The notes under the pieces were generated by a model. The model was not told where the DNA came from and ran no database searches. It saw nothing but the letters and a program-made list of their open reading frames with translations. Position numbers and translations under genes: made by a program. 64,000 nucleotides of DNA from an uncultured Bacteroidales bacterium (GTDB lineage Bacteria > Bacteroidota > Bacteroidia > Bacteroidales > Salinivirgaceae), in assembly GCA_937981765.1 (NCBI GenBank), contig CALJOM010000002.1, positions 186,001 to 250,000 of the forward strand, read 5' to 3'. How positions within the stretch are numbered: position 1 is the stretch's first letter; each line of letters starts with the position of its first letter. Shown in pieces: positions 1 through 64,000 of the stretch.

Positions 1-2998
1 AGTCGACAACAAACGAAGTCCTGTCGAAAATAATTACGCCTTCAATTCGTGGATCAGTAATGTTTCCTTTAATTATCAATTCAGCAGTCATTAATCCCTG
101 AAGATTATTGAGGGCTCCTTCCAGATAGGGGGCCAGTATGCTCAAATTAAAACGGTCTATGAACAGCCTTAAATTCATAAAAGATTGAATCGGGTCGTAA
201 TCGCCAACTATGTACAAAACGTCGTAATTGTGAACCGAAGATACCCAGTCAACATGAATCATTTCGAGCAGGGGATCCCAACTGCTGGATATTTTGGTAT
301 CGCCAATTAGCTGCCCATTGTACGAAAAATTGTCGAGTTCAATCTGGGCAAGCACAAAGGGCTTGTCGTATAGGTTGGAGGCTTTGATATCGGCGGTTAA
401 TTCCCCCCCGATGGTTATACCGGCCATTCTTTTCAACAATATGTTAGAAAGTGCAAGATTAACTTTTTGGGTTGAAACGGTTATTGTATCGGAGGCATTT
501 TTCGAAATTTTGCCATTTATTTTCAGGCTCTGCCATCGATGACTTATTTCGAAGTTGTTAACCTCAATATCATCGCCTTTTAAAGAAAGGCTTGACGGTG
601 AAATTTGCCATGTTGTGTCGGATATTACAATATACGAGGGCAAGAATTTTAAGTCGTAGCTGTTCTCGGAAAGTGTTATTTGGGCAGAAATAAAGCCGCT
701 ATAGTTTGTGGTGTCTTTACGGTTGTAATTGTTCCAGGTAAAACCCAACCCAATTTTATTGTCTACTAACGATGAATTGATGCTTAGGTTTTTTAAGGAA
801 AACTCATTGGTGTACAAAAACTCATTTGCCGCTATGTTTGCGGTTATTTTCGATTCATCGTTGAACCCGTCGATCTTAATGTTTTTAATTTCCTGCTCGT
901 TGTATTTTACGTTGGCTATTTCTCCTTTGACCCTAAGCTGACGATTAGCGTTTTTGTAATTGATTTCAAGTGTTGAATTGTTGCTGATTGTCAGAGTTGT
1001 GTCGAATAGATTGACAATTGGTTGCACATTAATTAAGTTAATCTGCGCCTTAAAATAGGTGGGATCCGATTTATCTACCGGTGTGTTTGACCACGCAAGC
1101 GATGATGCATACTGCGATAATGCATTGCTAAGCACATCCGAAATGGTTGAGTAGGAATAGGTTCCTGAAAAGAAAATGTCAACCAGCGGTGATATTAGAT
1201 TGAACGCTCGTGTGGTGTTATTGGAGGTAAACATTAAGTCAATTTTTGGAACATGAAGATTTTTTTGATTTCGTTCAACCGAAAGATCAACAACATTTAG
1301 TTTGCCGTTTAACTGGTCAGGTGATAAGCCGTCGAAATTTCCTACAAGACTTAGGTTAATCACTGAATGAGGAGTAGGGTCGAAGTTTAATGCATGCAGA
1401 TTAACCTCGGAAAGGTTAAGCAGAAACCGTTGATTGAGTTTCGGGGTGTTGTATTCAATTTTACCACCAAAGCTAAGGGTAATGTTGGGGTCGGTGATGG
1501 TAAAATCACCGTCGAAAAGAGCGTCGGAAACCTCTCCCTTAAGGGTTAACTTTTGATATGTGTAGCCGTTGAAATCAATTTTGGGTATTAAAACATTCAG
1601 CGTGGTGTTAAAGCGGTTATCGCTAAAAATTACCCCATCGAAGGATGCCTCCATGTCCAATTTTTCAAGCCAGGGGGAAATATCTAAAATTTGTCCTACA
1701 TTCAAATTGTTGGCTTTAAGCTCTCCTTTTAAGGACAAATTGTTTTTTGCATCGGCAGAGTAGTCAAGGGTATGAATTATTTTGCCCTTATCGGTAATTA
1801 AAAGTCCACTGGATTTAAAATTCGATAAACCGCCCCGAAATTTTCCGCTGTAGTTTATGTATTTGAGTCGGAACAATTCCTCCGGAAGCGTTGAATGGCC
1901 TAAGCTGTCGTTTAAAATTGAAATGTTGTGTAAAAGTTGCGTAGGGGTAACAATTTTGAGATAGCTTAAATCAATCCATAGGTTTTTATATTGCACAACA
2001 CTTGTAAGATTCCCATTAAGTTCTACCATTAGGCTATCGTAGAGCTTGATGTTTAAAGGATTGAAGTTTAATGAATTAACAGGTCCTTGAACAGTTCCGC
2101 TTAAATGAAATTGCAAATTGAAGTCCTTAACTTCGGGTGCAAACCAGGCCAAATCCTGAGTGGATAGTTTGCTGGGAAGTATTTCGGCCTGAAACAAAAC
2201 CTGGTTTAAAAAATTGCTGAAAGCTGTATCGGTTGTTTTGATAAGTCGGATGTATTTTGCATTTAAGTTCGATTCACCATAGTGAAGTTTTACGTTTTCA
2301 AAACGGAATTTGTTAGGTTCACTGATAAATAGCATTGATAATGAGTCTAAAAAAAGACCTGAGTGGTCGGTTGCTGTTAAATTATTTGCAAAAACCTTAA
2401 GCGTATCGTTTGTAACTAGGAGCGGCGACAAATAGGCTGAAATTTTGCGCAGATGCAAAAAATCAAAATTAACCCCTTCAGCCGGTTCAGTATTATAGCT
2501 TTTTAGGATAAATTCGGAATGGTCCAAAGTGACTTTTTTTGAATAAATCCTGAATTTTGATGGAACTGTATCGGTAACTGCCGTAGTATCCTCAAAAAGG
2601 CTAAGAATGCGATCGATGTTGAGTTGTTGATACGGATCTTCCAACAAATATAACTTTATTGAATCGAGCTGAATGTTGTCGAAATATAATTGGGGGCCAT
2701 CGGGTTTTATATTCCTGATTGCGGTGGAAATTTTCTTAGCGTAAAACAATGTATCGCCCGATAAGTCTTCCACATAAAGATTTTTCAGCACAAGAGAGGT
2801 TATTGGCCTGATTTCAATTCTCCCAATTTCCACCGTAATCCCATATTCATTTTTTAAAAATTGCGTGGCCTTTTGAATTAAGTAAGTTTGAATTCGAGGA
2901 TTTATTAATAACAAATAGACAACAAACGGCAATGTGGCAAACGCCGTTAAAACGAACAATGCTACTTTAAGAAGTCGTTTTTTAGCCATCAATTTCAT
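1..2998 (-). CDS. TamB-like translocation/assembly module protein, C-terminus cut off by window edge
   Basis: Large inner-membrane-anchored, periplasm-spanning protein of the AsmA/TamB (DUF490) type, a family linked to outer-membrane protein insertion or bulk lipid transport. The minus frame is open from the ATG at 2996-2998 to base 1 (about 999 residues, incomplete). It begins with a basic stretch and one hydrophobic segment (about residues 10-30), followed by VEIGRIEIRP and LVLKNLYVEDLSGD, the usual start of a Bacteroidota TamB. The last readable residues, TDPRIEGVIIFDRTSF, belong to the family's conserved C-terminal domain, so only a few hundred residues are probably missing. A second in-frame ATG at 2987-2989 (MAKKRLL) is an equally possible start. 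Much of the body is monotonous beta-strand repeat. Family assignment is strong; exact role is inferred. Confidence 0.85.
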   Translation of the reverse strand, partial: MKLMAKKRLLKVALFVLTAFATLPFVVYLLLINPRIQTYLIQKATQFLKNEYGITVEIGRIEIRPITSLVLKNLYVEDLSGDTLFYAKKISTAIRNIKPDGPQLYFDNIQLDSIKLYLLEDPYQQLNIDRILSLFEDTTAVTDTVPSKFRIYSKKVTLDHSEFILKSYNTEPAEGVNFDFLHLRKISAYLSPLLVTNDTLKVFANNLTATDHSGLFLDSLSMLFISEPNKFRFENVKLHYGESNLNAKYIRLIKTTDTAFSNFLNQVLFQAEILPSKLSTQDLAWFAPEVKDFNLQFHLSGTVQGPVNSLNFNPLNIKLYDSLMVELNGNLTSVVQYKNLWIDLSYLKIVTPTQLLHNISILNDSLGHSTLPEELFRLKYINYSGKFRGGLSNFKSSGLLITDKGKIIHTLDYSADAKNNLSLKGELKANNLNVGQILDISPWLEKLDMEASFDGVIFSDNRFNTTLNVLIPKIDFNGYTYQKLTLKGEVSDALFDGDFTITDPNITLSFGGKIEYNTPKLNQRFLLNLSEVNLHALNFDPTPHSVINLSLVGNFDGLSPDQLNGKLNVVDLSVERNQKNLHVPKIDLMFTSNNTTRAFNLISPLVDIFFSGTYSYSTISDVLSNALSQYASSLAWSNTPVDKSDPTYFKAQINLINVQPIVNLFDTTLTISNNSTLEINYKNANRQLRVKGEIANVKYNEQEIKNIKIDGFNDESKITANIAANEFLYTNEFSLKNLSINSSLVDNKIGLGFTWNNYNRKDTTNYSGFISAQITLSENSYDLKFLPSYIVISDTTWQISPSSLSLKGDDIEVNNFEISHRWQSLKINGKISKNASDTITVSTQKVNLALSNILLKRMAGITIGGELTADIKASNLYDKPFVLAQIELDNFSYNGQLIGDTKISSSWDPLLEMIHVDWVSSVHNYDVLYIVGDYDPIQSFMNLRLFIDRFNLSILAPYLEGALNNLQGLMTAELIIKGNITDPRIEGVIIFDRTSFVVD

Positions 2999-3005
2999 TA
3001 GTCCA

Positions 3006-3036
3006 CAAAATTAACCCCTTTTTTTATGAAGCACAA
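3006..3036 (-). promoter_or_regulatory. candidate promoter of the TamB-like gene
   Basis: On the minus strand TTG (3034-3036), 20 nt, then TAATTTTG (3006-3013), an exact match to the Bacteroidota -7 element TAnnTTTG with the expected spacing to the -33 TTG. It lies only a few bases before the first ATG of the TamB-like gene, implying an almost absent 5' UTR or use of the second ATG. Not experimentally supported. Confidence 0.4.
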
Positions 3037-3322
3037 TTTTAGTGAAATAAAGGTTTTCGATGCGGCTTTGCGTAAACGAATTCAACTTACTTATTATGTG
3101 TGTTTTTGTGTTGAGAGTCTTACTTAAACCTTAGTGGGAATAACGTTTTGTTAACATTTTTCTTGTCATATTTTTTGCAAACTTTTGAATCATGGATTAT
3201 TTTTAATGGTTGGAAATTTCGAGCAACAAGATGATGTCACAAATTTGTAGCTTTTAGTATTGTTCAACTGTTGAGCAGAAGTAAGATTGCTGAGTTATTT
3301 TCACAACCAAAACCAAAATATT

Positions 3323-3823
3323 ATGAAAAAGTTACTTCTTTTAGGGGCAGGATTTTTGGGTGCAGCTAGCATTTATGCCCAAACAATTTCGCATTCTGTA
3401 ATAGCCTCCGGAGGTGGAGATTCAACCTTGGCATCCCAAGGATTGTCGGTAAGTTGGACAATTGGCGAGCCTGTTATAGGAACGCTTGTTTCTAACGACC
3501 AAACCATAATTCTTACCCAGGGTTTTCAGCAGGGAAGTTTAAAAGGTGTTGTTATCGTGGTTCCGGTAGCTTTTTCACCCGAAATATCTGTTTATCCAAA
3601 TCCGATTTCCAATTTTATCAACATTCGAATTGAAAACGCAGAGCAAGAAATTTTATCGATGAGAATTACGGATTTGAAAGGTAATCTTGTTGCTTCTCAC
3701 GATAAAATTAAACCGGATCAGTTAATAACCATCAATGCTGCAAACTTATCTTCCGGGGTATATATTATTCAGTTTTTTAAGGACAGGCAGTTACTGAAGT
3801 CTGTGCAGATGGTAAAACAATAA
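3323..3823 (+). CDS. Small secreted protein with T9SS type A sorting domain
   Basis: Predicted secreted protein of 166 residues. MKKLLLLGAGFLGAASIYAQ is a clear signal peptide, so the ATG at 3323 is preferred over an upstream start at 3287 that would bury it. Residues about 25-75 hold a short conserved segment (SVSWTIGEPVIGT, LTQGFQQG) often found directly before sorting domains in this phylum. Residues about 95-166 are a type A T9SS C-terminal domain: VYPNPISN, ITDLKGNLV, LSSGVYIIQF. The protein is almost only signal, linker and sorting domain, so a catalytic role is unlikely; it may be a small surface protein. Its stop lies 3 nt from the stop of the convergent S8 peptidase gene, leaving no room for a separate terminator. 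The 324 bp between it and the TamB-like gene holds the TamB promoter candidate and nothing else recognised. Confidence 0.85.
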   Translation: MKKLLLLGAGFLGAASIYAQTISHSVIASGGGDSTLASQGLSVSWTIGEPVIGTLVSNDQTIILTQGFQQGSLKGVVIVVPVAFSPEISVYPNPISNFINIRIENAEQEILSMRITDLKGNLVASHDKIKPDQLITINAANLSSGVYIIQFFKDRQLLKSVQMVKQ

Positions 3824-3826
3824 CCC

Positions 3827-6457
3827 CTAACGCCAGATAACAATCTTTTTCACAGCGATTCTATTCTTCCATTCTATTTTAACAAGATAAACACCCTCAG
3901 GTAAATCGGCTAAACCAACAGGATTTGAATTATTAGAGGATTTTACCAATCTTCCGTCTATGGTGTAAATCTCTAACAGCTTTGTTTCGTTGGGTAGAGG
4001 CAGGATTTCTTTAACGGGATTAGGAAGTTTAATATAGTCGGAAGGATAATTGGTTGTTGAAAGTTCCAGATAATTTCTCAATTGGGTTAGATGGGATTCT
4101 ATTAGGGTTTGATGATTATCGGTGAGGAAGGCAAAGTTCAGTGTAATTGAATCGCCTGGTGCAATGCTGTAATTCCCGCTACTGAGTAGATGCGCCGGAA
4201 TAGATTTTCCCAGAGGGGCTTCCAAATCGTTGTGCTGGTTTAATGCTTGCCACATTTCGTCGCGTGTAAAATCGTCGGTTATGTTTATTCCGCTTGGGTT
4301 GGTTCCGGTATCAAAACTGTAATTCAGCAACCCGCTTTGTCTAGTGAGAAGAGCCACGCCATGAACGTACGGATAATTTTCTACCGATTGTATGGTGACA
4401 AGGTTTAACGAGGGGTTGAAAGAGATGGTCCCGCCTCTTGAAACCAACCACGAGGTGAACAACCCCACTCTAAGGCCTGAAACTGTTAAAGCCGATTTAT
4501 TGATTACCGTTACTTTATAAAGTATGGCTTCCGAAAGCGGATACAATGCACCCGTTTCTATTTCAACCGTATATTCACACCCGATTCCGTTCGATGGATT
4601 CGATTCTGTAAATCGGGCAATGGCTGTGCCCCATGTTGAACTAATCGTCGGGGTTGCCGGCTGGAGTGCTTGAAAATCGTTAATTCCGGAAATGGTTGTA
4701 ATTATCTTTTCAGCAGAGGTTCCGGCAACCATTCCGGCATCCCACAGGAAATTTCCCGAATTCCCTTTTCTTAATCCATATCCCACTTGTGGCGATAGGG
4801 TATGAAAGCCCGGTTTGCCGGTTGAGGAAAGCGTAAGTTTCATCGGGAAAGCATTCAAGTCGTACCATGAGTTTTGGGAGTGGATAATTCGAATAATGTG
4901 GTTTGTTTGGGTGCCGGCAAAAAAACTAAACCTGATGGGTATTTTCAAATCCATAGGAAGAAGCGGACTGAAGGTTAGTTTTATGTTGAATTGTGAAAAA
5001 TCGATAGTTTGCTGGCTTGGCCAATATGGAATTAGAAATGTGCCATTAATAATTGATACGTAATCCGAAAGCGGCGATATAGCAACAAAAATATTGTTTT
5101 TTGTACTCAGGATATTGGTTATTGATGTTGAAATGTTCACGGTTTGGGAAGGAGAAACAAAGTCGTGTTGAATGATGCGTTCGGGCACTCGTGGGTAAAA
5201 GACAGAGCTATCGGTTAAGGCCCGAAATATGTTTATTCTGCCGGCGCCTAACTTGTTAGCAAACGGGATGTTTGCCGGAAATGTGTCGAGGTATAGTGCC
5301 GTAACTTTCATTTGTGCAACAACCTGTTCTGCCGATAAGTGTGGTCTGACTGACTTAATCAGAGCCGCAAGTCCGGCTACCATTGGCGCTGCATTCGAAC
5401 TGCCGGATGTAACCGAAAAGCCTCCCATGGCTGCAGTGGAAAGAATATTTTGTCCGGGTGCTGCCAAATCGATTCGGTAACCGTAGGTGCTTCCAACCCA
5501 TTTGTGGTCATAGTTATTGGTTGCAAGTACCGAAACAACACCTGGATAGGAGGCAGGGTAGTAGAGTTTTTCGTCTTTGCTGTTACCCGCAGCGGCAACA
5601 ATTATCACTGAATAATTTTGTAAAACGTAATTAATGATGGTTTCTGACAACTTATCGGGGATGATGCCACCCCAGGAGCAAACTATAACCTTACATCCTT
5701 TTTGGGCTGCATATAAAATTCCCTCGTAGGCGGCAGTTAAAGAGCCTTGTTCGTCTATAACCTTTATCGGCATAATTTTTACGCCTGGTGAAACACCGGA
5801 TATCCCGAAAGCGTTGTTAGCCTGAGCAGCAACAATTCCGCTAATTCCTATTCCATGCGGATTTTCGATAGCAGTAACATTGTTGTTATTGGATGCCAGG
5901 TTCCAGCCTAGGTAATTATCCACAAACCCATCAAAATCATCGTCTATTCCGTTTAAAGGGTCGGCAACGTTGTAGGCAAATTGATTGACCAAATCGGGAT
6001 GGGTGGGGTCGGTTCCGGTGTCGACAATTCCTACTGCCATTTCTGAATTTCCGAGTGTTATATCCCACGCAGAAAATGCATCCATAAGTGAGAGGTAGTA
6101 TTGCGAGGTCAACAGTGGATCGTTTGGGGTATACAATATTTCGGGAATTTGCTTGTAGTGAGCCCATTCCACATATCCGGAAGACATGAGTTTGTCAATA
6201 AAACTACTTTCGATGGATTTGAATGATGTTGCTACAAAAATTAAATCAATCTCCTGCAACGATTTTGTTCCGTGTTGGTAAAATGGAATTATTTTTATAG
6301 AGTTTGTCTCGATTGTTTTAAGATACGGCCTAGCAGAGTTGTTTTTGAGTTTAAAAATAACCGAAGAATAATCTAAATATGATTGCGCGCTTAGATTAAA
6401 AAGGCCTATGGCCATGGAAGCATATACAAGTATGGTGTTCACTATTTTTGTAAACAT
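3827..6457 (-). CDS. Subtilisin-like S8 family serine peptidase with T9SS sorting domain
   Basis: Secreted subtilase, 876 residues from the ATG at 6457. That start gives a signal peptide (MFTKIVNTILVYASMAIGLFNLSAQ); the frame is open to 6616 but the extra 53 residues are basic and would mask it. The catalytic triad is readable: Asp146 in VDTGTDP, His201 in NPHGIGISG and Ser354 in GSSNAAPMVAG. The oxyanion asparagine lies in VAAAGNS. Residues about 470-800 are beta-rich with no recognised domain. The C-terminus (LPLPNETKLLEIYTIDGRLV, DLPEGVYLVKIEW) is a T9SS type A sorting domain, so export across the outer membrane and surface attachment or release are expected. The Ser motif is GSS rather than the usual GTS, a conservative change. 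It is transcribed divergently from the LytTR regulator; the gap between them contains -7-like motifs but no convincing -33. Confidence 0.9.
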   Translation of the reverse strand: MFTKIVNTILVYASMAIGLFNLSAQSYLDYSSVIFKLKNNSARPYLKTIETNSIKIIPFYQHGTKSLQEIDLIFVATSFKSIESSFIDKLMSSGYVEWAHYKQIPEILYTPNDPLLTSQYYLSLMDAFSAWDITLGNSEMAVGIVDTGTDPTHPDLVNQFAYNVADPLNGIDDDFDGFVDNYLGWNLASNNNNVTAIENPHGIGISGIVAAQANNAFGISGVSPGVKIMPIKVIDEQGSLTAAYEGILYAAQKGCKVIVCSWGGIIPDKLSETIINYVLQNYSVIIVAAAGNSKDEKLYYPASYPGVVSVLATNNYDHKWVGSTYGYRIDLAAPGQNILSTAAMGGFSVTSGSSNAAPMVAGLAALIKSVRPHLSAEQVVAQMKVTALYLDTFPANIPFANKLGAGRINIFRALTDSSVFYPRVPERIIQHDFVSPSQTVNISTSITNILSTKNNIFVAISPLSDYVSIINGTFLIPYWPSQQTIDFSQFNIKLTFSPLLPMDLKIPIRFSFFAGTQTNHIIRIIHSQNSWYDLNAFPMKLTLSSTGKPGFHTLSPQVGYGLRKGNSGNFLWDAGMVAGTSAEKIITTISGINDFQALQPATPTISSTWGTAIARFTESNPSNGIGCEYTVEIETGALYPLSEAILYKVTVINKSALTVSGLRVGLFTSWLVSRGGTISFNPSLNLVTIQSVENYPYVHGVALLTRQSGLLNYSFDTGTNPSGINITDDFTRDEMWQALNQHNDLEAPLGKSIPAHLLSSGNYSIAPGDSITLNFAFLTDNHQTLIESHLTQLRNYLELSTTNYPSDYIKLPNPVKEILPLPNETKLLEIYTIDGRLVKSSNNSNPVGLADLPEGVYLVKIEWKNRIAVKKIVIWR

Positions 6458-6652
6458 AAGAAATTTTGTTGAACTAAGAAAAAGCTGTATATTAGCTCGG
6501 ACTTTTATTCCATCAAATATACGAAAAGGTGTGGCAAAAGGTGTTTTTTTTTGTATATTTTTGTGTAGTTGGGCGAAAAATGAGAATTTAACACTGCGAT
6601 GATTTTTTTTGATCACTAGTTTGTTTGAGCAATAACGTTAAAAAACATAGCC

Positions 6653-7372
6653 ATGAGCATGAGATGTATAATTATTGATGACGACGATTTGTCGAGAAAA
6701 GTAATTGAAAGCTTTGTTGAAAAAACCGAGTTTCTTGAATTGGTTGGGAGTTATTCAAACGCTATAGACTCGTTAAAAGCCTTTAAAGAAGGCGGAACTG
6801 TGGATTTAATTTTTCTTGATGTAGAAATGCCAGAAATGACGGGTTTGGAATTTCTCAATTCTCTGGAAAATCCACCGCAGGTTATCATAATTTCGGGTAA
6901 AGAGAAATACGCTCTGGATGCTTTTGATTACGATGTGACGGATTTCCTGTTGAAGCCCATTTCGTTAGCTCGGTTCCTAAAATCAGCCAACAAAGCCCAT
7001 AAACTCTATACCGATGCCCTGCAAGTATCCGGAAATAGTTCAGAAGAAATATTCATTAAGAAAAAAAATTCTACGTTGGTGAGGGTGCCCTACAACGATG
7101 TGTTGTGGATTGAAGCCCTGGAAAATTATGTTATTATCAGTACGTTCGATGAAAAATTTACAGTGCATTTCACCATGAAGGCTGTGATGGATAAATTTCC
7201 TCCATCGAAGTTTAAAAGAGTTCATCGTTCCTACATTGTGAATATCAGTAAAGTTAAACTCATTGAAGACAATGTTATTGTAATCGACACCCGGCAAGGC
7301 GAAAAAATCATTCCCATCGGGAAATCGTACAAAGACGACCTGATGAATGATATTAACCTAATCAACAAATAA
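6653..7372 (+). CDS. LytTR-family response regulator
   Basis: Two-component response regulator of 239 residues. The N-terminal receiver domain (about 4-120) has the acidic pocket IIIDDDD and the phospho-acceptor Asp56 in IFLDVEMPEMTG, followed by a conserved Lys in LLKPISL. The C-terminal LytTR DNA-binding domain (about 130-235) shows WIEALENYVIIST, FKRVHRSYIVNISKV and IIPIGKSYKDDL. Members usually work with a membrane histidine kinase of the LytS/YehU type; none is adjacent. The start could also be the ATG at 6659 (MRCIII). The stop overlaps the next start by one base (TAATG), so the aminotransferase is probably translationally coupled. Confidence 0.93.
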   Translation: MSMRCIIIDDDDLSRKVIESFVEKTEFLELVGSYSNAIDSLKAFKEGGTVDLIFLDVEMPEMTGLEFLNSLENPPQVIIISGKEKYALDAFDYDVTDFLLKPISLARFLKSANKAHKLYTDALQVSGNSSEEIFIKKKNSTLVRVPYNDVLWIEALENYVIISTFDEKFTVHFTMKAVMDKFPPSKFKRVHRSYIVNISKVKLIEDNVIVIDTRQGEKIIPIGKSYKDDLMNDINLINK

Positions 7373-8559
7373 TGAACAATCGGGAACTTTTCTTCCGACA
7401 TCTTGGTCAAACCTCCTTAGCTCCACTAGGAATTGAAGTGTCGAGAGCCGAAGGAATATATCTTTATACTCCTGAAGGCAAGCGTTTTATGGATTTAATT
7501 TCGGGGGTATCGGTCAGTAATGTTGGGCATTGTCATCCCAAGGTTGTTGAGGCAGTTCAAATGCAAGCAGGTCGTTACATGCATCTCATGGTGTATGGCG
7601 AAATAATTCAAAGCCCACAGGTTCTTTTGGCTAAAGCCCTTACAGAAATACTACCCGAAAAGCTCAATTGTGTATATTTTGTTAACTCCGGAAGTGAGTC
7701 CATTGAAGGGGCAATTAAACTGGCCAAAAGAGCAACCGGAAGGCCTAATATGGTTAGTTGTCGGAAATCATATCATGGCGGAACCCACGGTGCTCTAAGC
7801 CTCATGGGCGACGAAACCATGAAATTCCGCTATCGCCCGTTATTACCCGGAATTCGTCAGATCGATTTTAATTCGTTTGAGCAGTTAAATGCCATTGACA
7901 AAACCACAGCCTGTGTAGTTATAGAGCCAATTCAGGCCGAAGCGGGGATTATAATTCCGGAAGCCCAATATCTTCAACAATTACGTAAACAATGCGATGA
8001 AACCGGAACTCTGTTGATTTTTGATGAAGTTCAGACAGGTTTTGGACGAACCGGCAAACTCTTTGCCTTTGAACACTTTGGCGTAGTGCCCGATATTCTT
8101 TGTTTGGCAAAAGGAATGGGCGGTGGGATGCCTATCGGGGCGTTTGTGGCTAACAAGGGAATTATGGACCTTTTTGCCGATAATCCACCGCTAGGGCATA
8201 TAACAACCTTTGGTGGCCATCCAGTATCGTGCGCTGCGGCATTAGCTTCCTTGGAAATAATCTTGGAAAACAATCTAGCAGAGAAAGCTAATCAACTCGG
8301 GCAACTGTTTGTCGAAAATTTAACTAGTGCAAAAATTAAAAACCTTCGCGGAATTGGACTTTTTATTGCCGTTGAGCTTAACCAAAATATTAATGTTTTC
8401 GAATTTATTAAAACCGCACTGGAGTACGGCTTGATTCTCGACCCGTTTCTCTTTTGCGAAAATGCTTTCCGAATTGCTCCACCGTTAACAATAACCACAG
8501 ACCAGGCACTCGAAGCTTCGGGTTGTATTAATCGGCTTTTAGAAATTAAAGAGAGCTAA
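7372..8559 (+). CDS. Class III PLP-dependent aminotransferase (acetylornithine/ornithine type)
   Basis: Fold-type I aminotransferase, 395 residues, a normal length for the group. Seen: FVNSGSESIEGAIKLA (cofactor phosphate region), SYHGGTHGALS, IFDEVQTGFGRTG with the Asp contacting the pyridine nitrogen, and LAKGMGGGMPIGAF containing the PLP Schiff-base Lys247. It resembles acetylornithine/ornithine/GABA aminotransferases but the amino-acceptor cannot be read from the sequence. No arginine biosynthesis genes are nearby, which argues against a dedicated argD role. It begins inside the stop codon of the LytTR gene, an unusual pairing, and is 97 nt upstream of the acyl-CoA ligase fusion. The three may form one transcription unit. 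Confidence 0.9.
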   Translation: MNNRELFFRHLGQTSLAPLGIEVSRAEGIYLYTPEGKRFMDLISGVSVSNVGHCHPKVVEAVQMQAGRYMHLMVYGEIIQSPQVLLAKALTEILPEKLNCVYFVNSGSESIEGAIKLAKRATGRPNMVSCRKSYHGGTHGALSLMGDETMKFRYRPLLPGIRQIDFNSFEQLNAIDKTTACVVIEPIQAEAGIIIPEAQYLQQLRKQCDETGTLLIFDEVQTGFGRTGKLFAFEHFGVVPDILCLAKGMGGGMPIGAFVANKGIMDLFADNPPLGHITTFGGHPVSCAAALASLEIILENNLAEKANQLGQLFVENLTSAKIKNLRGIGLFIAVELNQNINVFEFIKTALEYGLILDPFLFCENAFRIAPPLTITTDQALEASGCINRLLEIKES

Positions 8560-8656
8560 CGTCAGGCAGTAAATCCTGGCAGGGAAATTGTATCTTTAAA
8601 ATTTTTTCGGCCTTAATTCCGAACAAAACAACCAGTAGTAATTTCAATCTTTTTAT

Positions 8657-11125
8657 ATGATTTCATCCAACAACTTAAACAAACCTGCGGTAGTTACAGC
8701 CGAGCGTAGTTATTCTTATCAAGAACTGTTCTTGCTGATAGAGGCTTTCGCAAATAGATTTCAACAATACAAACCAACCAAGGTGGCTATTTTTTCCGAA
8801 AACCGTGTGGAATGGATAGCGGCGTTTTATGCTGCCCAGCGTGTAGATGCCACAGCGGTTACCATTGATTTCATGGCATCGAACGACGATGTGGCCTATA
8901 TTCTGAACGATAGTAAACCGGATATTGTTTGTACAGGGAAAGATTTATCGGCAACGGTCGAGAGTATTGTTTCCTCCTTAGATTATAAACCGGCAATAAT
9001 CAATTTCGAAGCGCCGGAAATTACTCTACCGGAACATTGCAATACCCAATGGCAGCCTATAAATTTTGATAATCCTGCTGTAATAATTTATACAAGTGGA
9101 ACAACCGGCAAATCCAAAGGAGTTATGTTATCGTTTCGTAATTTGTTATTCAACGTAGATGCTGTTTCCAAGGAAGTGCCGATCTACAGGGGAAGCCGTC
9201 AGGTTTTAATGCTGCTACCGTTGCATCATATTTTCCCGCTTTGTGGGTCTATGGTTGCCCCCCTTAATGTTGGAGCAACCATTGTTATGGCGTCAAGCAT
9301 GCAGTCGGCAGCCCTTATTGAAACCCTCCAGAAAAACCAGGTGGCTATTATGATTGGCGTACCACGCTTGTATGAAATGATTTACAAGGGGCTGAAACCC
9401 AAGATAGAAGCATCGGTTATGGGACGTATTATGTTCCGGTTGATGAATGCAATACGCAGTGAAAAGCTGGCAAAAAAGATTTTCAAAAAAGTTCACAAGG
9501 GTTTTGGCGGGCATTTGGAGTTTCTGGTCAGTGGGGGAGCAGCTCTTCCGCCTCACGTTGGGAAATTCTTTTCAACCCTGGGATTTAAGGTGCTTGAGGG
9601 ATACGGAATGACAGAAACTGCCCCCATGATAACCTTTACACGCCCCGACAACATACGAATTGGATCGGTTGGGCAGCCGCTTCCGGGAATTGAGGTTAAA
9701 ACGGTTGAAGGTGAAATAGCGGTCAAAGGGCCAAATGTAATGCTTGGATATTACAACCGCCAGGAAGAAACCGCTCAGATTTTACGAGATGGATGGTTGT
9801 ATACAGGCGATTTGGGTTATTTCGACAAGGATGGTTTTATCTATTTAACCGGAAGAAAAAAGGAAATAATTGTTCTTTCAAACGGGAAAAACATTAATCC
9901 GGTTGAGTTGGAACAAAAGCTGGAAAAAGAGTATCCCGTTGTAAAAGAGGCCGGGGTTTTTGAAAAAGAGGGAAAACTTGTTGTGGCAATAGTTCCCAAC
10001 AAAGAGGAATTGGCGCAATTAGTAATCAGCGATATCCATGCCTATTTCCGTGAGCAAGTGCTTAACCCCTTCAACAGCGAACTTACGTCGTATAAACGGA
10101 TTATGAAGTTCTTTCTGAGCGATGTGGAACTTCCGCGCACTCGGCTTAGCAAGCTTCAACGTTTTAAGCTGGCAAAAATGAACTTTGAAATTCATGATAA
10201 AAAAAGTATTATCAGCGAAGAGTTGTCAGAAGACTTTTATGCTATTAAATCCTTCCTTGAGGCTCAGGTTGATATGGACGTATATCCCGACCATCATATT
10301 GAGTTCGACCTGGCACTCGATTCGCTGGGCAAGGTGAGTATGCTCGATTATCTCGAAAAAAGTTTTGGTGTTAAGATCGATGAGAAAAAACTTGCTTCCC
10401 TTCAAACCGTAAGGCAGATTAGCGAATATGTTAAAGAAAAACGTAAATGGTTTAAGCAGGAAACCCTAAATTTGGCCGAGATTGTTAAGGAGAAAGTTCA
10501 TATAAAACTGCCCTCGGCTTGGCCTACAGTGAATGTTTTTAAAAGTTTTTCCAAGTGGTTTTTTAAACTTTATTTCAAATACAGGGTAGAAGGCAGAGAA
10601 AATATACCTTCCGGGCCATGTATTATTGCCCCCAACCATCAAAGCTTTTTCGATGGCATGTTTGTGGTATCGTTCCTCAAGCATTCCGAAATTCGCCGAA
10701 CCTATTTCTATGCCAAAAAGAAGCATATTAACAACGCTATTCTGCGATTTTTAGCCAATACCAACAATATCATAATTGTTGATTTGGAAAAAGATCTCAA
10801 AGAATCGATTCAAAAATTGGCGGCAGCCCTTAAAGCCGGGCGAAAAGTTGTGATTTTCCCGGAAGGAACACGCTCCAAAACAGGCAATTTGGGTGAATTC
10901 AAGAAGACATTTGCCATTTTGAGTTCGGCATTAAATGTACCGGTGGTTCCTGTGGCCATTAGTGGGGCCAACAAGGCGTTGCCTCTAGGGGCAAAAATAC
11001 CTCGTTTTAGGGCTACTGTTAAAGTTAAATACCTCGAACCGGTTACTCCCGAAGGACATTCTCCTGAAGAGTTACGCGACAGAGTTTATCAAAGCATTGT
11101 CAGGAATGTGGAAAAAGTAGTTTAA
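8657..11125 (+). CDS. Trifunctional acyl-CoA/acyl-ACP ligase - acyl carrier - PlsC acyltransferase
   Basis: Single 822-residue polypeptide with three readable domains. First, an AMP-forming acyl-activating domain (about 1-500): YTSGTTGKSKG at 145-155, GYGMTETAP, TGDLGYFDKDG and LTGRKKEIIVLSNGKNINP with the C-terminal lysine region. Second, an acyl carrier domain (about 525-595) with the phosphopantetheine serine Ser556 in ALDSLGKV. Third, a PlsC/LPLAT acyltransferase (about 625-815) with H661-x4-D666 in NHQSFFD and FPEGTRSK starting at 734. The combination resembles bacterial Aas (acyl-ACP synthetase/2-acylglycerophosphoethanolamine acyltransferase), but here a carrier domain lies between the two enzymes, so activated acyl groups could be passed internally. 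No transmembrane transporter domain is present. Likely role: membrane lipid remodelling or recycling of fatty acids. It is convergent with the DUF1848/ketosynthase operon. Confidence 0.9.
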   Translation: MISSNNLNKPAVVTAERSYSYQELFLLIEAFANRFQQYKPTKVAIFSENRVEWIAAFYAAQRVDATAVTIDFMASNDDVAYILNDSKPDIVCTGKDLSATVESIVSSLDYKPAIINFEAPEITLPEHCNTQWQPINFDNPAVIIYTSGTTGKSKGVMLSFRNLLFNVDAVSKEVPIYRGSRQVLMLLPLHHIFPLCGSMVAPLNVGATIVMASSMQSAALIETLQKNQVAIMIGVPRLYEMIYKGLKPKIEASVMGRIMFRLMNAIRSEKLAKKIFKKVHKGFGGHLEFLVSGGAALPPHVGKFFSTLGFKVLEGYGMTETAPMITFTRPDNIRIGSVGQPLPGIEVKTVEGEIAVKGPNVMLGYYNRQEETAQILRDGWLYTGDLGYFDKDGFIYLTGRKKEIIVLSNGKNINPVELEQKLEKEYPVVKEAGVFEKEGKLVVAIVPNKEELAQLVISDIHAYFREQVLNPFNSELTSYKRIMKFFLSDVELPRTRLSKLQRFKLAKMNFEIHDKKSIISEELSEDFYAIKSFLEAQVDMDVYPDHHIEFDLALDSLGKVSMLDYLEKSFGVKIDEKKLASLQTVRQISEYVKEKRKWFKQETLNLAEIVKEKVHIKLPSAWPTVNVFKSFSKWFFKLYFKYRVEGRENIPSGPCIIAPNHQSFFDGMFVVSFLKHSEIRRTYFYAKKKHINNAILRFLANTNNIIIVDLEKDLKESIQKLAAALKAGRKVVIFPEGTRSKTGNLGEFKKTFAILSSALNVPVVPVAISGANKALPLGAKIPRFRATVKVKYLEPVTPEGHSPEELRDRVYQSIVRNVEKVV

Positions 11126-11140
11126 TACCCTGTAACCTAT

Positions 11141-11178
11141 AAAAAAAAGGCAACCTGCTAATTTAGGTTGGCTTTTTG
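11141..11178. terminator. bidirectional intrinsic terminator
   Basis: Hairpin AAAGGCAACCT (11146-11156) with AGGTTGGCTTT (from 11165), one mismatch, flanked by an A-run on one side and a T-run on the other. It lies between the convergent acyl-ligase fusion and DUF1848 genes and can serve both. Confidence 0.75.
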
Positions 11179-11179
11179 T

Positions 11180-12085
11180 TTATTTACAATTCCGGCAAGC
11201 GTAGCAATAAATACAGCGATGTTGACATGAATTGTAAAAACCAATGTCTTTACTTTTAATACACAGGCAATCTTTTCGCTGTCCTTTATCTTTGGAAGCG
11301 TTCGTGCTGAGATAGTTCATCAACTCAATGTCGTTAGGAAAAAGTTGCCGTATAAGTTGGTCGTCGATACATTTATTGTGCTGTATCCCAAAGCTTTCGA
11401 GCGATAGTGCTTCAGCGCAGGTTGCCAAATTTAGGTTCCATTTTTGATTTAATCGAGCAATCCTTTCGGCCATAAGAAGCCGTTGGGTAGTGTCAAGTTC
11501 ATCAATGGACACGTTGGAGCGTGAAATTCGGCGTTGTATGGCGGGGTATTGGGCTATGTCGATAAAGCTGAATACAAGTTTGGTAGTGTAATTATGAATC
11601 TGGTTCCCGATATTTTCGATTCTTTTCAGCAGTTGATTGTTGTCCAGTTTGCGAGTAAGAAGTATCGGATCTAAACGCCAAATAACCCGCTCTTTACCTA
11701 CTTTTTCCGAAAGCCAGATGAAGGTCTCAATTCGCTGGGATAGCGATGGAAGGTTGGGTTCAAGGTTTTCACGTTCATAATCGTTCAGCGTAAAATGGAA
11801 GTAATAGTTAAGTTGACTAATCTCCTTTCTTTCGAGCAATGGAATTAAGGGCGCCGGATTTTTGCTCCAGAAAACAATGAGCCGTGTATTTTCAAACGAA
11901 ACAATCTGTTTTTTTCCGTTAAACGGATTTTTCCATTCTGTAAACCCTCGTCTTAATTGCTCCAATAACCATTGGGAATAAAAGGCAGGAATATCGGTGG
12001 CCCGACTAGCAGAAACGATACCCGGCTTAACAACTGAAGTAGGCTCGGGCGCTTTGGAATGTTTGTCCGATTTCCGCAAGGCCAT
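11180..12085 (-). CDS. DUF1848 family protein with C-terminal cysteine cluster
   Basis: A 301-residue protein of the DUF1848 family, of unknown function. Seen: ISASRATDIPAFYS near the N-terminus (family signature), VFWSKNPAPLIPLL, and a C-terminal Cys-rich tail KDCLCIKSKDIGFY-NSCQHRCIYCYA-CRNCK. The tail has seven cysteines and contains a CxxxCxxCYxC arrangement that suggests an iron-sulfur cluster or zinc. The family is thought to be a TIM-barrel related to radical SAM-like proteins, but no activity is established. It is the third gene of a minus-strand unit, 12 nt after the ketosynthase-SDR stop. Its product stays in the cytoplasm (no signal peptide). Confidence 0.8.
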   Translation of the reverse strand: MALRKSDKHSKAPEPTSVVKPGIVSASRATDIPAFYSQWLLEQLRRGFTEWKNPFNGKKQIVSFENTRLIVFWSKNPAPLIPLLERKEISQLNYYFHFTLNDYERENLEPNLPSLSQRIETFIWLSEKVGKERVIWRLDPILLTRKLDNNQLLKRIENIGNQIHNYTTKLVFSFIDIAQYPAIQRRISRSNVSIDELDTTQRLLMAERIARLNQKWNLNLATCAEALSLESFGIQHNKCIDDQLIRQLFPNDIELMNYLSTNASKDKGQRKDCLCIKSKDIGFYNSCQHRCIYCYACRNCK

Positions 12086-12097
12086 AGAATGTTGACA

Positions 12098-13939
12098 TTA
12101 AAACCCGTCGCGACGCACTATCAATTCACCTTCCCTGTCGTGCTTTACGTTAAGAATTTTTGGCAGATAGAGCGATTTTACAATTCGTTCGGCAACCATG
12201 TTGGTATCGAGCAGCGATTTTTGTCCTACACTGCTCATGGCCGCAATCTGTTGCTTTGGAGATAGCTTTTCAACCATGCCTTTATCTAAGAGCCCAATGC
12301 GGTAGTAGATGCAGCGTATGTTATTTTTTGCTGCCATGGTGGCGTAGCGTTGTGCAAAAGAATGAAGTTGACGTTTACTGACAACATAAGATGATGAACC
12401 GCTAAACATGGCCTCTTCGGCAACCGAACCTACAAACAAAACACAGTCTAATACTTTCTCGTGCAACGATTCGGTAAGCATCACCGGATTGATGTAATTT
12501 ACCGAATTAACCATTTCTATTTCTTTGGGCATAACCTCGCTTGCACGCAGTAGGTTGCCGGTAATTGCTGCGGTATGAACTATGTAGTTCAGTTTACCAT
12601 CGATGGCTCCAATAATTTTTTTATAGGCTGTTTTTTCGCTAAAATCGGCTTGAATGGGTACAACCTTAACGTTAAACGTTTCGAGCTCTTTGGCAAGATT
12701 CTCAGCTTTTTGCTGATTGCTGTTATAATGCATGTAGATATTTGCCCCTTTTTCTGCCAGACAACGACACACAGCCGTTCCTAATCCTCCCGTGGATCCT
12801 GTTACCAAAACGTTTTTCCCGCACAATGGTTTATGTTGCTGTTTTGGTTGTTCTACTACCTGAGGTACTTCGTAAAGAAACCCACCATATTCGCCACCCA
12901 GACCGCAAACGGCCGTTACAATTTTGGTTCCCGGTTTTAATTTTTCTTGCTGCTTAAGCAGTGCCATTGCAAAAGGTACGCTGGCTCCTGAAAGGTTGCC
13001 GTAGTTGAGCTGTACTTCTTGATAAAGTTTTTCCCATGGCAGGTTTAATATTTTTGCGGCGCCGTGAACAATAGCATGCCCCGTCTGATGTGGAATACAC
13101 AGGTCGATGGCGGCGTTATCCCACCCGGATTTCTGATATAGCGATTTTACGGTGTTTACAATGTTTATGGTGGCACGTTGGCGCACTTTGCCGGGATTCA
13201 TATATAAGTTGCCGTTTTTGTGGGCACCGAGAAAGTCGATCATATACATATCCTCGTGGTTTTCAATTTCGAATAGCCCTTTGCCCGAAACTGCCTCTCC
13301 CCGCGATAGAATTACGGCCGCAGCTCCGTCGGCAAAGGTGGAGTAGGGCACAAACGAGGGTTCGTTGGTTAGCAGTTCGCTCATTACCTCGGTGTGCACT
13401 ATGGCAACGTGGCGGGCATTGGGATTTACCTTAAAAAATTCAACAGCCCGTTGAAGATTAATGTTAAATCCAACACACGCAGAGTTGATGGTTATCGCAG
13501 GGGTTTTATTTTCGTAGCCCACAAAGTGGCACTTTATGGTTGCCGCAATTCCCGGTGCTTGTTCAAACGGTGTGGCGCATCCTGCCAGCCAGAGGTCGAT
13601 AGATTCCGGATCGATACCGATGTCGTTCAGTGCATTTTCCATAGCCTCAACACCCAGGTCGAGTGCTGTTTGGGCGAATTTAAACTTTTCTTTGGTGGGG
13701 GGGAAGGTTACCACATGGTAGCGGGTTTTGAATCCCATTTTTTGTTCCACAAAAAACTGAAAGGCTGATATTTCCCCATTTTTTGCTGTGTATTCCTTAT
13801 ACTCCGGCGAATTTTCGATACGTTCGGCATCGAATCCCCCAATGATACGTTTATTCAGTGAATATTCCAGTATTTGGTTAGTAATTGCGTTTTTACCGAT
13901 AGCAGTACCAAAACCGCTAAAATAAAGTACGTTAGGCAT
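12098..13939 (-). CDS. Ketoacyl synthase III - short-chain dehydrogenase fusion
   Basis: 613-residue two-domain enzyme. Residues about 1-358 are a FabH-like thiolase-fold ketosynthase III with a complete Cys-His-Asn triad: Cys155 in NSACVGF, His284 in IPHQTGH and Asn315 in YGNLSGAS. Residues about 373-613 are a short-chain dehydrogenase/reductase: dinucleotide loop TGSTGGLG (380-387), Ser505 in VGSVAEEA and the YxxxK pair Tyr518/Lys522 in SSYVVSK. One protein could therefore condense an acyl-thioester with an extender and reduce the resulting 3-oxo group. The enoyl-CoA hydratase gene begins the same transcript and ends 2 nt before this ATG, supplying a possible dehydration step. This resembles a compact fatty acyl or polyketide elongation module rather than housekeeping FabH, which is normally a single 330-residue domain. 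Substrate unknown. No carrier protein gene lies in the unit. Confidence 0.87.
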   Translation of the reverse strand: MPNVLYFSGFGTAIGKNAITNQILEYSLNKRIIGGFDAERIENSPEYKEYTAKNGEISAFQFFVEQKMGFKTRYHVVTFPPTKEKFKFAQTALDLGVEAMENALNDIGIDPESIDLWLAGCATPFEQAPGIAATIKCHFVGYENKTPAITINSACVGFNINLQRAVEFFKVNPNARHVAIVHTEVMSELLTNEPSFVPYSTFADGAAAVILSRGEAVSGKGLFEIENHEDMYMIDFLGAHKNGNLYMNPGKVRQRATINIVNTVKSLYQKSGWDNAAIDLCIPHQTGHAIVHGAAKILNLPWEKLYQEVQLNYGNLSGASVPFAMALLKQQEKLKPGTKIVTAVCGLGGEYGGFLYEVPQVVEQPKQQHKPLCGKNVLVTGSTGGLGTAVCRCLAEKGANIYMHYNSNQQKAENLAKELETFNVKVVPIQADFSEKTAYKKIIGAIDGKLNYIVHTAAITGNLLRASEVMPKEIEMVNSVNYINPVMLTESLHEKVLDCVLFVGSVAEEAMFSGSSSYVVSKRQLHSFAQRYATMAAKNNIRCIYYRIGLLDKGMVEKLSPKQQIAAMSSVGQKSLLDTNMVAERIVKSLYLPKILNVKHDREGELIVRRDGF

Positions 13940-13941
13940 GA

Positions 13942-14697
13942 TTATTTTTTGTTTTTGAAGAATTGTTCGATGTTGGTTTTTGCGTATTTGTTTAACAAGT
14001 AGGCAAAGCGTTGCGCCTCTCGGGTGTAGCTGGTCGGGTTATAAGTTTCCACTTCCTTAAGCTGTTGTTTCAGAATACCCACCGATTCTGACGGAATTTT
14101 TGAAACAATATCTTTTACGGTGTCAACAATTTGGAAGCTAAATTTTTCCGGTGCGAATATTTTCTGTACAATTCCCATTGCCAGGGCTTTTTCGGCCGTA
14201 AATTTTTCTCCGGAGAGAAGATACCAAAAGGCATTCTGATACCCAACCTTTTGAGGAAACCTAACTGTACCGCCTCCGCCGGGGAGCATGCCAAACTGAA
14301 GCTCAGGAAGCGAAAACCAGGCATCGTGGGTTGAGAAAAACATATCGCAGGCCATGGCGAGCTCTAGCCCGCCACCAACGGCAAACCCATGAACGCATGC
14401 TATTACCGGGAAGGGCAAATTATTCATTGATTGGAAAGCTCGGTGAGCTTTTTGAGAAATTTCGGCGGCTGCAACTTCGTCCATGGATATCATGGCTTTC
14501 ATGTCGCCACCCGCACCAAAACATTTTCCTTTGCCAAAAATCAACAGAAACCGTATTTGCTCTTTAAACGGCTGCGAAAAGAAATTCAGCAAATCATCAA
14601 TCATTTCTGGCGAAAGGGCGTTCAGGGATTCGGGTTTATTGAGATACAATATTCCGTAATCTTCAAATTCCTGATATTCTAACGTATTAAATTCCAC
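13942..14697 (-). CDS. Enoyl-CoA hydratase/isomerase family protein
   Basis: Crotonase-fold protein of 251 residues, normal length. Oxyanion-hole segments are visible in GKGKCFGAGGDMKAM and HGFAVGGGLELAMACD. The region LPELQFGMLPGGGGTVRF retains the first catalytic glutamate (in LPEL). By alignment from memory the second catalytic position of hydratases (rat Glu164) falls on an aromatic residue (GYQNAFWYLL), so classical hydratase activity is uncertain and isomerase, dehydratase or other chemistry is possible. It is first in a unit with the ketosynthase-SDR fusion (2-nt gap) and DUF1848, with a good promoter candidate 25 nt upstream. Confidence 0.88.
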   Translation of the reverse strand: MEFNTLEYQEFEDYGILYLNKPESLNALSPEMIDDLLNFFSQPFKEQIRFLLIFGKGKCFGAGGDMKAMISMDEVAAAEISQKAHRAFQSMNNLPFPVIACVHGFAVGGGLELAMACDMFFSTHDAWFSLPELQFGMLPGGGGTVRFPQKVGYQNAFWYLLSGEKFTAEKALAMGIVQKIFAPEKFSFQIVDTVKDIVSKIPSESVGILKQQLKEVETYNPTSYTREAQRFAYLLNKYAKTNIEQFFKNKK

Positions 14698-14721
14698 GGT
14701 TTGTTGAGTTTATCCAAGTGT

Positions 14722-14752
14722 CAAAAATAGCGATTTTGTAATCATTCGCCAA
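14722..14752 (-). promoter_or_regulatory. promoter candidate of the enoyl-CoA hydratase/ketosynthase operon
   Basis: Minus strand TTG (14750-14752), 20 nt, TATTTTTG (14722-14729): exact Bacteroidota -7 element and ideal spacing. The start codon is 24 nt downstream, leaving a short 5' UTR. Confidence 0.5.
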
Positions 14753-14838
14753 CCTTTTCGGACTGGAGTTGGAAAAGGGCTAAAGGTAACAGTTATTTTT
14801 GCAGATTTTCTCGCCAATTCTTTTGGTTTATCTTTACT

Positions 14839-15957
14839 TTACGATATTGGGCTAAAATAATTGTCCATCCAGCCGCCTGCATTTACAACGAAGGCAACTT
14901 TGAATTTTACATCTTTTGTTGTTTCATCGGTATCTACATTGAACTCAAACACCTTTTCTAAACTTCCTTCAATGGATTTTTTATCTCCAAACGATAAAAC
15001 TGTATCGTGGAGTATATCAATAATTACTTCACTAGTTGTTAATACAAACCTTATCGATAGTAATTTTTTTTTGCTTTGTATCTAAAGAAGAAACGGTGAG
15101 GATGTCGGACACAATGGCAACTAATTGGTCGCTACTATTTTGGATTATTGCGATAAAATTCTGTCGCTTTTCTGCCGATAAGTCAGGTTTGTTGAGCATA
15201 GTAGAAAATCCTTTAATAGCATTTAATGGTTAATGGTGTTCTAATTTCGTGCGATAAATTTTGTAAGAAAGGTGTTTTTAATTTTTCGCTCTCTACGGCT
15301 TTATTTTTAGCTGATATTAGCCTTTGTTCCAATTCCTTTTTCTCAGTAATATCTTCTGAAATACCTAACGAGTAAATGTTTTTACCGCTAATATCTTTTA
15401 TCTTTTATTGCAATTTTCTTTGTTAAAAGTGTCTTAACACCATTTTTGATATTAATTAATTCTTTTGTTACAAGTAATTTTTTGGTTTTCAATATTTTCA
15501 GGTTGTTTTCTCTAAAAAATGGCTTGTTCTTTAGGGAAAAAATCATAATCGCTTTTTCCGTTCCTCTAATTGTTTCGAGCGTCCAATGCATTTCTCCACT
15601 CACCATGCTAGATTTAAAGCCATCTTCTAAAGATTTTTTATAAAACTGCTTCAAATTTTCCAGCATTTGTTCTGGCTCAAATTAATTGTTTGGGCAATAG
15701 GTTTTTTGGGCATTTAAAACTTCTAATTATGCTCGTTTTTTATCTCACAGAACTTTTGCAACATTTTCAGAAGTTCTTCTTTGTCAATCTTGTAGGCAAA
15801 ATATGAAAATTTCTCATTATTCATTAAGCCACTGGTTAGATATTGAAAAATTATTTTTTCTTGTTCTTCGCTATCTATGTAAATACGACACTTATGCGTA
15901 TCTTCTTTTAAGGGCAGTGGCACAAATCCTAAATCAATGCTTAGCTTATATATGCAT
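14839..15957 (-). pseudogene. Decayed MEDS-PAS-HisKA sensor histidine kinase
   Basis: Frames on the minus strand join into a sensor kinase only if several lesions are repaired. The 5' part encodes a MEDS (DcmR-type sensory) domain: RIYIDSEEQEKIIFQYL, GLMNNEKF, then after a frameshift near 15724 EVLNAQKTYCPNN, an in-frame TAA (15682-15684), and FEPEQMLENLKQFYKKS with VSGEMHWTLE. A shortened PAS end follows (GVKTLLTKKIAIKD...SGKNIYSLGISEDIT). The HisKA segment LQNLSHEIRTPL continues in another frame as AIKGFSTMLNKPDLSAEKRQNF and SDILTVSSLDTKQKK. Two of the frameshifts are exact 7-bp tandem duplications (15393-15406 and 15224-15237). No ATPase domain remains. The 3' part (about 14839-15050) is an open frame ending FVVNAGGWMDNYFSPIS that I do not recognise. 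Clearly non-functional. Confidence 0.85.
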
Positions 15958-16374
15958 TTTTTTCTTGTTAGTAATTTATTATGGATGAATTTTAGCCAGG
16001 GTTATTTCGGAACTAATAATATCGATAGTTATCCAATGGCGTTATGTTTTTTTCTAACAAATTTTTGCTGGATACGTGGTTTAGTGTTTTTCTATCCAAA
16101 ATTTCCCCCAACCATGGAACTCGCCTCAGTTATTATTTCCGAAATAGGATGTTTTGTAAACGTTTGTAATGAGTGTTATAGAACATTTAAAATTCACAAA
16201 TATCAGATTATCAGAAAAATAACGAGCTAAAAGTAAAAATTGTTGTAGCCGGGTTGTCGAATTTTATTCTTTTAGTGACTAAATATCGTGTTTAATTTAA
16301 ACAATAGTATTAATTTCGTGGTGAATTTATGGCATAAGCTCACCGAATCGTTTAACAAAATAAAATTCACAGAC
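15958..16374. other. non-coding stretch between kinase relic and serC
   Basis: About 420 bases, AT-rich. Open frames here are short and show no family motif or codon-usage support; some may be further eroded coding sequence. The serC promoter should lie here but no element matching TTG-N19-21-TAnnTTTG was found. Confidence 0.5.
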
Positions 16375-17448
16375 ATGAGAAAACACATTTTTAATGCCGG
16401 ACCATGCAAATTGCCGGATGTCGCTTTGGAAAATACCTCAAAAGCTGTTCTGGAATTAAACAATATCGGACAGTCGATAATGGAAATTTCTCACCGTAGC
16501 AAGGATTTTGAGGCAGTGATGAACGAAACTAAAGCGTTATACAGAGAATTGCTGAATATCCCCGAAAACTATCATGTTCTGTTTTTAGGCGGTGGAGCCA
16601 GTACTCAATTTGCTATGGTTCCTTTTAATTTTCTCAAGAGAAAGGCTGCCTATGTTAACAGTGGTGTGTGGGCTCGCACAGCTATCAAGGAAGCTAAAAT
16701 CTTTGGTGAGGTTGATGTAATCGCCAGTTCGGAAGATAAGAACCACACCTACTATCCCAAAAATTTTGTAATTCCTACCGATGTAGATTACTTACATATT
16801 ACCACCAACAATACTATTTACGGGACAGAAATCTTAGAAGATATCGACAGCCCTGTGCCTTTGGTAGCCGATATGTCGTCGGACTTTATGTCGCGTCCGG
16901 TTGATGTTAGCAAATATGCACTTATTTACGGTGGTGCACAGAAAAATGTTGGCCCAGCGGGAGTAACTTTTGTTATTATCAAAGACGAGTTCTTGAAAGA
17001 GGTTGCCGACCGCCCAATTCCAACCATGTTTAAATACGAAACCCACGTTAAAAAAGAATCAATGCACAACACTCCCCCATGTGTAAACATCTTCACCATG
17101 CGAGAGGTGCTGAAGTGGATTAAGTCAATGGGTGGGTTAAAAGCCATGGATAAACTGGCACAGGAAAGAGCCGATTTGTTATACGCAGAAATCGACCGCA
17201 ACAAACTGTTTGTAGCGCCGGTTGAAAAAGGTTCTCGTTCCAGAATGAATATAGTTTTTGTGTTAAACCCGGAATACAAAGAGTTGGAAGAAGAATTTGT
17301 AAAATTCTGTTCAGCCCGTAATATCACCGGTATCAAAGGACACCGCGATGTTGGCGGATTCAGAGCCTCTACCTACAATGCTTGCACAATTGAAGACGTA
17401 AAAGCTTTGATTGCTGCCATGCAGGAATTCGAAAAAAATAAGGCCTAA
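16375..17448 (+). CDS. serC: Phosphoserine aminotransferase
   Basis: PLP enzyme converting 3-phosphohydroxypyruvate plus glutamate to phosphoserine, the second step of serine synthesis. 357 residues from the ATG at 16375 ([14 protein letters not shown]), which matches family starts; the open frame upstream to 16288 adds 29 unrelated residues. Motifs: [50 protein letters not shown] with the PLP lysine, and the C-terminal [15 protein letters not shown] substrate-binding loop. It is followed by a hairpin and then serA. Probably cotranscribed or co-regulated with serA and the DUF1015 gene. Confidence 0.97.
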
Positions 17449-17461
17449 TTCAAAAATAACA

Positions 17462-17502
17462 AAAAGAGCAGTCGATTGAAAAACCGGCTGCCCTTTTGTT
17501 TT
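17462..17502 (+). terminator. intrinsic terminator or attenuating hairpin after serC
   Basis: Imperfect 13-bp stem, AAAAGAGCAGTCG with CGGCTGCCCTTTT (one mismatch, one wobble), followed by a T-rich tail. It could end serC transcripts or reduce read-through into serA. Confidence 0.6.
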
Positions 17503-17543
17503 AATTTAGAACCCAAATGTTAAACCAGTAAATTTATGTTGCC

Positions 17544-18461
17544 ATGAAAATACTAGTAGCTACCGATAAACCATTTGCTCCAGTTGCCGTGGAAGGAATC
17601 CGCAAAGTGATTTCAGAAGCTGGTTATGAGCTTGTTTTGTTAGAAAAATATACCTCCCAACAGCAGTTTGTTGATGCAGTGGCCGATGTGCATGCTATAA
17701 TCGTTCGCAGCGATTTAGTTACCCCCGAGGTGCTGAATGCCGCTAAAAATCTTAAAATTGTGGTTCGTGCCGGTGCCGGATACGATAATATCGACCTTAA
17801 AGCAGCCACCGAAAAAGGAGTAGTTGTGATGAATACGCCTGGGCAAAACTCAAACGCGGTTGCCGAGTTAGCCTTTGGTATGATGATAATGGCAGCACGC
17901 GGAATGTACGACGGAAAAACCGGAACTGAATTAAAGGGCAAACGAATCGGAATTCACGCTTACGGAAATGTAGGTCGCTGTGTGGCTACCATTGCCAAAG
18001 GCTTTGGAATGACCATCTATGCCTACGACCGGTATGTTTCTGCCGAAGCTATGAAGGCTGAAGGTGTTATTCCAACCGGAAATGTGGAAGAATTATACAA
18101 AAACAGCGACTACCTATCGCTTCATATTCCCGCTACCTCGGAAACCAAAAAATCAATTAATTACGAATTGTGTAAACTCCTGCCCAAAGGTGCAACCCTA
18201 GTAAATACTGCCCGCGGAGAGGTTATCGATGAAGAAGGCCTGTTAAAACTACTCAACGAACGCACCGACCTTAAATATGTTACCGATATAGCTCCCGAAA
18301 TGGTTGAAGAATACAAAAAACTGGGCAGCCGATTCTTCGCTACACCGAAAAAAATGGGGGCACAAACCGAAGAAGCCAATATCAATGCCGGAATTGCAGC
18401 CGCGCATCAGATTGTAAAATTCTTCAAAAACGGCGATACCACCTTTCAGGTTAACAAATAA
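17544..18461 (+). CDS. serA: D-3-phosphoglycerate dehydrogenase, short ACT-less form
   Basis: NAD-dependent 2-hydroxyacid dehydrogenase for the first step of serine synthesis. 305 residues, lacking the C-terminal ACT regulatory domain of E. coli SerA, so feedback by serine through ACT is not expected. Nucleotide-binding segment IGIHAYGNVGRCV (the first glycine positions differ from GxGxxG), AYDRY as NAD-ribose acidic position, and the catalytic Arg in LVNTARGEVID. The usual catalytic His near the C-terminus (in TPHxGA of classical enzymes) is replaced by Lys in TPKKMGAQT, and the partner Glu region reads VTDIAPEM. This pattern matches the short type described in Entamoeba and Bacteroidales. 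Located 95 nt after serC and 30 nt before the DUF1015 gene. Confidence 0.93.
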   Translation: MKILVATDKPFAPVAVEGIRKVISEAGYELVLLEKYTSQQQFVDAVADVHAIIVRSDLVTPEVLNAAKNLKIVVRAGAGYDNIDLKAATEKGVVVMNTPGQNSNAVAELAFGMMIMAARGMYDGKTGTELKGKRIGIHAYGNVGRCVATIAKGFGMTIYAYDRYVSAEAMKAEGVIPTGNVEELYKNSDYLSLHIPATSETKKSINYELCKLLPKGATLVNTARGEVIDEEGLLKLLNERTDLKYVTDIAPEMVEEYKKLGSRFFATPKKMGAQTEEANINAGIAAAHQIVKFFKNGDTTFQVNK

Positions 18462-18491
18462 TCATAACCAAAAAGAATAAACTAATTACCT

Positions 18492-19739
18492 ATGGCAATT
18501 ATCAAACCATTCAAGGGGCTACGTCCTCCCAAAGAGTATGCAAAAGAAGTGGCGTCACGCCCTTACGATGTTTTAAACAGCGAGGAAGCTCGTGCTGAAG
18601 CCGGCGAAAAATCGCTGTTACACATAACCCGCGCTGAGATCGACTTCCCTCCGGGAACCGATGAGCACGAGGAAAAAGTTTACCAAAAAGCTGTTTCCAA
18701 TTTCAAATTATGGCAAGAGAAAGGCTGGCTGAAACAAGATCCTAAAGAGTACTACTACATTTACGCCCAAACAATGAACGGACGCACTCAATATGGGTTG
18801 GTGGCAGCCGCTCATGTTGACGATTATTTCAACGGAATAATCAAAAAACACGAATTAACCCGTCCAGATAAGGAAGAAGACCGCATGAAACACGTGTTGG
18901 ATACTAATGCCAACGTTGAACCGGTATTTTTTGCATATCCAGCTGTTAAAGAAATCGACGAAATTGTTACCAACATCGTTAAAACTAAAACGCCCGAATA
19001 CGACTTTGTAGCCGACGATGGTTTTGGACACCATTTTTGGGTAATTGACGATGAAAATACCATTAAGCGCATCACCGAGCTGTTTGCCACCAAAGTACCC
19101 TACACCTACGTTGCCGATGGTCACCACCGAACAGCTGCTGCCGCGCGAGTTGGTAAATACCACCGCGAGCGAAATCCAAACCACACCGGAAAAGAAGAAT
19201 ACAACTATTTTATGGCAGTACATTTCCCCGATAATCAATTGCAAATTATCGATTACAATCGTGTAGTGAAGGATCTTAACGGATTAACGCCCGAACAATT
19301 ACTGGAAAAACTCAACAAAAACTTTGTTGTAAAATGCGAAGGACCCATGGCGTACCGTCCTCAGAAATTGCATGAGTTCAGCATGTACCTCGAAGGGAAA
19401 TGGTATTCCATGGTGGCTAAACCCGGAACCTACGACGATAACGACCCAATAGGAGTGTTAGACGTTACCATCCTGTCGAACCTTGTGTTGGATGAGATTC
19501 TTGGCATTAAAGACCTCCGACGCGACAAGCGAATCGATTTTGTAGGTGGAATCCGTGGTTTGGGAGAGCTCGAACGTCGTGTGAACAGCGGTGAAATGAA
19601 AGTTGCTTTTGCTCTCTATCCGGTATCGATGAAACAACTTATCGATATTGCCGACACCGGAAATATCATGCCTCCGAAAACCACTTGGTTTGAACCCAAG
19701 CTCAGAAGTGGTCTGGTAATTCATAAATTAGACGATTAA
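18492..19739 (+). CDS. DUF1015 domain-containing protein
   Basis: 415-residue cytoplasmic protein of the DUF1015 family. Signatures: IKPFKGLRPPKEYAKEVASRPYDV at the N-terminus (typical family start), HEEKVYQKAVSNF and YVADGHHRTAAAARV, the last a conserved His-rich motif that may bind metal or phosphate. Function is not established; the family recurs next to serine-pathway dehydrogenase genes in Bacteroidota, and here it follows serA by 30 nt, suggesting a role connected to serine or phospho-hydroxyacid metabolism (inference). A strong terminator follows, closing the serC-serA-DUF1015 block. Confidence 0.9.
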   Translation: MAIIKPFKGLRPPKEYAKEVASRPYDVLNSEEARAEAGEKSLLHITRAEIDFPPGTDEHEEKVYQKAVSNFKLWQEKGWLKQDPKEYYYIYAQTMNGRTQYGLVAAAHVDDYFNGIIKKHELTRPDKEEDRMKHVLDTNANVEPVFFAYPAVKEIDEIVTNIVKTKTPEYDFVADDGFGHHFWVIDDENTIKRITELFATKVPYTYVADGHHRTAAAARVGKYHRERNPNHTGKEEYNYFMAVHFPDNQLQIIDYNRVVKDLNGLTPEQLLEKLNKNFVVKCEGPMAYRPQKLHEFSMYLEGKWYSMVAKPGTYDDNDPIGVLDVTILSNLVLDEILGIKDLRRDKRIDFVGGIRGLGELERRVNSGEMKVAFALYPVSMKQLIDIADTGNIMPPKTTWFEPKLRSGLVIHKLDD

Positions 19740-19761
19740 TACATTATTAGCAGTAGTAACC

Positions 19762-19798
19762 AAACATAGGCGTGCTTTAGGTCTGCCTATGTTTTTTT
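19762..19798 (+). terminator. intrinsic terminator after DUF1015 gene
   Basis: Perfect 10-bp stem AAACATAGGC / GCCTATGTTT with a 13-nt loop and a run of seven T. Confidence 0.88.
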
Positions 19799-19891
19799 GA
19801 AATCATTAACGTATCTTTAAGAGTCAAGTATTTGAAATTTCATAGCAATGTCATTCTTTATTCTTTTGCATTGAAAAATAAAAGTTAAGAC

Positions 19892-22273
19892 ATGAATAAA
19901 TGTTTATCATTCTTAGTTGCATTTTGTTTTACATTGTCAGTGATTGCTGAGTCCGAGGAAAAGGACAAAGTAACACAAACCATACGTGGAAAAGTTTTCG
20001 ACAAGGCAATGAAAACCCCAATTCCCGGCATTAATGTAATTGTTCTTGGCAGCGAACCACTAATTGGTACGGCAACCGATACTGATGGGAATTTCCGATT
20101 TGAAGGAATCAATATTGGACGCGTTTCGTTACGATTTTCCGGGGTAGGATATCAGGAAGTAGTTTTATCCAACCTTAATTTGCAATCGGCTAAAGAATTG
20201 GTATTAAATATTCCCATGGAAGAAGCTTATATTACCATGGAGGAAATTAAAGTTGTTGCCAAAGCCGACAAAACCACACCGATTAACAAAATGGCCACCG
20301 TAAGTTCCAGGAGTTTTACGGTAGATGAAACCAACCGTTATGCCGGCTCGTACGGCGATGTAGCCCGAATGGCTTCCAACTATGCCGGAGTTTTTGGTAT
20401 GGATGCTTCCCGAAACGACATAATTATTCGCGGGAATTCCCCCGCAGGGTTGCTATGGCGACTCGATGGAGTAGAAATACCCAATCCAAACCATTGGGGA
20501 GCTAGTGGTACTACCGGAGGCCCTGTAAGTATGCTCAACAATAATGTGCTTGATAACAGCGATTTTATGACAGGAGCTTTTCCAGCAGAATATGGCAACG
20601 CTTTAAGCGGGGTGTTCGACCTAAAAATGCGTTACGGAAACAACGAAAAATATGAGTTCCTAGGGCAAATAGGATTCAATGGCTTTGAATTTGGTGTCGA
20701 AGGGCCATTGAAATTTTCTCCTGAGGCCTCTTTCATAGCAAATTACCGATATTCAACCTTAGCCGTTTTCGAGGCTTTGGGAATGGATTTTGGAACCGTA
20801 GGTGTGCCACAATATCAGGATTTATCCTTTAAAATTGGCTTCCCGCGAACTAAGGTAGGCGAAATATCGATTTTTGGTTTGGGAGGAAAAAACCATATCG
20901 AAATCTGGGAAAGCCGGTTAGACACCACGGGTAACAGCCTAAATTATTATGGTCCCGGAGGAATGGACCTTACCAACGGTACTTATGTCGGTATGATAGG
21001 GCTGAGTAACGTGTATAGATTTTCATCCAATCTATTATCCACCTTTACCGTGAGCGCCAATTCGCAGGGCGATTTTCTCCAGGTTGACACTTTAACTCCT
21101 GTTACAATCGATAAAGTACGTGTTTATGGCCGAAAATCCGCTGATCACCGAATAGCCTTATCGTATTTCTTAACACAGAAATTTTCTGCGCGTAATTACC
21201 TAAAAGTTGGTGTGCAGTTGAAAACCATTGCTGGCGAAACTAAAGATAGCACACTTCATAACGGTGCGTTTATTCCCACCAACGATTTTAATGGCTCCAC
21301 CAATACTATTCAGGCGTTTGTACAACATTTTTACCGTCCGCTGGAGCGATGGCAATTCACCTATGGTATTCATTCTCTATATAGCAAAATTAATAATCAG
21401 GTTTCTGTTGAACCTCGATTTGGTGTTAAAACCTATTTATCCGACAAAGCATCACTTTCATTAGGCTATGGACTTCACTCTCAGCAGCCTGCAATTATCT
21501 ATTATTTTATGATGGATACCCTGGGAGTTATCAACAATCCGAAACTTAGGTTCGTAAAAAGCCATCATTTTGTTCTGGCTTTCGATTATCGCCTGAATGA
21601 ATTTACCCGTATAAAACTCGAGCCTTATTATCAATATGTTTTCAATGCTCCGGTAGATGCAGAGTCGAGCTCCTCGTTTTCGTTTCTAAATATGGGAGCA
21701 TCTTTTTACGAATATGCTCCGTTTAGATGGAAAAACACTGGAACCGCCCGAAATACCGGCATAGAGCTAACCTTTGAGAGATTTTTGAACAAAGGTTTGT
21801 ATTATTTATTTACAGTTTCTTTGTTCGACTCGAAGTATAAAGGCAGCGACGGAAAAGAGTACAACACGGCATTCAATAACCAATACATCGTGAATGCATT
21901 ACTGGGCAAAGAATTTGTAATTGCTTCGGGAGAAAAACTTAAAACCTTGGCATTAGATATCAAAACAACCTATGCCGGGGGAAAACGCACCACACCATAT
22001 CAGATTGTCCAAATAGGCCCCGATTCTTACGAACGAAATTACGATTATAGTCGGGCGTTTGAATTAAAGACAAAAGATTATTTTAAAACTGATTTTAAAA
22101 TAACGTTTCGTGTCAATGGCAAGCGTGTTGCGCAGGAATGGGCTCTGGAATGTACCAACCTGTTTAACAACAAAAATATTCAGCAAGATAAATTCAACCC
22201 TCGAACCGGAAAGGTTGAAGATGTTTATCAGCCTGGATTAATGATAATTCCGCAATGGAAAATTCTTTTTTAG
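19892..22273 (+). CDS. TonB-dependent outer-membrane receptor with carboxypeptidase-like N-terminal domain
   Basis: 793 residues. Signal peptide MNKCLSFLVAFCFTLSVIA, then a carboxypeptidase regulatory-like beta-sandwich (about 28-115; IRGKVFDKAMKTPIPGINV, GTATDTDGNFRFEGI), a plug domain (about 140-235; DEVARMASNYAGV-like segment, IIIRGNSPAGLLWRLDGVEIPNP) and a 22-strand barrel ending in IPQWKILF, an aromatic-terminated last strand. No SusD-type lipoprotein is adjacent, so it is not a Sus-type glycan locus. The ligand cannot be read from the sequence; plug motif RGNSPAGLLWRLDG is common in a widespread Bacteroidota receptor group of unknown substrate. Flanked by terminators on both sides, so monocistronic. 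Confidence 0.93.
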   Translation: MNKCLSFLVAFCFTLSVIAESEEKDKVTQTIRGKVFDKAMKTPIPGINVIVLGSEPLIGTATDTDGNFRFEGINIGRVSLRFSGVGYQEVVLSNLNLQSAKELVLNIPMEEAYITMEEIKVVAKADKTTPINKMATVSSRSFTVDETNRYAGSYGDVARMASNYAGVFGMDASRNDIIIRGNSPAGLLWRLDGVEIPNPNHWGASGTTGGPVSMLNNNVLDNSDFMTGAFPAEYGNALSGVFDLKMRYGNNEKYEFLGQIGFNGFEFGVEGPLKFSPEASFIANYRYSTLAVFEALGMDFGTVGVPQYQDLSFKIGFPRTKVGEISIFGLGGKNHIEIWESRLDTTGNSLNYYGPGGMDLTNGTYVGMIGLSNVYRFSSNLLSTFTVSANSQGDFLQVDTLTPVTIDKVRVYGRKSADHRIALSYFLTQKFSARNYLKVGVQLKTIAGETKDSTLHNGAFIPTNDFNGSTNTIQAFVQHFYRPLERWQFTYGIHSLYSKINNQVSVEPRFGVKTYLSDKASLSLGYGLHSQQPAIIYYFMMDTLGVINNPKLRFVKSHHFVLAFDYRLNEFTRIKLEPYYQYVFNAPVDAESSSSFSFLNMGASFYEYAPFRWKNTGTARNTGIELTFERFLNKGLYYLFTVSLFDSKYKGSDGKEYNTAFNNQYIVNALLGKEFVIASGEKLKTLALDIKTTYAGGKRTTPYQIVQIGPDSYERNYDYSRAFELKTKDYFKTDFKITFRVNGKRVAQEWALECTNLFNNKNIQQDKFNPRTGKVEDVYQPGLMIIPQWKILF

Positions 22274-22274
22274 C

Positions 22275-22302
22275 AAAAAAGCCCGCCTTTGCGGGCTTTT
22301 TT
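22275..22302. terminator. strong bidirectional terminator
   Basis: Perfect 12-bp stem AAAAAAGCCCGC / GCGGGCTTTTTT with CTTT loop, between the convergent TonB receptor and the small coiled-coil protein gene. Confidence 0.95.
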
Positions 22303-22304
22303 CA

Positions 22305-22907
22305 TTAATATCTGCGCTCTTGTTTTAAAGCATTAAGTTCTATCATTAGGTCGGTAATTTTTGTGCTTAGCTCAATAATTCTAGTTTCGTGGTCACGAAA
22401 CTGGTTTAGCTGCTGTTGCAGATAGGTCAGTTCGTGATATGCTATTTGATTGGTGGAGGAGATATCTTTAAGGCTTTGAATTTCCGATTTGAGTTGTAGA
22501 TTTTCATTTTTGAGTTCCTGGATTATGTTTGCTAAAACCCAGATAAGTGTGAGATTTAAATCGTTTCTTACTTCCAAGGTAAGCTCGCCTCCGGGTCCGA
22601 TTTTGCCTTTGCTATCTTGACCAAAGGCTTTAACAAGCTCTTCATAAGGGACTCCATAATGACGAACAGAATCTACGGGATTGTTCCATGTTGAAACAGG
22701 TAGATTTAAAAGGCTGTTGAAGGTTTTTTCTATCTCTATTGGTACCTTGTTGTAGGGATCGACAGGCGGGGCATCCGGTGTTTGAACTTCAATCTTCGTC
22801 TCTTTTTCGGTCGATTTTGTTTCTTTGGCAGGTTTTTGAGATGGCTTTTGTCCCAAAAGTGACACACTTAGGCACATGATTGCCATTAGCGAAATTAACG
22901 GTTTCAT
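22305..22907 (-). CDS. Secreted coiled-coil protein, function unknown
   Basis: 200 residues from the ATG at 22907, where MKPLISLMAIMCLSVSLLGQ makes a signal peptide; the frame extends to 23003 but that part overlaps the SNF2 gene. After a Lys/Glu/Pro-rich linker (about 22-55), residues about 85-140 read YGVPYEELVKAFG and LTLIWVLANIIQELKNENLQLKSEI. This is faintly like the end of the intramolecular chaperone (S74-type) domain of tail-spike proteins, where a helix and coiled coil follow a catalytic strand, but the Ser-Lys dyad is not evident. The C-terminus is a coiled coil. It starts 41 nt after the SNF2 stop, so it is probably cotranscribed with it, an odd pairing of an exported protein with a helicase. 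Confidence 0.7.
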   Translation of the reverse strand: MKPLISLMAIMCLSVSLLGQKPSQKPAKETKSTEKETKIEVQTPDAPPVDPYNKVPIEIEKTFNSLLNLPVSTWNNPVDSVRHYGVPYEELVKAFGQDSKGKIGPGGELTLEVRNDLNLTLIWVLANIIQELKNENLQLKSEIQSLKDISSTNQIAYHELTYLQQQLNQFRDHETRIIELSTKITDLMIELNALKQERRY

Positions 22908-22947
22908 ATTTCTGAATTTTATCAATTTTATTACAAAACTAAGCATT

Positions 22948-25812
22948 TTATTCCATTTGCAAAATTTCTTTGATTTCTTCCATGGATAACGTTTTGGGTA
23001 CATTTTGGTTAATAAAGTCGTTACTTAGCAGTCGTTTACGTTCTTGAATCAATTGCATTTTTTCTTCAACCGAGTTTTTGGTAATGTAACGCTGAATAAA
23101 AACATTGTGAGTTTGTCCAATCCGGTGAGTGCGGTCCACTGCCTGATTTTCTGCCTGAGGATTCCACCAGGGGTCGAGTAGAAGCACATAATCGGCGGAC
23201 TGAAGATTTAAACCAAAGCCACCGGCTTTTAAACTGATAAAAAAGAATCGGTAATCCGAACTATTTTGGAATTTTTCAACCAATTGCATTCTCTCTTTTG
23301 AAGCGGTTTGTCCGGTAAGCATTAAGTAGGGGAAGCTCATTTTCTGACAAAAATTTGTATATAAGTTTAAATGACGGACAAATGAAGAGAAGATTAAAAC
23401 TTTATGCCCCTCCTGATAAAGCTCTTCCAGATGGTTTTGCACCACTAACTGTTTCCCGCTGTTTTCTATTTCGGAATATCCGGCAATTTGAGGGTGATTC
23501 GCAAGTAACCGCAGGTGGATCAATTCCTTGAGTGCCAGAATATGGGTTTGGCTTTGATGCGAATTTTTTTCGAGAAAACTGAAAATCTCGTTTCTTATGG
23601 CCGATATTTGTTTTTTATAGAGTTTTTCTTGCTCTTCCGACATTGTACAGTAAACTATTTGTTCAATTTTATCGGGTAATTCTTTGGCAACCTCTGCTTT
23701 TGTTCTTCGCAAAACAAACGGTTGAATTAAGAGTTTCAGTTCAGCTGCTCGTTCTTGATTGTGTTTTTTTTCTATTTCGGTAACAAAACGATTTTTAAAA
23801 TAGCTTAGTGGCCCCAAATAACCCGGATTAACGTAATCCATTTGAGCCCATAGGTCGCTAAGGCTGTTTTCAATAGGGGTTCCCGTAAGTGTTATTTTGG
23901 TTTTGCCGTTGAGCAGTTTAATGGCGGAAAAGATTACAGAATCCGGATTTTTAATTATTTGGCTTTCATCTAGAATAATAGTTTCAAACTGAATTTTTGA
24001 TAAAATTTCGATATCGTTTCTTACTATTCCGTAGGTTGTGAGAATAACGTTAGCCTTGTTTAAGCTGTTTAGAGCAAGTTTTCGTCGGGTTCCAACGTAG
24101 GGAATAACGCGCAATTCTTTAGCAACCTTTTTAAATTCGCTTAACCAGTTATCGGTCAACGACGTTGGCACAACAACCAGGCTCGGCTGTACAGGCGATG
24201 CCAATATTTCGGCTGAGTCGAACAAAGAGAGCTGTTTTATTGTTCCTTTTAGTTGGTTTGAGGCGGGAGAGTAGATTGATTTTAAAAGCGTGATCACCTG
24301 TATTGTTTTTCCAAGCCCCATGTCGTCGGCCAATATTCCGCCGGCTTGAATTTTATGCAATTGCGTTAGCCAATAGAATCCAATTTTTTGATATTCGCGT
24401 AGGTTAACCGGCAGTTCTGGAATCGTTAACGTGGCTTTAGGAGATAAATCGGGAAGCGGCACATTAGGCTGTTGACTTGTCAAGCCATCGAGATATCGGC
24501 TATTAAACCTGTTAAGACACAATTTTCCGTTTTCAACGCTCGAAACTTCCAGAAGGGTTTTTAATCGTTCCAAAAGCTCTTCGGGGAGTAGAGCTTTCTC
24601 ACCGTTGGGAAGAATAATTTCGCGTACGTTATTTAAAATTTGTTTACGAAGTTTTAAAACGGGGATTTTATATTCTCCAAATATTAACTCGGCGTGAATT
24701 TCAAACCAATCAAACTTTTCTTGATGGTGCATTGAAATCGAAACCTCGCCCAGGAATAATTTGTCTTTTATTTCATTTTGAATTTCAATCCCATATTCCT
24801 TTAAAAGTTTTTTATGATGATTAATCCAACTAATAACGTTGATAAATCTTTTATGTGTTGAAAAAACATTCGAAGAAACCAATTTTAACCCGTTATCGAG
24901 TAAAAGGTTGATGATTTTTTGTTCGTAGTCGAAATTTCGTTTATATCGTATAAAATGATAATCGGGTAATTGTTTCACAACAAAACGACTAGGGGGACTT
25001 TGAGCGGTGACCGTAAGCTCGCCATAAACAAATTTTAGTGTAACCTCAAAATCGGAAGAAATTCCTTCATGAATAATTAATTGAGGTTTGGGAGGAATGT
25101 CATGATCAGTAATGGAAAAGCCTTCTGATTGGGCATCAAAATATAGGAGAAAATTCGACACAAATGTTTCAAAATAGGTAGGGACCAATGCAGGAGAAAC
25201 TAAAATGCTTTTGTTCCTTGTAAATGCTTCAAGCATAGATGCTTTGACATTTTCAACTAAATATAAATTGTTATTAAGGATAAAAATGGCCGGAATTCTG
25301 CAAAGAATGGTCATCGAATGGTTGAGCAATTCTATAGGAGAATTTTGATTAATCAAAGTGGCAGAATAGATTAATCCCTTCTCAGTTAGGTTAAAATTAA
25401 ATAACACCTGGATAGATTTGCTTAGTAAACTAAGACGGTTATGAACAGTCAAGTGATTATGAACTTTTTGAAATGCAGGTATATGGTAGGTTATGGCAAT
25501 TTTTATTAGTTCTGCATTTACTTTTTCAATTTGTGGCCGGATAAATTTGTCGAGATCATCTTTGGATATTTTGGACAAAAAATCTCTAAGGTTTTTATAT
25601 TTTTGCCGATTAAATTTTTGATAAATGCTTGAGTCTGCATTTTTATCCGAAAGTTCGATCATGTCGGAGTATGGTTTGGCTAAGGTATGTTTAAGGGCAG
25701 ATTGTTGGTCGAGAAATTCAAATTCGAATTTTTGACTTTCTGTTTGATAAATCCATACGGTGCGCACAATCCACCCAAAATGACAATGCTCGTAAGCTAA
25801 AATGGCAAACAT
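22948..25812 (-). CDS. SNF2/Rad54-family DEAD-like helicase
   Basis: 954-residue Swi2/Snf2 ATPase, a double-stranded DNA translocase/remodeller. The C-terminal half has all helicase motifs: I GGILADDMGLGKTIQ, Ia VVPTSLTDNW, II LDESQ (DEAH-box variant with Ser), III LTGTPIENSLSDLWA, IV/V ISLKAGGFGLNLQSADYV and VI AVDRTHRIGQT. The first about 450 residues are a family-specific N-terminal region of bacterial SNF2 proteins, without a recognisable CxC zinc (SWIM) motif. The cellular role of bacterial SNF2 proteins is poorly known (transcription recycling, repair or phage defence). No restriction-modification or other defence genes are next to it. Start ATG at 25812. Confidence 0.95.
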   Translation of the reverse strand: MFAILAYEHCHFGWIVRTVWIYQTESQKFEFEFLDQQSALKHTLAKPYSDMIELSDKNADSSIYQKFNRQKYKNLRDFLSKISKDDLDKFIRPQIEKVNAELIKIAITYHIPAFQKVHNHLTVHNRLSLLSKSIQVLFNFNLTEKGLIYSATLINQNSPIELLNHSMTILCRIPAIFILNNNLYLVENVKASMLEAFTRNKSILVSPALVPTYFETFVSNFLLYFDAQSEGFSITDHDIPPKPQLIIHEGISSDFEVTLKFVYGELTVTAQSPPSRFVVKQLPDYHFIRYKRNFDYEQKIINLLLDNGLKLVSSNVFSTHKRFINVISWINHHKKLLKEYGIEIQNEIKDKLFLGEVSISMHHQEKFDWFEIHAELIFGEYKIPVLKLRKQILNNVREIILPNGEKALLPEELLERLKTLLEVSSVENGKLCLNRFNSRYLDGLTSQQPNVPLPDLSPKATLTIPELPVNLREYQKIGFYWLTQLHKIQAGGILADDMGLGKTIQVITLLKSIYSPASNQLKGTIKQLSLFDSAEILASPVQPSLVVVPTSLTDNWLSEFKKVAKELRVIPYVGTRRKLALNSLNKANVILTTYGIVRNDIEILSKIQFETIILDESQIIKNPDSVIFSAIKLLNGKTKITLTGTPIENSLSDLWAQMDYVNPGYLGPLSYFKNRFVTEIEKKHNQERAAELKLLIQPFVLRRTKAEVAKELPDKIEQIVYCTMSEEQEKLYKKQISAIRNEIFSFLEKNSHQSQTHILALKELIHLRLLANHPQIAGYSEIENSGKQLVVQNHLEELYQEGHKVLIFSSFVRHLNLYTNFCQKMSFPYLMLTGQTASKERMQLVEKFQNSSDYRFFFISLKAGGFGLNLQSADYVLLLDPWWNPQAENQAVDRTHRIGQTHNVFIQRYITKNSVEEKMQLIQERKRLLSNDFINQNVPKTLSMEEIKEILQME

Positions 25813-26244
25813 ATGATTATTCGTGAACCTACAAAGAAACGAAAAAAAATCATATTCGATGCAATAAAATACGCCAGAACTTTGTAGGGAAAGAGTTTGT
25901 TTTTAAATTTTTCGACTTTAAACAGACTGTTGGTTGAAATGATTTTAGCGTTTAGAAATCTGTTTTGTTAGAATATCTTTACTAAATTAAATTTAGCTAT
26001 TAACCCTTGAGTATGATTTTGAAATGTTTATCTAAACTTGTATTGCTTTCGTCTTATGATTTTGAGGTTTCATCAAAATGCATTTTTTACACAATGTTAT
26101 AAACACGAGCATTTAGAACTTTTATTTTAGAGTTTCGTTATAAATAGGTAACTTTACAGGTTGAAGATGTTATTATTAAAATTGGATGTAATAAAATGCC
26201 CTAATTACGGAGACAAGTTGTCAAGCATTTAAAACAATTTAGTT
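25813..26244. other. 432-bp AT-rich divergent intergenic region
   Basis: Separates the SNF2 gene (leftward) from the giant surface protein gene (rightward). TAACTTTA (from 26147) is one base off the TAnnTTTG element and lies about 90 bp before the adhesin start, but no good -33 accompanies it. No ORF, repeat or RNA structure recognised. Confidence 0.5.
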
Positions 26245-29200
26245 ATGAAACATATGTATCCTTTTATGAAACGGTTAGCACTCGTGCTGATGTTTGGTTG
26301 GATTGTGCAAATTTCGATTTCACAGACCTATTACTCACAAGGTAGCGGAAATTTTTCAGATCTAGCCATTTGGAACACCCTTCCAGGAGGAGGGGGGGCG
26401 TCTCCTACATCAGTTCAGGCAGCCACAGGCGTCTTTTTTATACAGACGGGCCACAATATTGTGGTAGATGATAGTATAAACATTGCGGGACTGAATGTAT
26501 CAGGGACATTAACGTTTGGAAACAGCTCAACCAATCGAGTAATGTGGGTTCAAAGTTCGGGTATAGTTGTCAATAACAATGGTACTATACAGGTTGGAAG
26601 CTATAATGCAACCCACCGATTGGTTTTGAATGCAGCAAATTTTCAAAATAACGGAACTGTAATTCTACGTCCTGGCGCTATCAACAGAGTAGTAAACGTA
26701 ACAACACGAGGAACTTCCCAATTTAGTGGAACAAATTCACCTACTCTGAGCAATCTTCTTATTCAAACCGGAACCACTACCGCGAATGTAGCATTGATTA
26801 TAAAAGGAGATTTTAGCGTTCAATCGGGAGCTACTTTCACTTCTAATAATTTTACACACAAAATTACCGGTAATTTCAACAACTCCGGGACCTTCAATTA
26901 TAATTCAAGTACCTGGGAATTTAACACCCCCCTGGTTCAAACCATTAGCGGAGCAAATCTTGGTTTTTACAATCTGACAGTAAACGGAGGAGGGGTAGTT
27001 TCTTTAGGCTCCTATTTTAACGTTTATAACAATTTTTTAGTAACCAGCAATTCAAAAGTTGATGTACAAACCACCATTCAATTCAATGGAAACTGGACAC
27101 TACATTCTGGGTCAGAATACAATGCCACGGCAGGAGAAACTCGTTTTTGGAGAAATGGGAGTGCACAAAATGTTTTAATAAACGGTACAGCTCAATTCTT
27201 TGATTTAAGTGCCAGGTATCCTGGTGCAAAACAAATTACGGGAAACATAGTCGTTAATAACTATTTCTTCGTTTATTCCGATGCAACGATTCAAGATGCG
27301 GTAGTTGGACAGACCCATACCTTACGTGGAGATGTTCGGTTAGAAGGGGTAGCCAATTTTACGCATAAGATTGTTCTTAATTCATCGGGAGGGCGATCAA
27401 TTTTTCACAGCAATCCGAACAATACTATTACTTTCGGGCCTGCGGATATCGAAATAGATGGATACTATTGGATAGGAAATAGCGACGTTAATAATACCAC
27501 GCTTCATTGTCAGGGAAATCTTAACCTTATATCAGGATATTTAGTAATTCGGCAAGGTAGCTCTTTAACAGGATCAGCTTCTAAATCGTTTTATCAATCA
27601 ACTAACACTAACTTATATATACGAGGCACAGATAATTACCCGATAGGATTTGGGTCATATACCCACGAAGTAGGGAGTGTTGTCCGGTACGACAGAAATA
27701 TAAATCAAGTAGTGCGTGGAGGCGTAACCTATCCACACTTGGTTTTGAATAATCATGATGCCTTTACCACAGGTTCGGATGTAACCAAAACATTGGTGGG
27801 GGGGGATATTCAAATAAATGGAACGTTATATATCCAACCCGGAAACAATTCAACCGTACGTTTTGATATAGGAAATAATAGTGTTGGTTTAACCGGCAAT
27901 TTAGAAGACTATTGGGATCCAACCCAAACGCGTACAGTAGTTATCACTCAGTCGGGGGGAACATTTACTCTCAATGGAATAGACAACAATCAGTACTTCT
28001 ATCGCAGGGATCCATCCAGCCAATATACATTCAATAACTTTTCCATTATTAACCGAGCCCCAACCGATGTTAGGCTGAAATTCTTTGTAGGCGATGATGT
28101 TACAAATCCGGGAAATTCCACTATAGACTTTACTGTGCTAGGTAATTTTACGGCTACGAACGAAAGCACCAACCCGACCCTCGTTGTAAACGTTGATTTA
28201 AACAATATACGTATAAATGGCAATAACAGCGGAACCTTTACCCTGGGAGACAATGTTCGTGTTTTAGTTGGGAGTAATCAATTTGGGGCCAGTGTAAATT
28301 CTTTTAGCAACAGCAATTTGCACACAAATTCTACGGTTCGTTATGATGCTAATACATTAATCAACATACCTTCTATAGCCTATGGGAATCTTGAATTTGG
28401 AGGAACCGGCGGTATTTTTCAGGTGGTAAATTTCGGGCTTATTGTGAAAGGGAATATATCAAGGGTAGGAGGAACGCCTACCTTCCGTCTCAGGGCGGGA
28501 AACCCAAGTGCCAATCCAAACCATCAAATCCAGGGAAATTGGAACTTAACCAGTTCTTTTATTGATGCCACGGTTATTGGTTCCGGAAGGCCTACAGTAA
28601 CATTTAATGGAAATGGCCCACAAAATATCAGCGAGGCTACATTCTGGCATGTTTCCTATGAGGGGAGCGGCGAGAAAATAATCTTGGGTAACCAAACAAT
28701 TCAAGGGAATGTCAATATAGGAAATGGAGTGACAGTTAATGCTTCAAACTTCAATTACACTGTTGGAGGTAACTGGACCAACCTTTCCGATGGGCAATTT
28801 CTACCCACATTCGGAACAGTTACATTTAATGGCACTTCCAATCAAACCATATCTATTCAAAACGGAAATGGTTCCTTTTTCAATAACATTACTATCGACA
28901 AACCATTCGGCACAACACTAATAGCTAATAGTAATATTACCGCTACAGGAAGTTTAACTTTTATTGAAAACAGAGGTAATTTAGATCTTTTGAACAATAC
29001 ACTTACTATTGGCGGAAACTTGATTATCCGGTTGGGAAATACATTATCATGGACCAATGGAGCCAAAATTCATTTTAATAGTAATTCTGCAGGTCAGATT
29101 ATACGAAACTTTAATCCAAGTACCTTATATCCCACCCTCGAATTTTCAGGTTCGGGTGTAAAACGTTTTTACGATAATCCTCTGTTTATTGAGGGAGATC

Positions 29201-32200
29201 TGATAATCAACGGGGCCACCCTCATGGGAGAGTGGTGGGATCATTACTTGAAAGGAAACTTTGTGAACAATTCAGGAACATTTCAGCACTATAGAATTTT
29301 ATATCTCAATGGGAATGATCAGTATATTGGTTCTGGTGAATTTCAGGATTTATATGCAACAGGAAATGGGACCAAATACCTCACCGCAAACTGGAATCTA
29401 AGGGGATCTCTCACTATCGATACCACAGCAGTTGTGGATGTAAGCCCTGATGGCGGAATAACAACCTATTCAATTACCTTGAATGGGAACTGGGTTAACA
29501 ATCTGTTTAATCCCGACAGAACAAAAACAGGAAAATTCATTCCTCGCACAGGCACTGTATACATCATAGGCAACTGGTCAAGGATTTACACGGGTGATAG
29601 TATAGATGTTAATCACGTTGGTCGTGTTGGCAAACAATTTTATAATTTGGAAGTAGCCTTGGGTTCTAATTCGGTAGCGGCACAGTTGTACCCAATATTC
29701 CAACCCGGATTCCCAAACATTAAATCAGAGGCGAATGACTTAAGAGTCTTGAACAACTTCAAGTTAGAGCAAGGAGTTTTCTACTTATATTGGAATAAAA
29801 TGTATGTTGGAGGAAATTTTGACAATTTAGGAGGAAATTTCCAGATGAATGTATATTACAGCGGATATCCACAGTTATATCTTGAAGGTAATGCGGGACC
29901 ATACCGTTTTGATCCGGGAGAAAATTATTTACTTCGATATATTGAATTCCGAGGGAATGGTGAATATCGTTTGCAACGAGAGACAATCGTTGAGAATCAT
30001 AATGCATTACCTAATGTTTTAATCTCAGCAGGAACATTAAATCTTAATCACAATATTTTACAACTTAACAATCAAACCTGGGGTGATTTAACCATTAGTT
30101 CCACAGGGAGCCTTATAATTGATTCTTTGGCAGAGTTGCGAATTCCTAATAACCGCACTTTAACCAATAACGGTATTTTTAGAATTGTTGGTACTCCATC
30201 AGGAATTGCCTCCCTGCGATGTTCACAACCAGGTTCGTTCAATTTTATACAAAATAGCGGTACATTTCATGCCAAATATTACTCTATTGAAAATACTAGT
30301 GGTTGGGGATTGCGCTTTTTAGGTGGAAGTATCGATACACAGAACAATATGTCGGAGGGTCGTTTTGCTGGAGGAGCTTCGGGTTCCAATACAGCTTATA
30401 TCTCTTTAGAATCAGGGTTCACGCTTAATACGGATTTATTAGTGCCCAATGTTAATTTTTACACAGGACCACAAAAGAACGTCCGTAGGGTTAATGGAAC
30501 GGGTACAGGAAAAATAACCTTCCATAATGCCGGCGGCCCTTTGGCTGGTAGTGCCTACGAAATTGACGATCCAAATCTTGTTGATTGGACATTTGATCCG
30601 GTAAAACTATGGACCGGTCTAGCCGGTGATGGACAATGGAACTCTCCAAATAACTGGACAGGTAATTCAGTTCCAGCCTCTACCGACATAGTTCGTTTAG
30701 ACAATACCCATGTGGCTGGCCCTTATTCCGTTGCTATTCAAGGCAATGCAACCTGCAAATCATTATCAATCTCCGGATCTTCTACCACTTTAGCCATAAA
30801 TGGCGGGAAGCTGTCTGTTGTACTAGATTTAACAATAAGTACGGGAAATACATTAGTACAAACTAACTCTGCTGATAGTGTAATATTGGGAGGTTCTTTC
30901 ACCAATTCTGGCACTTACAACCCAGGAACCTCGATCATTAAATTCGCCCCTGTAACCGGTTCGCATGTTATTGTAACCAACGCCAACCCATTCTACAGAA
31001 TAGACATCAATGGCACAGGTGGTGAAATTGTATTAGGTACTAACATTACGGTAGCCAATCATATTAAAATCCTGAGTGGCTCTTTTAATGCATCCAATCG
31101 AACCATTTTCGTTCAGGGGAATTGGACCGCTAACAATGCTGCTTTTAATTATTCCATTAGCACTGTTCATTTTAACCGAAACGATGCTACAGACCAGGAA
31201 ATTGAGGGGGGTATTTTTTACAACCTTACCTTTTCAGGAAGCTCAGTAAAAAAGGCATTATCCACACTATTTATTCAGCGTGATGTTGTAATTAATGCTG
31301 GATCTCGATTTGATGGCGGCGAACAAACCATTTACGTACGTCGTTTGTGGTACAATTACGAAGGAAACAATGGATTTAACCAATATGGAGGAGGCAAAGT
31401 GGTATTTGATGGAACAGGGACTATTTATGTTGGAAATTACGGAAATCCGGCATCAACTCGCGAAACAACGTTTAATCACCTGTCTTTTGAAGGCAATAGC
31501 ACAAAATATATAGCCAACAATATTACGGTCAAAGGAAATCTCTTCAATTTAACAGGTTCTAACATTTACGTGGGTGCCATTGGTTTTGCTTCTACTGAAA
31601 TTAATGGTACCGCAGGCGGTACGTTTATAATGGACGGAGGATGGATGTATCTTCTTGGAGTGGAAAGTTTTCCCAAAGGATTTGGTTCCTACAATTTATC
31701 CGGCGGACAGGTTGAATACCGTGGTCCAATAGATCAAATAGTAACCGGGGGAGTACAATACTTTAATCTATATTTAAGAAATACAACTAACGGAGCAGCG
31801 AATCCCAAAGTAAATAAAACGGCAAGTGCCCCGCTTTATGTCAAAAATAATATCCATTTCTATACCCAGAATGGAGGTTGGGATGGACCTGTGCAACTTA
31901 ATATGAACGGTTATGATCTGTATCTTGAAGGAACAATTTCTGCTGATGCCCCAAAAGATTCTGTTTTTTATCAAATTAATTGGGGAGGTGGTACGTTATT
32001 TCATGACGGTGCAAACTTTTCTCCAACACCTTGGATAACTCATTTTAACAATTTTATTAAACGTGGTACGGGGGCTGTAATACAGAACAATCATTTTGTT
32101 TTAACCGGAAACATGGAATTCAGAAATGGGACCAGCTTGAACATGCGAGATTATACCATTAACTGTGTAACCAGCAACAAAACCTTCAAAATGGGTGAAA

Positions 32201-35200
32201 ATTCTTACATTTACAATTATACCGTTGATACCACAGCAACCGTTCAATATGCATTTCCAACAGGTTTTTCCTCTTACAATATAGCTAGTACCAACGGATA
32301 TTACCTACGTGGAACTCATAAACAATCTATTCTTCCAGGTGTCGAATATGGCAATGTTTATTTGTGGGATAATTTTGCCCGCCAAGTTTATCTGCACGGA
32401 GATCTACGTGTTGAAGGAGACTTGTTAGTAGGTTATGATCTCATTGAGTTACGAGATAATGGTCACAGTATATATGTGAGAGGTGCTAATCTGGATCTTA
32501 GAAATTATGTTGCTTCTCCTACATCAACGCTCTATCTAACCGGAACCGGCTATCAAAGAATCTATGCCGGGGGTAACTTTAATGACGTAAGGTTAAATGC
32601 TGTTCAAACATCAGGCAATGGACACAGAGTTCGACTCGATGACCTGAATTTTTACTTTACAGGAAATGTACAAATTCAACCCAGCGACACCATTGAAACC
32701 TGGGCTAACGTTTTCTTTAGTGGAAACACATTTACCAATTTAGGTAGATTCGACCACAATGCTCGTATATTTCGTTTCCAAGGGGGTAATCAAACAATAA
32801 ATCCAGGAAGTAACCGGTTTAACGAAGTAATTTTTGAAAATGGAGGAACTAAGAATACGGTAAATAATGGATTTAATATTCGCCAAAACATAACTATTAC
32901 TGCTACGCCAGCCTCAACAGTAGATTTTGGAACCCTTACCCACAATATAGGATCCGAGTATATTAATATTCTTGGAGCTTCTGTTTGGAGTGTATCCAAT
33001 GCCAACCTTATTTTTGATCGTGTAGGGACCCAGTTTATTCCAAAAATTTTTGCCCAAGACGTTTCCTTCACATCGGGTGGTACCAAGTATCTTTACGACT
33101 CTATTTCAGTAAGAGACCTTTATGTTGGGCCAGGAACGGTTTTACGTCCAACCCTTGATCCAACTTATCCAAATAATTTTTCAGTTCGTGGTAATTGGAC
33201 CGTTGAAGGAAACTATATTCCTGATGGAAATACCGTTTATTTTGAAAGCGATGATAATACAATTAAGACCATTACGACCGGAGGCAGAACTTTTGAAAAT
33301 GTCGTATTTAACAGCGTTCTAACATCCAATCGCCTTTATACCCTTTTGGATAACGTTATTATAAATGGGAATTTGATTTTAAATTCCGGGGCTCATTTGA
33401 AACTTAACGGAAAAACTCTATACATAGGTAACGATGATGTTGGACTACCCCCGGGCGAGGTTTTAAGAGTTAATAGTGGTGCAACATTAGAAGTTGATGC
33501 TGCATCGGAGCTCCGGTTTAGTCTTGCCGATCTGGATCCAACCTTTGATATTTATGGGACACTGATTGTAGTTGGGACCTATTATCAACCAGCAATTGTT
33601 AGAGAATATCAGGATTATGGATGGAACCGTGGTATCAAAATGACCGCATACAGTGGAGCATCTTTGCGCTTTAATAATTATCAAGTTGAGCGCGTAAATT
33701 ACGACGGATTTGTTATTAATAATGGAGTAACAATAAACTCAACCGATAATTTCTCCAATGGAGTATGGTTGCGGATGTATCCTTGGAATCAATTTACTGA
33801 TTTATCCGATGGAGTGACCATTCGCGATCGATTCTATTATCTTCAAATATTGACCAACACATCCGGATTACCAAATATTCAAAATGTATTTTTTGGGCAT
33901 CCTACTACGCCGGTTGTTGGACGACATTTCAACGTAAATAGGCCTGTTGGATACACAGGAGACATTACTTTTGATGGAGATATCAGTGGAAACATGGGTT
34001 CTTCCACCTATGAAAACGACCCGGCAAACCAAGTACATTGGCCCGCGCCATCCAAAGTTGTATGGACAGGAGTTAGCAGTGCAGATTGGTTTGATCCCGG
34101 GAACTGGAATCCACCCATTGTGCCAACCGCATTAATTGATGCCGAAATTCCACGGATTACTTCAGGAGGTTCTAATCCTTACATTTTTAGTAGTGGTGCC
34201 ATATGTAGGGATTTAATACTTACCAATGGGTTGTTAACCATAGAAGCTGGGGTAGATACGGTAAAAGTATCGAGAAATATTACTATGGGGGCCTCTTCTA
34301 TTCTAGCCTATGGATTAGATGCTGTATTATTGGTGGCAGGACAATACGATATAAATGCAACAGCCAATATCATCGAGAACAAATCGACAGTATTTTTCCA
34401 AAGAAATGGTGGAACAGTACAGATAAACCCTAGAAATTCAAAATTTTACAATATTAAGTTTAATGGTGTTGCAACATATAATATTTTAGGAAATTTAACG
34501 GTAAATGGTAAATGGACACAAATTGGAGGAACAGTAAATCCCTCAACGGTTAATTATATCTATTACTTATATGGTGATTATGAATTCCTTGGAGGTAGTT
34601 TTTTGACTAATAACATTGGATGGTTTTATTTCCATGGATCAGATCAAATAATTCGCAATGGGCGTTTCTCCAGGTTAGCTATAAGAATGGGAGGAACCAA
34701 AACCTTCAGAGATTCCACAGTAGTTTATTTTAACGACCCAAATTCAGTGAACAAGGCATTTATTATTGGTGCCAACACTACATTGAGTCTTGCTAACCAT
34801 TCAACCATTTTAATTCGGGGGAATTTCGCGTCTTCTACCAATAGTGTCGTTACCGATAACGAACAATCCATATATTTCAGCGGTAGATGGTGGGATGGTG
34901 TTCACACTCATGTAGGCAACGGATGGGTTAACTTTATGGGATCAGACCAATATTTTAACGGAAATTTTGCAAATCTTAGTTTTACGGAGCCCGCTGTAAG
35001 TACTAAATATACTAATGGAAATACTAGTCTTACAGGTTCGCTTACCATTAATAGTTACAACTTCCGAATTCAAGGAAGCGATCAAATTGTATGTTCTTCT
35101 GGAAATGGGCAATTTTCTGTAGGTCAATTTAATAATGGTAATTCAAGAGTTTATTACACGGGTGTAAATTCACATCCTTCTGGTTTTAATGAATACCTAT

Positions 35201-38200
35201 ACCACCCCAACTCATTTGCTTATTATAGCGCTTCATTTAATCAAACCGTAAGAGGAAAAGAAAATGATATCGATATTATATATGGGAATCTATACATAGC
35301 TAATAATGGGACGAAAACTCTTAGTGGAGATATTATTGTAAAATCGAACTTGTATCTTGAAACTTCTGCAACCCTTAATGCTTCCGTTAATACCATTACA
35401 TTAGGGGGAAACTGGTATAATAATAATAGTAGTTTTCCTGCAATCTTTACTTCCAATAACGGTGAGGTCATTTTCAATGGATCAAATAACCAATACATTT
35501 ATTTAGTAGATGTTGCACAAAACGATTTTTATAAAGTTCGGGTGGATAAACCGACCAACACCTTTGTTTATCCGCTGCGAAATATTGAAATAGTCGATAA
35601 ACTTTGGGTACGTAACGGACGATTCAGAGCCATTTTAACCGTTACAGTTGGCGGTGATTTTGTAGCTACAGACAATGGAACCTTTGATCAAACAGGAACA
35701 TACATTTTAAATAAACCTTCAGGTTCGGCCACTATAATGGGGAATAATTCCATATTGAATAATTTGCGGATTACGGGCGGAGCTACCTACAACATTCTCG
35801 ACAACTTTAGAGTGTATGGCGAATTTGTTCTTAATACAGGAATCCTCAATTTGAATGGGAACACCCTTTATCTGGGAGACGGATCAGACGTTGCTTCTAT
35901 AAATAGTGTTTTCAATTTAGGTGAGGGCGGAACTGTAAGCATGGGTAATCTATGTAATCTCAACATTAACAATGGTGGGGAGATTTCTATTATTGGGTCA
36001 CCAACCAATATATCGTCGATAGTATCCACTAATGCTGGATGGAGGTACTATCTGGAAATCAATAGCGGGGGAACAATTCGGGCCAAGAATTATTTAATAA
36101 AAGATTTGCAAATTCCGGGGGTATTTGTTAAATCGGGAGCTATTATTGACCCGCAAAACAATTTTTCTTTTGGAACCTTTAGTAATCCTATAGGAGGAGG
36201 AGTTTGCCTTCAAATTGCTAACGATCAATCGTTTACCGGCAGTGACAGTATTGTAAAAATTTCTTTCCCGCAAAATCCACTTGGTGGAACTCGAAACATT
36301 AAGAAGGTTAATTCCGTTGGTGTGGTTGATATTTATCAATGGACAGGGAATCTTGCGGGCCCTGCCTATGAAGACGACCCATATAATCTTGTGAATTGGT
36401 TTGTTGAAAAGACTATAACTTGGGTTGGCGGATATGGTACAGGTTCTCAGCGCCATGATTGGAAAGAACCCAATAACTGGGATTTAGGACGACTTCCGGA
36501 GCCTGATGATAACGTTGTTATTAATAACACAGGGTTTAGTTGTTATCTTCGAGATCTCCCCGACACAGTTACAATTCGTTCGCTTACTGTTAACGGTCCA
36601 TTATATTTGGTTCGCGACTTAAGTGCTGTTCGACGGGTTTTAAATGTTACCGGACTTGTTGATATTAAATCCGATGTTTATTGGGATGGAGATAGCACCA
36701 TATTGAGAGTTGGAGAGGGACTTTCTGTCAATAGTGTTTTCCGAATCAATGTGCCGAATGGAGGAACCATTGTCATGTCCGGATTCGGAGAAGCATCCAT
36801 TTTCAATAGTCTTAATAACAATAAACTTCGTTTGGTTATTGAAAAGCAGGGGACAGTTAATTTCATGGCCAACACCAATAAAGTTGGGTATCTTCAAATA
36901 AACAGTGGTGCTACACTTAAACTTCCAATTAATTCTCTGGCAGAGCTTCATGTTTTTAGAAGTTTTATCAATTACGGGACTTTTGTAAATACGTTGGCAT
37001 TGCTAAAATTAGGTTCTGTTGGAAATTATCAATTCCTTTCGGGAAATAGTTCCTTTGGAAAAGTAACGCTGTTAGAAGGAAATTACACTCTTGTTAGCCC
37101 AGTATTTACAATCACGGACGATTTAACAATTCAATCCGGAGCATCACTTAACGTAGGAAGCAATACCATTAAGTTTGGTCATTCAACAAATGCTAAAAAC
37201 CTACTAGTTGCCGGTTCTTTGTTTTTTGCCGATAATAGTAGAGGGAAATTTACCGATAACTCGGTTATTGAAGTGCTGGCTGGAGGGTTATTATCTCTAG
37301 TTGGAACGGTTGACAATGAAGTGGTTTTTACAAACCAGGGTTCGGGAAGGTATAGTGTTAATGTGAGTGGAACTATTGCCGCTTTGCATTATAAGATGGA
37401 GTATTTAGCTATTAATGGTCTATTGTTAACTAGTTCTGCTACTATTAACCCAACTGAAAATCTTTCTTTCGGAGCATTTATTTTTGGACATCCTTCTGGA
37501 CGGTACATTACCTTTATGAACTCATGGTCGGATACCATTGAAATTTATAATGTAAACTTCTCTCAAGGAGCATTGTATAACGCTACCAGAACATGTAGTT
37601 CCTGTGGCGGAATTGTTAGGTTCAGAGATTCTTATGGCTTGCGGGCCGGCCATTATTTTGAGGAAGACGATGGCCTTTACAATAGTGGTAAAATTTTATG
37701 GGTGTATACAACACCTACTCTTTTCTGGACAGGCGCGGAAGATACCCGCTGGGATAATCCACACAATTGGAACCCCGAGGCTGTGCCAGCAGATAATGCA
37801 ATTATTTTTATTCAAACTGGAGCTCCCAGATACCCAATAATTGATGACACTTTTACTCCAACTCAGGCACATGTTAAGCGCCTAACCATATATACAGGAG
37901 CATCGTTAACCATTTCTCATAATAAAAATATCAAAATTGCCCAGAACTTTGATAATGGTGGAGTGCTAGAAGTGGTAAGTGGGTCCTTAACTACTATTGA
38001 TATAGGCGGGACTTTCTCTAACAATGGCACATTTATTAACGGAGGAAGTAGCACCATAGAGTTGACATCCCCCAATAACATTGAGTTGACTTTTGGAACC
38101 GCCATTCCTTATAATCTTCATATCAATAGTGGTAATGGCTTAGGAAATTCAATATTCACAACCCGAAGCGCCATTACAATTCAAGGTGATTTAATCATAA

Positions 38201-40932
38201 ATGCAGGAACTTTTGCTATTACTAATTCATCTCATACAATCACAGTTGGTGGTAATTTTGTTAACAATTCAGGATTTCAGCACGGTAATTCAACGTTTGT
38301 TTTCAATGGCAATTCCAATCAAACAATTAATAATCCTGCTGGTAGTAATTTCTTTAATATACAACTTACTGGGAACGGTAATAAAACCTTATTAAGTAAT
38401 ATTACTATTCTTAGAGACTTAACTATTGGTGCTGTTTTGAATGCAGGGAATAATACCATCCAAATTGGTGGCGATTGGAAGGGAACTAAAACTTTCAACC
38501 GTGGTACGAGCACCGTTGTTTTCAATAGCAACGCTTCTCAGATAATCGACAAAAACGAAACGTTCTTTAACCTAGTAATAAACAATACCTATGGACTAAC
38601 GGCTGTAGCTCTTCAAAAGAACGTTTCGGTAGATAATCAATTAACCCTTACACGTGGTAAGGTTGAAGCTGGTATTAATAGTACAATAGCCTTATTATCT
38701 TCAGCTTCCCTTGTTGGTGGTTCGGCTAATTCGTATATTGTAGGTTATCTGTCGAAACAGGGTAGCAGTGATTTTGTATTCCATGTTGGGACCGACAATG
38801 TTTACGCGCCTGTAGCCATTTCCGGATTAACTGGTTCAGCTACATTCAGAGCTGCTTATTTCGAAAGTGGTTATAATCCTACTTATCTGCAAGTAGGTTT
38901 GAATAAAGCAAGTAATGTTGAACATTGGAATCTATCTCGTTTGTCGGGAACTGCAGAGGCCTTTGTTACTTTCTATTGGTACAATGGAACCCGAAGCGGC
39001 ATTACAAACCTTCAGCCATTAGTTGCTGCATATTATGAAACAGGCAATGGATGGAAATCTATGGGACAAAGTTCAACCACGGGCAACACAACGGCAGGTA
39101 CAATAACTTCCGGTGTTCGATACAATGATTTTGGGGTGTGTGGTTTTGGTTGGGCATACGAGGATAATAACTGGACAGGTCTTGTCAACAGTAATTGGAA
39201 CGAACCTGGTAACTGGAGCTTAAATCAAATACCAACAGCTACCTCTAATGTTATAATTAACGGAGGTGCTCCAAATTATCCTGTTCTGTCGACTAACGCC
39301 GAATGTTTTAAACTTACCATCTCTTCCAATGGTCAATTAACTGTAAATTCTAGTGTATGGTTAACCATTGCTGAAGACTTTACAATGAATGCTAATTCCC
39401 AGCTGATTAATAACGGAGAAATACGCGTAGCCGGAAATTACCTTAATAACTCCACTAACATAAGTTCAGGTATTGGATCCATTATGGTGTTTAACGGAAC
39501 TGTTACCCAAAACATCTCAAATATTTATGCACATAATGTTATTATGAGTGGGATTGGTGCTAAAAACCTGTCGGGAGATCACATAATAGACGGGAATTTA
39601 TCCATAGGTTCTACTGTAAATGCTCAAGCATCTAATATTTACTTGTCGGGTAATTTCAGTTTAACTTCAGGAAGTTTTAACCGAGGAACAAGTACCTTGC
39701 ATCTGGTTGGTAATATCATACAATATTTTACTGGTAATCAGGCTAACCTTTACAATTTAACCGTCAACAATAATTCTGTTTTGAATCCCCAGGTGATATT
39801 AAATTCCAATGTAGTTGTATATGGAACGTTAACTTTAAATAATGGCATTGTACAAACAACACCTTCAAGTGTTTTATCTATTGAGGTTGGAGGAAATGTT
39901 AGTGGAGGAAATGTCAACAGTTACATTTCCGGACCAATGCGGAAATACGGTATAACCGATTTTGTATTCCCAATTGGTAAAAATGGACGTTTTGCCAGAC
40001 TTGGAATAAGCAATATGTCTGGATCTGCTGCCTTTGTTGCGGAATATTTTGATAATCCATATACCAATGTTACAAGTGTTACTTCACCTTTGCATCATGT
40101 GAGTAAAATCGAATACTGGGATTTAAGTCGTGTTGGTAGTGTTGGAACGGCCCAGCCTTACGTAACACTCTATTGGGAAGACACTGCGCGATCAAAGATT
40201 GACAATTTGACAACCCTGCGAGTAGCTCATTTCCGATCTTCGAGTTGGCGTGAAGAAGGTATTCCAACAGCATATTGGGCAAACCAGCCTGGGGCACCCG
40301 GCTATATACAAACTGGTAACCCAATTGATGAATTCAGTCCATTCACCTTTGCAAGTATCCATCCTGTTCAAAACCCACTTCCGGTGCAATTAGTACGTTT
40401 TGAGGCTAATGTTACAGAAAAACGCACTGTTTTAGTTGAGTGGGCTACCGCTTCTGAACAAAATAGTGATAGGTTTGAGGTTGAAAAATCGAAAGACGGA
40501 TACACCTTTGAGCGTTTTGCTGTGGTACGTTCAGCAGGAAATTCTAACCTGTTAAACCTTTATGCAACCGAAGACAAGTATCCTTTTGAAGGAATATCTT
40601 ATTATCGATTGGTACAATACGATATTGATGGTAAGAGAACCATTTTCCCGATGGTTAGTGTACAACTTTCTCACGAGGTGGGCATAACTGTTCAGGTTAA
40701 TCCGAATCCGATTAATAATCTTGCCAATTTAGTCTTTAATAAAGAAGTTAGTAACGCTAAACTCACCTTGATTGGAATAGCGGGAAATATGGTTGATTAT
40801 CGTGAATTCCCGGGATCTATCGGCAGAAATATTGATATCAGTGATGTGGTTTCCAACATTCGTCCGGGAATTTACTATCTGAAAATCGAAGTCCATGGGG
40901 AATTAATAGTTACAAAAATAATTAAAAATTAG
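26245..40932 (+). CDS. Giant mosaic repeat surface protein with T9SS sorting domain
   Basis: 4895-residue secreted protein, close to a quarter of the window. Signal peptide in the first 26 residues (MKRLALVLMFGWIVQISIS core). The body is dense beta-rich repeat in which GNW, VTFNG, NQTI and YNL(x)I recur, the look of stacked beta-helix or beta-sandwich adhesin modules. At least five W-T-G...NPxNW...P modules and four P-x-G-F-x-x-Y modules are interspersed. Near the C-terminus VEWATASEQNSDRFEVEKS is the FN3-like segment that often precedes sorting domains, then VNPNPINN and IRPGIYYLKIE form a type A T9SS domain. Expected to be exported through the type IX system and attached to the surface as an adhesin or gliding/biofilm component. 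Asn/Gly/Thr-rich, few Cys. No frameshift interrupts 14.7 kb, so it is under selection. No enzymatic domain was recognised. Monocistronic with a terminator behind. Confidence 0.93.
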   Translation: MKHMYPFMKRLALVLMFGWIVQISISQTYYSQGSGNFSDLAIWNTLPGGGGASPTSVQAATGVFFIQTGHNIVVDDSINIAGLNVSGTLTFGNSSTNRVMWVQSSGIVVNNNGTIQVGSYNATHRLVLNAANFQNNGTVILRPGAINRVVNVTTRGTSQFSGTNSPTLSNLLIQTGTTTANVALIIKGDFSVQSGATFTSNNFTHKITGNFNNSGTFNYNSSTWEFNTPLVQTISGANLGFYNLTVNGGGVVSLGSYFNVYNNFLVTSNSKVDVQTTIQFNGNWTLHSGSEYNATAGETRFWRNGSAQNVLINGTAQFFDLSARYPGAKQITGNIVVNNYFFVYSDATIQDAVVGQTHTLRGDVRLEGVANFTHKIVLNSSGGRSIFHSNPNNTITFGPADIEIDGYYWIGNSDVNNTTLHCQGNLNLISGYLVIRQGSSLTGSASKSFYQSTNTNLYIRGTDNYPIGFGSYTHEVGSVVRYDRNINQVVRGGVTYPHLVLNNHDAFTTGSDVTKTLVGGDIQINGTLYIQPGNNSTVRFDIGNNSVGLTGNLEDYWDPTQTRTVVITQSGGTFTLNGIDNNQYFYRRDPSSQYTFNNFSIINRAPTDVRLKFFVGDDVTNPGNSTIDFTVLGNFTATNESTNPTLVVNVDLNNIRINGNNSGTFTLGDNVRVLVGSNQFGASVNSFSNSNLHTNSTVRYDANTLINIPSIAYGNLEFGGTGGIFQVVNFGLIVKGNISRVGGTPTFRLRAGNPSANPNHQIQGNWNLTSSFIDATVIGSGRPTVTFNGNGPQNISEATFWHVSYEGSGEKIILGNQTIQGNVNIGNGVTVNASNFNYTVGGNWTNLSDGQFLPTFGTVTFNGTSNQTISIQNGNGSFFNNITIDKPFGTTLIANSNITATGSLTFIENRGNLDLLNNTLTIGGNLIIRLGNTLSWTNGAKIHFNSNSAGQIIRNFNPSTLYPTLEFSGSGVKRFYDNPLFIEGDLIINGATLMGEWWDHYLKGNFVNNSGTFQHYRILYLNGNDQYIGSGEFQDLYATGNGTKYLTANWNLRGSLTIDTTAVVDVSPDGGITTYSITLNGNWVNNLFNPDRTKTGKFIPRTGTVYIIGNWSRIYTGDSIDVNHVGRVGKQFYNLEVALGSNSVAAQLYPIFQPGFPNIKSEANDLRVLNNFKLEQGVFYLYWNKMYVGGNFDNLGGNFQMNVYYSGYPQLYLEGNAGPYRFDPGENYLLRYIEFRGNGEYRLQRETIVENHNALPNVLISAGTLNLNHNILQLNNQTWGDLTISSTGSLIIDSLAELRIPNNRTLTNNGIFRIVGTPSGIASLRCSQPGSFNFIQNSGTFHAKYYSIENTSGWGLRFLGGSIDTQNNMSEGRFAGGASGSNTAYISLESGFTLNTDLLVPNVNFYTGPQKNVRRVNGTGTGKITFHNAGGPLAGSAYEIDDPNLVDWTFDPVKLWTGLAGDGQWNSPNNWTGNSVPASTDIVRLDNTHVAGPYSVAIQGNATCKSLSISGSSTTLAINGGKLSVVLDLTISTGNTLVQTNSADSVILGGSFTNSGTYNPGTSIIKFAPVTGSHVIVTNANPFYRIDINGTGGEIVLGTNITVANHIKILSGSFNASNRTIFVQGNWTANNAAFNYSISTVHFNRNDATDQEIEGGIFYNLTFSGSSVKKALSTLFIQRDVVINAGSRFDGGEQTIYVRRLWYNYEGNNGFNQYGGGKVVFDGTGTIYVGNYGNPASTRETTFNHLSFEGNSTKYIANNITVKGNLFNLTGSNIYVGAIGFASTEINGTAGGTFIMDGGWMYLLGVESFPKGFGSYNLSGGQVEYRGPIDQIVTGGVQYFNLYLRNTTNGAANPKVNKTASAPLYVKNNIHFYTQNGGWDGPVQLNMNGYDLYLEGTISADAPKDSVFYQINWGGGTLFHDGANFSPTPWITHFNNFIKRGTGAVIQNNHFVLTGNMEFRNGTSLNMRDYTINCVTSNKTFKMGENSYIYNYTVDTTATVQYAFPTGFSSYNIASTNGYYLRGTHKQSILPGVEYGNVYLWDNFARQVYLHGDLRVEGDLLVGYDLIELRDNGHSIYVRGANLDLRNYVASPTSTLYLTGTGYQRIYAGGNFNDVRLNAVQTSGNGHRVRLDDLNFYFTGNVQIQPSDTIETWANVFFSGNTFTNLGRFDHNARIFRFQGGNQTINPGSNRFNEVIFENGGTKNTVNNGFNIRQNITITATPASTVDFGTLTHNIGSEYINILGASVWSVSNANLIFDRVGTQFIPKIFAQDVSFTSGGTKYLYDSISVRDLYVGPGTVLRPTLDPTYPNNFSVRGNWTVEGNYIPDGNTVYFESDDNTIKTITTGGRTFENVVFNSVLTSNRLYTLLDNVIINGNLILNSGAHLKLNGKTLYIGNDDVGLPPGEVLRVNSGATLEVDAASELRFSLADLDPTFDIYGTLIVVGTYYQPAIVREYQDYGWNRGIKMTAYSGASLRFNNYQVERVNYDGFVINNGVTINSTDNFSNGVWLRMYPWNQFTDLSDGVTIRDRFYYLQILTNTSGLPNIQNVFFGHPTTPVVGRHFNVNRPVGYTGDITFDGDISGNMGSSTYENDPANQVHWPAPSKVVWTGVSSADWFDPGNWNPPIVPTALIDAEIPRITSGGSNPYIFSSGAICRDLILTNGLLTIEAGVDTVKVSRNITMGASSILAYGLDAVLLVAGQYDINATANIIENKSTVFFQRNGGTVQINPRNSKFYNIKFNGVATYNILGNLTVNGKWTQIGGTVNPSTVNYIYYLYGDYEFLGGSFLTNNIGWFYFHGSDQIIRNGRFSRLAIRMGGTKTFRDSTVVYFNDPNSVNKAFIIGANTTLSLANHSTILIRGNFASSTNSVVTDNEQSIYFSGRWWDGVHTHVGNGWVNFMGSDQYFNGNFANLSFTEPAVSTKYTNGNTSLTGSLTINSYNFRIQGSDQIVCSSGNGQFSVGQFNNGNSRVYYTGVNSHPSGFNEYLYHPNSFAYYSASFNQTVRGKENDIDIIYGNLYIANNGTKTLSGDIIVKSNLYLETSATLNASVNTITLGGNWYNNNSSFPAIFTSNNGEVIFNGSNNQYIYLVDVAQNDFYKVRVDKPTNTFVYPLRNIEIVDKLWVRNGRFRAILTVTVGGDFVATDNGTFDQTGTYILNKPSGSATIMGNNSILNNLRITGGATYNILDNFRVYGEFVLNTGILNLNGNTLYLGDGSDVASINSVFNLGEGGTVSMGNLCNLNINNGGEISIIGSPTNISSIVSTNAGWRYYLEINSGGTIRAKNYLIKDLQIPGVFVKSGAIIDPQNNFSFGTFSNPIGGGVCLQIANDQSFTGSDSIVKISFPQNPLGGTRNIKKVNSVGVVDIYQWTGNLAGPAYEDDPYNLVNWFVEKTITWVGGYGTGSQRHDWKEPNNWDLGRLPEPDDNVVINNTGFSCYLRDLPDTVTIRSLTVNGPLYLVRDLSAVRRVLNVTGLVDIKSDVYWDGDSTILRVGEGLSVNSVFRINVPNGGTIVMSGFGEASIFNSLNNNKLRLVIEKQGTVNFMANTNKVGYLQINSGATLKLPINSLAELHVFRSFINYGTFVNTLALLKLGSVGNYQFLSGNSSFGKVTLLEGNYTLVSPVFTITDDLTIQSGASLNVGSNTIKFGHSTNAKNLLVAGSLFFADNSRGKFTDNSVIEVLAGGLLSLVGTVDNEVVFTNQGSGRYSVNVSGTIAALHYKMEYLAINGLLLTSSATINPTENLSFGAFIFGHPSGRYITFMNSWSDTIEIYNVNFSQGALYNATRTCSSCGGIVRFRDSYGLRAGHYFEEDDGLYNSGKILWVYTTPTLFWTGAEDTRWDNPHNWNPEAVPADNAIIFIQTGAPRYPIIDDTFTPTQAHVKRLTIYTGASLTISHNKNIKIAQNFDNGGVLEVVSGSLTTIDIGGTFSNNGTFINGGSSTIELTSPNNIELTFGTAIPYNLHINSGNGLGNSIFTTRSAITIQGDLIINAGTFAITNSSHTITVGGNFVNNSGFQHGNSTFVFNGNSNQTINNPAGSNFFNIQLTGNGNKTLLSNITILRDLTIGAVLNAGNNTIQIGGDWKGTKTFNRGTSTVVFNSNASQIIDKNETFFNLVINNTYGLTAVALQKNVSVDNQLTLTRGKVEAGINSTIALLSSASLVGGSANSYIVGYLSKQGSSDFVFHVGTDNVYAPVAISGLTGSATFRAAYFESGYNPTYLQVGLNKASNVEHWNLSRLSGTAEAFVTFYWYNGTRSGITNLQPLVAAYYETGNGWKSMGQSSTTGNTTAGTITSGVRYNDFGVCGFGWAYEDNNWTGLVNSNWNEPGNWSLNQIPTATSNVIINGGAPNYPVLSTNAECFKLTISSNGQLTVNSSVWLTIAEDFTMNANSQLINNGEIRVAGNYLNNSTNISSGIGSIMVFNGTVTQNISNIYAHNVIMSGIGAKNLSGDHIIDGNLSIGSTVNAQASNIYLSGNFSLTSGSFNRGTSTLHLVGNIIQYFTGNQANLYNLTVNNNSVLNPQVILNSNVVVYGTLTLNNGIVQTTPSSVLSIEVGGNVSGGNVNSYISGPMRKYGITDFVFPIGKNGRFARLGISNMSGSAAFVAEYFDNPYTNVTSVTSPLHHVSKIEYWDLSRVGSVGTAQPYVTLYWEDTARSKIDNLTTLRVAHFRSSSWREEGIPTAYWANQPGAPGYIQTGNPIDEFSPFTFASIHPVQNPLPVQLVRFEANVTEKRTVLVEWATASEQNSDRFEVEKSKDGYTFERFAVVRSAGNSNLLNLYATEDKYPFEGISYYRLVQYDIDGKRTIFPMVSVQLSHEVGITVQVNPNPINNLANLVFNKEVSNAKLTLIGIAGNMVDYREFPGSIGRNIDISDVVSNIRPGIYYLKIEVHGELIVTKIIKN
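27636..35320 (+). repeat. P-x-G-F-x-x-Y module repeated four times in the giant surface protein
   Basis: Segments near 27639 (YPIGFGSYTH), 31669 (FPKGFGSYNL), 32254 (FPTGFSSYN) and 35172 (HPSGFNEY) are each followed 10-25 residues later by a Q-x-V/I-x-x-G-V/K-x-Y/I...N-L-x-L strand. I do not recognise it as a named domain. Confidence 0.65.
30600..39260 (+). repeat. W-T-G...NW...P module repeated five times in the giant surface protein
   Basis: Modules start near 30607 (LWTGLAGDGQWNSPNNW), 34059 (VWTGVSSADWFDPGNW), 36418 (TWVGGYG...WKEPNNW), 37722 (FWTGAEDTRWDNPHNW) and 39168 (NWTGLVNSNWNEPGNW), each followed by a Pro-x(2-5)-V/I strand. The first three, and loosely the fourth, are preceded by a conserved Y-E-x-D-D/P-x-x-x-V-x-W tail (AYEIDDPNLVDW, TYENDPANQVHW, AYEDDPYNLVNW). 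The protein is thus built from larger units closed by this pair of motifs. Divergence at DNA level is high, so recent slippage is not indicated. Confidence 0.8.
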
Positions 40933-40950
40933 GGTAACGCACTTGTTATC

Positions 40951-40987
40951 AAAGCGATGGTGGTTCTAAACCTCCATCGCTTTTTTT
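40951..40987 (+). terminator. intrinsic terminator of the giant gene
   Basis: AAAGCGATGG / CCATCGCTTT, 10 bp perfect, extended inside by GGTT/AACC after a T-T mismatch, followed by a T-run. Confidence 0.9.
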
Positions 40988-41098
40988 ATTTGCCCAAAAT
41001 TCATATTTTTGCATTATGAAATAGGTTATGCAATTTTTTGTTCCACCAATTCAATATTTTCTGAAAGTAAATAATAATTAACCATAAAACACGCACCA

Positions 41099-41959
41099 AT
41101 GAAAACAAACTTATGTATTGTGTCGTTGCTTACGATTTTAGCCTTGAATCTTAACGCGCAGTTGGTTGTTCCAACACAAGATGAATTGCAACGCTTTTTG
41201 AAAACAAAAACCATTATTTTTCTGGAAGATAATCCGCTACTGAACTATAATCAAAAAATTCAGGAAACGGCAAAAAAACACTGGAAAATTACACCCTACG
41301 AATTTATGACCTTTAACGAAAAGGTTTTTGATTCTCTGAGATTTGATCCAAACCTTTCGTTTTTGATGTTAAATAACGTTTATTTCAAACGCGACAGAGA
41401 AATTGCGGAATATGTTTTTCTAAACGTTACCCTCGGGGGAAATTATCCAACGGTAAAAGATATGCCTACAATTTCTGGTCTTCCGATATCTTATGCTAAT
41501 GTTGATGAGAGTACTTACGATTACAAACTGGGATTAATTTTGCGATTTATTGAACAGCATGTTCATAATTTGATGAATAATCCTAAAATCAAATCATCGA
41601 AGCGGGCATTGAAATTTTATTCCGAGAACCGGAAAAAAATCCACAATAAAACTCTTTATCTAAGAGCTGAGGAACTTACAGCTGAGGTTAACACTGTTGC
41701 CAAAATAAAAAAATATTATCCCTATAAAGTTAAAATTGCTACACCAGAGGAAATTGAGGCCGTTGTTGATAAATACGACTCCGAAGCTGTGATTTTGCAT
41801 CAGGTAGCTCCTATGAAAGACCACAAAAAAGCTCGTTGCTGGAATGTAATATTAGGAGCCGACGATGCCGCATTGTATTACTTTGGTTGGTTCCATATCA
41901 AAAAAGGGAAACAAGCACAAGGAATGCGTGCCATTGATTTCAAAAAACTTGCCAAGTAA
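41099..41959 (+). CDS. Secreted conserved hypothetical protein
   Basis: 286 residues with a signal peptide (MKTNLCIVSLLTILALNLNAQ). No named domain recognised. Conspicuous features are a hydrophilic, Lys-rich body, an aromatic-rich C-terminus (ALYYFGWFHIKKGKQAQGMRAIDF) and ARCWNVILGADDAALYY, which looks like a conserved core. Bacteroidota proteins of this size with this tail exist in my memory only as hypotheticals, so I assign no function. It stands between two intrinsic terminators and is probably transcribed alone. Confidence 0.75.
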   Translation: MKTNLCIVSLLTILALNLNAQLVVPTQDELQRFLKTKTIIFLEDNPLLNYNQKIQETAKKHWKITPYEFMTFNEKVFDSLRFDPNLSFLMLNNVYFKRDREIAEYVFLNVTLGGNYPTVKDMPTISGLPISYANVDESTYDYKLGLILRFIEQHVHNLMNNPKIKSSKRALKFYSENRKKIHNKTLYLRAEELTAEVNTVAKIKKYYPYKVKIATPEEIEAVVDKYDSEAVILHQVAPMKDHKKARCWNVILGADDAALYYFGWFHIKKGKQAQGMRAIDFKKLAK

Positions 41960-41981
41960 CAATGGCTAATTTTCATAAATT

Positions 41982-42015
41982 GCGTAACTCAGATAATGAG
42001 TTACGCTTGTTTTTT
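41982..42015 (+). terminator. intrinsic terminator
   Basis: Perfect 10-bp stem GCGTAACTCA / TGAGTTACGC, GATAA loop, T-rich tail (TTGTTTTTT), between the secreted hypothetical and ettA. Confidence 0.92.
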
Positions 42016-42043
42016 AGCTCTATTTTAAACAACCTTTAAATTT

Positions 42044-43726
42044 ATGTGCGACGACAAGAAGATTATTTTCTCGATGGTTGGAGTGGGGAAAACAATTCCC
42101 CCTCAAAAACGAATTTTGAACAATATTTACCTTTCGTTTTTCTATGGTGCTAAGATCGGAATTATTGGCTTAAACGGGAGTGGAAAATCTACGTTGTTGC
42201 GGATTATTGCTGGTGAAGATCAAAATTATGACGGACAAGTAGTTTTTTCTCCCGGCTATTCTGTTGGCTACCTACCCCAAGAACCTGTTCTAGATGAGAA
42301 TAAAACTGTTCGCGAAATTGTGGAAGAAGGTGTTCAAACTGTTGTTAGCCTTCTAAAAGAATACGAGGAAATTAATAACAAATTTGCTGAACCTCTTAGC
42401 GACGATGAAATGAATGCCCTTATTGTCCGTCAGGGTGAATTAACTGAGTTAATCGATAATCTTGAGGGTTGGGAAATTGATAACAAGTTAGAGCGAGCAA
42501 TGGACGCTTTACAATGTCCACCAGAAGATAATTTGATAAAACATCTATCTGGAGGTGAACGTCGTCGGGTTGCACTTTGTCGTCTACTGCTTCAAAATCC
42601 GGATATTTTGTTGCTCGACGAGCCGACAAACCATCTTGATGCTCAAACTATACAATGGTTAGAAGCTCATTTGCAGCAATATAAAGGTACGGTAATAGCC
42701 ATTACCCACGACCGTTATTTTCTTGATAATGTTGCCGGCTGGATTCTAGAACTTGACAGGGGAGAGGGAATTCCATGGAAAGGTAACTACAGTTCTTGGC
42801 TTGAACAAAAATCGAATAGGCTTGATATGGAAGAGAAAGTAGATAGTAAGCGTCGAAAAACTCTTGAACGCGAATTGGAGTGGGTAAGAATGTCGCCTAA
42901 GGCACGTCATGCAAAAAGTAAGGCTCGTTTATCGGCTTATGAGAAGCTTTTGAACAGCGATATTAAAGAAAAGGTGGAAAAACTTGAAATTTTTATTCCC
43001 AATGGTCCACGCCTAGGCGATAAAGTAATTATTGCCAGTAATCTTGTCAAAGCCTATGGAAACAATAAATTGTTTGATGGTTTGAGTTTTCAGCTTCCAC
43101 CTGCCGGTATTGTTGGGGTAATTGGTCCTAACGGTGCCGGGAAAACTACGCTCTTCCGAATGATAATGGGGTTGGAGCAACCCGATGCAGGTACGTTTGA
43201 AATTGGGGATACAGTGAAGTTGTCGTATGTTGACCAGCTTCATGAATCGTTAGACCCCGAAAAAACTGTTTATGAAATTGTTAGTCAAGGGCAGGAGAAT
43301 ATCACTCTTGGTGGAAGAGAAATCAATGCAAGGGCATATATTTCTCGTTTTAATTTTACCGGTCAGGATCAGCAAAAGAAATGTGGTGTTTTATCGGGAG
43401 GGGAGCGTAACCGTCTTCAATTAGCCTTGACTTTAAAATCGGAAGGCAATGTATTGTTATTAGACGAGCCCACCAACGATATTGATGTAAATACCTTACG
43501 TGCATTGGAAGAGGGGTTGGATAACTTTGCCGGTTGTGCAGTTGTAATTTCTCACGATCGTTGGTTCCTAGACAGAATTGCCACCCATATTTTGGCATGG
43601 GAAGGTCCTGCAAATTGGTATTACTTTGAAGGCACCTACAGCGAATATATCGAAAATCGCCGTCAGCGTCTTGGTGAAAAAGCCGAACAGCGGTTCCGCT
43701 ATAAAAAACTTATTGCCGATTCATAA
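42044..43726 (+). CDS. ettA: Energy-dependent translational throttle protein EttA (ABC-F)
   Basis: Soluble ABC-F ATPase of 560 residues that binds the ribosomal E-site and gates entry into elongation according to ADP/ATP ratio. Two ABC domains: Walker A GLNGSGKST and GPNGAGKTT, signatures LSGGERRR and LSGGERNR, Walker B LLLDEPTNHLD and LLLDEPTNDID. The interdomain linker (about 240-320; WVRMSPKARHAKSKARLSAYE) is the P-site tRNA interaction motif region characteristic of EttA. The N-terminus SMVGVGKTIPPQKRIL is close to the family consensus. No transmembrane segments, as expected. Convergent with the DUF4384 gene, with no obvious hairpin in the 39-bp gap. Confidence 0.97.
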   Translation: MCDDKKIIFSMVGVGKTIPPQKRILNNIYLSFFYGAKIGIIGLNGSGKSTLLRIIAGEDQNYDGQVVFSPGYSVGYLPQEPVLDENKTVREIVEEGVQTVVSLLKEYEEINNKFAEPLSDDEMNALIVRQGELTELIDNLEGWEIDNKLERAMDALQCPPEDNLIKHLSGGERRRVALCRLLLQNPDILLLDEPTNHLDAQTIQWLEAHLQQYKGTVIAITHDRYFLDNVAGWILELDRGEGIPWKGNYSSWLEQKSNRLDMEEKVDSKRRKTLERELEWVRMSPKARHAKSKARLSAYEKLLNSDIKEKVEKLEIFIPNGPRLGDKVIIASNLVKAYGNNKLFDGLSFQLPPAGIVGVIGPNGAGKTTLFRMIMGLEQPDAGTFEIGDTVKLSYVDQLHESLDPEKTVYEIVSQGQENITLGGREINARAYISRFNFTGQDQQKKCGVLSGGERNRLQLALTLKSEGNVLLLDEPTNDIDVNTLRALEEGLDNFAGCAVVISHDRWFLDRIATHILAWEGPANWYYFEGTYSEYIENRRQRLGEKAEQRFRYKKLIADS

Positions 43727-43765
43727 ATATTTTTAGATACGTAGGAGTGGTTAAACATAGCGGAT

Positions 43766-45289
43766 TTATTTGGCTAGTGTGGTAAAAACCAACCTTTTTT
43801 CTGCTTTTTCCATTTTATCAGTAGTCTTGACAAAACCCCGTGTTTTAACCACTGTTTCTTCGAGGCTTTCGGTGATGAATTCATAGCCATATTGTTTCCG
43901 GGTATTTAGTTTCGGAAACGGATGGGTTTGGGCATTAATTTGCAGAACTTCTACACCAAAGGGTTCGTCGCACTCAAATTCATCGGGTAGTTCTATTACC
44001 TGATTCACCATGTGTGAGGCTACGTAATAATTGTCGAGCATTAAAACCGATTGGTTATCTGCCAAATGGTAGATAAATCGAAGGTAACATTCTTTATTGG
44101 CTCTAACGTAGAATTTTAACTTTTCGCCCTTAGTAAAAACCAGATTGTCGGTCCCTTTGTTAGTAAAGACCTCTACGTTCAAATCGCTTCGGATAAGTTC
44201 ATTTTGGCTGAATACCTTCATTCGAGTATAAGCCTGTTCGAAATTTTCAGGCAAGTACTTGAGGTTATTAGCTTCAATCCATTTCAAGGGAATAATTGCT
44301 TCTGCTGTGGCAATGATATTTCCATCGACTTCTTTCAGTTGAGCTATAAGCTTAATCTCGTTTTCCTGTTTCCAATAGGTGCCGGTAATAATATATTTTG
44401 TGGTGTTTGTGCCTAATGATTCAATTCGATAACCAGCGGTATTGATTAACCTTGAGGATAACGATTGATTGATACGAGTTGAAAATTCACTAGCCATTTT
44501 GGTATCCTGATAAGTGAAATTAGATACCAATACCGGATTTGGCAGTGTGGGTGCTTGCAAATGAAGGGATTTAGCAAGAAAGAAACATGCCTCGTCGAGG
44601 TTTTTGCTGTTTCCACCGTTGGTTTGGCGCAAGATATTGTCAATACCGGTTTTAAGGGCGTTAATACGTTCAATATTATCGTTGGCATCATTAGTGGTAC
44701 GTTTCAGAGCTAATATTACTGATTGGGATTGTTCAATTAGTGGGATTAGATTTAGAACATCAAGGGTTGTTTTAAACGACAGCTCCATATTAGATTCTAC
44801 GAGTTGATTGGCTTGAGCTAATAACCTTTCAGCTTCGGCGAGTTTTTTTTCAAGTTCATTCCGGTAGAAATTTAATAATTCGCTTCGTTTTGCAAAGGCA
44901 AAGGCATATCCGGTTTTTTCCTTCTCGTTATAAAAAGTTTGTATTTTCAATCCGCTAAGAATTAAATTAGTAGAGCTGTGTTTAATGCTCGAAAATGTTT
45001 GGTTGAAATTTTTGTTCGTTTCGTTGACCGATAAGGTAGCTTCACTTTGTACCGTTACCTGTATATATTCAGCTATCTGCGCTTTGGCGTAATTTTCGAG
45101 CCTTTTCAGTAATTCAGAAGGATTGTCTTTTCCAACGTTTTTCTCCGACGCGAAGCCGGTTAAATACATTTGTTCACTGTATTGTTGGGCACGACGAATT
45201 GGGTCGATCCATTCGGGTGTTTGTGCTGCCAGATTAACCCACAGGGTCGTTGTGAATACAAAAATTACGATTTTTACATGCGTTTTCAT
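43766..45289 (-). CDS. Secreted LPP20-like/DUF4384 protein
   Basis: 507 residues. Signal peptide MKTHVKIVIFVFTTTLWVNLAAQ. Residues about 25-140 resemble the LPP20-type lipoprotein domain (PEWIDPIRRAQQYSEQ, YAKAQIAEYIQVTVQSEA), followed by a helical coiled-coil stretch (about 145-200; ELEKKLAEAERLLAQANQL). The C-terminal part (about 385-470; FTKGEKLKFYVRANKECYLRFIYHLADNQ, IELPDEF) matches DUF4384, a beta domain found in bacterial surface or stress proteins. Function unknown; likely periplasmic or outer-membrane-associated. No lipobox Cys is present at the signal cleavage site. It reads away from the E2/E1 operon across a 406-bp divergent region. Confidence 0.8.
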   Translation of the reverse strand: MKTHVKIVIFVFTTTLWVNLAAQTPEWIDPIRRAQQYSEQMYLTGFASEKNVGKDNPSELLKRLENYAKAQIAEYIQVTVQSEATLSVNETNKNFNQTFSSIKHSSTNLILSGLKIQTFYNEKEKTGYAFAFAKRSELLNFYRNELEKKLAEAERLLAQANQLVESNMELSFKTTLDVLNLIPLIEQSQSVILALKRTTNDANDNIERINALKTGIDNILRQTNGGNSKNLDEACFFLAKSLHLQAPTLPNPVLVSNFTYQDTKMASEFSTRINQSLSSRLINTAGYRIESLGTNTTKYIITGTYWKQENEIKLIAQLKEVDGNIIATAEAIIPLKWIEANNLKYLPENFEQAYTRMKVFSQNELIRSDLNVEVFTNKGTDNLVFTKGEKLKFYVRANKECYLRFIYHLADNQSVLMLDNYYVASHMVNQVIELPDEFECDEPFGVEVLQINAQTHPFPKLNTRKQYGYEFITESLEETVVKTRGFVKTTDKMEKAEKRLVFTTLAK

Positions 45290-45334
45290 AACGTTGGGCT
45301 ATTAGACTTTAATCGCGTAGTAACGGTTTAATAA

Positions 45335-45346
45335 TTTGCCGGCAAA
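45335..45346. promoter_or_regulatory. perfect 12-bp palindrome, possible operator
   Basis: TTTGCCGGCAAA, 43 bp before the DUF4384 start codon. Size and position suit a dimeric regulator; no known regulator is implied. Confidence 0.3.
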
Positions 45347-45529
45347 AGGATTAATCGTGCTATTGTCGGTATTAATACAAATATAATTGAAAATTTTAAT
45401 TTCATTCACCAGAATTCAATTGATTTATTATACCATTCAAACCGCAGGATAATTGTGCTTTTGTTGATATCTGAGTTTTTTCCACAAAATCGTGCAGATT
45501 AAAAGTGATTTAACTAGTCATCGTTAACC

Positions 45530-45551
45530 ACTCTTAACCATGGTTTTGAGT
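45530..45551. promoter_or_regulatory. 22-bp imperfect inverted repeat, possible operator of the E2/E1 operon
   Basis: ACTCTTAACCA and TGGTTTTGAGT are complementary at 9 of 11 positions, centred on the palindrome AACCATGGTT. A further TTAACCA copy lies just upstream (45524-45530). About 145 bp before the E2 start. Confidence 0.35.
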
Positions 45552-45695
45552 AACAAAGAATTTTTATGGGTTCACGCTTAAAAATCTGAAAACCATCAAT
45601 TTATCGTGTGGGGTTATTTTTTTATTGGTTTAATGATATTATTTAGAACAATTCTAAAGTTTGATTGTAAGTAATGGTGTAAAAAAAAATGTATT

Positions 45696-46964
45696 ATGTC
45701 GCGATACGAGATTAGAATGCCTAAGCTTGGCGAAAGTGTCCAAGAAGCCCTAATTACCCGATGGTTTGTTGCGGTTGGTGAAATGATTGAAGAGGACCAG
45801 CCATTGTTTGAAGTAGCAACCGATAAAGTAGACAGTGAAATACCATCTGCGGTGAGTGGGAAAGTTGCTGAAATACTTTACTCTGAGGGTACAAAAGTTG
45901 CTGTCGGGAAGGTTTTAGCTATCATTGAACTGGATGGGAATCAATTTGCCGAAAATAAACTTGAAGAAAAAAAGGAAACTAAGTCTTCAGACCTCACAAC
46001 CCCCAAAGATGAACCCTTTACAAATGTAGGCAGGTTTTTGAGTCCATTGGTTAAAAGTATTGCAACCAGAGAAGGTATTTCGCCCGAAGAATTGCAATCT
46101 ATAGAAGGGACAGGTATTAACCATAGGATTCGCAAACAGGATGTTTTGGAATATATTGAGAGACGTAAGAACCAGCCGCAATACACAAAATTACCCCAAG
46201 GTCAAATTGTAACCGATACGCCCCAAAGAGATACAATGCAGATTTCGATATCAGGAAGCGACGAAATAATTGAGATGTCTCGGATGCGTAAACTTATTGC
46301 CAGTCACATGGTTGAGTCGGTGCGAGTAGCCCCGCACGTCACATCATTTGTAGAAGCCGATGTTGAAAAATTGGTTCGTTGGAGAAACAGTGTTAAAGCG
46401 GAATTTCTAAAGCGTGAAAAGGTAAATCTGACATACATGCCTGTTTTTATAGAAGCCACTGCCCGTGCACTTCGTGACTTTCCGATGGTAAACGTTTCGG
46501 TTGATGGGGATCGAATAATTAAACACGGAGAGATTAACATAGGCATAGCGGTAGCAACCGATAGTGGCGATTTGATTGTACCGGTAATTCGTCAGGCCGA
46601 TAGGAAAAATATTGTAGGATTAGCACATGAATTAGCCGATTTAGCGGATAGAGCAAGAAAAGGGAAACTATCGCTCGACGAAATTCAGGCTGGAACGTTT
46701 ACCATCACAAATTTTGGTAGTTTTGGGAATGTTATGGGAACCCCCATCATAAATCAACCCCAAGCGGCTATTTTGGCTACGGGAACTATTGAGAAAAAGC
46801 CGGCAGTTATGGAGACAGAATATGGCGATGTAGTTGTAGTGCGCCACAAAATGTTTCTATCGCTTTCTTACGATCATCGGGTGATTGATGGTGCTTTAGG
46901 GGGGGCATTTTTAAAAAGAATTGCCTATTATCTTGAAAATTATAACACTACAGGGGTAATCTAA
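45696..46964 (+). CDS. 2-oxo acid dehydrogenase complex E2 (dihydrolipoyl acyltransferase)
   Basis: Core acyltransferase of a pyruvate or branched-chain 2-oxo acid dehydrogenase complex, 422 residues. N-terminal lipoyl domain (about 1-76) with the lipoylated Lys44 in VATDKVDSE, E3/E1-binding peripheral domain (about 112-150; SPLVKSIATREGIS, INHRIRKQDVLEYI) and catalytic domain (about 190-420) with His394 and Asp398 in DHRVIDGA. One lipoyl domain only, as usual in Bacteroidota. Followed 13 nt later by the fused E1; the E3 dihydrolipoamide dehydrogenase is not in the window. Substrate not decided by sequence; the E1 type favours branched-chain 2-oxo acids. Confidence 0.95.
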   Translation: MSRYEIRMPKLGESVQEALITRWFVAVGEMIEEDQPLFEVATDKVDSEIPSAVSGKVAEILYSEGTKVAVGKVLAIIELDGNQFAENKLEEKKETKSSDLTTPKDEPFTNVGRFLSPLVKSIATREGISPEELQSIEGTGINHRIRKQDVLEYIERRKNQPQYTKLPQGQIVTDTPQRDTMQISISGSDEIIEMSRMRKLIASHMVESVRVAPHVTSFVEADVEKLVRWRNSVKAEFLKREKVNLTYMPVFIEATARALRDFPMVNVSVDGDRIIKHGEINIGIAVATDSGDLIVPVIRQADRKNIVGLAHELADLADRARKGKLSLDEIQAGTFTITNFGSFGNVMGTPIINQPQAAILATGTIEKKPAVMETEYGDVVVVRHKMFLSLSYDHRVIDGALGGAFLKRIAYYLENYNTTGVI

Positions 46965-46977
46965 AATTTTTGAAATT

Positions 46978-49026
46978 ATGAAGCTCAGGAAAGATTTAAA
47001 ATATGGCATAAAACAAACCGACAAGGAGTTACTGCTAAATTGGTACAAATTAATGAGGCTCGGCAGAACTATCGACGACCGTGCTCCAAATTATTTAAAA
47101 CAATCTATTGGTTGGTCGTATCATGCACCCTATGCAGGGCACGATGGGATTCAACTTGCAATTGGTCAGGTTTTTGAAAAGCAAAAAGATCATCTATACC
47201 CGTATTATCGGGATATGTTAACGGTTATTTCAGCCGGCATGACAGCCGAGGAAATTATTCTAAACGGCATTAGTAAAGCAACCGATCCTTCGAGTGGAGG
47301 TAGGCATATGTCGAACCATTTTGCCAAACCCGAATGGAACATACACAATGTTTCGTCTTGTACAGGGAATCATGCTCAGCATGCTGTTGGAACAGCCCGC
47401 GCCATGAAATATTATAAAGGGGGAGGAGTTGTAATAAGTTCGCAAGGGGAATCGTCTGTTTCTGAAGGATACGTTTATGAAGCCATAAATGGATCATCGA
47501 GCGAACAACTTCCAGTGATTTTTGTGTTTCAGGATAACGGTTATGGAATATCGGTCCCTAAAAAAGAACAGACAGCCAATCGTAAGGTTGCTGATAATTT
47601 TTCAGGATTCAAGAATCTGCGCATCTTTTATTGTAACGGTAAGGACGTTTTCGATTCAATGAATGTGATGTACGAGGCAAAACAATGGGTTCTTGAAAAT
47701 CAAAAGCCTGCCATTGTGCATGCCAATTGTGTTCGAATTCATTCCCATTCCAATTCCGACAGGCATGAACTTTACAGAGATCAAGCCGAATTAACCTATG
47801 TGGCAGAGTACGATCCTTTGGCAAAATACCGACGCATGCTACTTCGTTATGAACGTGCTACGGAAGAGGAATTAACCGCTATTGACGAGGAGGTTAAAGC
47901 CATTGTGAAGGAGGCACACAAACGAGCTTTAGTTGCTCCTGACCCTGATCCAAAATCGATTTTCGACTTTGTTACTCCCGAACCGTATGTTTCAACCACC
48001 TATCCCACTGGATTACATTCGTATAACGGTACTCCCTTGAAACTTGTAGAGGCATTAAATCAAACCCTTCGGGCTGAGTTTAGACGTAATCCCGATACTT
48101 TTTTATGGGGGCAGGATGTGGCCAATAAAGATAAAGGAGGAGTGTTTAATGTAACCAAAAATATGCAGAAAGAATTCGGTCGCGAACGTGTGTTTAATGC
48201 TCCCATAGCTGAAGATTATATTGTAGGAACAGCCAATGGAATGAGTCGGTACAGCGATACAATACGGGTGGTAATTGAAGGGGCAGAATTTGCCGATTAT
48301 TTTTGGCCAGCCATGGAACAGTTGGTAGATACTTCTCATGACTATTGGCGCTCAAATGGGAAATTTTCACCCAACATCACTATTCGTTTAGCTTCTGGGG
48401 GATACATTGGTGGAGGACTTTATCACAGTCAAAATATCGAAGGAGCTCTTATCACATTGCCAGGAATTCGTATAGTTTATCCTTCTTTTGCCGACGATGC
48501 CGCTGGACTTTTGCGAACGGCTATACGAAGTAGGGGTATAACCTTATTTTTGGAACCCAAGGCCTTATATAACGATCCGAAAGCGGCAACTCCGGTTCCA
48601 GACGATTTTGAGGTTCCCTTTGGCGTTGCTCGAATTCGTCGGCCGGGAACGGACTTAACTGTGCTTACCTATGGAAATACCACTCACCTCTGTCTTGATG
48701 CTGCCCAACAACTCGAGCAGCAATATCAGGTTTCGGCCGAAGTGATAGATTTGCGCTCGCTGATGCCACTTGATTACAATACTATACTGCAATCGGTTAA
48801 GAAAACCGGAAAAGTAGTCATTGTGCATGAAGACAAAGTAATCGGTGGAGTAGGAGGTGAAATAGCAGCGTTTATTATCGAAAATGCTTTTGAGTATCTC
48901 GACGCTCCAATTATGCGTGTAGGTTCCACCTTTACTCCGGTTGGTTTCAACCCAATTCTCGAAAAGGCTATTCTTCCCGATACCGAAAAGATTTTTAATA
49001 AAATGTTGGAACTTTGGAAATATTAG
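46978..49026 (+). CDS. 2-oxo acid dehydrogenase E1, fused alpha-beta
   Basis: Thiamine-diphosphate-dependent decarboxylating component, 682 residues. The N-terminal half (about 1-335) is E1-alpha: YPYYRDMLTVISAGM, the TPP/Mg region SQGESSVSEGYVYEAIN...QDNGYGIS, and HSHSNSDRHELYR. The C-terminal half (about 345-680) is E1-beta: NQTLRAEFRRNP, WGQDVANKDKGGVFNVT, PIAEDYIVGTANGMS and VVIVHEDKVIGGVGGEIAA. The TPP motif begins GES rather than the usual GDG, replacing the Mg-binding Asp by Glu. Fused E1 proteins of this length are common in Bacteroidota and generally annotated as branched-chain or 2-oxoisovalerate dehydrogenases. In an operon with E2, flavodoxin and the flavoenzyme downstream. Confidence 0.93.
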   Translation: MKLRKDLKYGIKQTDKELLLNWYKLMRLGRTIDDRAPNYLKQSIGWSYHAPYAGHDGIQLAIGQVFEKQKDHLYPYYRDMLTVISAGMTAEEIILNGISKATDPSSGGRHMSNHFAKPEWNIHNVSSCTGNHAQHAVGTARAMKYYKGGGVVISSQGESSVSEGYVYEAINGSSSEQLPVIFVFQDNGYGISVPKKEQTANRKVADNFSGFKNLRIFYCNGKDVFDSMNVMYEAKQWVLENQKPAIVHANCVRIHSHSNSDRHELYRDQAELTYVAEYDPLAKYRRMLLRYERATEEELTAIDEEVKAIVKEAHKRALVAPDPDPKSIFDFVTPEPYVSTTYPTGLHSYNGTPLKLVEALNQTLRAEFRRNPDTFLWGQDVANKDKGGVFNVTKNMQKEFGRERVFNAPIAEDYIVGTANGMSRYSDTIRVVIEGAEFADYFWPAMEQLVDTSHDYWRSNGKFSPNITIRLASGGYIGGGLYHSQNIEGALITLPGIRIVYPSFADDAAGLLRTAIRSRGITLFLEPKALYNDPKAATPVPDDFEVPFGVARIRRPGTDLTVLTYGNTTHLCLDAAQQLEQQYQVSAEVIDLRSLMPLDYNTILQSVKKTGKVVIVHEDKVIGGVGGEIAAFIIENAFEYLDAPIMRVGSTFTPVGFNPILEKAILPDTEKIFNKMLELWKY

Positions 49027-49069
49027 TTCTGGCCTAATAAAATTTTTAATGAACTAAAATTTTGAAATT

Positions 49070-49573
49070 ATGAACACAACGGCTCTTATATATAGTTTTA
49101 AGTCGAACAAAAGTGCTCAGGTAGCCGAAAAGATAAAAGAATTGTGGAACGGCGAAATCATTCTGCTAGATGCAGACGATTTAACCGTGGAAAAATTTAT
49201 GCCGTTTAAAAACTATATTCTTTCTGTTCCTACATGGTTTGACGGAGAATTGCCTAAATCTTGGGACGAATTTGTTCCTGCCCTTGAAGATCTGAATCTT
49301 AAGGGGAAACTATTTGCCATATATGGAAATGGAGATCAGGTAAACTACTCAGAAAACTTTGCCGATGCGGTTGGAATAATGGCTGATTTGTTGGAATTTT
49401 TAGGGGGTAAGATAGTTGGATACACAAGCCTTGAAGGATATTCTTTTGAAAAATCGAAAGCTCAACGTGGATCCCAGTTTTGTGGACTTGTGTTAGATTT
49501 TGAAAATCAGGCTAAACAAAACAACGAGCGAATTGTTAGATGGGTAGAACAACTCAAAAAGGAGTTTCAGTAA
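49070..49573 (+). CDS. Flavodoxin
   Basis: FMN electron carrier of 167 residues. Overall shape fits flavodoxin: N-terminal strand NTTALIYSF, VPTWFDGELPKSWDEF (FMN-stacking Trp in the 50s loop), YGNGDQVNYSENFADAVG (90s loop) and the C-terminal GLVLDFENQ. The phosphate-binding loop is atypical: SFKSNKSA in place of the usual Thr/Ser-Gly-Asn-Thr pattern. It follows E1 by 43 nt and precedes the dihydroorotate-dehydrogenase-like gene by 40 nt, so it may carry electrons for that flavoenzyme (inference). Its leader before the ATG is nearly the same as that of the E1 gene. Confidence 0.9.
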   Translation: MNTTALIYSFKSNKSAQVAEKIKELWNGEIILLDADDLTVEKFMPFKNYILSVPTWFDGELPKSWDEFVPALEDLNLKGKLFAIYGNGDQVNYSENFADAVGIMADLLEFLGGKIVGYTSLEGYSFEKSKAQRGSQFCGLVLDFENQAKQNNERIVRWVEQLKKEFQ

Positions 49574-49613
49574 TACTCAAAACCAAATATTAACTCATCT
49601 AAATTGAATAGCC

Positions 49614-50627
49614 ATGGCAGACTTAACCGTAAATTGGGCAGGTTTAACACTCAAAAGCCCAGTAATTGTTGGATCGTGTAATTTAACAACAGATCCGGGA
49701 AATGCCAAGAAGATGGAACAGGCAGGAGCCGGCGCCATTGTTTTTAAATCGTTGTTTGAGGAGCAAATAGAGTTAGAAAGTTTGCAGTTGGAACGCGAAA
49801 TGACTCAATTCAACGAACGTTATGCTGAAATGCTATCTATATTTCCAAACCTTAAGCATGCGGGGATAGAAGAACATCTTGTTCGCTTTGCCAAGGTAAA
49901 ATCCATTGTTGCTATTCCTGTTATAGCAAGTCTCAATGCTGTTCATTGGGATTCGTGGATAAAATATGCCAAGAAGCTCGAAGAGGTGGGGGCGGATGCG
50001 TTGGAGGTAAACTTCTATTATATTCCGGCAAGTTTTGATAAAGAGGCTTCGGATGTTGAAAATGAGCAGTTGGCGGTGTTAGCCGAAATAAAGAAAACGG
50101 TAAAAATCCCTGTAGTTGTTAAAATTAGCCCTTACTATAGCAATGTGTTGAATTTTTTGAAAAAACTGGACGAGCATAAGGCTGACGGAGTAGTTATGTT
50201 TAATCGTTTATTCCAGCCAGATATTGATTTAAACGACCAAAAAAACATTTATCCCTACAACCTGAGTGTGCCAAGCGACCAGCGGGTTGCATTACGTTTT
50301 ACAGCGTTAACTTATGGGAAAATCAAGGCAAGTTTAACTGCTGCTACCGGAATTCATGAATGGTCGGATGCTGTTAAGATGATACTCGTTGGAGCCGATG
50401 CTTTTCAAATGGTTAGTACCGTTTATAAAAACGGTTTTAAGAAAATTAATGAGATCAATCAGGGCATTGAAAACTGGATGCAACAGCACAATTATACTCG
50501 CCTAAACGATTTTAAGGGAAAATTAGCGAAAATCAATCTAAAGGATCCTTTTGCCTATTATCGGGCACAATACATTGATATTCTACTTTCTTCGGACGAT
50601 ATCCTGAAACAAAATATACCGGTATAA
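49614..50627 (+). CDS. Dihydroorotate dehydrogenase-like flavoprotein
   Basis: 337-residue TIM-barrel FMN protein of the DHOD/dihydropyrimidine dehydrogenase superfamily. Seen: SPVIVGSCNLTTDPGNAKKMEQAGAGAIV (family start), ALEVNFYYIPAS, VVVKISPYYSNV with the FMN-contacting lysine, and GVVMFNRLFQPDID. The catalytic-base loop of true DHOD (N-x-x-S/C-P-N) is absent: the corresponding segment is NFYYIPAS. So it probably does not make orotate. This subgroup occurs widely in anaerobes and cyanobacteria without a settled function. Being last in the E2-E1-flavodoxin unit suggests a redox role linked to 2-oxo acid oxidation. Terminator 15 nt downstream. Confidence 0.85.
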   Translation: MADLTVNWAGLTLKSPVIVGSCNLTTDPGNAKKMEQAGAGAIVFKSLFEEQIELESLQLEREMTQFNERYAEMLSIFPNLKHAGIEEHLVRFAKVKSIVAIPVIASLNAVHWDSWIKYAKKLEEVGADALEVNFYYIPASFDKEASDVENEQLAVLAEIKKTVKIPVVVKISPYYSNVLNFLKKLDEHKADGVVMFNRLFQPDIDLNDQKNIYPYNLSVPSDQRVALRFTALTYGKIKASLTAATGIHEWSDAVKMILVGADAFQMVSTVYKNGFKKINEINQGIENWMQQHNYTRLNDFKGKLAKINLKDPFAYYRAQYIDILLSSDDILKQNIPV

Positions 50628-50641
50628 TTCTCAGGATAATT

Positions 50642-50674
50642 AAAAAAGGCGGAAAATTTTTCCGCCTTTTTTTT
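50642..50674. terminator. strong bidirectional terminator
   Basis: AAAAAAGGCGGAAAA / TTTTTCCGCCTTTTTT, a long A/T-flanked stem ending the E2-E1 operon and facing the MORN protein gene. Confidence 0.95.
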
Positions 50675-50697
50675 AATAATTTATCTTAATTAACAAA

Positions 50698-51165
50698 TTA
50701 AAGTTCATCGTATTTTTTTGTTTCAGTGAGGTTTCCGTTTTCATCATAAATTTTCCATGTTCCAGCTTTTTTGCCATCTTTATAAAACATTTCAACTCGC
50801 TTTGTCCCATTTTCATCCCAAACAATCCATTGCCCTTCTTTACGGTCGTTTTTATAATTAGCTTCCGAGATTTTCACTCCGTTTTCGTTCCATACAATCC
50901 ATGTTCCATGTTTACGGTTATTTTGGTAAGAACGGATTTCATGTTTAGCGCCAGATTCAAAGTATAGAATTACCTGTCCGTTTTTTAGTCCATCTATCAT
51001 AGGAATTTCAATCCGCTTTTTACCGTTGGGATAATATTCAATGTAAGTTCCTGTGTATTTAGCTCCTTCAAGATCATAAAATACATTTCCTACTTGTTCA
51101 ATTTGTTGTGACTTGAGCGTGTATAGGGAACAAAGGATAATTATGAGGCTGAGCAATCTTTTCAT
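50698..51165 (-). CDS. Secreted MORN-like (YwqK-type) repeat protein
   Basis: 155 residues. Signal peptide MKRLLSLIIILCSLYTLKSQ, then about five 23-residue repeats of the form G-x-W/Y-x-x-W/Y-x-x-N-G-x-K...Y-K-x-G-x-K (HGTWIVWNENGVK, EGQWIVWDENGTK, AGTWKIYDENGN), the MORN-like/YwqK antitoxin repeat pattern. In Bacteroidota such proteins are exported and of unknown role; the antitoxin label of Bacillus YwqK should not be carried over, as no toxin gene is adjacent. DNA copies of the repeats are similar to each other, which suggests recent duplication inside the gene. Confidence 0.82.
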   Translation of the reverse strand: MKRLLSLIIILCSLYTLKSQQIEQVGNVFYDLEGAKYTGTYIEYYPNGKKRIEIPMIDGLKNGQVILYFESGAKHEIRSYQNNRKHGTWIVWNENGVKISEANYKNDRKEGQWIVWDENGTKRVEMFYKDGKKAGTWKIYDENGNLTETKKYDEL

Positions 51166-51281
51166 TTTTCTTGCGATTGACGTTTCTCAAATATACTATT
51201 TTTATTTATTTTATTTATAAAAAAACCAAACCGCATATTTTTGGGGTTTGGTCACAATAATAACTTTTATGGGAGGAAAAA

Positions 51282-51650
51282 TTAGTTGGTAATTGGATTT
51301 AAAATTACTTTCAGAGCATGAACTTCATTTCCCTTGATTTCGATGGTTAAATCTTGATTTTGGTCGTAGGATATAAACCGAGGCTTAATGGTGTATTTCC
51401 CGGGTTGAAGATTATTAATTTTGAAATTGCCCTCAAAGTCGGTATAAACCGTTTTTGCGATTTCTGGGAGAAAGATACATACTCCGGTAAGAGGTTCACC
51501 AGTAACACGGTCAACTACGCTGCCAGTTATCATAGCTACTGTAGAGGTGGCTTTAACGCTATTTACGGCTATTGCATTTTTATTGCTGTTAGCCATAAGC
51601 ACAGAGCATCCCACTGCTGCGGTTACGATTAGTGTGAGTATTTTTTTCAT
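51282..51650 (-). CDS. Small secreted carboxypeptidase-regulatory-like domain protein
   Basis: 122 residues. Signal peptide MKKILTLIVTAAVGCSVLMAN, then one carboxypeptidase regulatory-like (transthyretin-type) beta-sandwich: ITGSVVDRVTGEPLTGVCIFL, VYTDFEGNFKINNLQPGKYTI. The domain normally precedes TonB receptor plugs or peptidases; here it stands alone, so it may be a truncated derivative or a small periplasmic/surface protein. No sorting domain. A promoter candidate lies 41 nt upstream. Confidence 0.83.
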   Translation of the reverse strand: MKKILTLIVTAAVGCSVLMANSNKNAIAVNSVKATSTVAMITGSVVDRVTGEPLTGVCIFLPEIAKTVYTDFEGNFKINNLQPGKYTIKPRFISYDQNQDLTIEIKGNEVHALKVILNPITN

Positions 51651-51690
51651 TGCGGTTAATGTTTAAGCCTTTGACTTCCTTTTGACCCTC

Positions 51691-51719
51691 CAAAATTAGG
51701 GTATTTACATTAATTCAAA
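51691..51719 (-). promoter_or_regulatory. weak promoter candidate
   Basis: Minus-strand TTTG (51716-51719), 17 nt, TAATTTTG (51691-51698). The -7 element is exact but the spacer is two to three bases short. Confidence 0.3.
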
Positions 51720-52934
51720 TTTAACTGTAATTTAATTCGATATTAAATTAATATTAATTCATTCCATTTAGCTTGACTTAATTTATTCATCCGTTCGTTT
51801 AGAAATTTAATCAAACTTATCATCGAATTGTTATTGTCTTTTCCCTAGGTGGGATGATATATATCGACGATTCTAAAACCGACAATTTAGATGTGGTTCA
51901 AAAGTTTTACCCGAATTAGTTTGGCTTTAGAATTCGATTGCGGAGCTAATTTAAGCTTATTTTTAATTTGTTTCAAAACAGTGTGAAAGGGTTTCTAGCT
52001 CTATGTGCTTTAGTTAGCGTTTTTTAGATCATTGGGTCGTTTTAGCCTTTGGTTTATTGAGGGTGAGTTTTTTGATACCAAATCAGTTTATTGCAAGTAT
52101 AGAGGCAACATGTAGATCTTAATTTCATCATTTGTGTATTTATCCAGAATAACTTTTGGGAATTGGTTGTTTAGGCCAGTTTTAATTTTTAATTTCTGAA
52201 AATTATTATCAGTTTTTGATGATACTGTTCGGTTGTTGAATGAAGCCTAAAACCATGTTCTTACATTCTTATGCCTTACAACTTAAGGCTTGGAATTGCC
52301 TGTTTTCACATTAAATAAATAGAGACCTGGCTGGTATCAATTGAAATTTAAAGAATAGAATTGGATGAATCTGTCTCATTGAACTCACAATTTTGCCATT
52401 AACGGTTTAATTGGCTGGGAATTTTAAGAGGTTCATAAGTTTTGTGTCAAGTTTTGTATTTTCCCATTTTGCAGTTTTCATGGTTCTTTTGAATTTAGCT
52501 ACGTTGTCATGCTGATCAAAACGGCATTATGTCGTAATGGTATAAAAAAAATATTTGTATTTAAAAATTAACAAGGGTGCTCGTTTATAATATTTTATTT
52601 TTTTTGATTCTTTATATTGATTTGCCCAACAACAGAAAATGTGTTTCTTTTCCAGTGTTAACATCGAAAGGGGGATGAATTTAATTTAAATAAATTTAAT
52701 TTAGGAGTTGGATTTTTAAATTGACTGGCATTATAATATTTGTCATTAGGCATTAAAATGAAATTTGGAACTATCTTTAGTTGCGCCATTGGCTAGGCTG
52801 ACTGTAGGCGAAAGAATGAAAACGTTGTTTGTAATGTAAAAAGTTCTTTTCACAAAAAAATATTCTAATAGCATTAAAATAGGAGCTCAAAAACATTTAG
52901 ATTGTTGCCTAAATAAGTACAAACGTGTTGCAGT
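51720..52934. other. 1.2-kb gene-free region
   Basis: No intact ORF above about 60 codons and no RNA gene recognised. Very AT-rich. Most of it looks like decayed sequence; the one identifiable piece is the T9SS domain relic at 52265-52410. One neighbouring minus-strand stretch (about 52070-52210; QFPKVILDKYTNDEIKIYMLPLYLQ) is open but unassigned. Confidence 0.6.
52265..52410 (-). pseudogene. relic of a T9SS C-terminal sorting domain
   Basis: On the minus strand TVNGKIVSS (near 52405-52380) is followed, after a frameshift and a stop, by NETDSSNSIL and SIYLFNVKTGNSK (near 52330-52280). This reproduces the order of a type A sorting domain: N-G-K-x-V strand, then G-V/I-Y-L-x-V-K-T-G-N. The parent gene is gone, indicating loss of a secreted protein gene here. 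Confidence 0.6.
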
Positions 52935-52963
52935 TAAAAAAACTGCCGGTATCTGCCGGCAGT
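52935..52963 (-). terminator. terminator after the peroxiredoxin gene
   Basis: Minus strand ACTGCCGG (8 bp) with CCGGCAGT, 6-nt loop, followed by T6. 32 nt downstream of the stop. Confidence 0.85.
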
Positions 52964-52994
52964 AAAACTTGCGCACTTTTGTTGGGGAGTTCTG

Positions 52995-53627
52995 TTATTT
53001 TGATGATAGATATTCAGAGATTCCTTCCTGGGTTGGTTTGAGAGCTTTATCTCCTTTATGCCAGTTGGCAGGGCAGACTTCTCCGTTTGCTTCGAAAAAT
53101 TGAAGAGCATCTATTACTCGTAAAACTTCATCAACACTGCGTCCAATTGGCATGTCGTTAATTGTTTGATGACGTACGATTCCTTGCTTATCGATTAAAA
53201 ACAAACCGCGATAGGCCTTTGCTTCTCCCAAAAAATAGGCTCTTCCGTCGTCGGAGTATTCATAATGACCTGCCAAAACGCCGTAGTTTTCAGATATGGA
53301 ATTGCTGGAGTCGGAAACCAGTGGATAAGTAACTCCCTTGATTCCGCCATCTTTTTTGTCGATTTGAAGCCATTTCCAATGGGAATATTCGGAATCGGTG
53401 CTACAGGCAACAACTTCAGTATCGCGCTCTTTAAATTCTGTGAGTTTTTCCTGAAAGGCTATTAATTCTGTTGGGCATACGAAGGTGAAATCTGCCGGGT
53501 AAAAGAAAAACACAACATACTTTTTACCTAGAAACTCCTCTAAAGAATAATTTTCCACAATTTTGTTTCCATCAATTACTGCTTTGGCTTTAAAAACGGG
53601 GGCTTTTTGTCCTACTAACATACACAT
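52995..53627 (-). CDS. 2-Cys peroxiredoxin (AhpC/TSA family)
   Basis: Thiol peroxidase reducing H2O2 and organic peroxides, 210 residues. Peroxidatic Cys51 in FTFVCPTE and resolving Cys185 in GEVCPANW make it a typical 2-Cys enzyme; FFYPADFTF and the conserved Arg of the active site region (KAYRGLFLID) are present. The C-terminal extension (to LSSK) is of the sensitive Prx1 class. ATG at 53627 or the in-frame ATG at 53621. It lies 52 nt after nrdG on the same strand with no hairpin between, so read-through from the B12 operon is possible, though its own promoter was not found. Useful to an organism holding oxygen-sensitive glycyl-radical enzymes. Confidence 0.95.
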   Translation of the reverse strand: MCMLVGQKAPVFKAKAVIDGNKIVENYSLEEFLGKKYVVFFFYPADFTFVCPTELIAFQEKLTEFKERDTEVVACSTDSEYSHWKWLQIDKKDGGIKGVTYPLVSDSSNSISENYGVLAGHYEYSDDGRAYFLGEAKAYRGLFLIDKQGIVRHQTINDMPIGRSVDEVLRVIDALQFFEANGEVCPANWHKGDKALKPTQEGISEYLSSK

Positions 53628-53679
53628 TCTGTTTTTAAGGTTATACGCTTTTCATTAAACAAATGTTGGTAAAATTTGT

Positions 53680-54291
53680 TTAAAAATTATCAAATGTTTG
53701 TCGATATTCTTGTGTGTGAATATGCTCAACGTTCCATTGATTTTTTAGCTGTTCTACAACGTTTGGCGTGTGAATTTTGGTTATTACTGTAGTTCGGAAG
53801 AACACTTCTATTGTAGAGTTTTTTAAAAGATTTACGCTTTGCCTTATTCTGCTGATTTTAATTGGTGGTATTGATTGACAGATGGATTGATAGGCGATAA
53901 CATTGGGGATGGTTTTAAGATCCATGGCCACAGCTGCGACTAGTTTTTTGCTTAAAAGTTCTTCAATAACCTCTGGATTGGAACCGTTGGTGTCGAGTTT
54001 AACTGGAAATTTTTCTTTATTAAGCTGTTCAATGTAGTTTATCAGGTCTGGTTGAATGGTTGGTTCACCGCCGGTAATTACCACTCCGTCGAGCCACCGG
54101 AAACGATGGCGTAACTGATCTATGATTGTATCCCAATTCAGGTCTGGGGTGTTGTTATAAATCTCGGGGAAAACCAATTCTTTATTGTGGCAATAGAAGC
54201 ATCGGAAGTTACATCCTTTGGTAAAAATTACTCCCGATACTCGTCCGGGCCAATCAATAAGACTCTGTGGAAGAAATGTTCCTATACGCAT
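53680..54291 (-). CDS. nrdG: Anaerobic ribonucleotide reductase activating protein
   Basis: Radical-SAM activase that installs the glycyl radical on NrdD. 203 residues. The cluster motif is C27-x3-C31-x2-C34 in KGCNFRCFYCHN; SLIDWPGRVSGVIF is a family-specific N-terminus and VITGGEPTIQPD is the SAM-binding GGE motif. It starts 3 nt after the stop of the beta-propeller gene, so it is translated from the same transcript as the cobalamin genes, while its partner nrdD is at the other end, about 5 kb upstream. In most bacteria nrdG follows nrdD directly. A role as another activase (pyruvate formate-lyase type) is possible but the sequence and operon favour NrdG. Confidence 0.9.
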   Translation of the reverse strand: MRIGTFLPQSLIDWPGRVSGVIFTKGCNFRCFYCHNKELVFPEIYNNTPDLNWDTIIDQLRHRFRWLDGVVITGGEPTIQPDLINYIEQLNKEKFPVKLDTNGSNPEVIEELLSKKLVAAVAMDLKTIPNVIAYQSICQSIPPIKISRIRQSVNLLKNSTIEVFFRTTVITKIHTPNVVEQLKNQWNVEHIHTQEYRQTFDNF

Positions 54292-54294
54292 GCT

Positions 54295-55386
54295 CTAGTT
54301 TCTCAGAAATATTATGGAATTGGGATTAAGGCCAGTGGGGAACTCGAACATTTTGTTTCCACTAACCGAAAAACAAACAACCCTACCTTGGTTAATAAAT
54401 CCTCGGGCATCAGTAATATAAATATGGCCTGTGGGGGAATCAATCGATATCCCGTATGGAGTTTGAATTTCGGCAGTAATGCTACTGATGTTGCTGGATA
54501 TTATTTGTTCGGTTTTTACATTAATCAACATAAAATTCGACCGCTGCGAATTGAAATCGTAATGATAAAGGTATGCCGTATCGCCCGATATGGTAAGATT
54601 TTGGGCTTCAATTCCGGGGAACGTGTATTTGAGAGTATCCATATGCGTGTCGATTATCTGAAGGCAGCTTTTTATGTTTCCATAGTTGCCGCGCGAAATT
54701 ACATAGAGGTCGCCATAAGAATCGGCGTCCATCTTGTAAGGGTTAATTTCTACCGTAATTCGTTTTATTTCGGTTTGCGAAATTGGATCGATTACCGAAA
54801 TGGTATTGTCGTAATTCGGAAAATTGAGTCCACCTGAATTTGAAGCGTAAATTTTGTGGTTGACGATTTTTATTCCGTCGGGGTTCCTACCCACGGGGAT
54901 AAACTTTTCAACTGTTAACGAAACGGTATCAATTACAGCGACTGTTCCATCGAAAGAGCAAACGTAAGCCTTATTTTGGTAAAAGTCGATATAGCGAGGC
55001 TGACGGGCTTGTTGTTGGTTGAACAGTGGAATTTGCCTGATACTTATCCCGCTTTGTGCATCTAGCACTTCGATTTGGCTGGATGTTGTCAGAATGACAT
55101 ATATCTTATTTCCGTAAATGGCCATGTGGTTACCGGTATCGCCAAGTTTACGGTTGTTCTGCCCTTCAAAAAAATCGGTTACGGCTGTCGAATCCGTCAC
55201 ACTGTAATAGGTTAGAGATGAGTTGTTCATCTGAAATAAACCCTCGTTGAGAACCAATATGGCTTTAGTTTGTAAATTAACATCGGGCGTTTCCGGGGCT
55301 ATAGGTGGTTTTTTGCATGAGATGATTATGATAACCGCCAAACAGAGAGGTACAATTTTTTTTATGAAATTTCTATTGTGTTGCAT
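54295..55386 (-). CDS. btuG: BtuG-like beta-propeller surface lipoprotein
   Basis: 363 residues with a lipoprotein signal (LAVIIIISC, Cys24 as the acylated residue). The remainder is a seven-bladed YncE/DUF5074-type propeller: MAIYGNKIYVILT, IEVLDAQSG, YIDFYQNKAYVCSFDGTVAVID, VGRNPDGIKIVNHKIYAS, TISVIDP. Bacteroides BtuG is a surface propeller lipoprotein that caps the BtuB receptor and binds cobalamin very tightly (established for B. thetaiotaomicron). Here the gene follows a BtuB-like receptor by 20 nt under a cobalamin riboswitch, so the BtuG assignment is well supported by context, though ligand residues were not checked. Without the context it would only be a YncE-family protein. Confidence 0.83.
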   Translation of the reverse strand: MQHNRNFIKKIVPLCLAVIIIISCKKPPIAPETPDVNLQTKAILVLNEGLFQMNNSSLTYYSVTDSTAVTDFFEGQNNRKLGDTGNHMAIYGNKIYVILTTSSQIEVLDAQSGISIRQIPLFNQQQARQPRYIDFYQNKAYVCSFDGTVAVIDTVSLTVEKFIPVGRNPDGIKIVNHKIYASNSGGLNFPNYDNTISVIDPISQTEIKRITVEINPYKMDADSYGDLYVISRGNYGNIKSCLQIIDTHMDTLKYTFPGIEAQNLTISGDTAYLYHYDFNSQRSNFMLINVKTEQIISSNISSITAEIQTPYGISIDSPTGHIYITDARGFINQGRVVCFSVSGNKMFEFPTGLNPNSIIFLRN

Positions 55387-55406
55387 GGCAATAGGTTGTT
55401 TTGTTA

Positions 55407-57464
55407 TTAAATCTGAATTTCCAACGAAAGGAAATAGGCTCTTCCGGGCATTGGAAACGAGCGAATTACCTGATATTGCTTGTTGGTTATGTTGGTGATT
55501 TCTGTTTTTAGTTTCAGGGGGATTTTTAGCTTAGTGGGTTGCCAGAGTATTGAAATATCGGTAACGGTCCATGCTGGCAGCATATTGTCGAATTGGTTTT
55601 GGGCGAGGGTATAGCAGAACCCGTTAAATAAAGTACTGCTTCCCAAATTCCATGCTCCGAATGTGAAAAAACTTTGTACCGATGCGATTTCAAATGGGGT
55701 ATAGGGGATCTGATTTCGGTAACTTGGGGAGTTAGGGTTGGTAATATCGTAAGCTTGTTGATAGCTGTAATTTCCAGAAATGCCAACGGAGATGTTACGT
55801 GTAAATGCTTGTTTTATTGATGTTTGAAATGAAACCCCAAAAATTTCTACTTCCCCGATATTTTGCATCGACCATTCGAAGAGGTTTTTAGTAGGAATAG
55901 CCACGATTTTATCTTGTATTCGGTTATAAAAAACGTCGGTTTGAAAGGTTAAATTTGACAGCTCAAACCATGCTGGTTGCGTCGAAATGCCTACATTAAT
56001 TTGTTGTGCTTTTTCAGGGCGGAGGTTTGGGTTTCCCACTAGGGTATAGTACAAATCGTTAAAGGTTGGTGCCCGAAATGTATTTTGGTAGAGTATTTTG
56101 ATTTTGGTGGAGTGTTGTTCCGAGAAAGAATAGGCTGCTAATAACGTTGGGTTTAGTCTAGTAAGCGAGGATGTGTGGTTGTCTTTTCTACTTACAATGT
56201 AGTTAGTAACGAGAGTTGCGGAGCTTTCAAAGTTGTTTTGACTGAATGAAGCTGAAGGGGCTAGGATTATGGTTTGGCGGGTGGGTATCGACCACAGTGG
56301 GAGGTTGGTGTTTAACCAATGAAAAATATAATCGGCGGCAACGGAAGTTTTAAATTTTTGGTTGATAATGATGTTTGCCACATAGGAACTGTAAATTTCC
56401 CGCTGTGTGTATCGATTGTCGATACCTCCGATGGTATTTAGAAAATTGGGGTCTTGATAGCGAAGAAAATTTTGCGATAATTTCATCAATAATTGTTGCG
56501 AAAATCTGGTTGTGTTAAACTTGCGGTATCGGATATTGGCGTAAAAATCACGATTCCATAGGTGTTGTTCTGAAAACGGGTTGTAGAGTATAACAGCTCC
56601 GGGTAATCCACGTTCGGAGTGATAATAGTTTGTTTGAAAATCAATATGATTGGAGCTATCAGGTTTTAGTCGTAAAACAAGATTAAGATTTAAGGTTTCA
56701 ATATCGGAGTTTTGCCGGTCGAAAACAGAGTCAAGGGTTGTGCCGTAGTTTATACGGTATTTGTATTTTCCGTGGGCATTGTTGTACCAGAGTCCTAGGT
56801 CGGTGTTGACGGTGGGGGTCCATTGGGTCTGAATCTGAGCATGCGGCTTTATTAACCCGAAACTGCCTGTTTTTACACCGGCGGAAATGTTGTAGTTTTT
56901 TTGTTCAAAATTGGGTTTTGGTGACTGAAGTTCAACAACGTTTGCTGAGGCTGCCGAACGGGCTGTTCGAAAATCGTTCCCCAGTTCTCCGATGTAGAGC
57001 GAAACCCGCTCGTATCTGCCTGCCGGAATACGGCTAAGGTCTATTTGCCCGGTGGCAACGTCGCAGAGTTGAACTCCGTCGATAATCACAGCGGTGTGAT
57101 TGGCGCCAAGGCTACGAACATTAACGGTTTTTAGCCCTCCTATGCCACCGTAATCTTTAAGTGTTACTCCAGGGAAAATTTTTATGGCTTCCGCTTGCGT
57201 TTGAGTGGGGATTAGCTCCAATTCTTTGCCCGAAATGTATTGAATTGGCTGCAGTGTTTTTTCGTTCCTGGAGGGGCGTTTACCGGTTACGGTAAGTTCT
57301 TTCAGGGTAATGGTGTCTATAACCATTTGCTCCTGAGCATAGAGTTGATTTTTCAAATTAAGAAATGCAAATAGAAGGGCTAACAAAAATAAATATCTCC
57401 CCGGGATTGCGGTCCGGGGAGACGTGTCAGAAAAGAAACTGTCGGTGTGTATGGCTCGAGCCAT
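55407..57464 (-). CDS. btuB: TonB-dependent cobalamin receptor, BtuB-like
   Basis: 685-residue outer-membrane receptor. Signal region is unusual: MARAIHTDSFFSDTSPRTAIP precedes the hydrophobic stretch YLFLLALLFAFLNLKNQLYAQ. TonB box region EQMVIDTITLKELTVTG, plug (about 75-190; IFPGVTLKDYGGIGGLKTVNVRSLGANHTAVIIDGV-type segment with a VRSLG and DG core, and SLYIGELG), then a barrel ending AYFLSLEIQI. No carboxypeptidase-like N-terminal domain, in contrast to the receptor at 19.9 kb, which fits the BtuB type. Cobalamin as ligand is inferred from the riboswitch and the BtuG-like neighbour. A GC-rich hairpin lies within codons 15-23. Starts 6 nt after the DUF4465 gene stop. Confidence 0.85.
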   Translation of the reverse strand: MARAIHTDSFFSDTSPRTAIPGRYLFLLALLFAFLNLKNQLYAQEQMVIDTITLKELTVTGKRPSRNEKTLQPIQYISGKELELIPTQTQAEAIKIFPGVTLKDYGGIGGLKTVNVRSLGANHTAVIIDGVQLCDVATGQIDLSRIPAGRYERVSLYIGELGNDFRTARSAASANVVELQSPKPNFEQKNYNISAGVKTGSFGLIKPHAQIQTQWTPTVNTDLGLWYNNAHGKYKYRINYGTTLDSVFDRQNSDIETLNLNLVLRLKPDSSNHIDFQTNYYHSERGLPGAVILYNPFSEQHLWNRDFYANIRYRKFNTTRFSQQLLMKLSQNFLRYQDPNFLNTIGGIDNRYTQREIYSSYVANIIINQKFKTSVAADYIFHWLNTNLPLWSIPTRQTIILAPSASFSQNNFESSATLVTNYIVSRKDNHTSSLTRLNPTLLAAYSFSEQHSTKIKILYQNTFRAPTFNDLYYTLVGNPNLRPEKAQQINVGISTQPAWFELSNLTFQTDVFYNRIQDKIVAIPTKNLFEWSMQNIGEVEIFGVSFQTSIKQAFTRNISVGISGNYSYQQAYDITNPNSPSYRNQIPYTPFEIASVQSFFTFGAWNLGSSTLFNGFCYTLAQNQFDNMLPAWTVTDISILWQPTKLKIPLKLKTEITNITNKQYQVIRSFPMPGRAYFLSLEIQI
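57396..57422 (-). other. GC-rich hairpin with A/T-rich trailer inside the receptor gene start
   Basis: Minus strand TCTCCCCGG, 9-nt loop, CCGGGGAGA: nine perfect pairs, then TATTTATTTTTG. It looks like a terminator but the tail is interrupted. It falls 42-68 nt after the receptor ATG, in the odd stretch before the signal-peptide core. Could be an intra-operon attenuator or mRNA-stability element, or a chance coding palindrome. Confidence 0.45.
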
Positions 57465-57470
57465 GCTAAC

Positions 57471-59165
57471 CTACTGTTTTAAAAGTTTAAACGTTTGCGT
57501 TGTTTTTCCATTAACGCTCACGAGGTAGAATCCGTTGGGTAGATTATCGGTAAAAATAGTTGATTTCCCTGATTCAAGCTCGATTACGTTATGTATTCGA
57601 CCGGTAATATCGCTGATAACAACTTGTGCCGGAGAATCCGATTCTATGTTCAGGATGTTGGTAAACGGGTTTGGATACATTTTTACGCTTGCCATTGATT
57701 CAAGCGAGGGGGTGATGTTGACGTTCCCTGCGTCTTTGTATGAGATTTGTCCCAGGGAAAAGTAAGCAGGAGTGTTCATTCCGTAGGTTCCAACATCCGA
57801 CGATTCGAGCGAGTAGCGGAGTTCAATTATTTGTCCCAAAGAGCTTAGTTCAACCCATCGCCAGTTGTTGACAATATAGTCAAGTTCGTTGTTAGCGAAA
57901 CGATAGTCGGCTAAATAGAATTCAATGCTGTCGGTTGAGGTTAAATCGGGGCGTATTCCCCAGATATAAAGCTTAAAGTAATCGGGATCGTCTCCTGTAG
58001 GGCCACCAAATTTTTTGGCAAAAGCATCGCCGTCGCGCATGGAAAGGTATGCCATTGTGGTGTTGGTAACATAGACTCCTTGAGCGATAACCGGCGATGA
58101 AAAAGTTGTCTTAACATGAGAAAGAGATAGAGTACTGCTGTTCCAATCGGTTGGAACAAAGGCTACGGCATAAATACCCGGATCTGTTTCGGTTGCGTTG
58201 ATTCCGCCGGCGGTAATTGCGCTGTATTGGTTACCCCAGCCCGGCGTTGAATCGTTACGCATATTGGAGTAGGACCATCCGTCCCACGAAGACCATTGGG
58301 AATTGTAGTTGTTTGGGAAAAATACCCCTTGGCTTGAAAAACCACCCGATAGGTCGCTGCCGTTCCAATAGGAGTCTTGGGCAAGGGATAGATCGCTGAA
58401 ATCAACAATCGTAAAGGTTTCGTTTTTAACATTTATTGCTCCTACGGCATCGAGATCAAAACCTCCGGAGGCAAATGGTGTAGGATAGGGGTCGTTGATT
58501 ATGTTGCCCTGGGAATCGTAACTAGCGTATTGAGGATCGATTGTCCCAACAGCATCAATAATTCTTACAAACCGAATGTTATTTATGTCGATATTCGAGC
58601 TATCGGCAATATCGTCGAGGTCGAAAGGAGTTCCGTATCCCTGGCGGTATTTCCCTGCGAGGTTGTGAATGTTGGTTGGGTCGAGTGTTCCAAACCCACC
58701 TACCTGGGTATTAGTTGGGGTTAATGAAACAGCCGGGAACCGTACAAACCGATGTCCATCAGAACTTACTTCTACAAAGGCTAGTTCCAAAAAAGTATCG
58801 CTGAAACTGTTTTCAAATACTGCGAAATCGAAACCGGGACCATTATAAATCGGGCGGTTGAAGGTTAGGGTAGCAACGCCGTTATCGCCAAGGCTTACCA
58901 CGTCGAACGATGTTCCTTCGGCTGGTCCAAGTGCGTTGGAGGGCATTCCAAAGGTTGCACGGTTGTTTCCATTTACTGTTGTGTTGGGGTTGGCTATATC
59001 TAACAGGCCTCTTTGGATTTCTATTCCGGTTGCCCAAGCTATTATTGAGGGTGATTCTTTAGGAATGGCTGTTGAACCCGGTTGGCCGGCTGCCGGTGCA
59101 AAAGGCCCGTTTGCTTTGATGGTTGTGGCTATTGCCATTATCAGAAATAATAGCGTTTTTCTCAT
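57471..59165 (-). CDS. DUF4465 surface protein with T9SS sorting domain, in cobalamin operon
   Basis: 564 residues. Signal peptide MRKTLLFLIMAIATTIKA. The N-terminal half (about 30-245; VFENSFSDTFLELAFVEVSSDGHRFVRF, GGFDLDAVGAI) is a beta domain of surface proteins. The second part (about 255-465) is DUF4465: SYWNGSDLSGGF, WDGWSYSN, GWGNQYSAITAGG, GVYVTNTTMAYLSMRDGDAFAKKF, LADYRFANNELDYIVNNWRWVELS. The C-terminus (MYPNPFTNIL...ISDITGRIHNV, LPNGFYLVSV) is a T9SS type A sorting domain. Context between nrdD and the BtuB-like receptor suggests cobalamin capture at the surface; Bacteroides cobalamin loci also encode extra surface binders (BtuH type), and similarity to those is plausible but unverified. 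It starts 51 nt after the nrdD stop. Confidence 0.87.
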   Translation of the reverse strand: MRKTLLFLIMAIATTIKANGPFAPAAGQPGSTAIPKESPSIIAWATGIEIQRGLLDIANPNTTVNGNNRATFGMPSNALGPAEGTSFDVVSLGDNGVATLTFNRPIYNGPGFDFAVFENSFSDTFLELAFVEVSSDGHRFVRFPAVSLTPTNTQVGGFGTLDPTNIHNLAGKYRQGYGTPFDLDDIADSSNIDINNIRFVRIIDAVGTIDPQYASYDSQGNIINDPYPTPFASGGFDLDAVGAINVKNETFTIVDFSDLSLAQDSYWNGSDLSGGFSSQGVFFPNNYNSQWSSWDGWSYSNMRNDSTPGWGNQYSAITAGGINATETDPGIYAVAFVPTDWNSSTLSLSHVKTTFSSPVIAQGVYVTNTTMAYLSMRDGDAFAKKFGGPTGDDPDYFKLYIWGIRPDLTSTDSIEFYLADYRFANNELDYIVNNWRWVELSSLGQIIELRYSLESSDVGTYGMNTPAYFSLGQISYKDAGNVNITPSLESMASVKMYPNPFTNILNIESDSPAQVVISDITGRIHNVIELESGKSTIFTDNLPNGFYLVSVNGKTTQTFKLLKQ

Positions 59166-59216
59166 AGTTTTAAGTGTTTTAAAGGGTTAAACTTCAATGT
59201 GTTAAATTTGTTTATG

Positions 59217-61379
59217 TTAAATCGTATTGCTTAAAATGGTGCTGCTCTTTTCAACTGTTGGTTGAGCGTTGATATTAAACAGTTTCCGATCGGCGAACTC
59301 TTGTTGTTTTCCGGAGTTCCATTGGCTTACCGGACGCATGTATCCGACAATACGACTGTAAAGTTCTGTAGTGGCCCCACATTGTTGGCAAATGTGGTGT
59401 TCGCCGGCTATGTATCCATGGTTGGGGCAAATACTAAAGGTTGGTGAGATCGTAATATATGGCAAGTGATAATTGTTACATATTTTCCGAATCAAGGTTT
59501 TGACTGATGATACCGGAATGTTCTTTTCGCCGGTGAAAATGTGCAATACAGTTCCTCCGGTATAGAGGGTTTGTAAATCGTCTTGATGTTCGAGTACTTC
59601 GAAAATATCGTGCGAAAAGTTGACAGGCAAATGGGTAGAGTTGGTGTAGTAGGGCTCAGCTCCTGCTAAATAGGCTTTATGGTTGGCGGTAATTATGTCG
59701 GGATATTGCATGGTATCGATACGGGCAAAACGGTAAGCTGTGCTTTCGGCTGGAGTTGCCTCAAGATTGTAGTTGTTGCCGGTTTCTTCCTGGAATTCTA
59801 CCAGTGTTTGACGCATGAAATTCAACAACTCTATGGCTAGTTGTTTACCTTCTGGCGTTGAGATTTCTTTTCCCAGAAAATTGAGGCAACATTCGTTCAT
59901 ACCGTTGATGCCAATGGTTGCAAAATGATTTTTCCAGTATTGCCCGTATCGTTCTTTGATATTTCGGAGGTAGAAGCGCGAATAGGGGTAGAGTCCTTTT
60001 TCGGTAAAGTTTTCAATTACTTTTCTTTTGGTTTCGAGGCTTTCTTTAGCTAACTCCATGTAGTGGCGCAGCCGATGAAACAAATTCTGTTTGCTTTTGG
60101 CCTCATAGCCTAATTTGGGAAGATTAATTGTTACTACACCTACTGAGCCGGTGAGGGGATTAGCTGCAAACAGACCTCCACCGCGTTTGTTGAGTTCCCG
60201 CTTGTCGAGTCGTAGTCGACAGCACATGCTGCGAACGTCGTCGGGGCTCATGTCGGAGTTTACAAAATTGGAGAAGTAGGGGATGCCATATTTGGCAGTC
60301 ATTTCCCAAATTTTCTCGTAATTGGGGTTATCCCAATTGAAATTTGGGGTTATATTGTAGGTTGGGATAGGAAACGAAAAGAGACTTCCGTTGGCATCGC
60401 CCTCAAGCATAACTTCGGCAAAGGCTCGATTAATCATATCGGCTTCGGGTTGGAATTCTTTGTAGGTATGGTTCATACGCTGTCCACCACAGATTACCGG
60501 TTCGTTTTTCAGAAAGTCGGGAATTACCAAGTCGAGGGTGATGTTGGTAAACGGAGTTTGAAACCCAACGCGGGTTGGAACATTCAGGTTGAACAAGAAT
60601 TCCTGCATAGCTTGTTTAACCTGGTCATAATCGAGTTTGTCGTAGCGAACGAAGGGCGCCAGAAGAGTGTCGAAGTTTGAGAAAGCCTGAGCTCCGGCGG
60701 CCTCTCCTTGCATGGTGTAGAAAAAGTTCACTATCTGCCCTAGAGCGGTGCGCAAATGCCTAGCCGGTTTGGCTTCTGTTTTGCCTAAAACTCCGCGAAA
60801 CCCGGTTAAAAGTAAATCCTGCAAATCCCATCCAACACAGTATACGCTTAAAAATCCCAAATCGTGAATATGAAAGTATCCACGTTTATGGGCATCAGCA
60901 ACCGGCGGGGAGTAGATTTTCTGAAGCCAATATTGTGCTGTCAGGGTGGTTGAAATATGTTGGTTTAGTCCCTGAAGCGAGTAGGAGGAGTTTGCACTTT
61001 CTCTTACACGCCAATCGTTCATGCTAAGATACTCTTCGATTACCTCAATGTTGCTGAAAATTTCTTTGGTGTTGCGCAACTCTTCATGCTGTTTCCGGTA
61101 AAGCATGTAGGCTTTGAGAAGCGCGAAATTTCCATGCTGAAAGAGAACTTTTTCCACGTAATCCTGTACCTGTTCAACCGTTGGAGTTTGATTTCCCAAA
61201 GATTGCTTAAGCATCTCTACCACTTTAAGGCTTAATTGATGGGCTGTTTCGCGGTCGGGAGATCCCGTTGCGCGCATGGCCTTAAAAATGGCGTTTTCAA
61301 TTTTTTCGATTTCGAACCGAACTTGGTCTCCGTTTCGTTTTACAATTTTTTCAAAACAACTTTGGTTATCCATTTTCAT
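59217..61379 (-). CDS. nrdD: Anaerobic (class III) ribonucleoside-triphosphate reductase
   Basis: Glycyl-radical enzyme making deoxyribonucleotides without oxygen, 720 residues. ATP-cone allosteric domain (about 8-100; VKRNGDQVRFEIEKIENAIFKAM), catalytic barrel with MCCRLRLDKRELNKRGGGLFAANP, a C-terminal zinc module of four cysteines (CPNHGYIAGEHHICQQCG) and the radical loop RIVGYMRPVSQWNSGKQ with Gly679 as the likely radical site. The ATG at 61379 has a second in-frame ATG two codons later. First gene of the riboswitch-controlled unit; the riboswitch P1 stem ends 107 nt upstream. Normally paired with nrdG, here about 5 kb downstream in the same operon. Confidence 0.95.
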   Translation of the reverse strand: MKMDNQSCFEKIVKRNGDQVRFEIEKIENAIFKAMRATGSPDRETAHQLSLKVVEMLKQSLGNQTPTVEQVQDYVEKVLFQHGNFALLKAYMLYRKQHEELRNTKEIFSNIEVIEEYLSMNDWRVRESANSSYSLQGLNQHISTTLTAQYWLQKIYSPPVADAHKRGYFHIHDLGFLSVYCVGWDLQDLLLTGFRGVLGKTEAKPARHLRTALGQIVNFFYTMQGEAAGAQAFSNFDTLLAPFVRYDKLDYDQVKQAMQEFLFNLNVPTRVGFQTPFTNITLDLVIPDFLKNEPVICGGQRMNHTYKEFQPEADMINRAFAEVMLEGDANGSLFSFPIPTYNITPNFNWDNPNYEKIWEMTAKYGIPYFSNFVNSDMSPDDVRSMCCRLRLDKRELNKRGGGLFAANPLTGSVGVVTINLPKLGYEAKSKQNLFHRLRHYMELAKESLETKRKVIENFTEKGLYPYSRFYLRNIKERYGQYWKNHFATIGINGMNECCLNFLGKEISTPEGKQLAIELLNFMRQTLVEFQEETGNNYNLEATPAESTAYRFARIDTMQYPDIITANHKAYLAGAEPYYTNSTHLPVNFSHDIFEVLEHQDDLQTLYTGGTVLHIFTGEKNIPVSSVKTLIRKICNNYHLPYITISPTFSICPNHGYIAGEHHICQQCGATTELYSRIVGYMRPVSQWNSGKQQEFADRKLFNINAQPTVEKSSTILSNTI

Positions 61380-61485
61380 AAAAATTTAGTGTTAGCAATG
61401 GATAACTTACGGGGAAAAGATGAAAATAGAATCCGTAGGAGAACTATGTTCATCGATCGCTTTTCGCCCGAAAGCTACGATTTTC

Positions 61486-61648
61486 GAATTCGGCAGGTCT
61501 TCTGGCTTGTTCCTGAATTTTACCGCCTTCCCATTGCCGTTGGGCGGCAACAGTGGCTTATTGGTAAAACGGTTTAGAACTTACAGCTACGGGGATAGCT
61601 CCTGACTTTCACAGGATTCCCTTTTAATCGTTCTAACGAACCGAATTC
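61486..61648 (-). promoter_or_regulatory. cobalamin (AdoCbl-type) riboswitch
   Basis: Read on the minus strand. P1 is GAATTCGG (61648-61641) pairing perfectly with CCGAATTC (61493-61486). The core contains GGGAAT, TGTGAAAGTCAGGAGC, TCCCCGTAGCTGTAA, then AAGCCACTG and CAATGGGAAGGC (peripheral/L5-L13 region), and the B12 box AGCCAGAAGACCTGCC (61507-61492), one base from the usual AGCCAGGAGACCTGCC. The switch is expected to lower expression of the nrdD operon when cobalamin is plentiful. About 106 nt of leader follow before nrdD; no T-run terminator is seen there, so translational control is more likely. Confidence 0.93.
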
Positions 61649-61653
61649 ATTTG

Positions 61654-61685
61654 CAATGATATTTTATTTAATTCAATCTACCAAT
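61654..61685 (-). promoter_or_regulatory. promoter candidate of the riboswitch operon
   Basis: Minus strand ATTGG (61685-61681), then TATCATTG (61661-61654), a 7-of-8 match to TAnnTTTG, about 20 nt apart. The RNA would start 5-7 nt further, right at the first base of riboswitch P1, which supports the call. Confidence 0.5.
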
Positions 61686-61727
61686 CCACCCGAAATCTAT
61701 TTTTCAACATCTTTTCAACAGTTGGAT

Positions 61728-62471
61728 TTACTTCATAAGGGTGGCTATAGTCGCAAATCGTCCTGCAGACAGTCCTTCGCGGCGGGCTGAGTAAAACATT
61801 GGATTGGTAAAGGTACAGAGACTGCTTAATTCAATGTTTGAACTGTCTAAGCCTTCTTCCATCATTTGAACCTCGGCTATACCCCAGAGGTTTAGCAAAA
61901 GCTTTTCGTTGTTCAATGGCTTTAGAAAGGCGGAATAGCCTTTTTCATTAAACACTTGAGCTACGTCGGTTCCTACTTCGTAAACTTCGGGACCTATTGA
62001 CGGGCCTACACTTGCCAGAATGTTTTGTGGATTTGCCCCCAAGTTGGTCAACTGTTTAAGCGTTTTTCCAACCAGGTTGCATTGAATCCCTCTCCATCCG
62101 GCATGTACAAGGGCAAGAAGAGATTGCTGAGGCTCATAAAGAATTATAGGCAAACAATCGGCTGTTAAAATGCCAAGCGCTATATCTTTTCGGTTGGTAA
62201 TTACAGCATCAGCATCCTTAATGGCAAGTTCTTCCGTAACATGCCAAATACTGTCGCCGCTGATTTGTTTAGGGAAAATTATTGGAAGGTTTGATTGTAG
62301 ATATTTCTGAATTATGCTAATGTTTTTGTCGCGTTTTGAGACTGTTTGTTGTTTTCTGGACAGGTTGAAATCTGATTGTCCGAAGGAATTTCTGGTAGTA
62401 GTAAGATGTTTCAGTCCGGCTTGAAGTAGCAGGGGCGATTGATAAATCTGGTTTATAGGGTCAAAAATCAT
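61728..62471 (-). CDS. pgeF: Peptidoglycan editing factor, YfiH/laccase-domain family
   Basis: 247 residues from the ATG at 62471; a TTG start at 62504 is less likely. Family motifs: TADCLPIIL, ALVHAGWRGIQ (metal-binding His, Trp) and VGPSIGPEVYEVG (Cys position replaced by Ser-Ile-Gly in this loop). PgeF removes mis-incorporated L-serine-containing precursors in peptidoglycan synthesis (shown in E. coli); older annotations call it polyphenol oxidase. Its stop is 42 bp before the riboswitch promoter, with no clear terminator. Divergent from recR. Confidence 0.88.
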   Translation of the reverse strand: MIFDPINQIYQSPLLLQAGLKHLTTTRNSFGQSDFNLSRKQQTVSKRDKNISIIQKYLQSNLPIIFPKQISGDSIWHVTEELAIKDADAVITNRKDIALGILTADCLPIILYEPQQSLLALVHAGWRGIQCNLVGKTLKQLTNLGANPQNILASVGPSIGPEVYEVGTDVAQVFNEKGYSAFLKPLNNEKLLLNLWGIAEVQMMEEGLDSSNIELSSLCTFTNPMFYSARREGLSAGRFATIATLMK

Positions 62472-62626
62472 AGTCTGCTGCTTTGCTTTATGTTCAGTAT
62501 GCAAAAATAGCCCTAAAATGCTAACTTTTTGAAAAAATGTGAATTGAAGTGGTGTTTTTTATTTCGCTTCCATTGCAATCTAATTTTTGTTCATGGTATG
62601 CAGATTGAGATTTTTCCCCCGAATTT

Positions 62627-62675
62627 GACAAATCGCATTTGTCTTACCAAAACTTTGAAAAAATCGATTTTGGTA
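62627..62675. other. two adjacent hairpins upstream of recR
   Basis: GACAAAT-CGC-ATTTGTC (62627-62643), immediately followed by TACCAAAA...TTTTGGTA (62645-62675). Both have perfect stems of 7 and 8 bp. They lie in the divergent pgeF/recR gap; role unknown. Confidence 0.4.
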
Positions 62676-62718
62676 TTTCCTTTGTCGTTCAATAATTTTG
62701 CTGATAATTCGTAGTTTG

Positions 62719-63333
62719 ATGAATGATTTTAACCTGCCTTCTAGAATTTTGGAAAAAGCCGTGAATGAACTGGCCAAACTGCCCGGAGTAGGGCAAAAAA
62801 CTGCGTTGCGGTTGGCCTTGCATCTACTTCGGCAGAAGAAGGAAGAGGCTATTCAGTTAGGAATTGCTTTAACAGATTTGGTGGAGAACATACAATATTG
62901 CCGGGAATGCCACAATATTACCGAATCGGATTTATGTCTTATTTGCAGCAATCCACAACGCGACCACGCAACAATTTGCATTGTGGAAGATATTCGCGAT
63001 ATGATGGCCGTTGAAAATACTTTGAGGTATCAGGGAGTTTATCACATTTTGGGCGGAATAATTTCCCCCATACATGGCATAGGACCTCAGGATTTGACTA
63101 TTGAACTGCTAGCACAAAGAATAGCCGAAAAGCCTGTTAAAGAGTTAATTTTTGCCCTACCTACCACTATGGAGGGAGATACAACGGCCTATTATCTTTA
63201 CAGGCGTTTTCGTGATTTCGTTCCGTTGATTTCAACTTTGGCAAGGGGAATTGCTTTTGGCGACCAGTTGCAGTATATCGATGAAATTACGTTGGGAAAC
63301 AGCCTTACCGCTCGAGTACCATTTCATGAATAA
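62719..63333 (+). CDS. recR: Recombination mediator RecR
   Basis: DNA-binding recombination/repair protein acting with RecF/RecO to load RecA. 204 residues from the ATG at 62719 (MNDFNLPSRILEKAV), the normal family start. Helix-hairpin-helix LAKLPGVGQKTALRLALHLL, zinc finger C61-x2-C64-x8-C73-x2-C76 (CRECHNITESDLCLIC) and Toprim domain (ICIVEDIRDMMAVE, YHILGGIISPIHGIGPQDL). The full-length, intact family architecture is present. Followed 22 nt later by an M14 carboxypeptidase gene, perhaps cotranscribed. Confidence 0.97.
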   Translation: MNDFNLPSRILEKAVNELAKLPGVGQKTALRLALHLLRQKKEEAIQLGIALTDLVENIQYCRECHNITESDLCLICSNPQRDHATICIVEDIRDMMAVENTLRYQGVYHILGGIISPIHGIGPQDLTIELLAQRIAEKPVKELIFALPTTMEGDTTAYYLYRRFRDFVPLISTLARGIAFGDQLQYIDEITLGNSLTARVPFHE

Positions 63334-63355
63334 TCTTATAATTAATTCAACAACC

Positions 63356-64000
63356 ATGAAAAAACTGACTTTTTTTGTTTTAATCCTTTTGACAGCCATT
63401 ACTGTCATTTCACAACCAACCGAACGTTACCATCGGGTGAAGGTGTTTGCTACTCAGCCGGAACATTTTCCAATGTTGATGTCGACCGGAATTTCTATGG
63501 AATCTCTCGAATATCACCCCGGGAAATTTTTCGTGGCTGAATATTCCGACACAGAATTGCAATTGCTAAAAAGCACAGGCATTCCCTACGAAATCCTGAT
63601 AGAGGACGTTTCGTTACACTATCAGAAACAAAACGAAGGGGTGATACTTGAGGAGTTAAACCGGCAAATGAAGCAAAAACGGAACAGCTATTTTGGATAT
63701 ACAACCCCTGTTAATTTCTCCCTTGGTTCTTTGGCGGGATATCATACCTACGACGAAATTTTGCAAGAGCTCGACGAAATGCACATCTTATTCCCCGGCT
63801 TAATATCGCCCAAAATGCCTGCAAGCGCCACTCAAACTATCGAAGGACGAACTGTATACTACGCAAAGATTTCCAATAATCCCACAATCGAACAAAACAA
63901 GCCGAAAGTTTTGTATACAGCGCTTACCCATGCACGGGAACCCATGGGAATGCAACAAATGTTGTTTCAAATGTGGTATCTGCTGGAAAACTATGCCACC
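63356..64000 (+). CDS. Secreted M14 zinc carboxypeptidase, 3' end outside window
   Basis: N-terminal 215 residues of a larger protein. Signal peptide MKKLTFFVLILLTAITVISQ, then a propeptide-like region (about 20-110; LLKSTGIPYEILIEDVSLHY) and the start of the catalytic domain: SLAGYHTYDEILQELDEM and THAREPMGMQQML, holding the zinc-binding His and Glu of the M14 HxxE motif. Bacteroidota members often end in a T9SS sorting domain, which cannot be seen here. Starts 22 nt after recR. Confidence 0.9.
   Translation, partial: MKKLTFFVLILLTAITVISQPTERYHRVKVFATQPEHFPMLMSTGISMESLEYHPGKFFVAEYSDTELQLLKSTGIPYEILIEDVSLHYQKQNEGVILEELNRQMKQKRNSYFGYTTPVNFSLGSLAGYHTYDEILQELDEMHILFPGLISPKMPASATQTIEGRTVYYAKISNNPTIEQNKPKVLYTALTHAREPMGMQQMLFQMWYLLENYAT

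Follow-up and report, generated by a model that had tools for sequence, protein, structure and literature searches.

RemA of Flavobacterium johnsoniae, a gliding adhesin exported by the type IX secretion system (T9SS) and reportedly a lectin, as the title of a reference has it, combines a type A sorting tail with a place at the cell surface, as we propose for the giant protein described here. In the type A precedent the tail is cleaved and the body of the protein is tethered to the surface. RemA and the giant have one kind of module in common, termed the W-module (8gl6_D 891-959, E 4.3e-11). The RemA chain in the PDB is 1,436 residues long, whereas the giant has 4,895 residues made up mostly of beta-strand repeats and shows no lectin domain in Pfam and NCBIfam searches. 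The W-module also weakly matches Mfa5 (6to1_A, E 0.0055), a subunit of the minor fimbrium that we take to be from Porphyromonas gingivalis; unlike the giant, its chain of 1,027 residues shows no series of solenoids. Right-handed beta-helices of the kind predicted in the giant occur in Antigen 43, HMW1 and EtpA (Z about 12-13), autotransporter or two-partner proteins that use another export route and are far shorter.

The label RemA on the PDB chain 8gl6_D is to be taken as provisional, because the 8GL6 paper names the trapped substrate as RemZ, a homologue of RemA (PMC10994853). The giant gliding adhesin SprB of F. johnsoniae is another T9SS cargo of very large size, located on the cell surface as is proposed for the giant. 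According to PMC10202324 it carries a type B tail and is served by the carrier SprF, whereas the giant has a type A tail and no type B tail, and neither of the two genes adjacent to it (Table 1) matches SprF/PorP. Surface giants of 3,000-8,000 residues with beta-solenoid domains in four of them (Giant1-4) are also described for Apilactobacillus kunkeei (Giant1-5), but this organism is Gram-positive, the solenoid is a single N-terminal domain, and Giant1-3 consist mostly of alpha-helical repeats (PMC12863079).

Giant bacterial genes have been called strain-specific in an earlier survey, as cited in PMC11573180. The gene analysed here is the opposite: it is collinear among relatives, appears to be largely vertically inherited, and is under uniform purifying selection in the pair of genes in which this was measured. 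Surface proteins of giant size that leave the cell by the T9SS are already known, as are adhesins with a beta-helix, and it is conserved length and descent that mark this family. No description of the giant was found in the literature searched, a statement that extends to the papers within that search. The family provides a testable case for the purpose of a putative half-megadalton surface fibre of conserved length, as well as a demanding cargo with which to study the passage of very long beta-solenoids through the type IX channel.

An intact reading frame with predicted signals for type IX export

The window analysed is a stretch of 64,000 nucleotides from the genome of an uncultured Bacteroidales bacterium (18 contigs totalling 2.32 Mb, completeness 92%). 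The uninterrupted frame of 14.7 kb that an earlier note on this DNA had described is confirmed and runs from ATG to stop (Table 1); the chance of a random frame this long is about 10^-142, as calculated from base composition (window G+C 39.6%). The encoded protein has a predicted pI of 6.0. Its start, MKHMYPFMKRLALVLMFGWIVQISISQTYY..., is shaped like a signal peptide as judged by eye; a second methionine at residue 8 provides an alternative start. The hairpin and T run found just after the stop codon, which a simple terminator scanner did not report, probably constitute an intrinsic terminator, and the giant gene is therefore probably transcribed alone.

Table 1. Features of the giant gene and its flanks, with positions in the window.
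Feature	Residues	Position	Strand	Basis or remark
Whole frame	1-4895	26245..40932	+	4,895 aa, 532.6 kDa
Signal-peptide-like N-terminus	about 1-27	26245..26325	+	by eye
W-module 1, divergent	28-105	26326..26559	+	profile search
Cap module 1	1257-1455	30013..30609	+	profile search
W-module 2	1456-1520	30610..30804	+	profile search; motif also present
Cap module 2	2411-2606	33475..34062	+	profile search
W-module 3	2606-2680	34060..34284	+	profile search
Cap module 3	3193-3392	35821..36420	+	profile searches
W-module 4	3392-3465	36418..36639	+	profile search
Cap module 4	3626-3822	37120..37710	+	profile search
W-module 5	3824-3901	37714..37947	+	profile search
Beta-helix stretch, best-predicted part	3975-4145	38167..38679	+	pLDDT of 10-residue blocks 69-93
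C-terminal beta-rich module 1	4151-4305	38695..39159	+	profile searches
W-module 6	4308-4384	39166..39396	+	profile search
C-terminal beta-rich module 2	4548-4704	39886..40356	+	profile searches
Type A T9SS sorting domain	4819-4895	40699..40929	+	TIGR04183 26.9 bits, cut-off 23
Hairpin then T run, just after stop codon		40951..40983	+	fold -19.3 kcal/mol, z -7.3
SNF2-type helicase, divergent neighbour		22948..25812	-	indel control; also adjoins relatives in G003, G004
286-aa protein, probably exported		41099..41959	+	N-terminus by eye; adjoins relative in G003, 54% identical

The C-terminal sorting domain claimed in the earlier note scores above the curated cut-off of TIGR04183, the sole type of sorting domain found on the giant (NCBIfam); the Pfam model PF18962 reaches 21.8 bits there, under its cut-off of 27. 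The SprA translocon gene is present in the same genome (2,376 bits, cut-off 200), and together with the sorting domain it supports the identification of the giant as a T9SS cargo. The genome has 56 listed sorting-domain matches, 55 of them above cut-off, and the giant is the longest frame among the matches listed. When the C-termini of relatives were scanned (n=17), the type A tail was above cut-off in 13 and just below it in 2, and no recognisable sorting domain was seen in the remaining 2, from genomes G069 and G333. These two, both of family f65, have a similar short last stretch (IKNN / IPNN; loci L083 15600-15649 and L085 16820-16875).

Module organization and predicted fold

Searches with profiles built from relatives divide the giant into six blocks. 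Each block is opened by a W-module, continues with repeats, and ends in a cap module (blocks 1-4) or in a C-terminal beta-rich module (blocks 5-6), which gives six, four and two copies of these modules, respectively. The W-module is characterized by the motif W..G....W....NW....P (W..W..NW..P type), the cap modules span about 200 residues with a GxxYExDPxxxVxW-like motif at the end, and the beta-rich modules span about 155 residues each. An approximately 80-residue repeat was found in 25 copies by each of two single profiles. The "at least two recurring module types" of the earlier note are thus real and were understated.

The W-module weakly resembles two Pfam families, in both cases under Pfam's cut-off in the member shown: with E values up to 1 allowed, Amnionless (PF14828) matches 11 of 22 modules (best E 0.00083) and G8 (PF10162) matches 5 of 22 (best E 0.1). 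In profile searches the cap module gave one chance-like match (E 2.1) and the beta-rich module none, and the whole giant had no match up to E 1 among PDB sequences. The lack of a recognised enzyme domain, as had been noted before, holds for searches of Pfam, NCBIfam and PDB sequences.

Structure models covered residues 3380-3905 and 3816-4745. The first is weak (mean pLDDT 50), and the second is confident only in parts, chiefly at 3975-4145 (mean pLDDT 55.5 overall). This best-predicted stretch is modelled as a right-handed parallel beta-helix and resembles tailspikes, Antigen 43 and HMW1 at a Z of about 13 in a VIA-align list whose missing families are not read as absent; Foldseek returned no match at E <= 0.001 for either model. 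The beta-strand architecture suggested earlier is supported by this model of one part, and on the basis of homology among the ~80-residue repeats we infer a beta-helix along most of the giant. Beta-helices have 20-25 residues per turn and rise 0.48 nm per turn; by this general rule, about 4,000 solenoid residues would yield a rod of roughly 75-95 nm.

Distribution, conservation and descent of the giant

We sought relatives with a profile of residues 1001-1500 (E <= 1e-10) in a sample of 393 genomes of the order, numbered here with the prefix G. The profile matches 44 of the 393, and a match of near-whole length is present in 22 genomes from 11 families, the giant's own genome included. At class level, 395 genomes were sampled and 10 of them match, among them the giant's own genome and G034, which are already in the order count; G541, an additional genome from outside the order, shows a nearly complete match. 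There is no match in G001 and G002, of the same genus, or in G005, of the same family and 85% complete. The gene seems dispensable, because it is scattered over the order, in 22 of the 393 genomes, and had no match in either same-genus genome checked.

The earlier note had raised a split of the frame in closely related genomes as a possible objection; G003 and G004, of the same family, each carry a single full frame. For 17 of the 21 other genomes we retrieved the DNA of the gene, which with the giant itself gives 20 genes from 18 genomes. Eighteen of the 20, the giant included, are complete in the fetched DNA, and G241 and G282b run off the contig. In the four other genomes the gene is split only by a contig break (G195, 1,881 + 3,030 residues), present as fragments at contig edges (G109, G178), or interrupted by frame breaks (G246); these breaks, and those in the out-of-order G541, are either real or assembly errors. 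Two genomes have two copies each, which group together in G031 (L086, L087) and are deeply diverged in G282 (L089, L090). A second giant is also encoded in the host genome itself (L040, contig 12, about 78171-90310), with a frame of 3,864 residues from Met and its own partly collinear family of 3,005-4,522 residues in relatives. A break in the L040 frame, due to assembly error or decay, precedes the sorting domain, and the domain sits in another frame.

Relatives of 4,899 and 4,906 residues from same-family genomes are collinear with the giant over almost the full length at 39% identity, and a relative of 4,984 residues from another family also aligns over almost its full length. The largest gaps against G003, G004 and G023 are 12, 11 and 13 residues (at identities of 41, 41 and 34.5%), so that in these three relatives, none of them of the same species, no gap exceeds 13 residues and none indicates a change in repeat number. 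In the core alignment of 20 sequences from 18 genomes and 9 families, every 150-residue segment between residues 151 and 3750 corresponds to 115-181 residues in all 20 sequences. Beyond residue ~3900 the tail is variable, and complete frames range from 4,371 to 5,356 residues.

Collinearity was measured as the share of 80-residue query segments with a significant match whose best match is at the collinear place. This share is 97.8% in G003, 98.9% in G094, 91.0% in G023, 86.4% in G229 and 95.5% in G061. In far relatives it is 72.7% (G031a) and 60-62% (G069, G034, G333), and there the repeats are not always distinguishable from one another. The description of the protein as a "mosaic", in the sense of freely shuffled modules, is not supported, given that core order and length are conserved, and by these alignments the giant does not appear to be a strain-specific repeat mosaic.

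Selection was estimated with our own implementation of the Nei-Gojobori count. For the pair G229/G132, which has one gapped position among 4,762 aligned codons, dN/dS is 0.082 overall and 0.04-0.11 in all 15 segments along the gene; purifying selection is uniform along the giant in this one measurable pair. The pair G232/G372 gave a dN/dS of 0.20 with dS near 2, and the value for G003/G004 was discarded as dS was saturated. The core tree agrees with the SprA tree at the supported family-level groups (f1, f19, f1+f19, f30, f65, f30+f65 and f57+f105+f11 are common to both), with different branching inside f57+f105+f11. G282 stands apart from other f90 genomes in both trees, and has two diverged copies in the core tree. 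Pairwise identities of the giant and of SprA correlate with r 0.69 over 120 pairs from 16 genomes, these pairs being related and non-independent. The comparison points to largely vertical inheritance of the giant.

Proposed role and alternative explanations

Our best reading, to which we assign a probability of about 0.5, is that the giant is a stiff beta-solenoid fibre, exported by the T9SS and held at the cell surface, whose full length is selected. The signal peptide would take the protein across the inner membrane, and the type A sorting domain would direct it through SprA across the outer one. Outside the cell it would fold into successive right-handed beta-helix rods, each opened by a W-module, four of them closed by a cap and the last two by a beta-rich module. 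By analogy with the type A precedent, the tail would then be cut off and the body tethered, and on the cell surface the resulting fibre could be a spacer, a scaffold or a tether.

Taken together, the even selection, the fixed order of the parts and T9SS export favour a surface fibre that works via its whole length. That length and part order persist in distant relatives points to a need for the entire molecule, beyond a tip that sticks; because the whole body would be selected, and not a tip or a copy number, the fibre is likely to act through a defined length and shape. Adhesion, gliding and spacing seem inseparable by sequence. Of the long T9SS adhesin or matrix fibre envisaged in the earlier note, the status as T9SS cargo, the beta architecture and the lack of an enzyme domain stand, and its mosaic nature does not. 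In a narrower version, which we offer tentatively and consider unlikely, the giant would be a molecular ruler or tether, a fixed rod of ~75-95 nm that sets the distance to a partner cell, sheath or substrate. Such a ruler would be ancient, and selection would act on its overall length and on the sequence in which its dozens of diverged repeats follow one another. Ruler proteins inside molecular machines are under similar selection for length, whereas the giant would act outside the cell and reach its place via the type IX channel.

Conservation of length may also be what normal vertical descent of a folded protein produces, with length itself not selected, an explanation that is possible if somewhat doubtful; it overlaps the other readings and denies the length claim alone. 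It agrees with the frequency of gap openings: per 100 columns the giant has about 1.7, at 39% identity, and the neighboring SNF2 helicase has 1.2-1.35, at 36-37%. The giant's indel rate is near the one seen in a globular enzyme and slightly higher, not lower. However, repeat proteins commonly gain and lose units, and in three relatives that are 34-41% identical to the giant none of its ~25 similar repeats has been gained or lost as a whole unit.

A role as a RemA-like gliding adhesin, in which the fibre would ride the GldJ track and grip the substrate with its length setting the reach, is unlikely in our estimation. The best PDB sequence match of the W-module is indeed the chain labelled RemA (8gl6_D, E 4e-11), and RemA shares the type A tail (PMC10202324), but just one module of ~75 residues is common to the two proteins, and the giant lacks a recognisable lectin domain in the searches described above. 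GldJ has a match in the giant's own genome (503.7 bits, cut-off 458.2) and is over its cut-off in 12 of the 21 genomes examined; however, it is also over its cut-off in G001 and G002, where the giant was not found. We discarded the gliding link via GldJ, which fails to discriminate.

The idea closest to that of the earlier note, an adhesin for a particular partner surface such as a polysaccharide, other cells or the host, strikes us as unlikely too. Solenoids often bind glycans, and the N-terminal part, presumably the end far from the cell, is extended by about 700-1,100 residues in three relatives (G034, G241, G333). A partner-specific adhesin would, however, be expected to diversify, and the giant is under even, strong purifying selection with no gain or loss of core repeats.

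That the giant is a carbohydrate-active beta-helix, of the type seen in lyases or glycosidases, whose active site has escaped recognition is very improbable, and we rejected the enzyme reading for want of conserved polar clusters: PL6 lyases and GH110 are among the VIA-align rows (Z about 10-11), but a fold common to enzymes shows no function, there is no family match in Pfam or NCBIfam, and no enzyme-like cluster stands out among the 315 columns that are conserved in 19 or all 20 of the aligned sequences (107 Gly, 86 aromatic F, W or Y, and 24 charged or His). The charged positions among these columns are few and scattered, and the columns appear structural, not catalytic.

Genomic neighborhood

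The 286-residue protein encoded downstream of the giant has no Pfam match over cut-off and no NCBIfam match. An operon of the two genes was considered and is weakened by the hairpin after the giant's stop codon and by the neighbor not being found beside the relative in G004. Elsewhere in the window, positions 2-2998 show a weak TamB-like match (E 2e-9, far under cut-off), and positions 3827-6616 encode a subtilisin-like protease that carries its own type A T9SS tail (40.6 bits).
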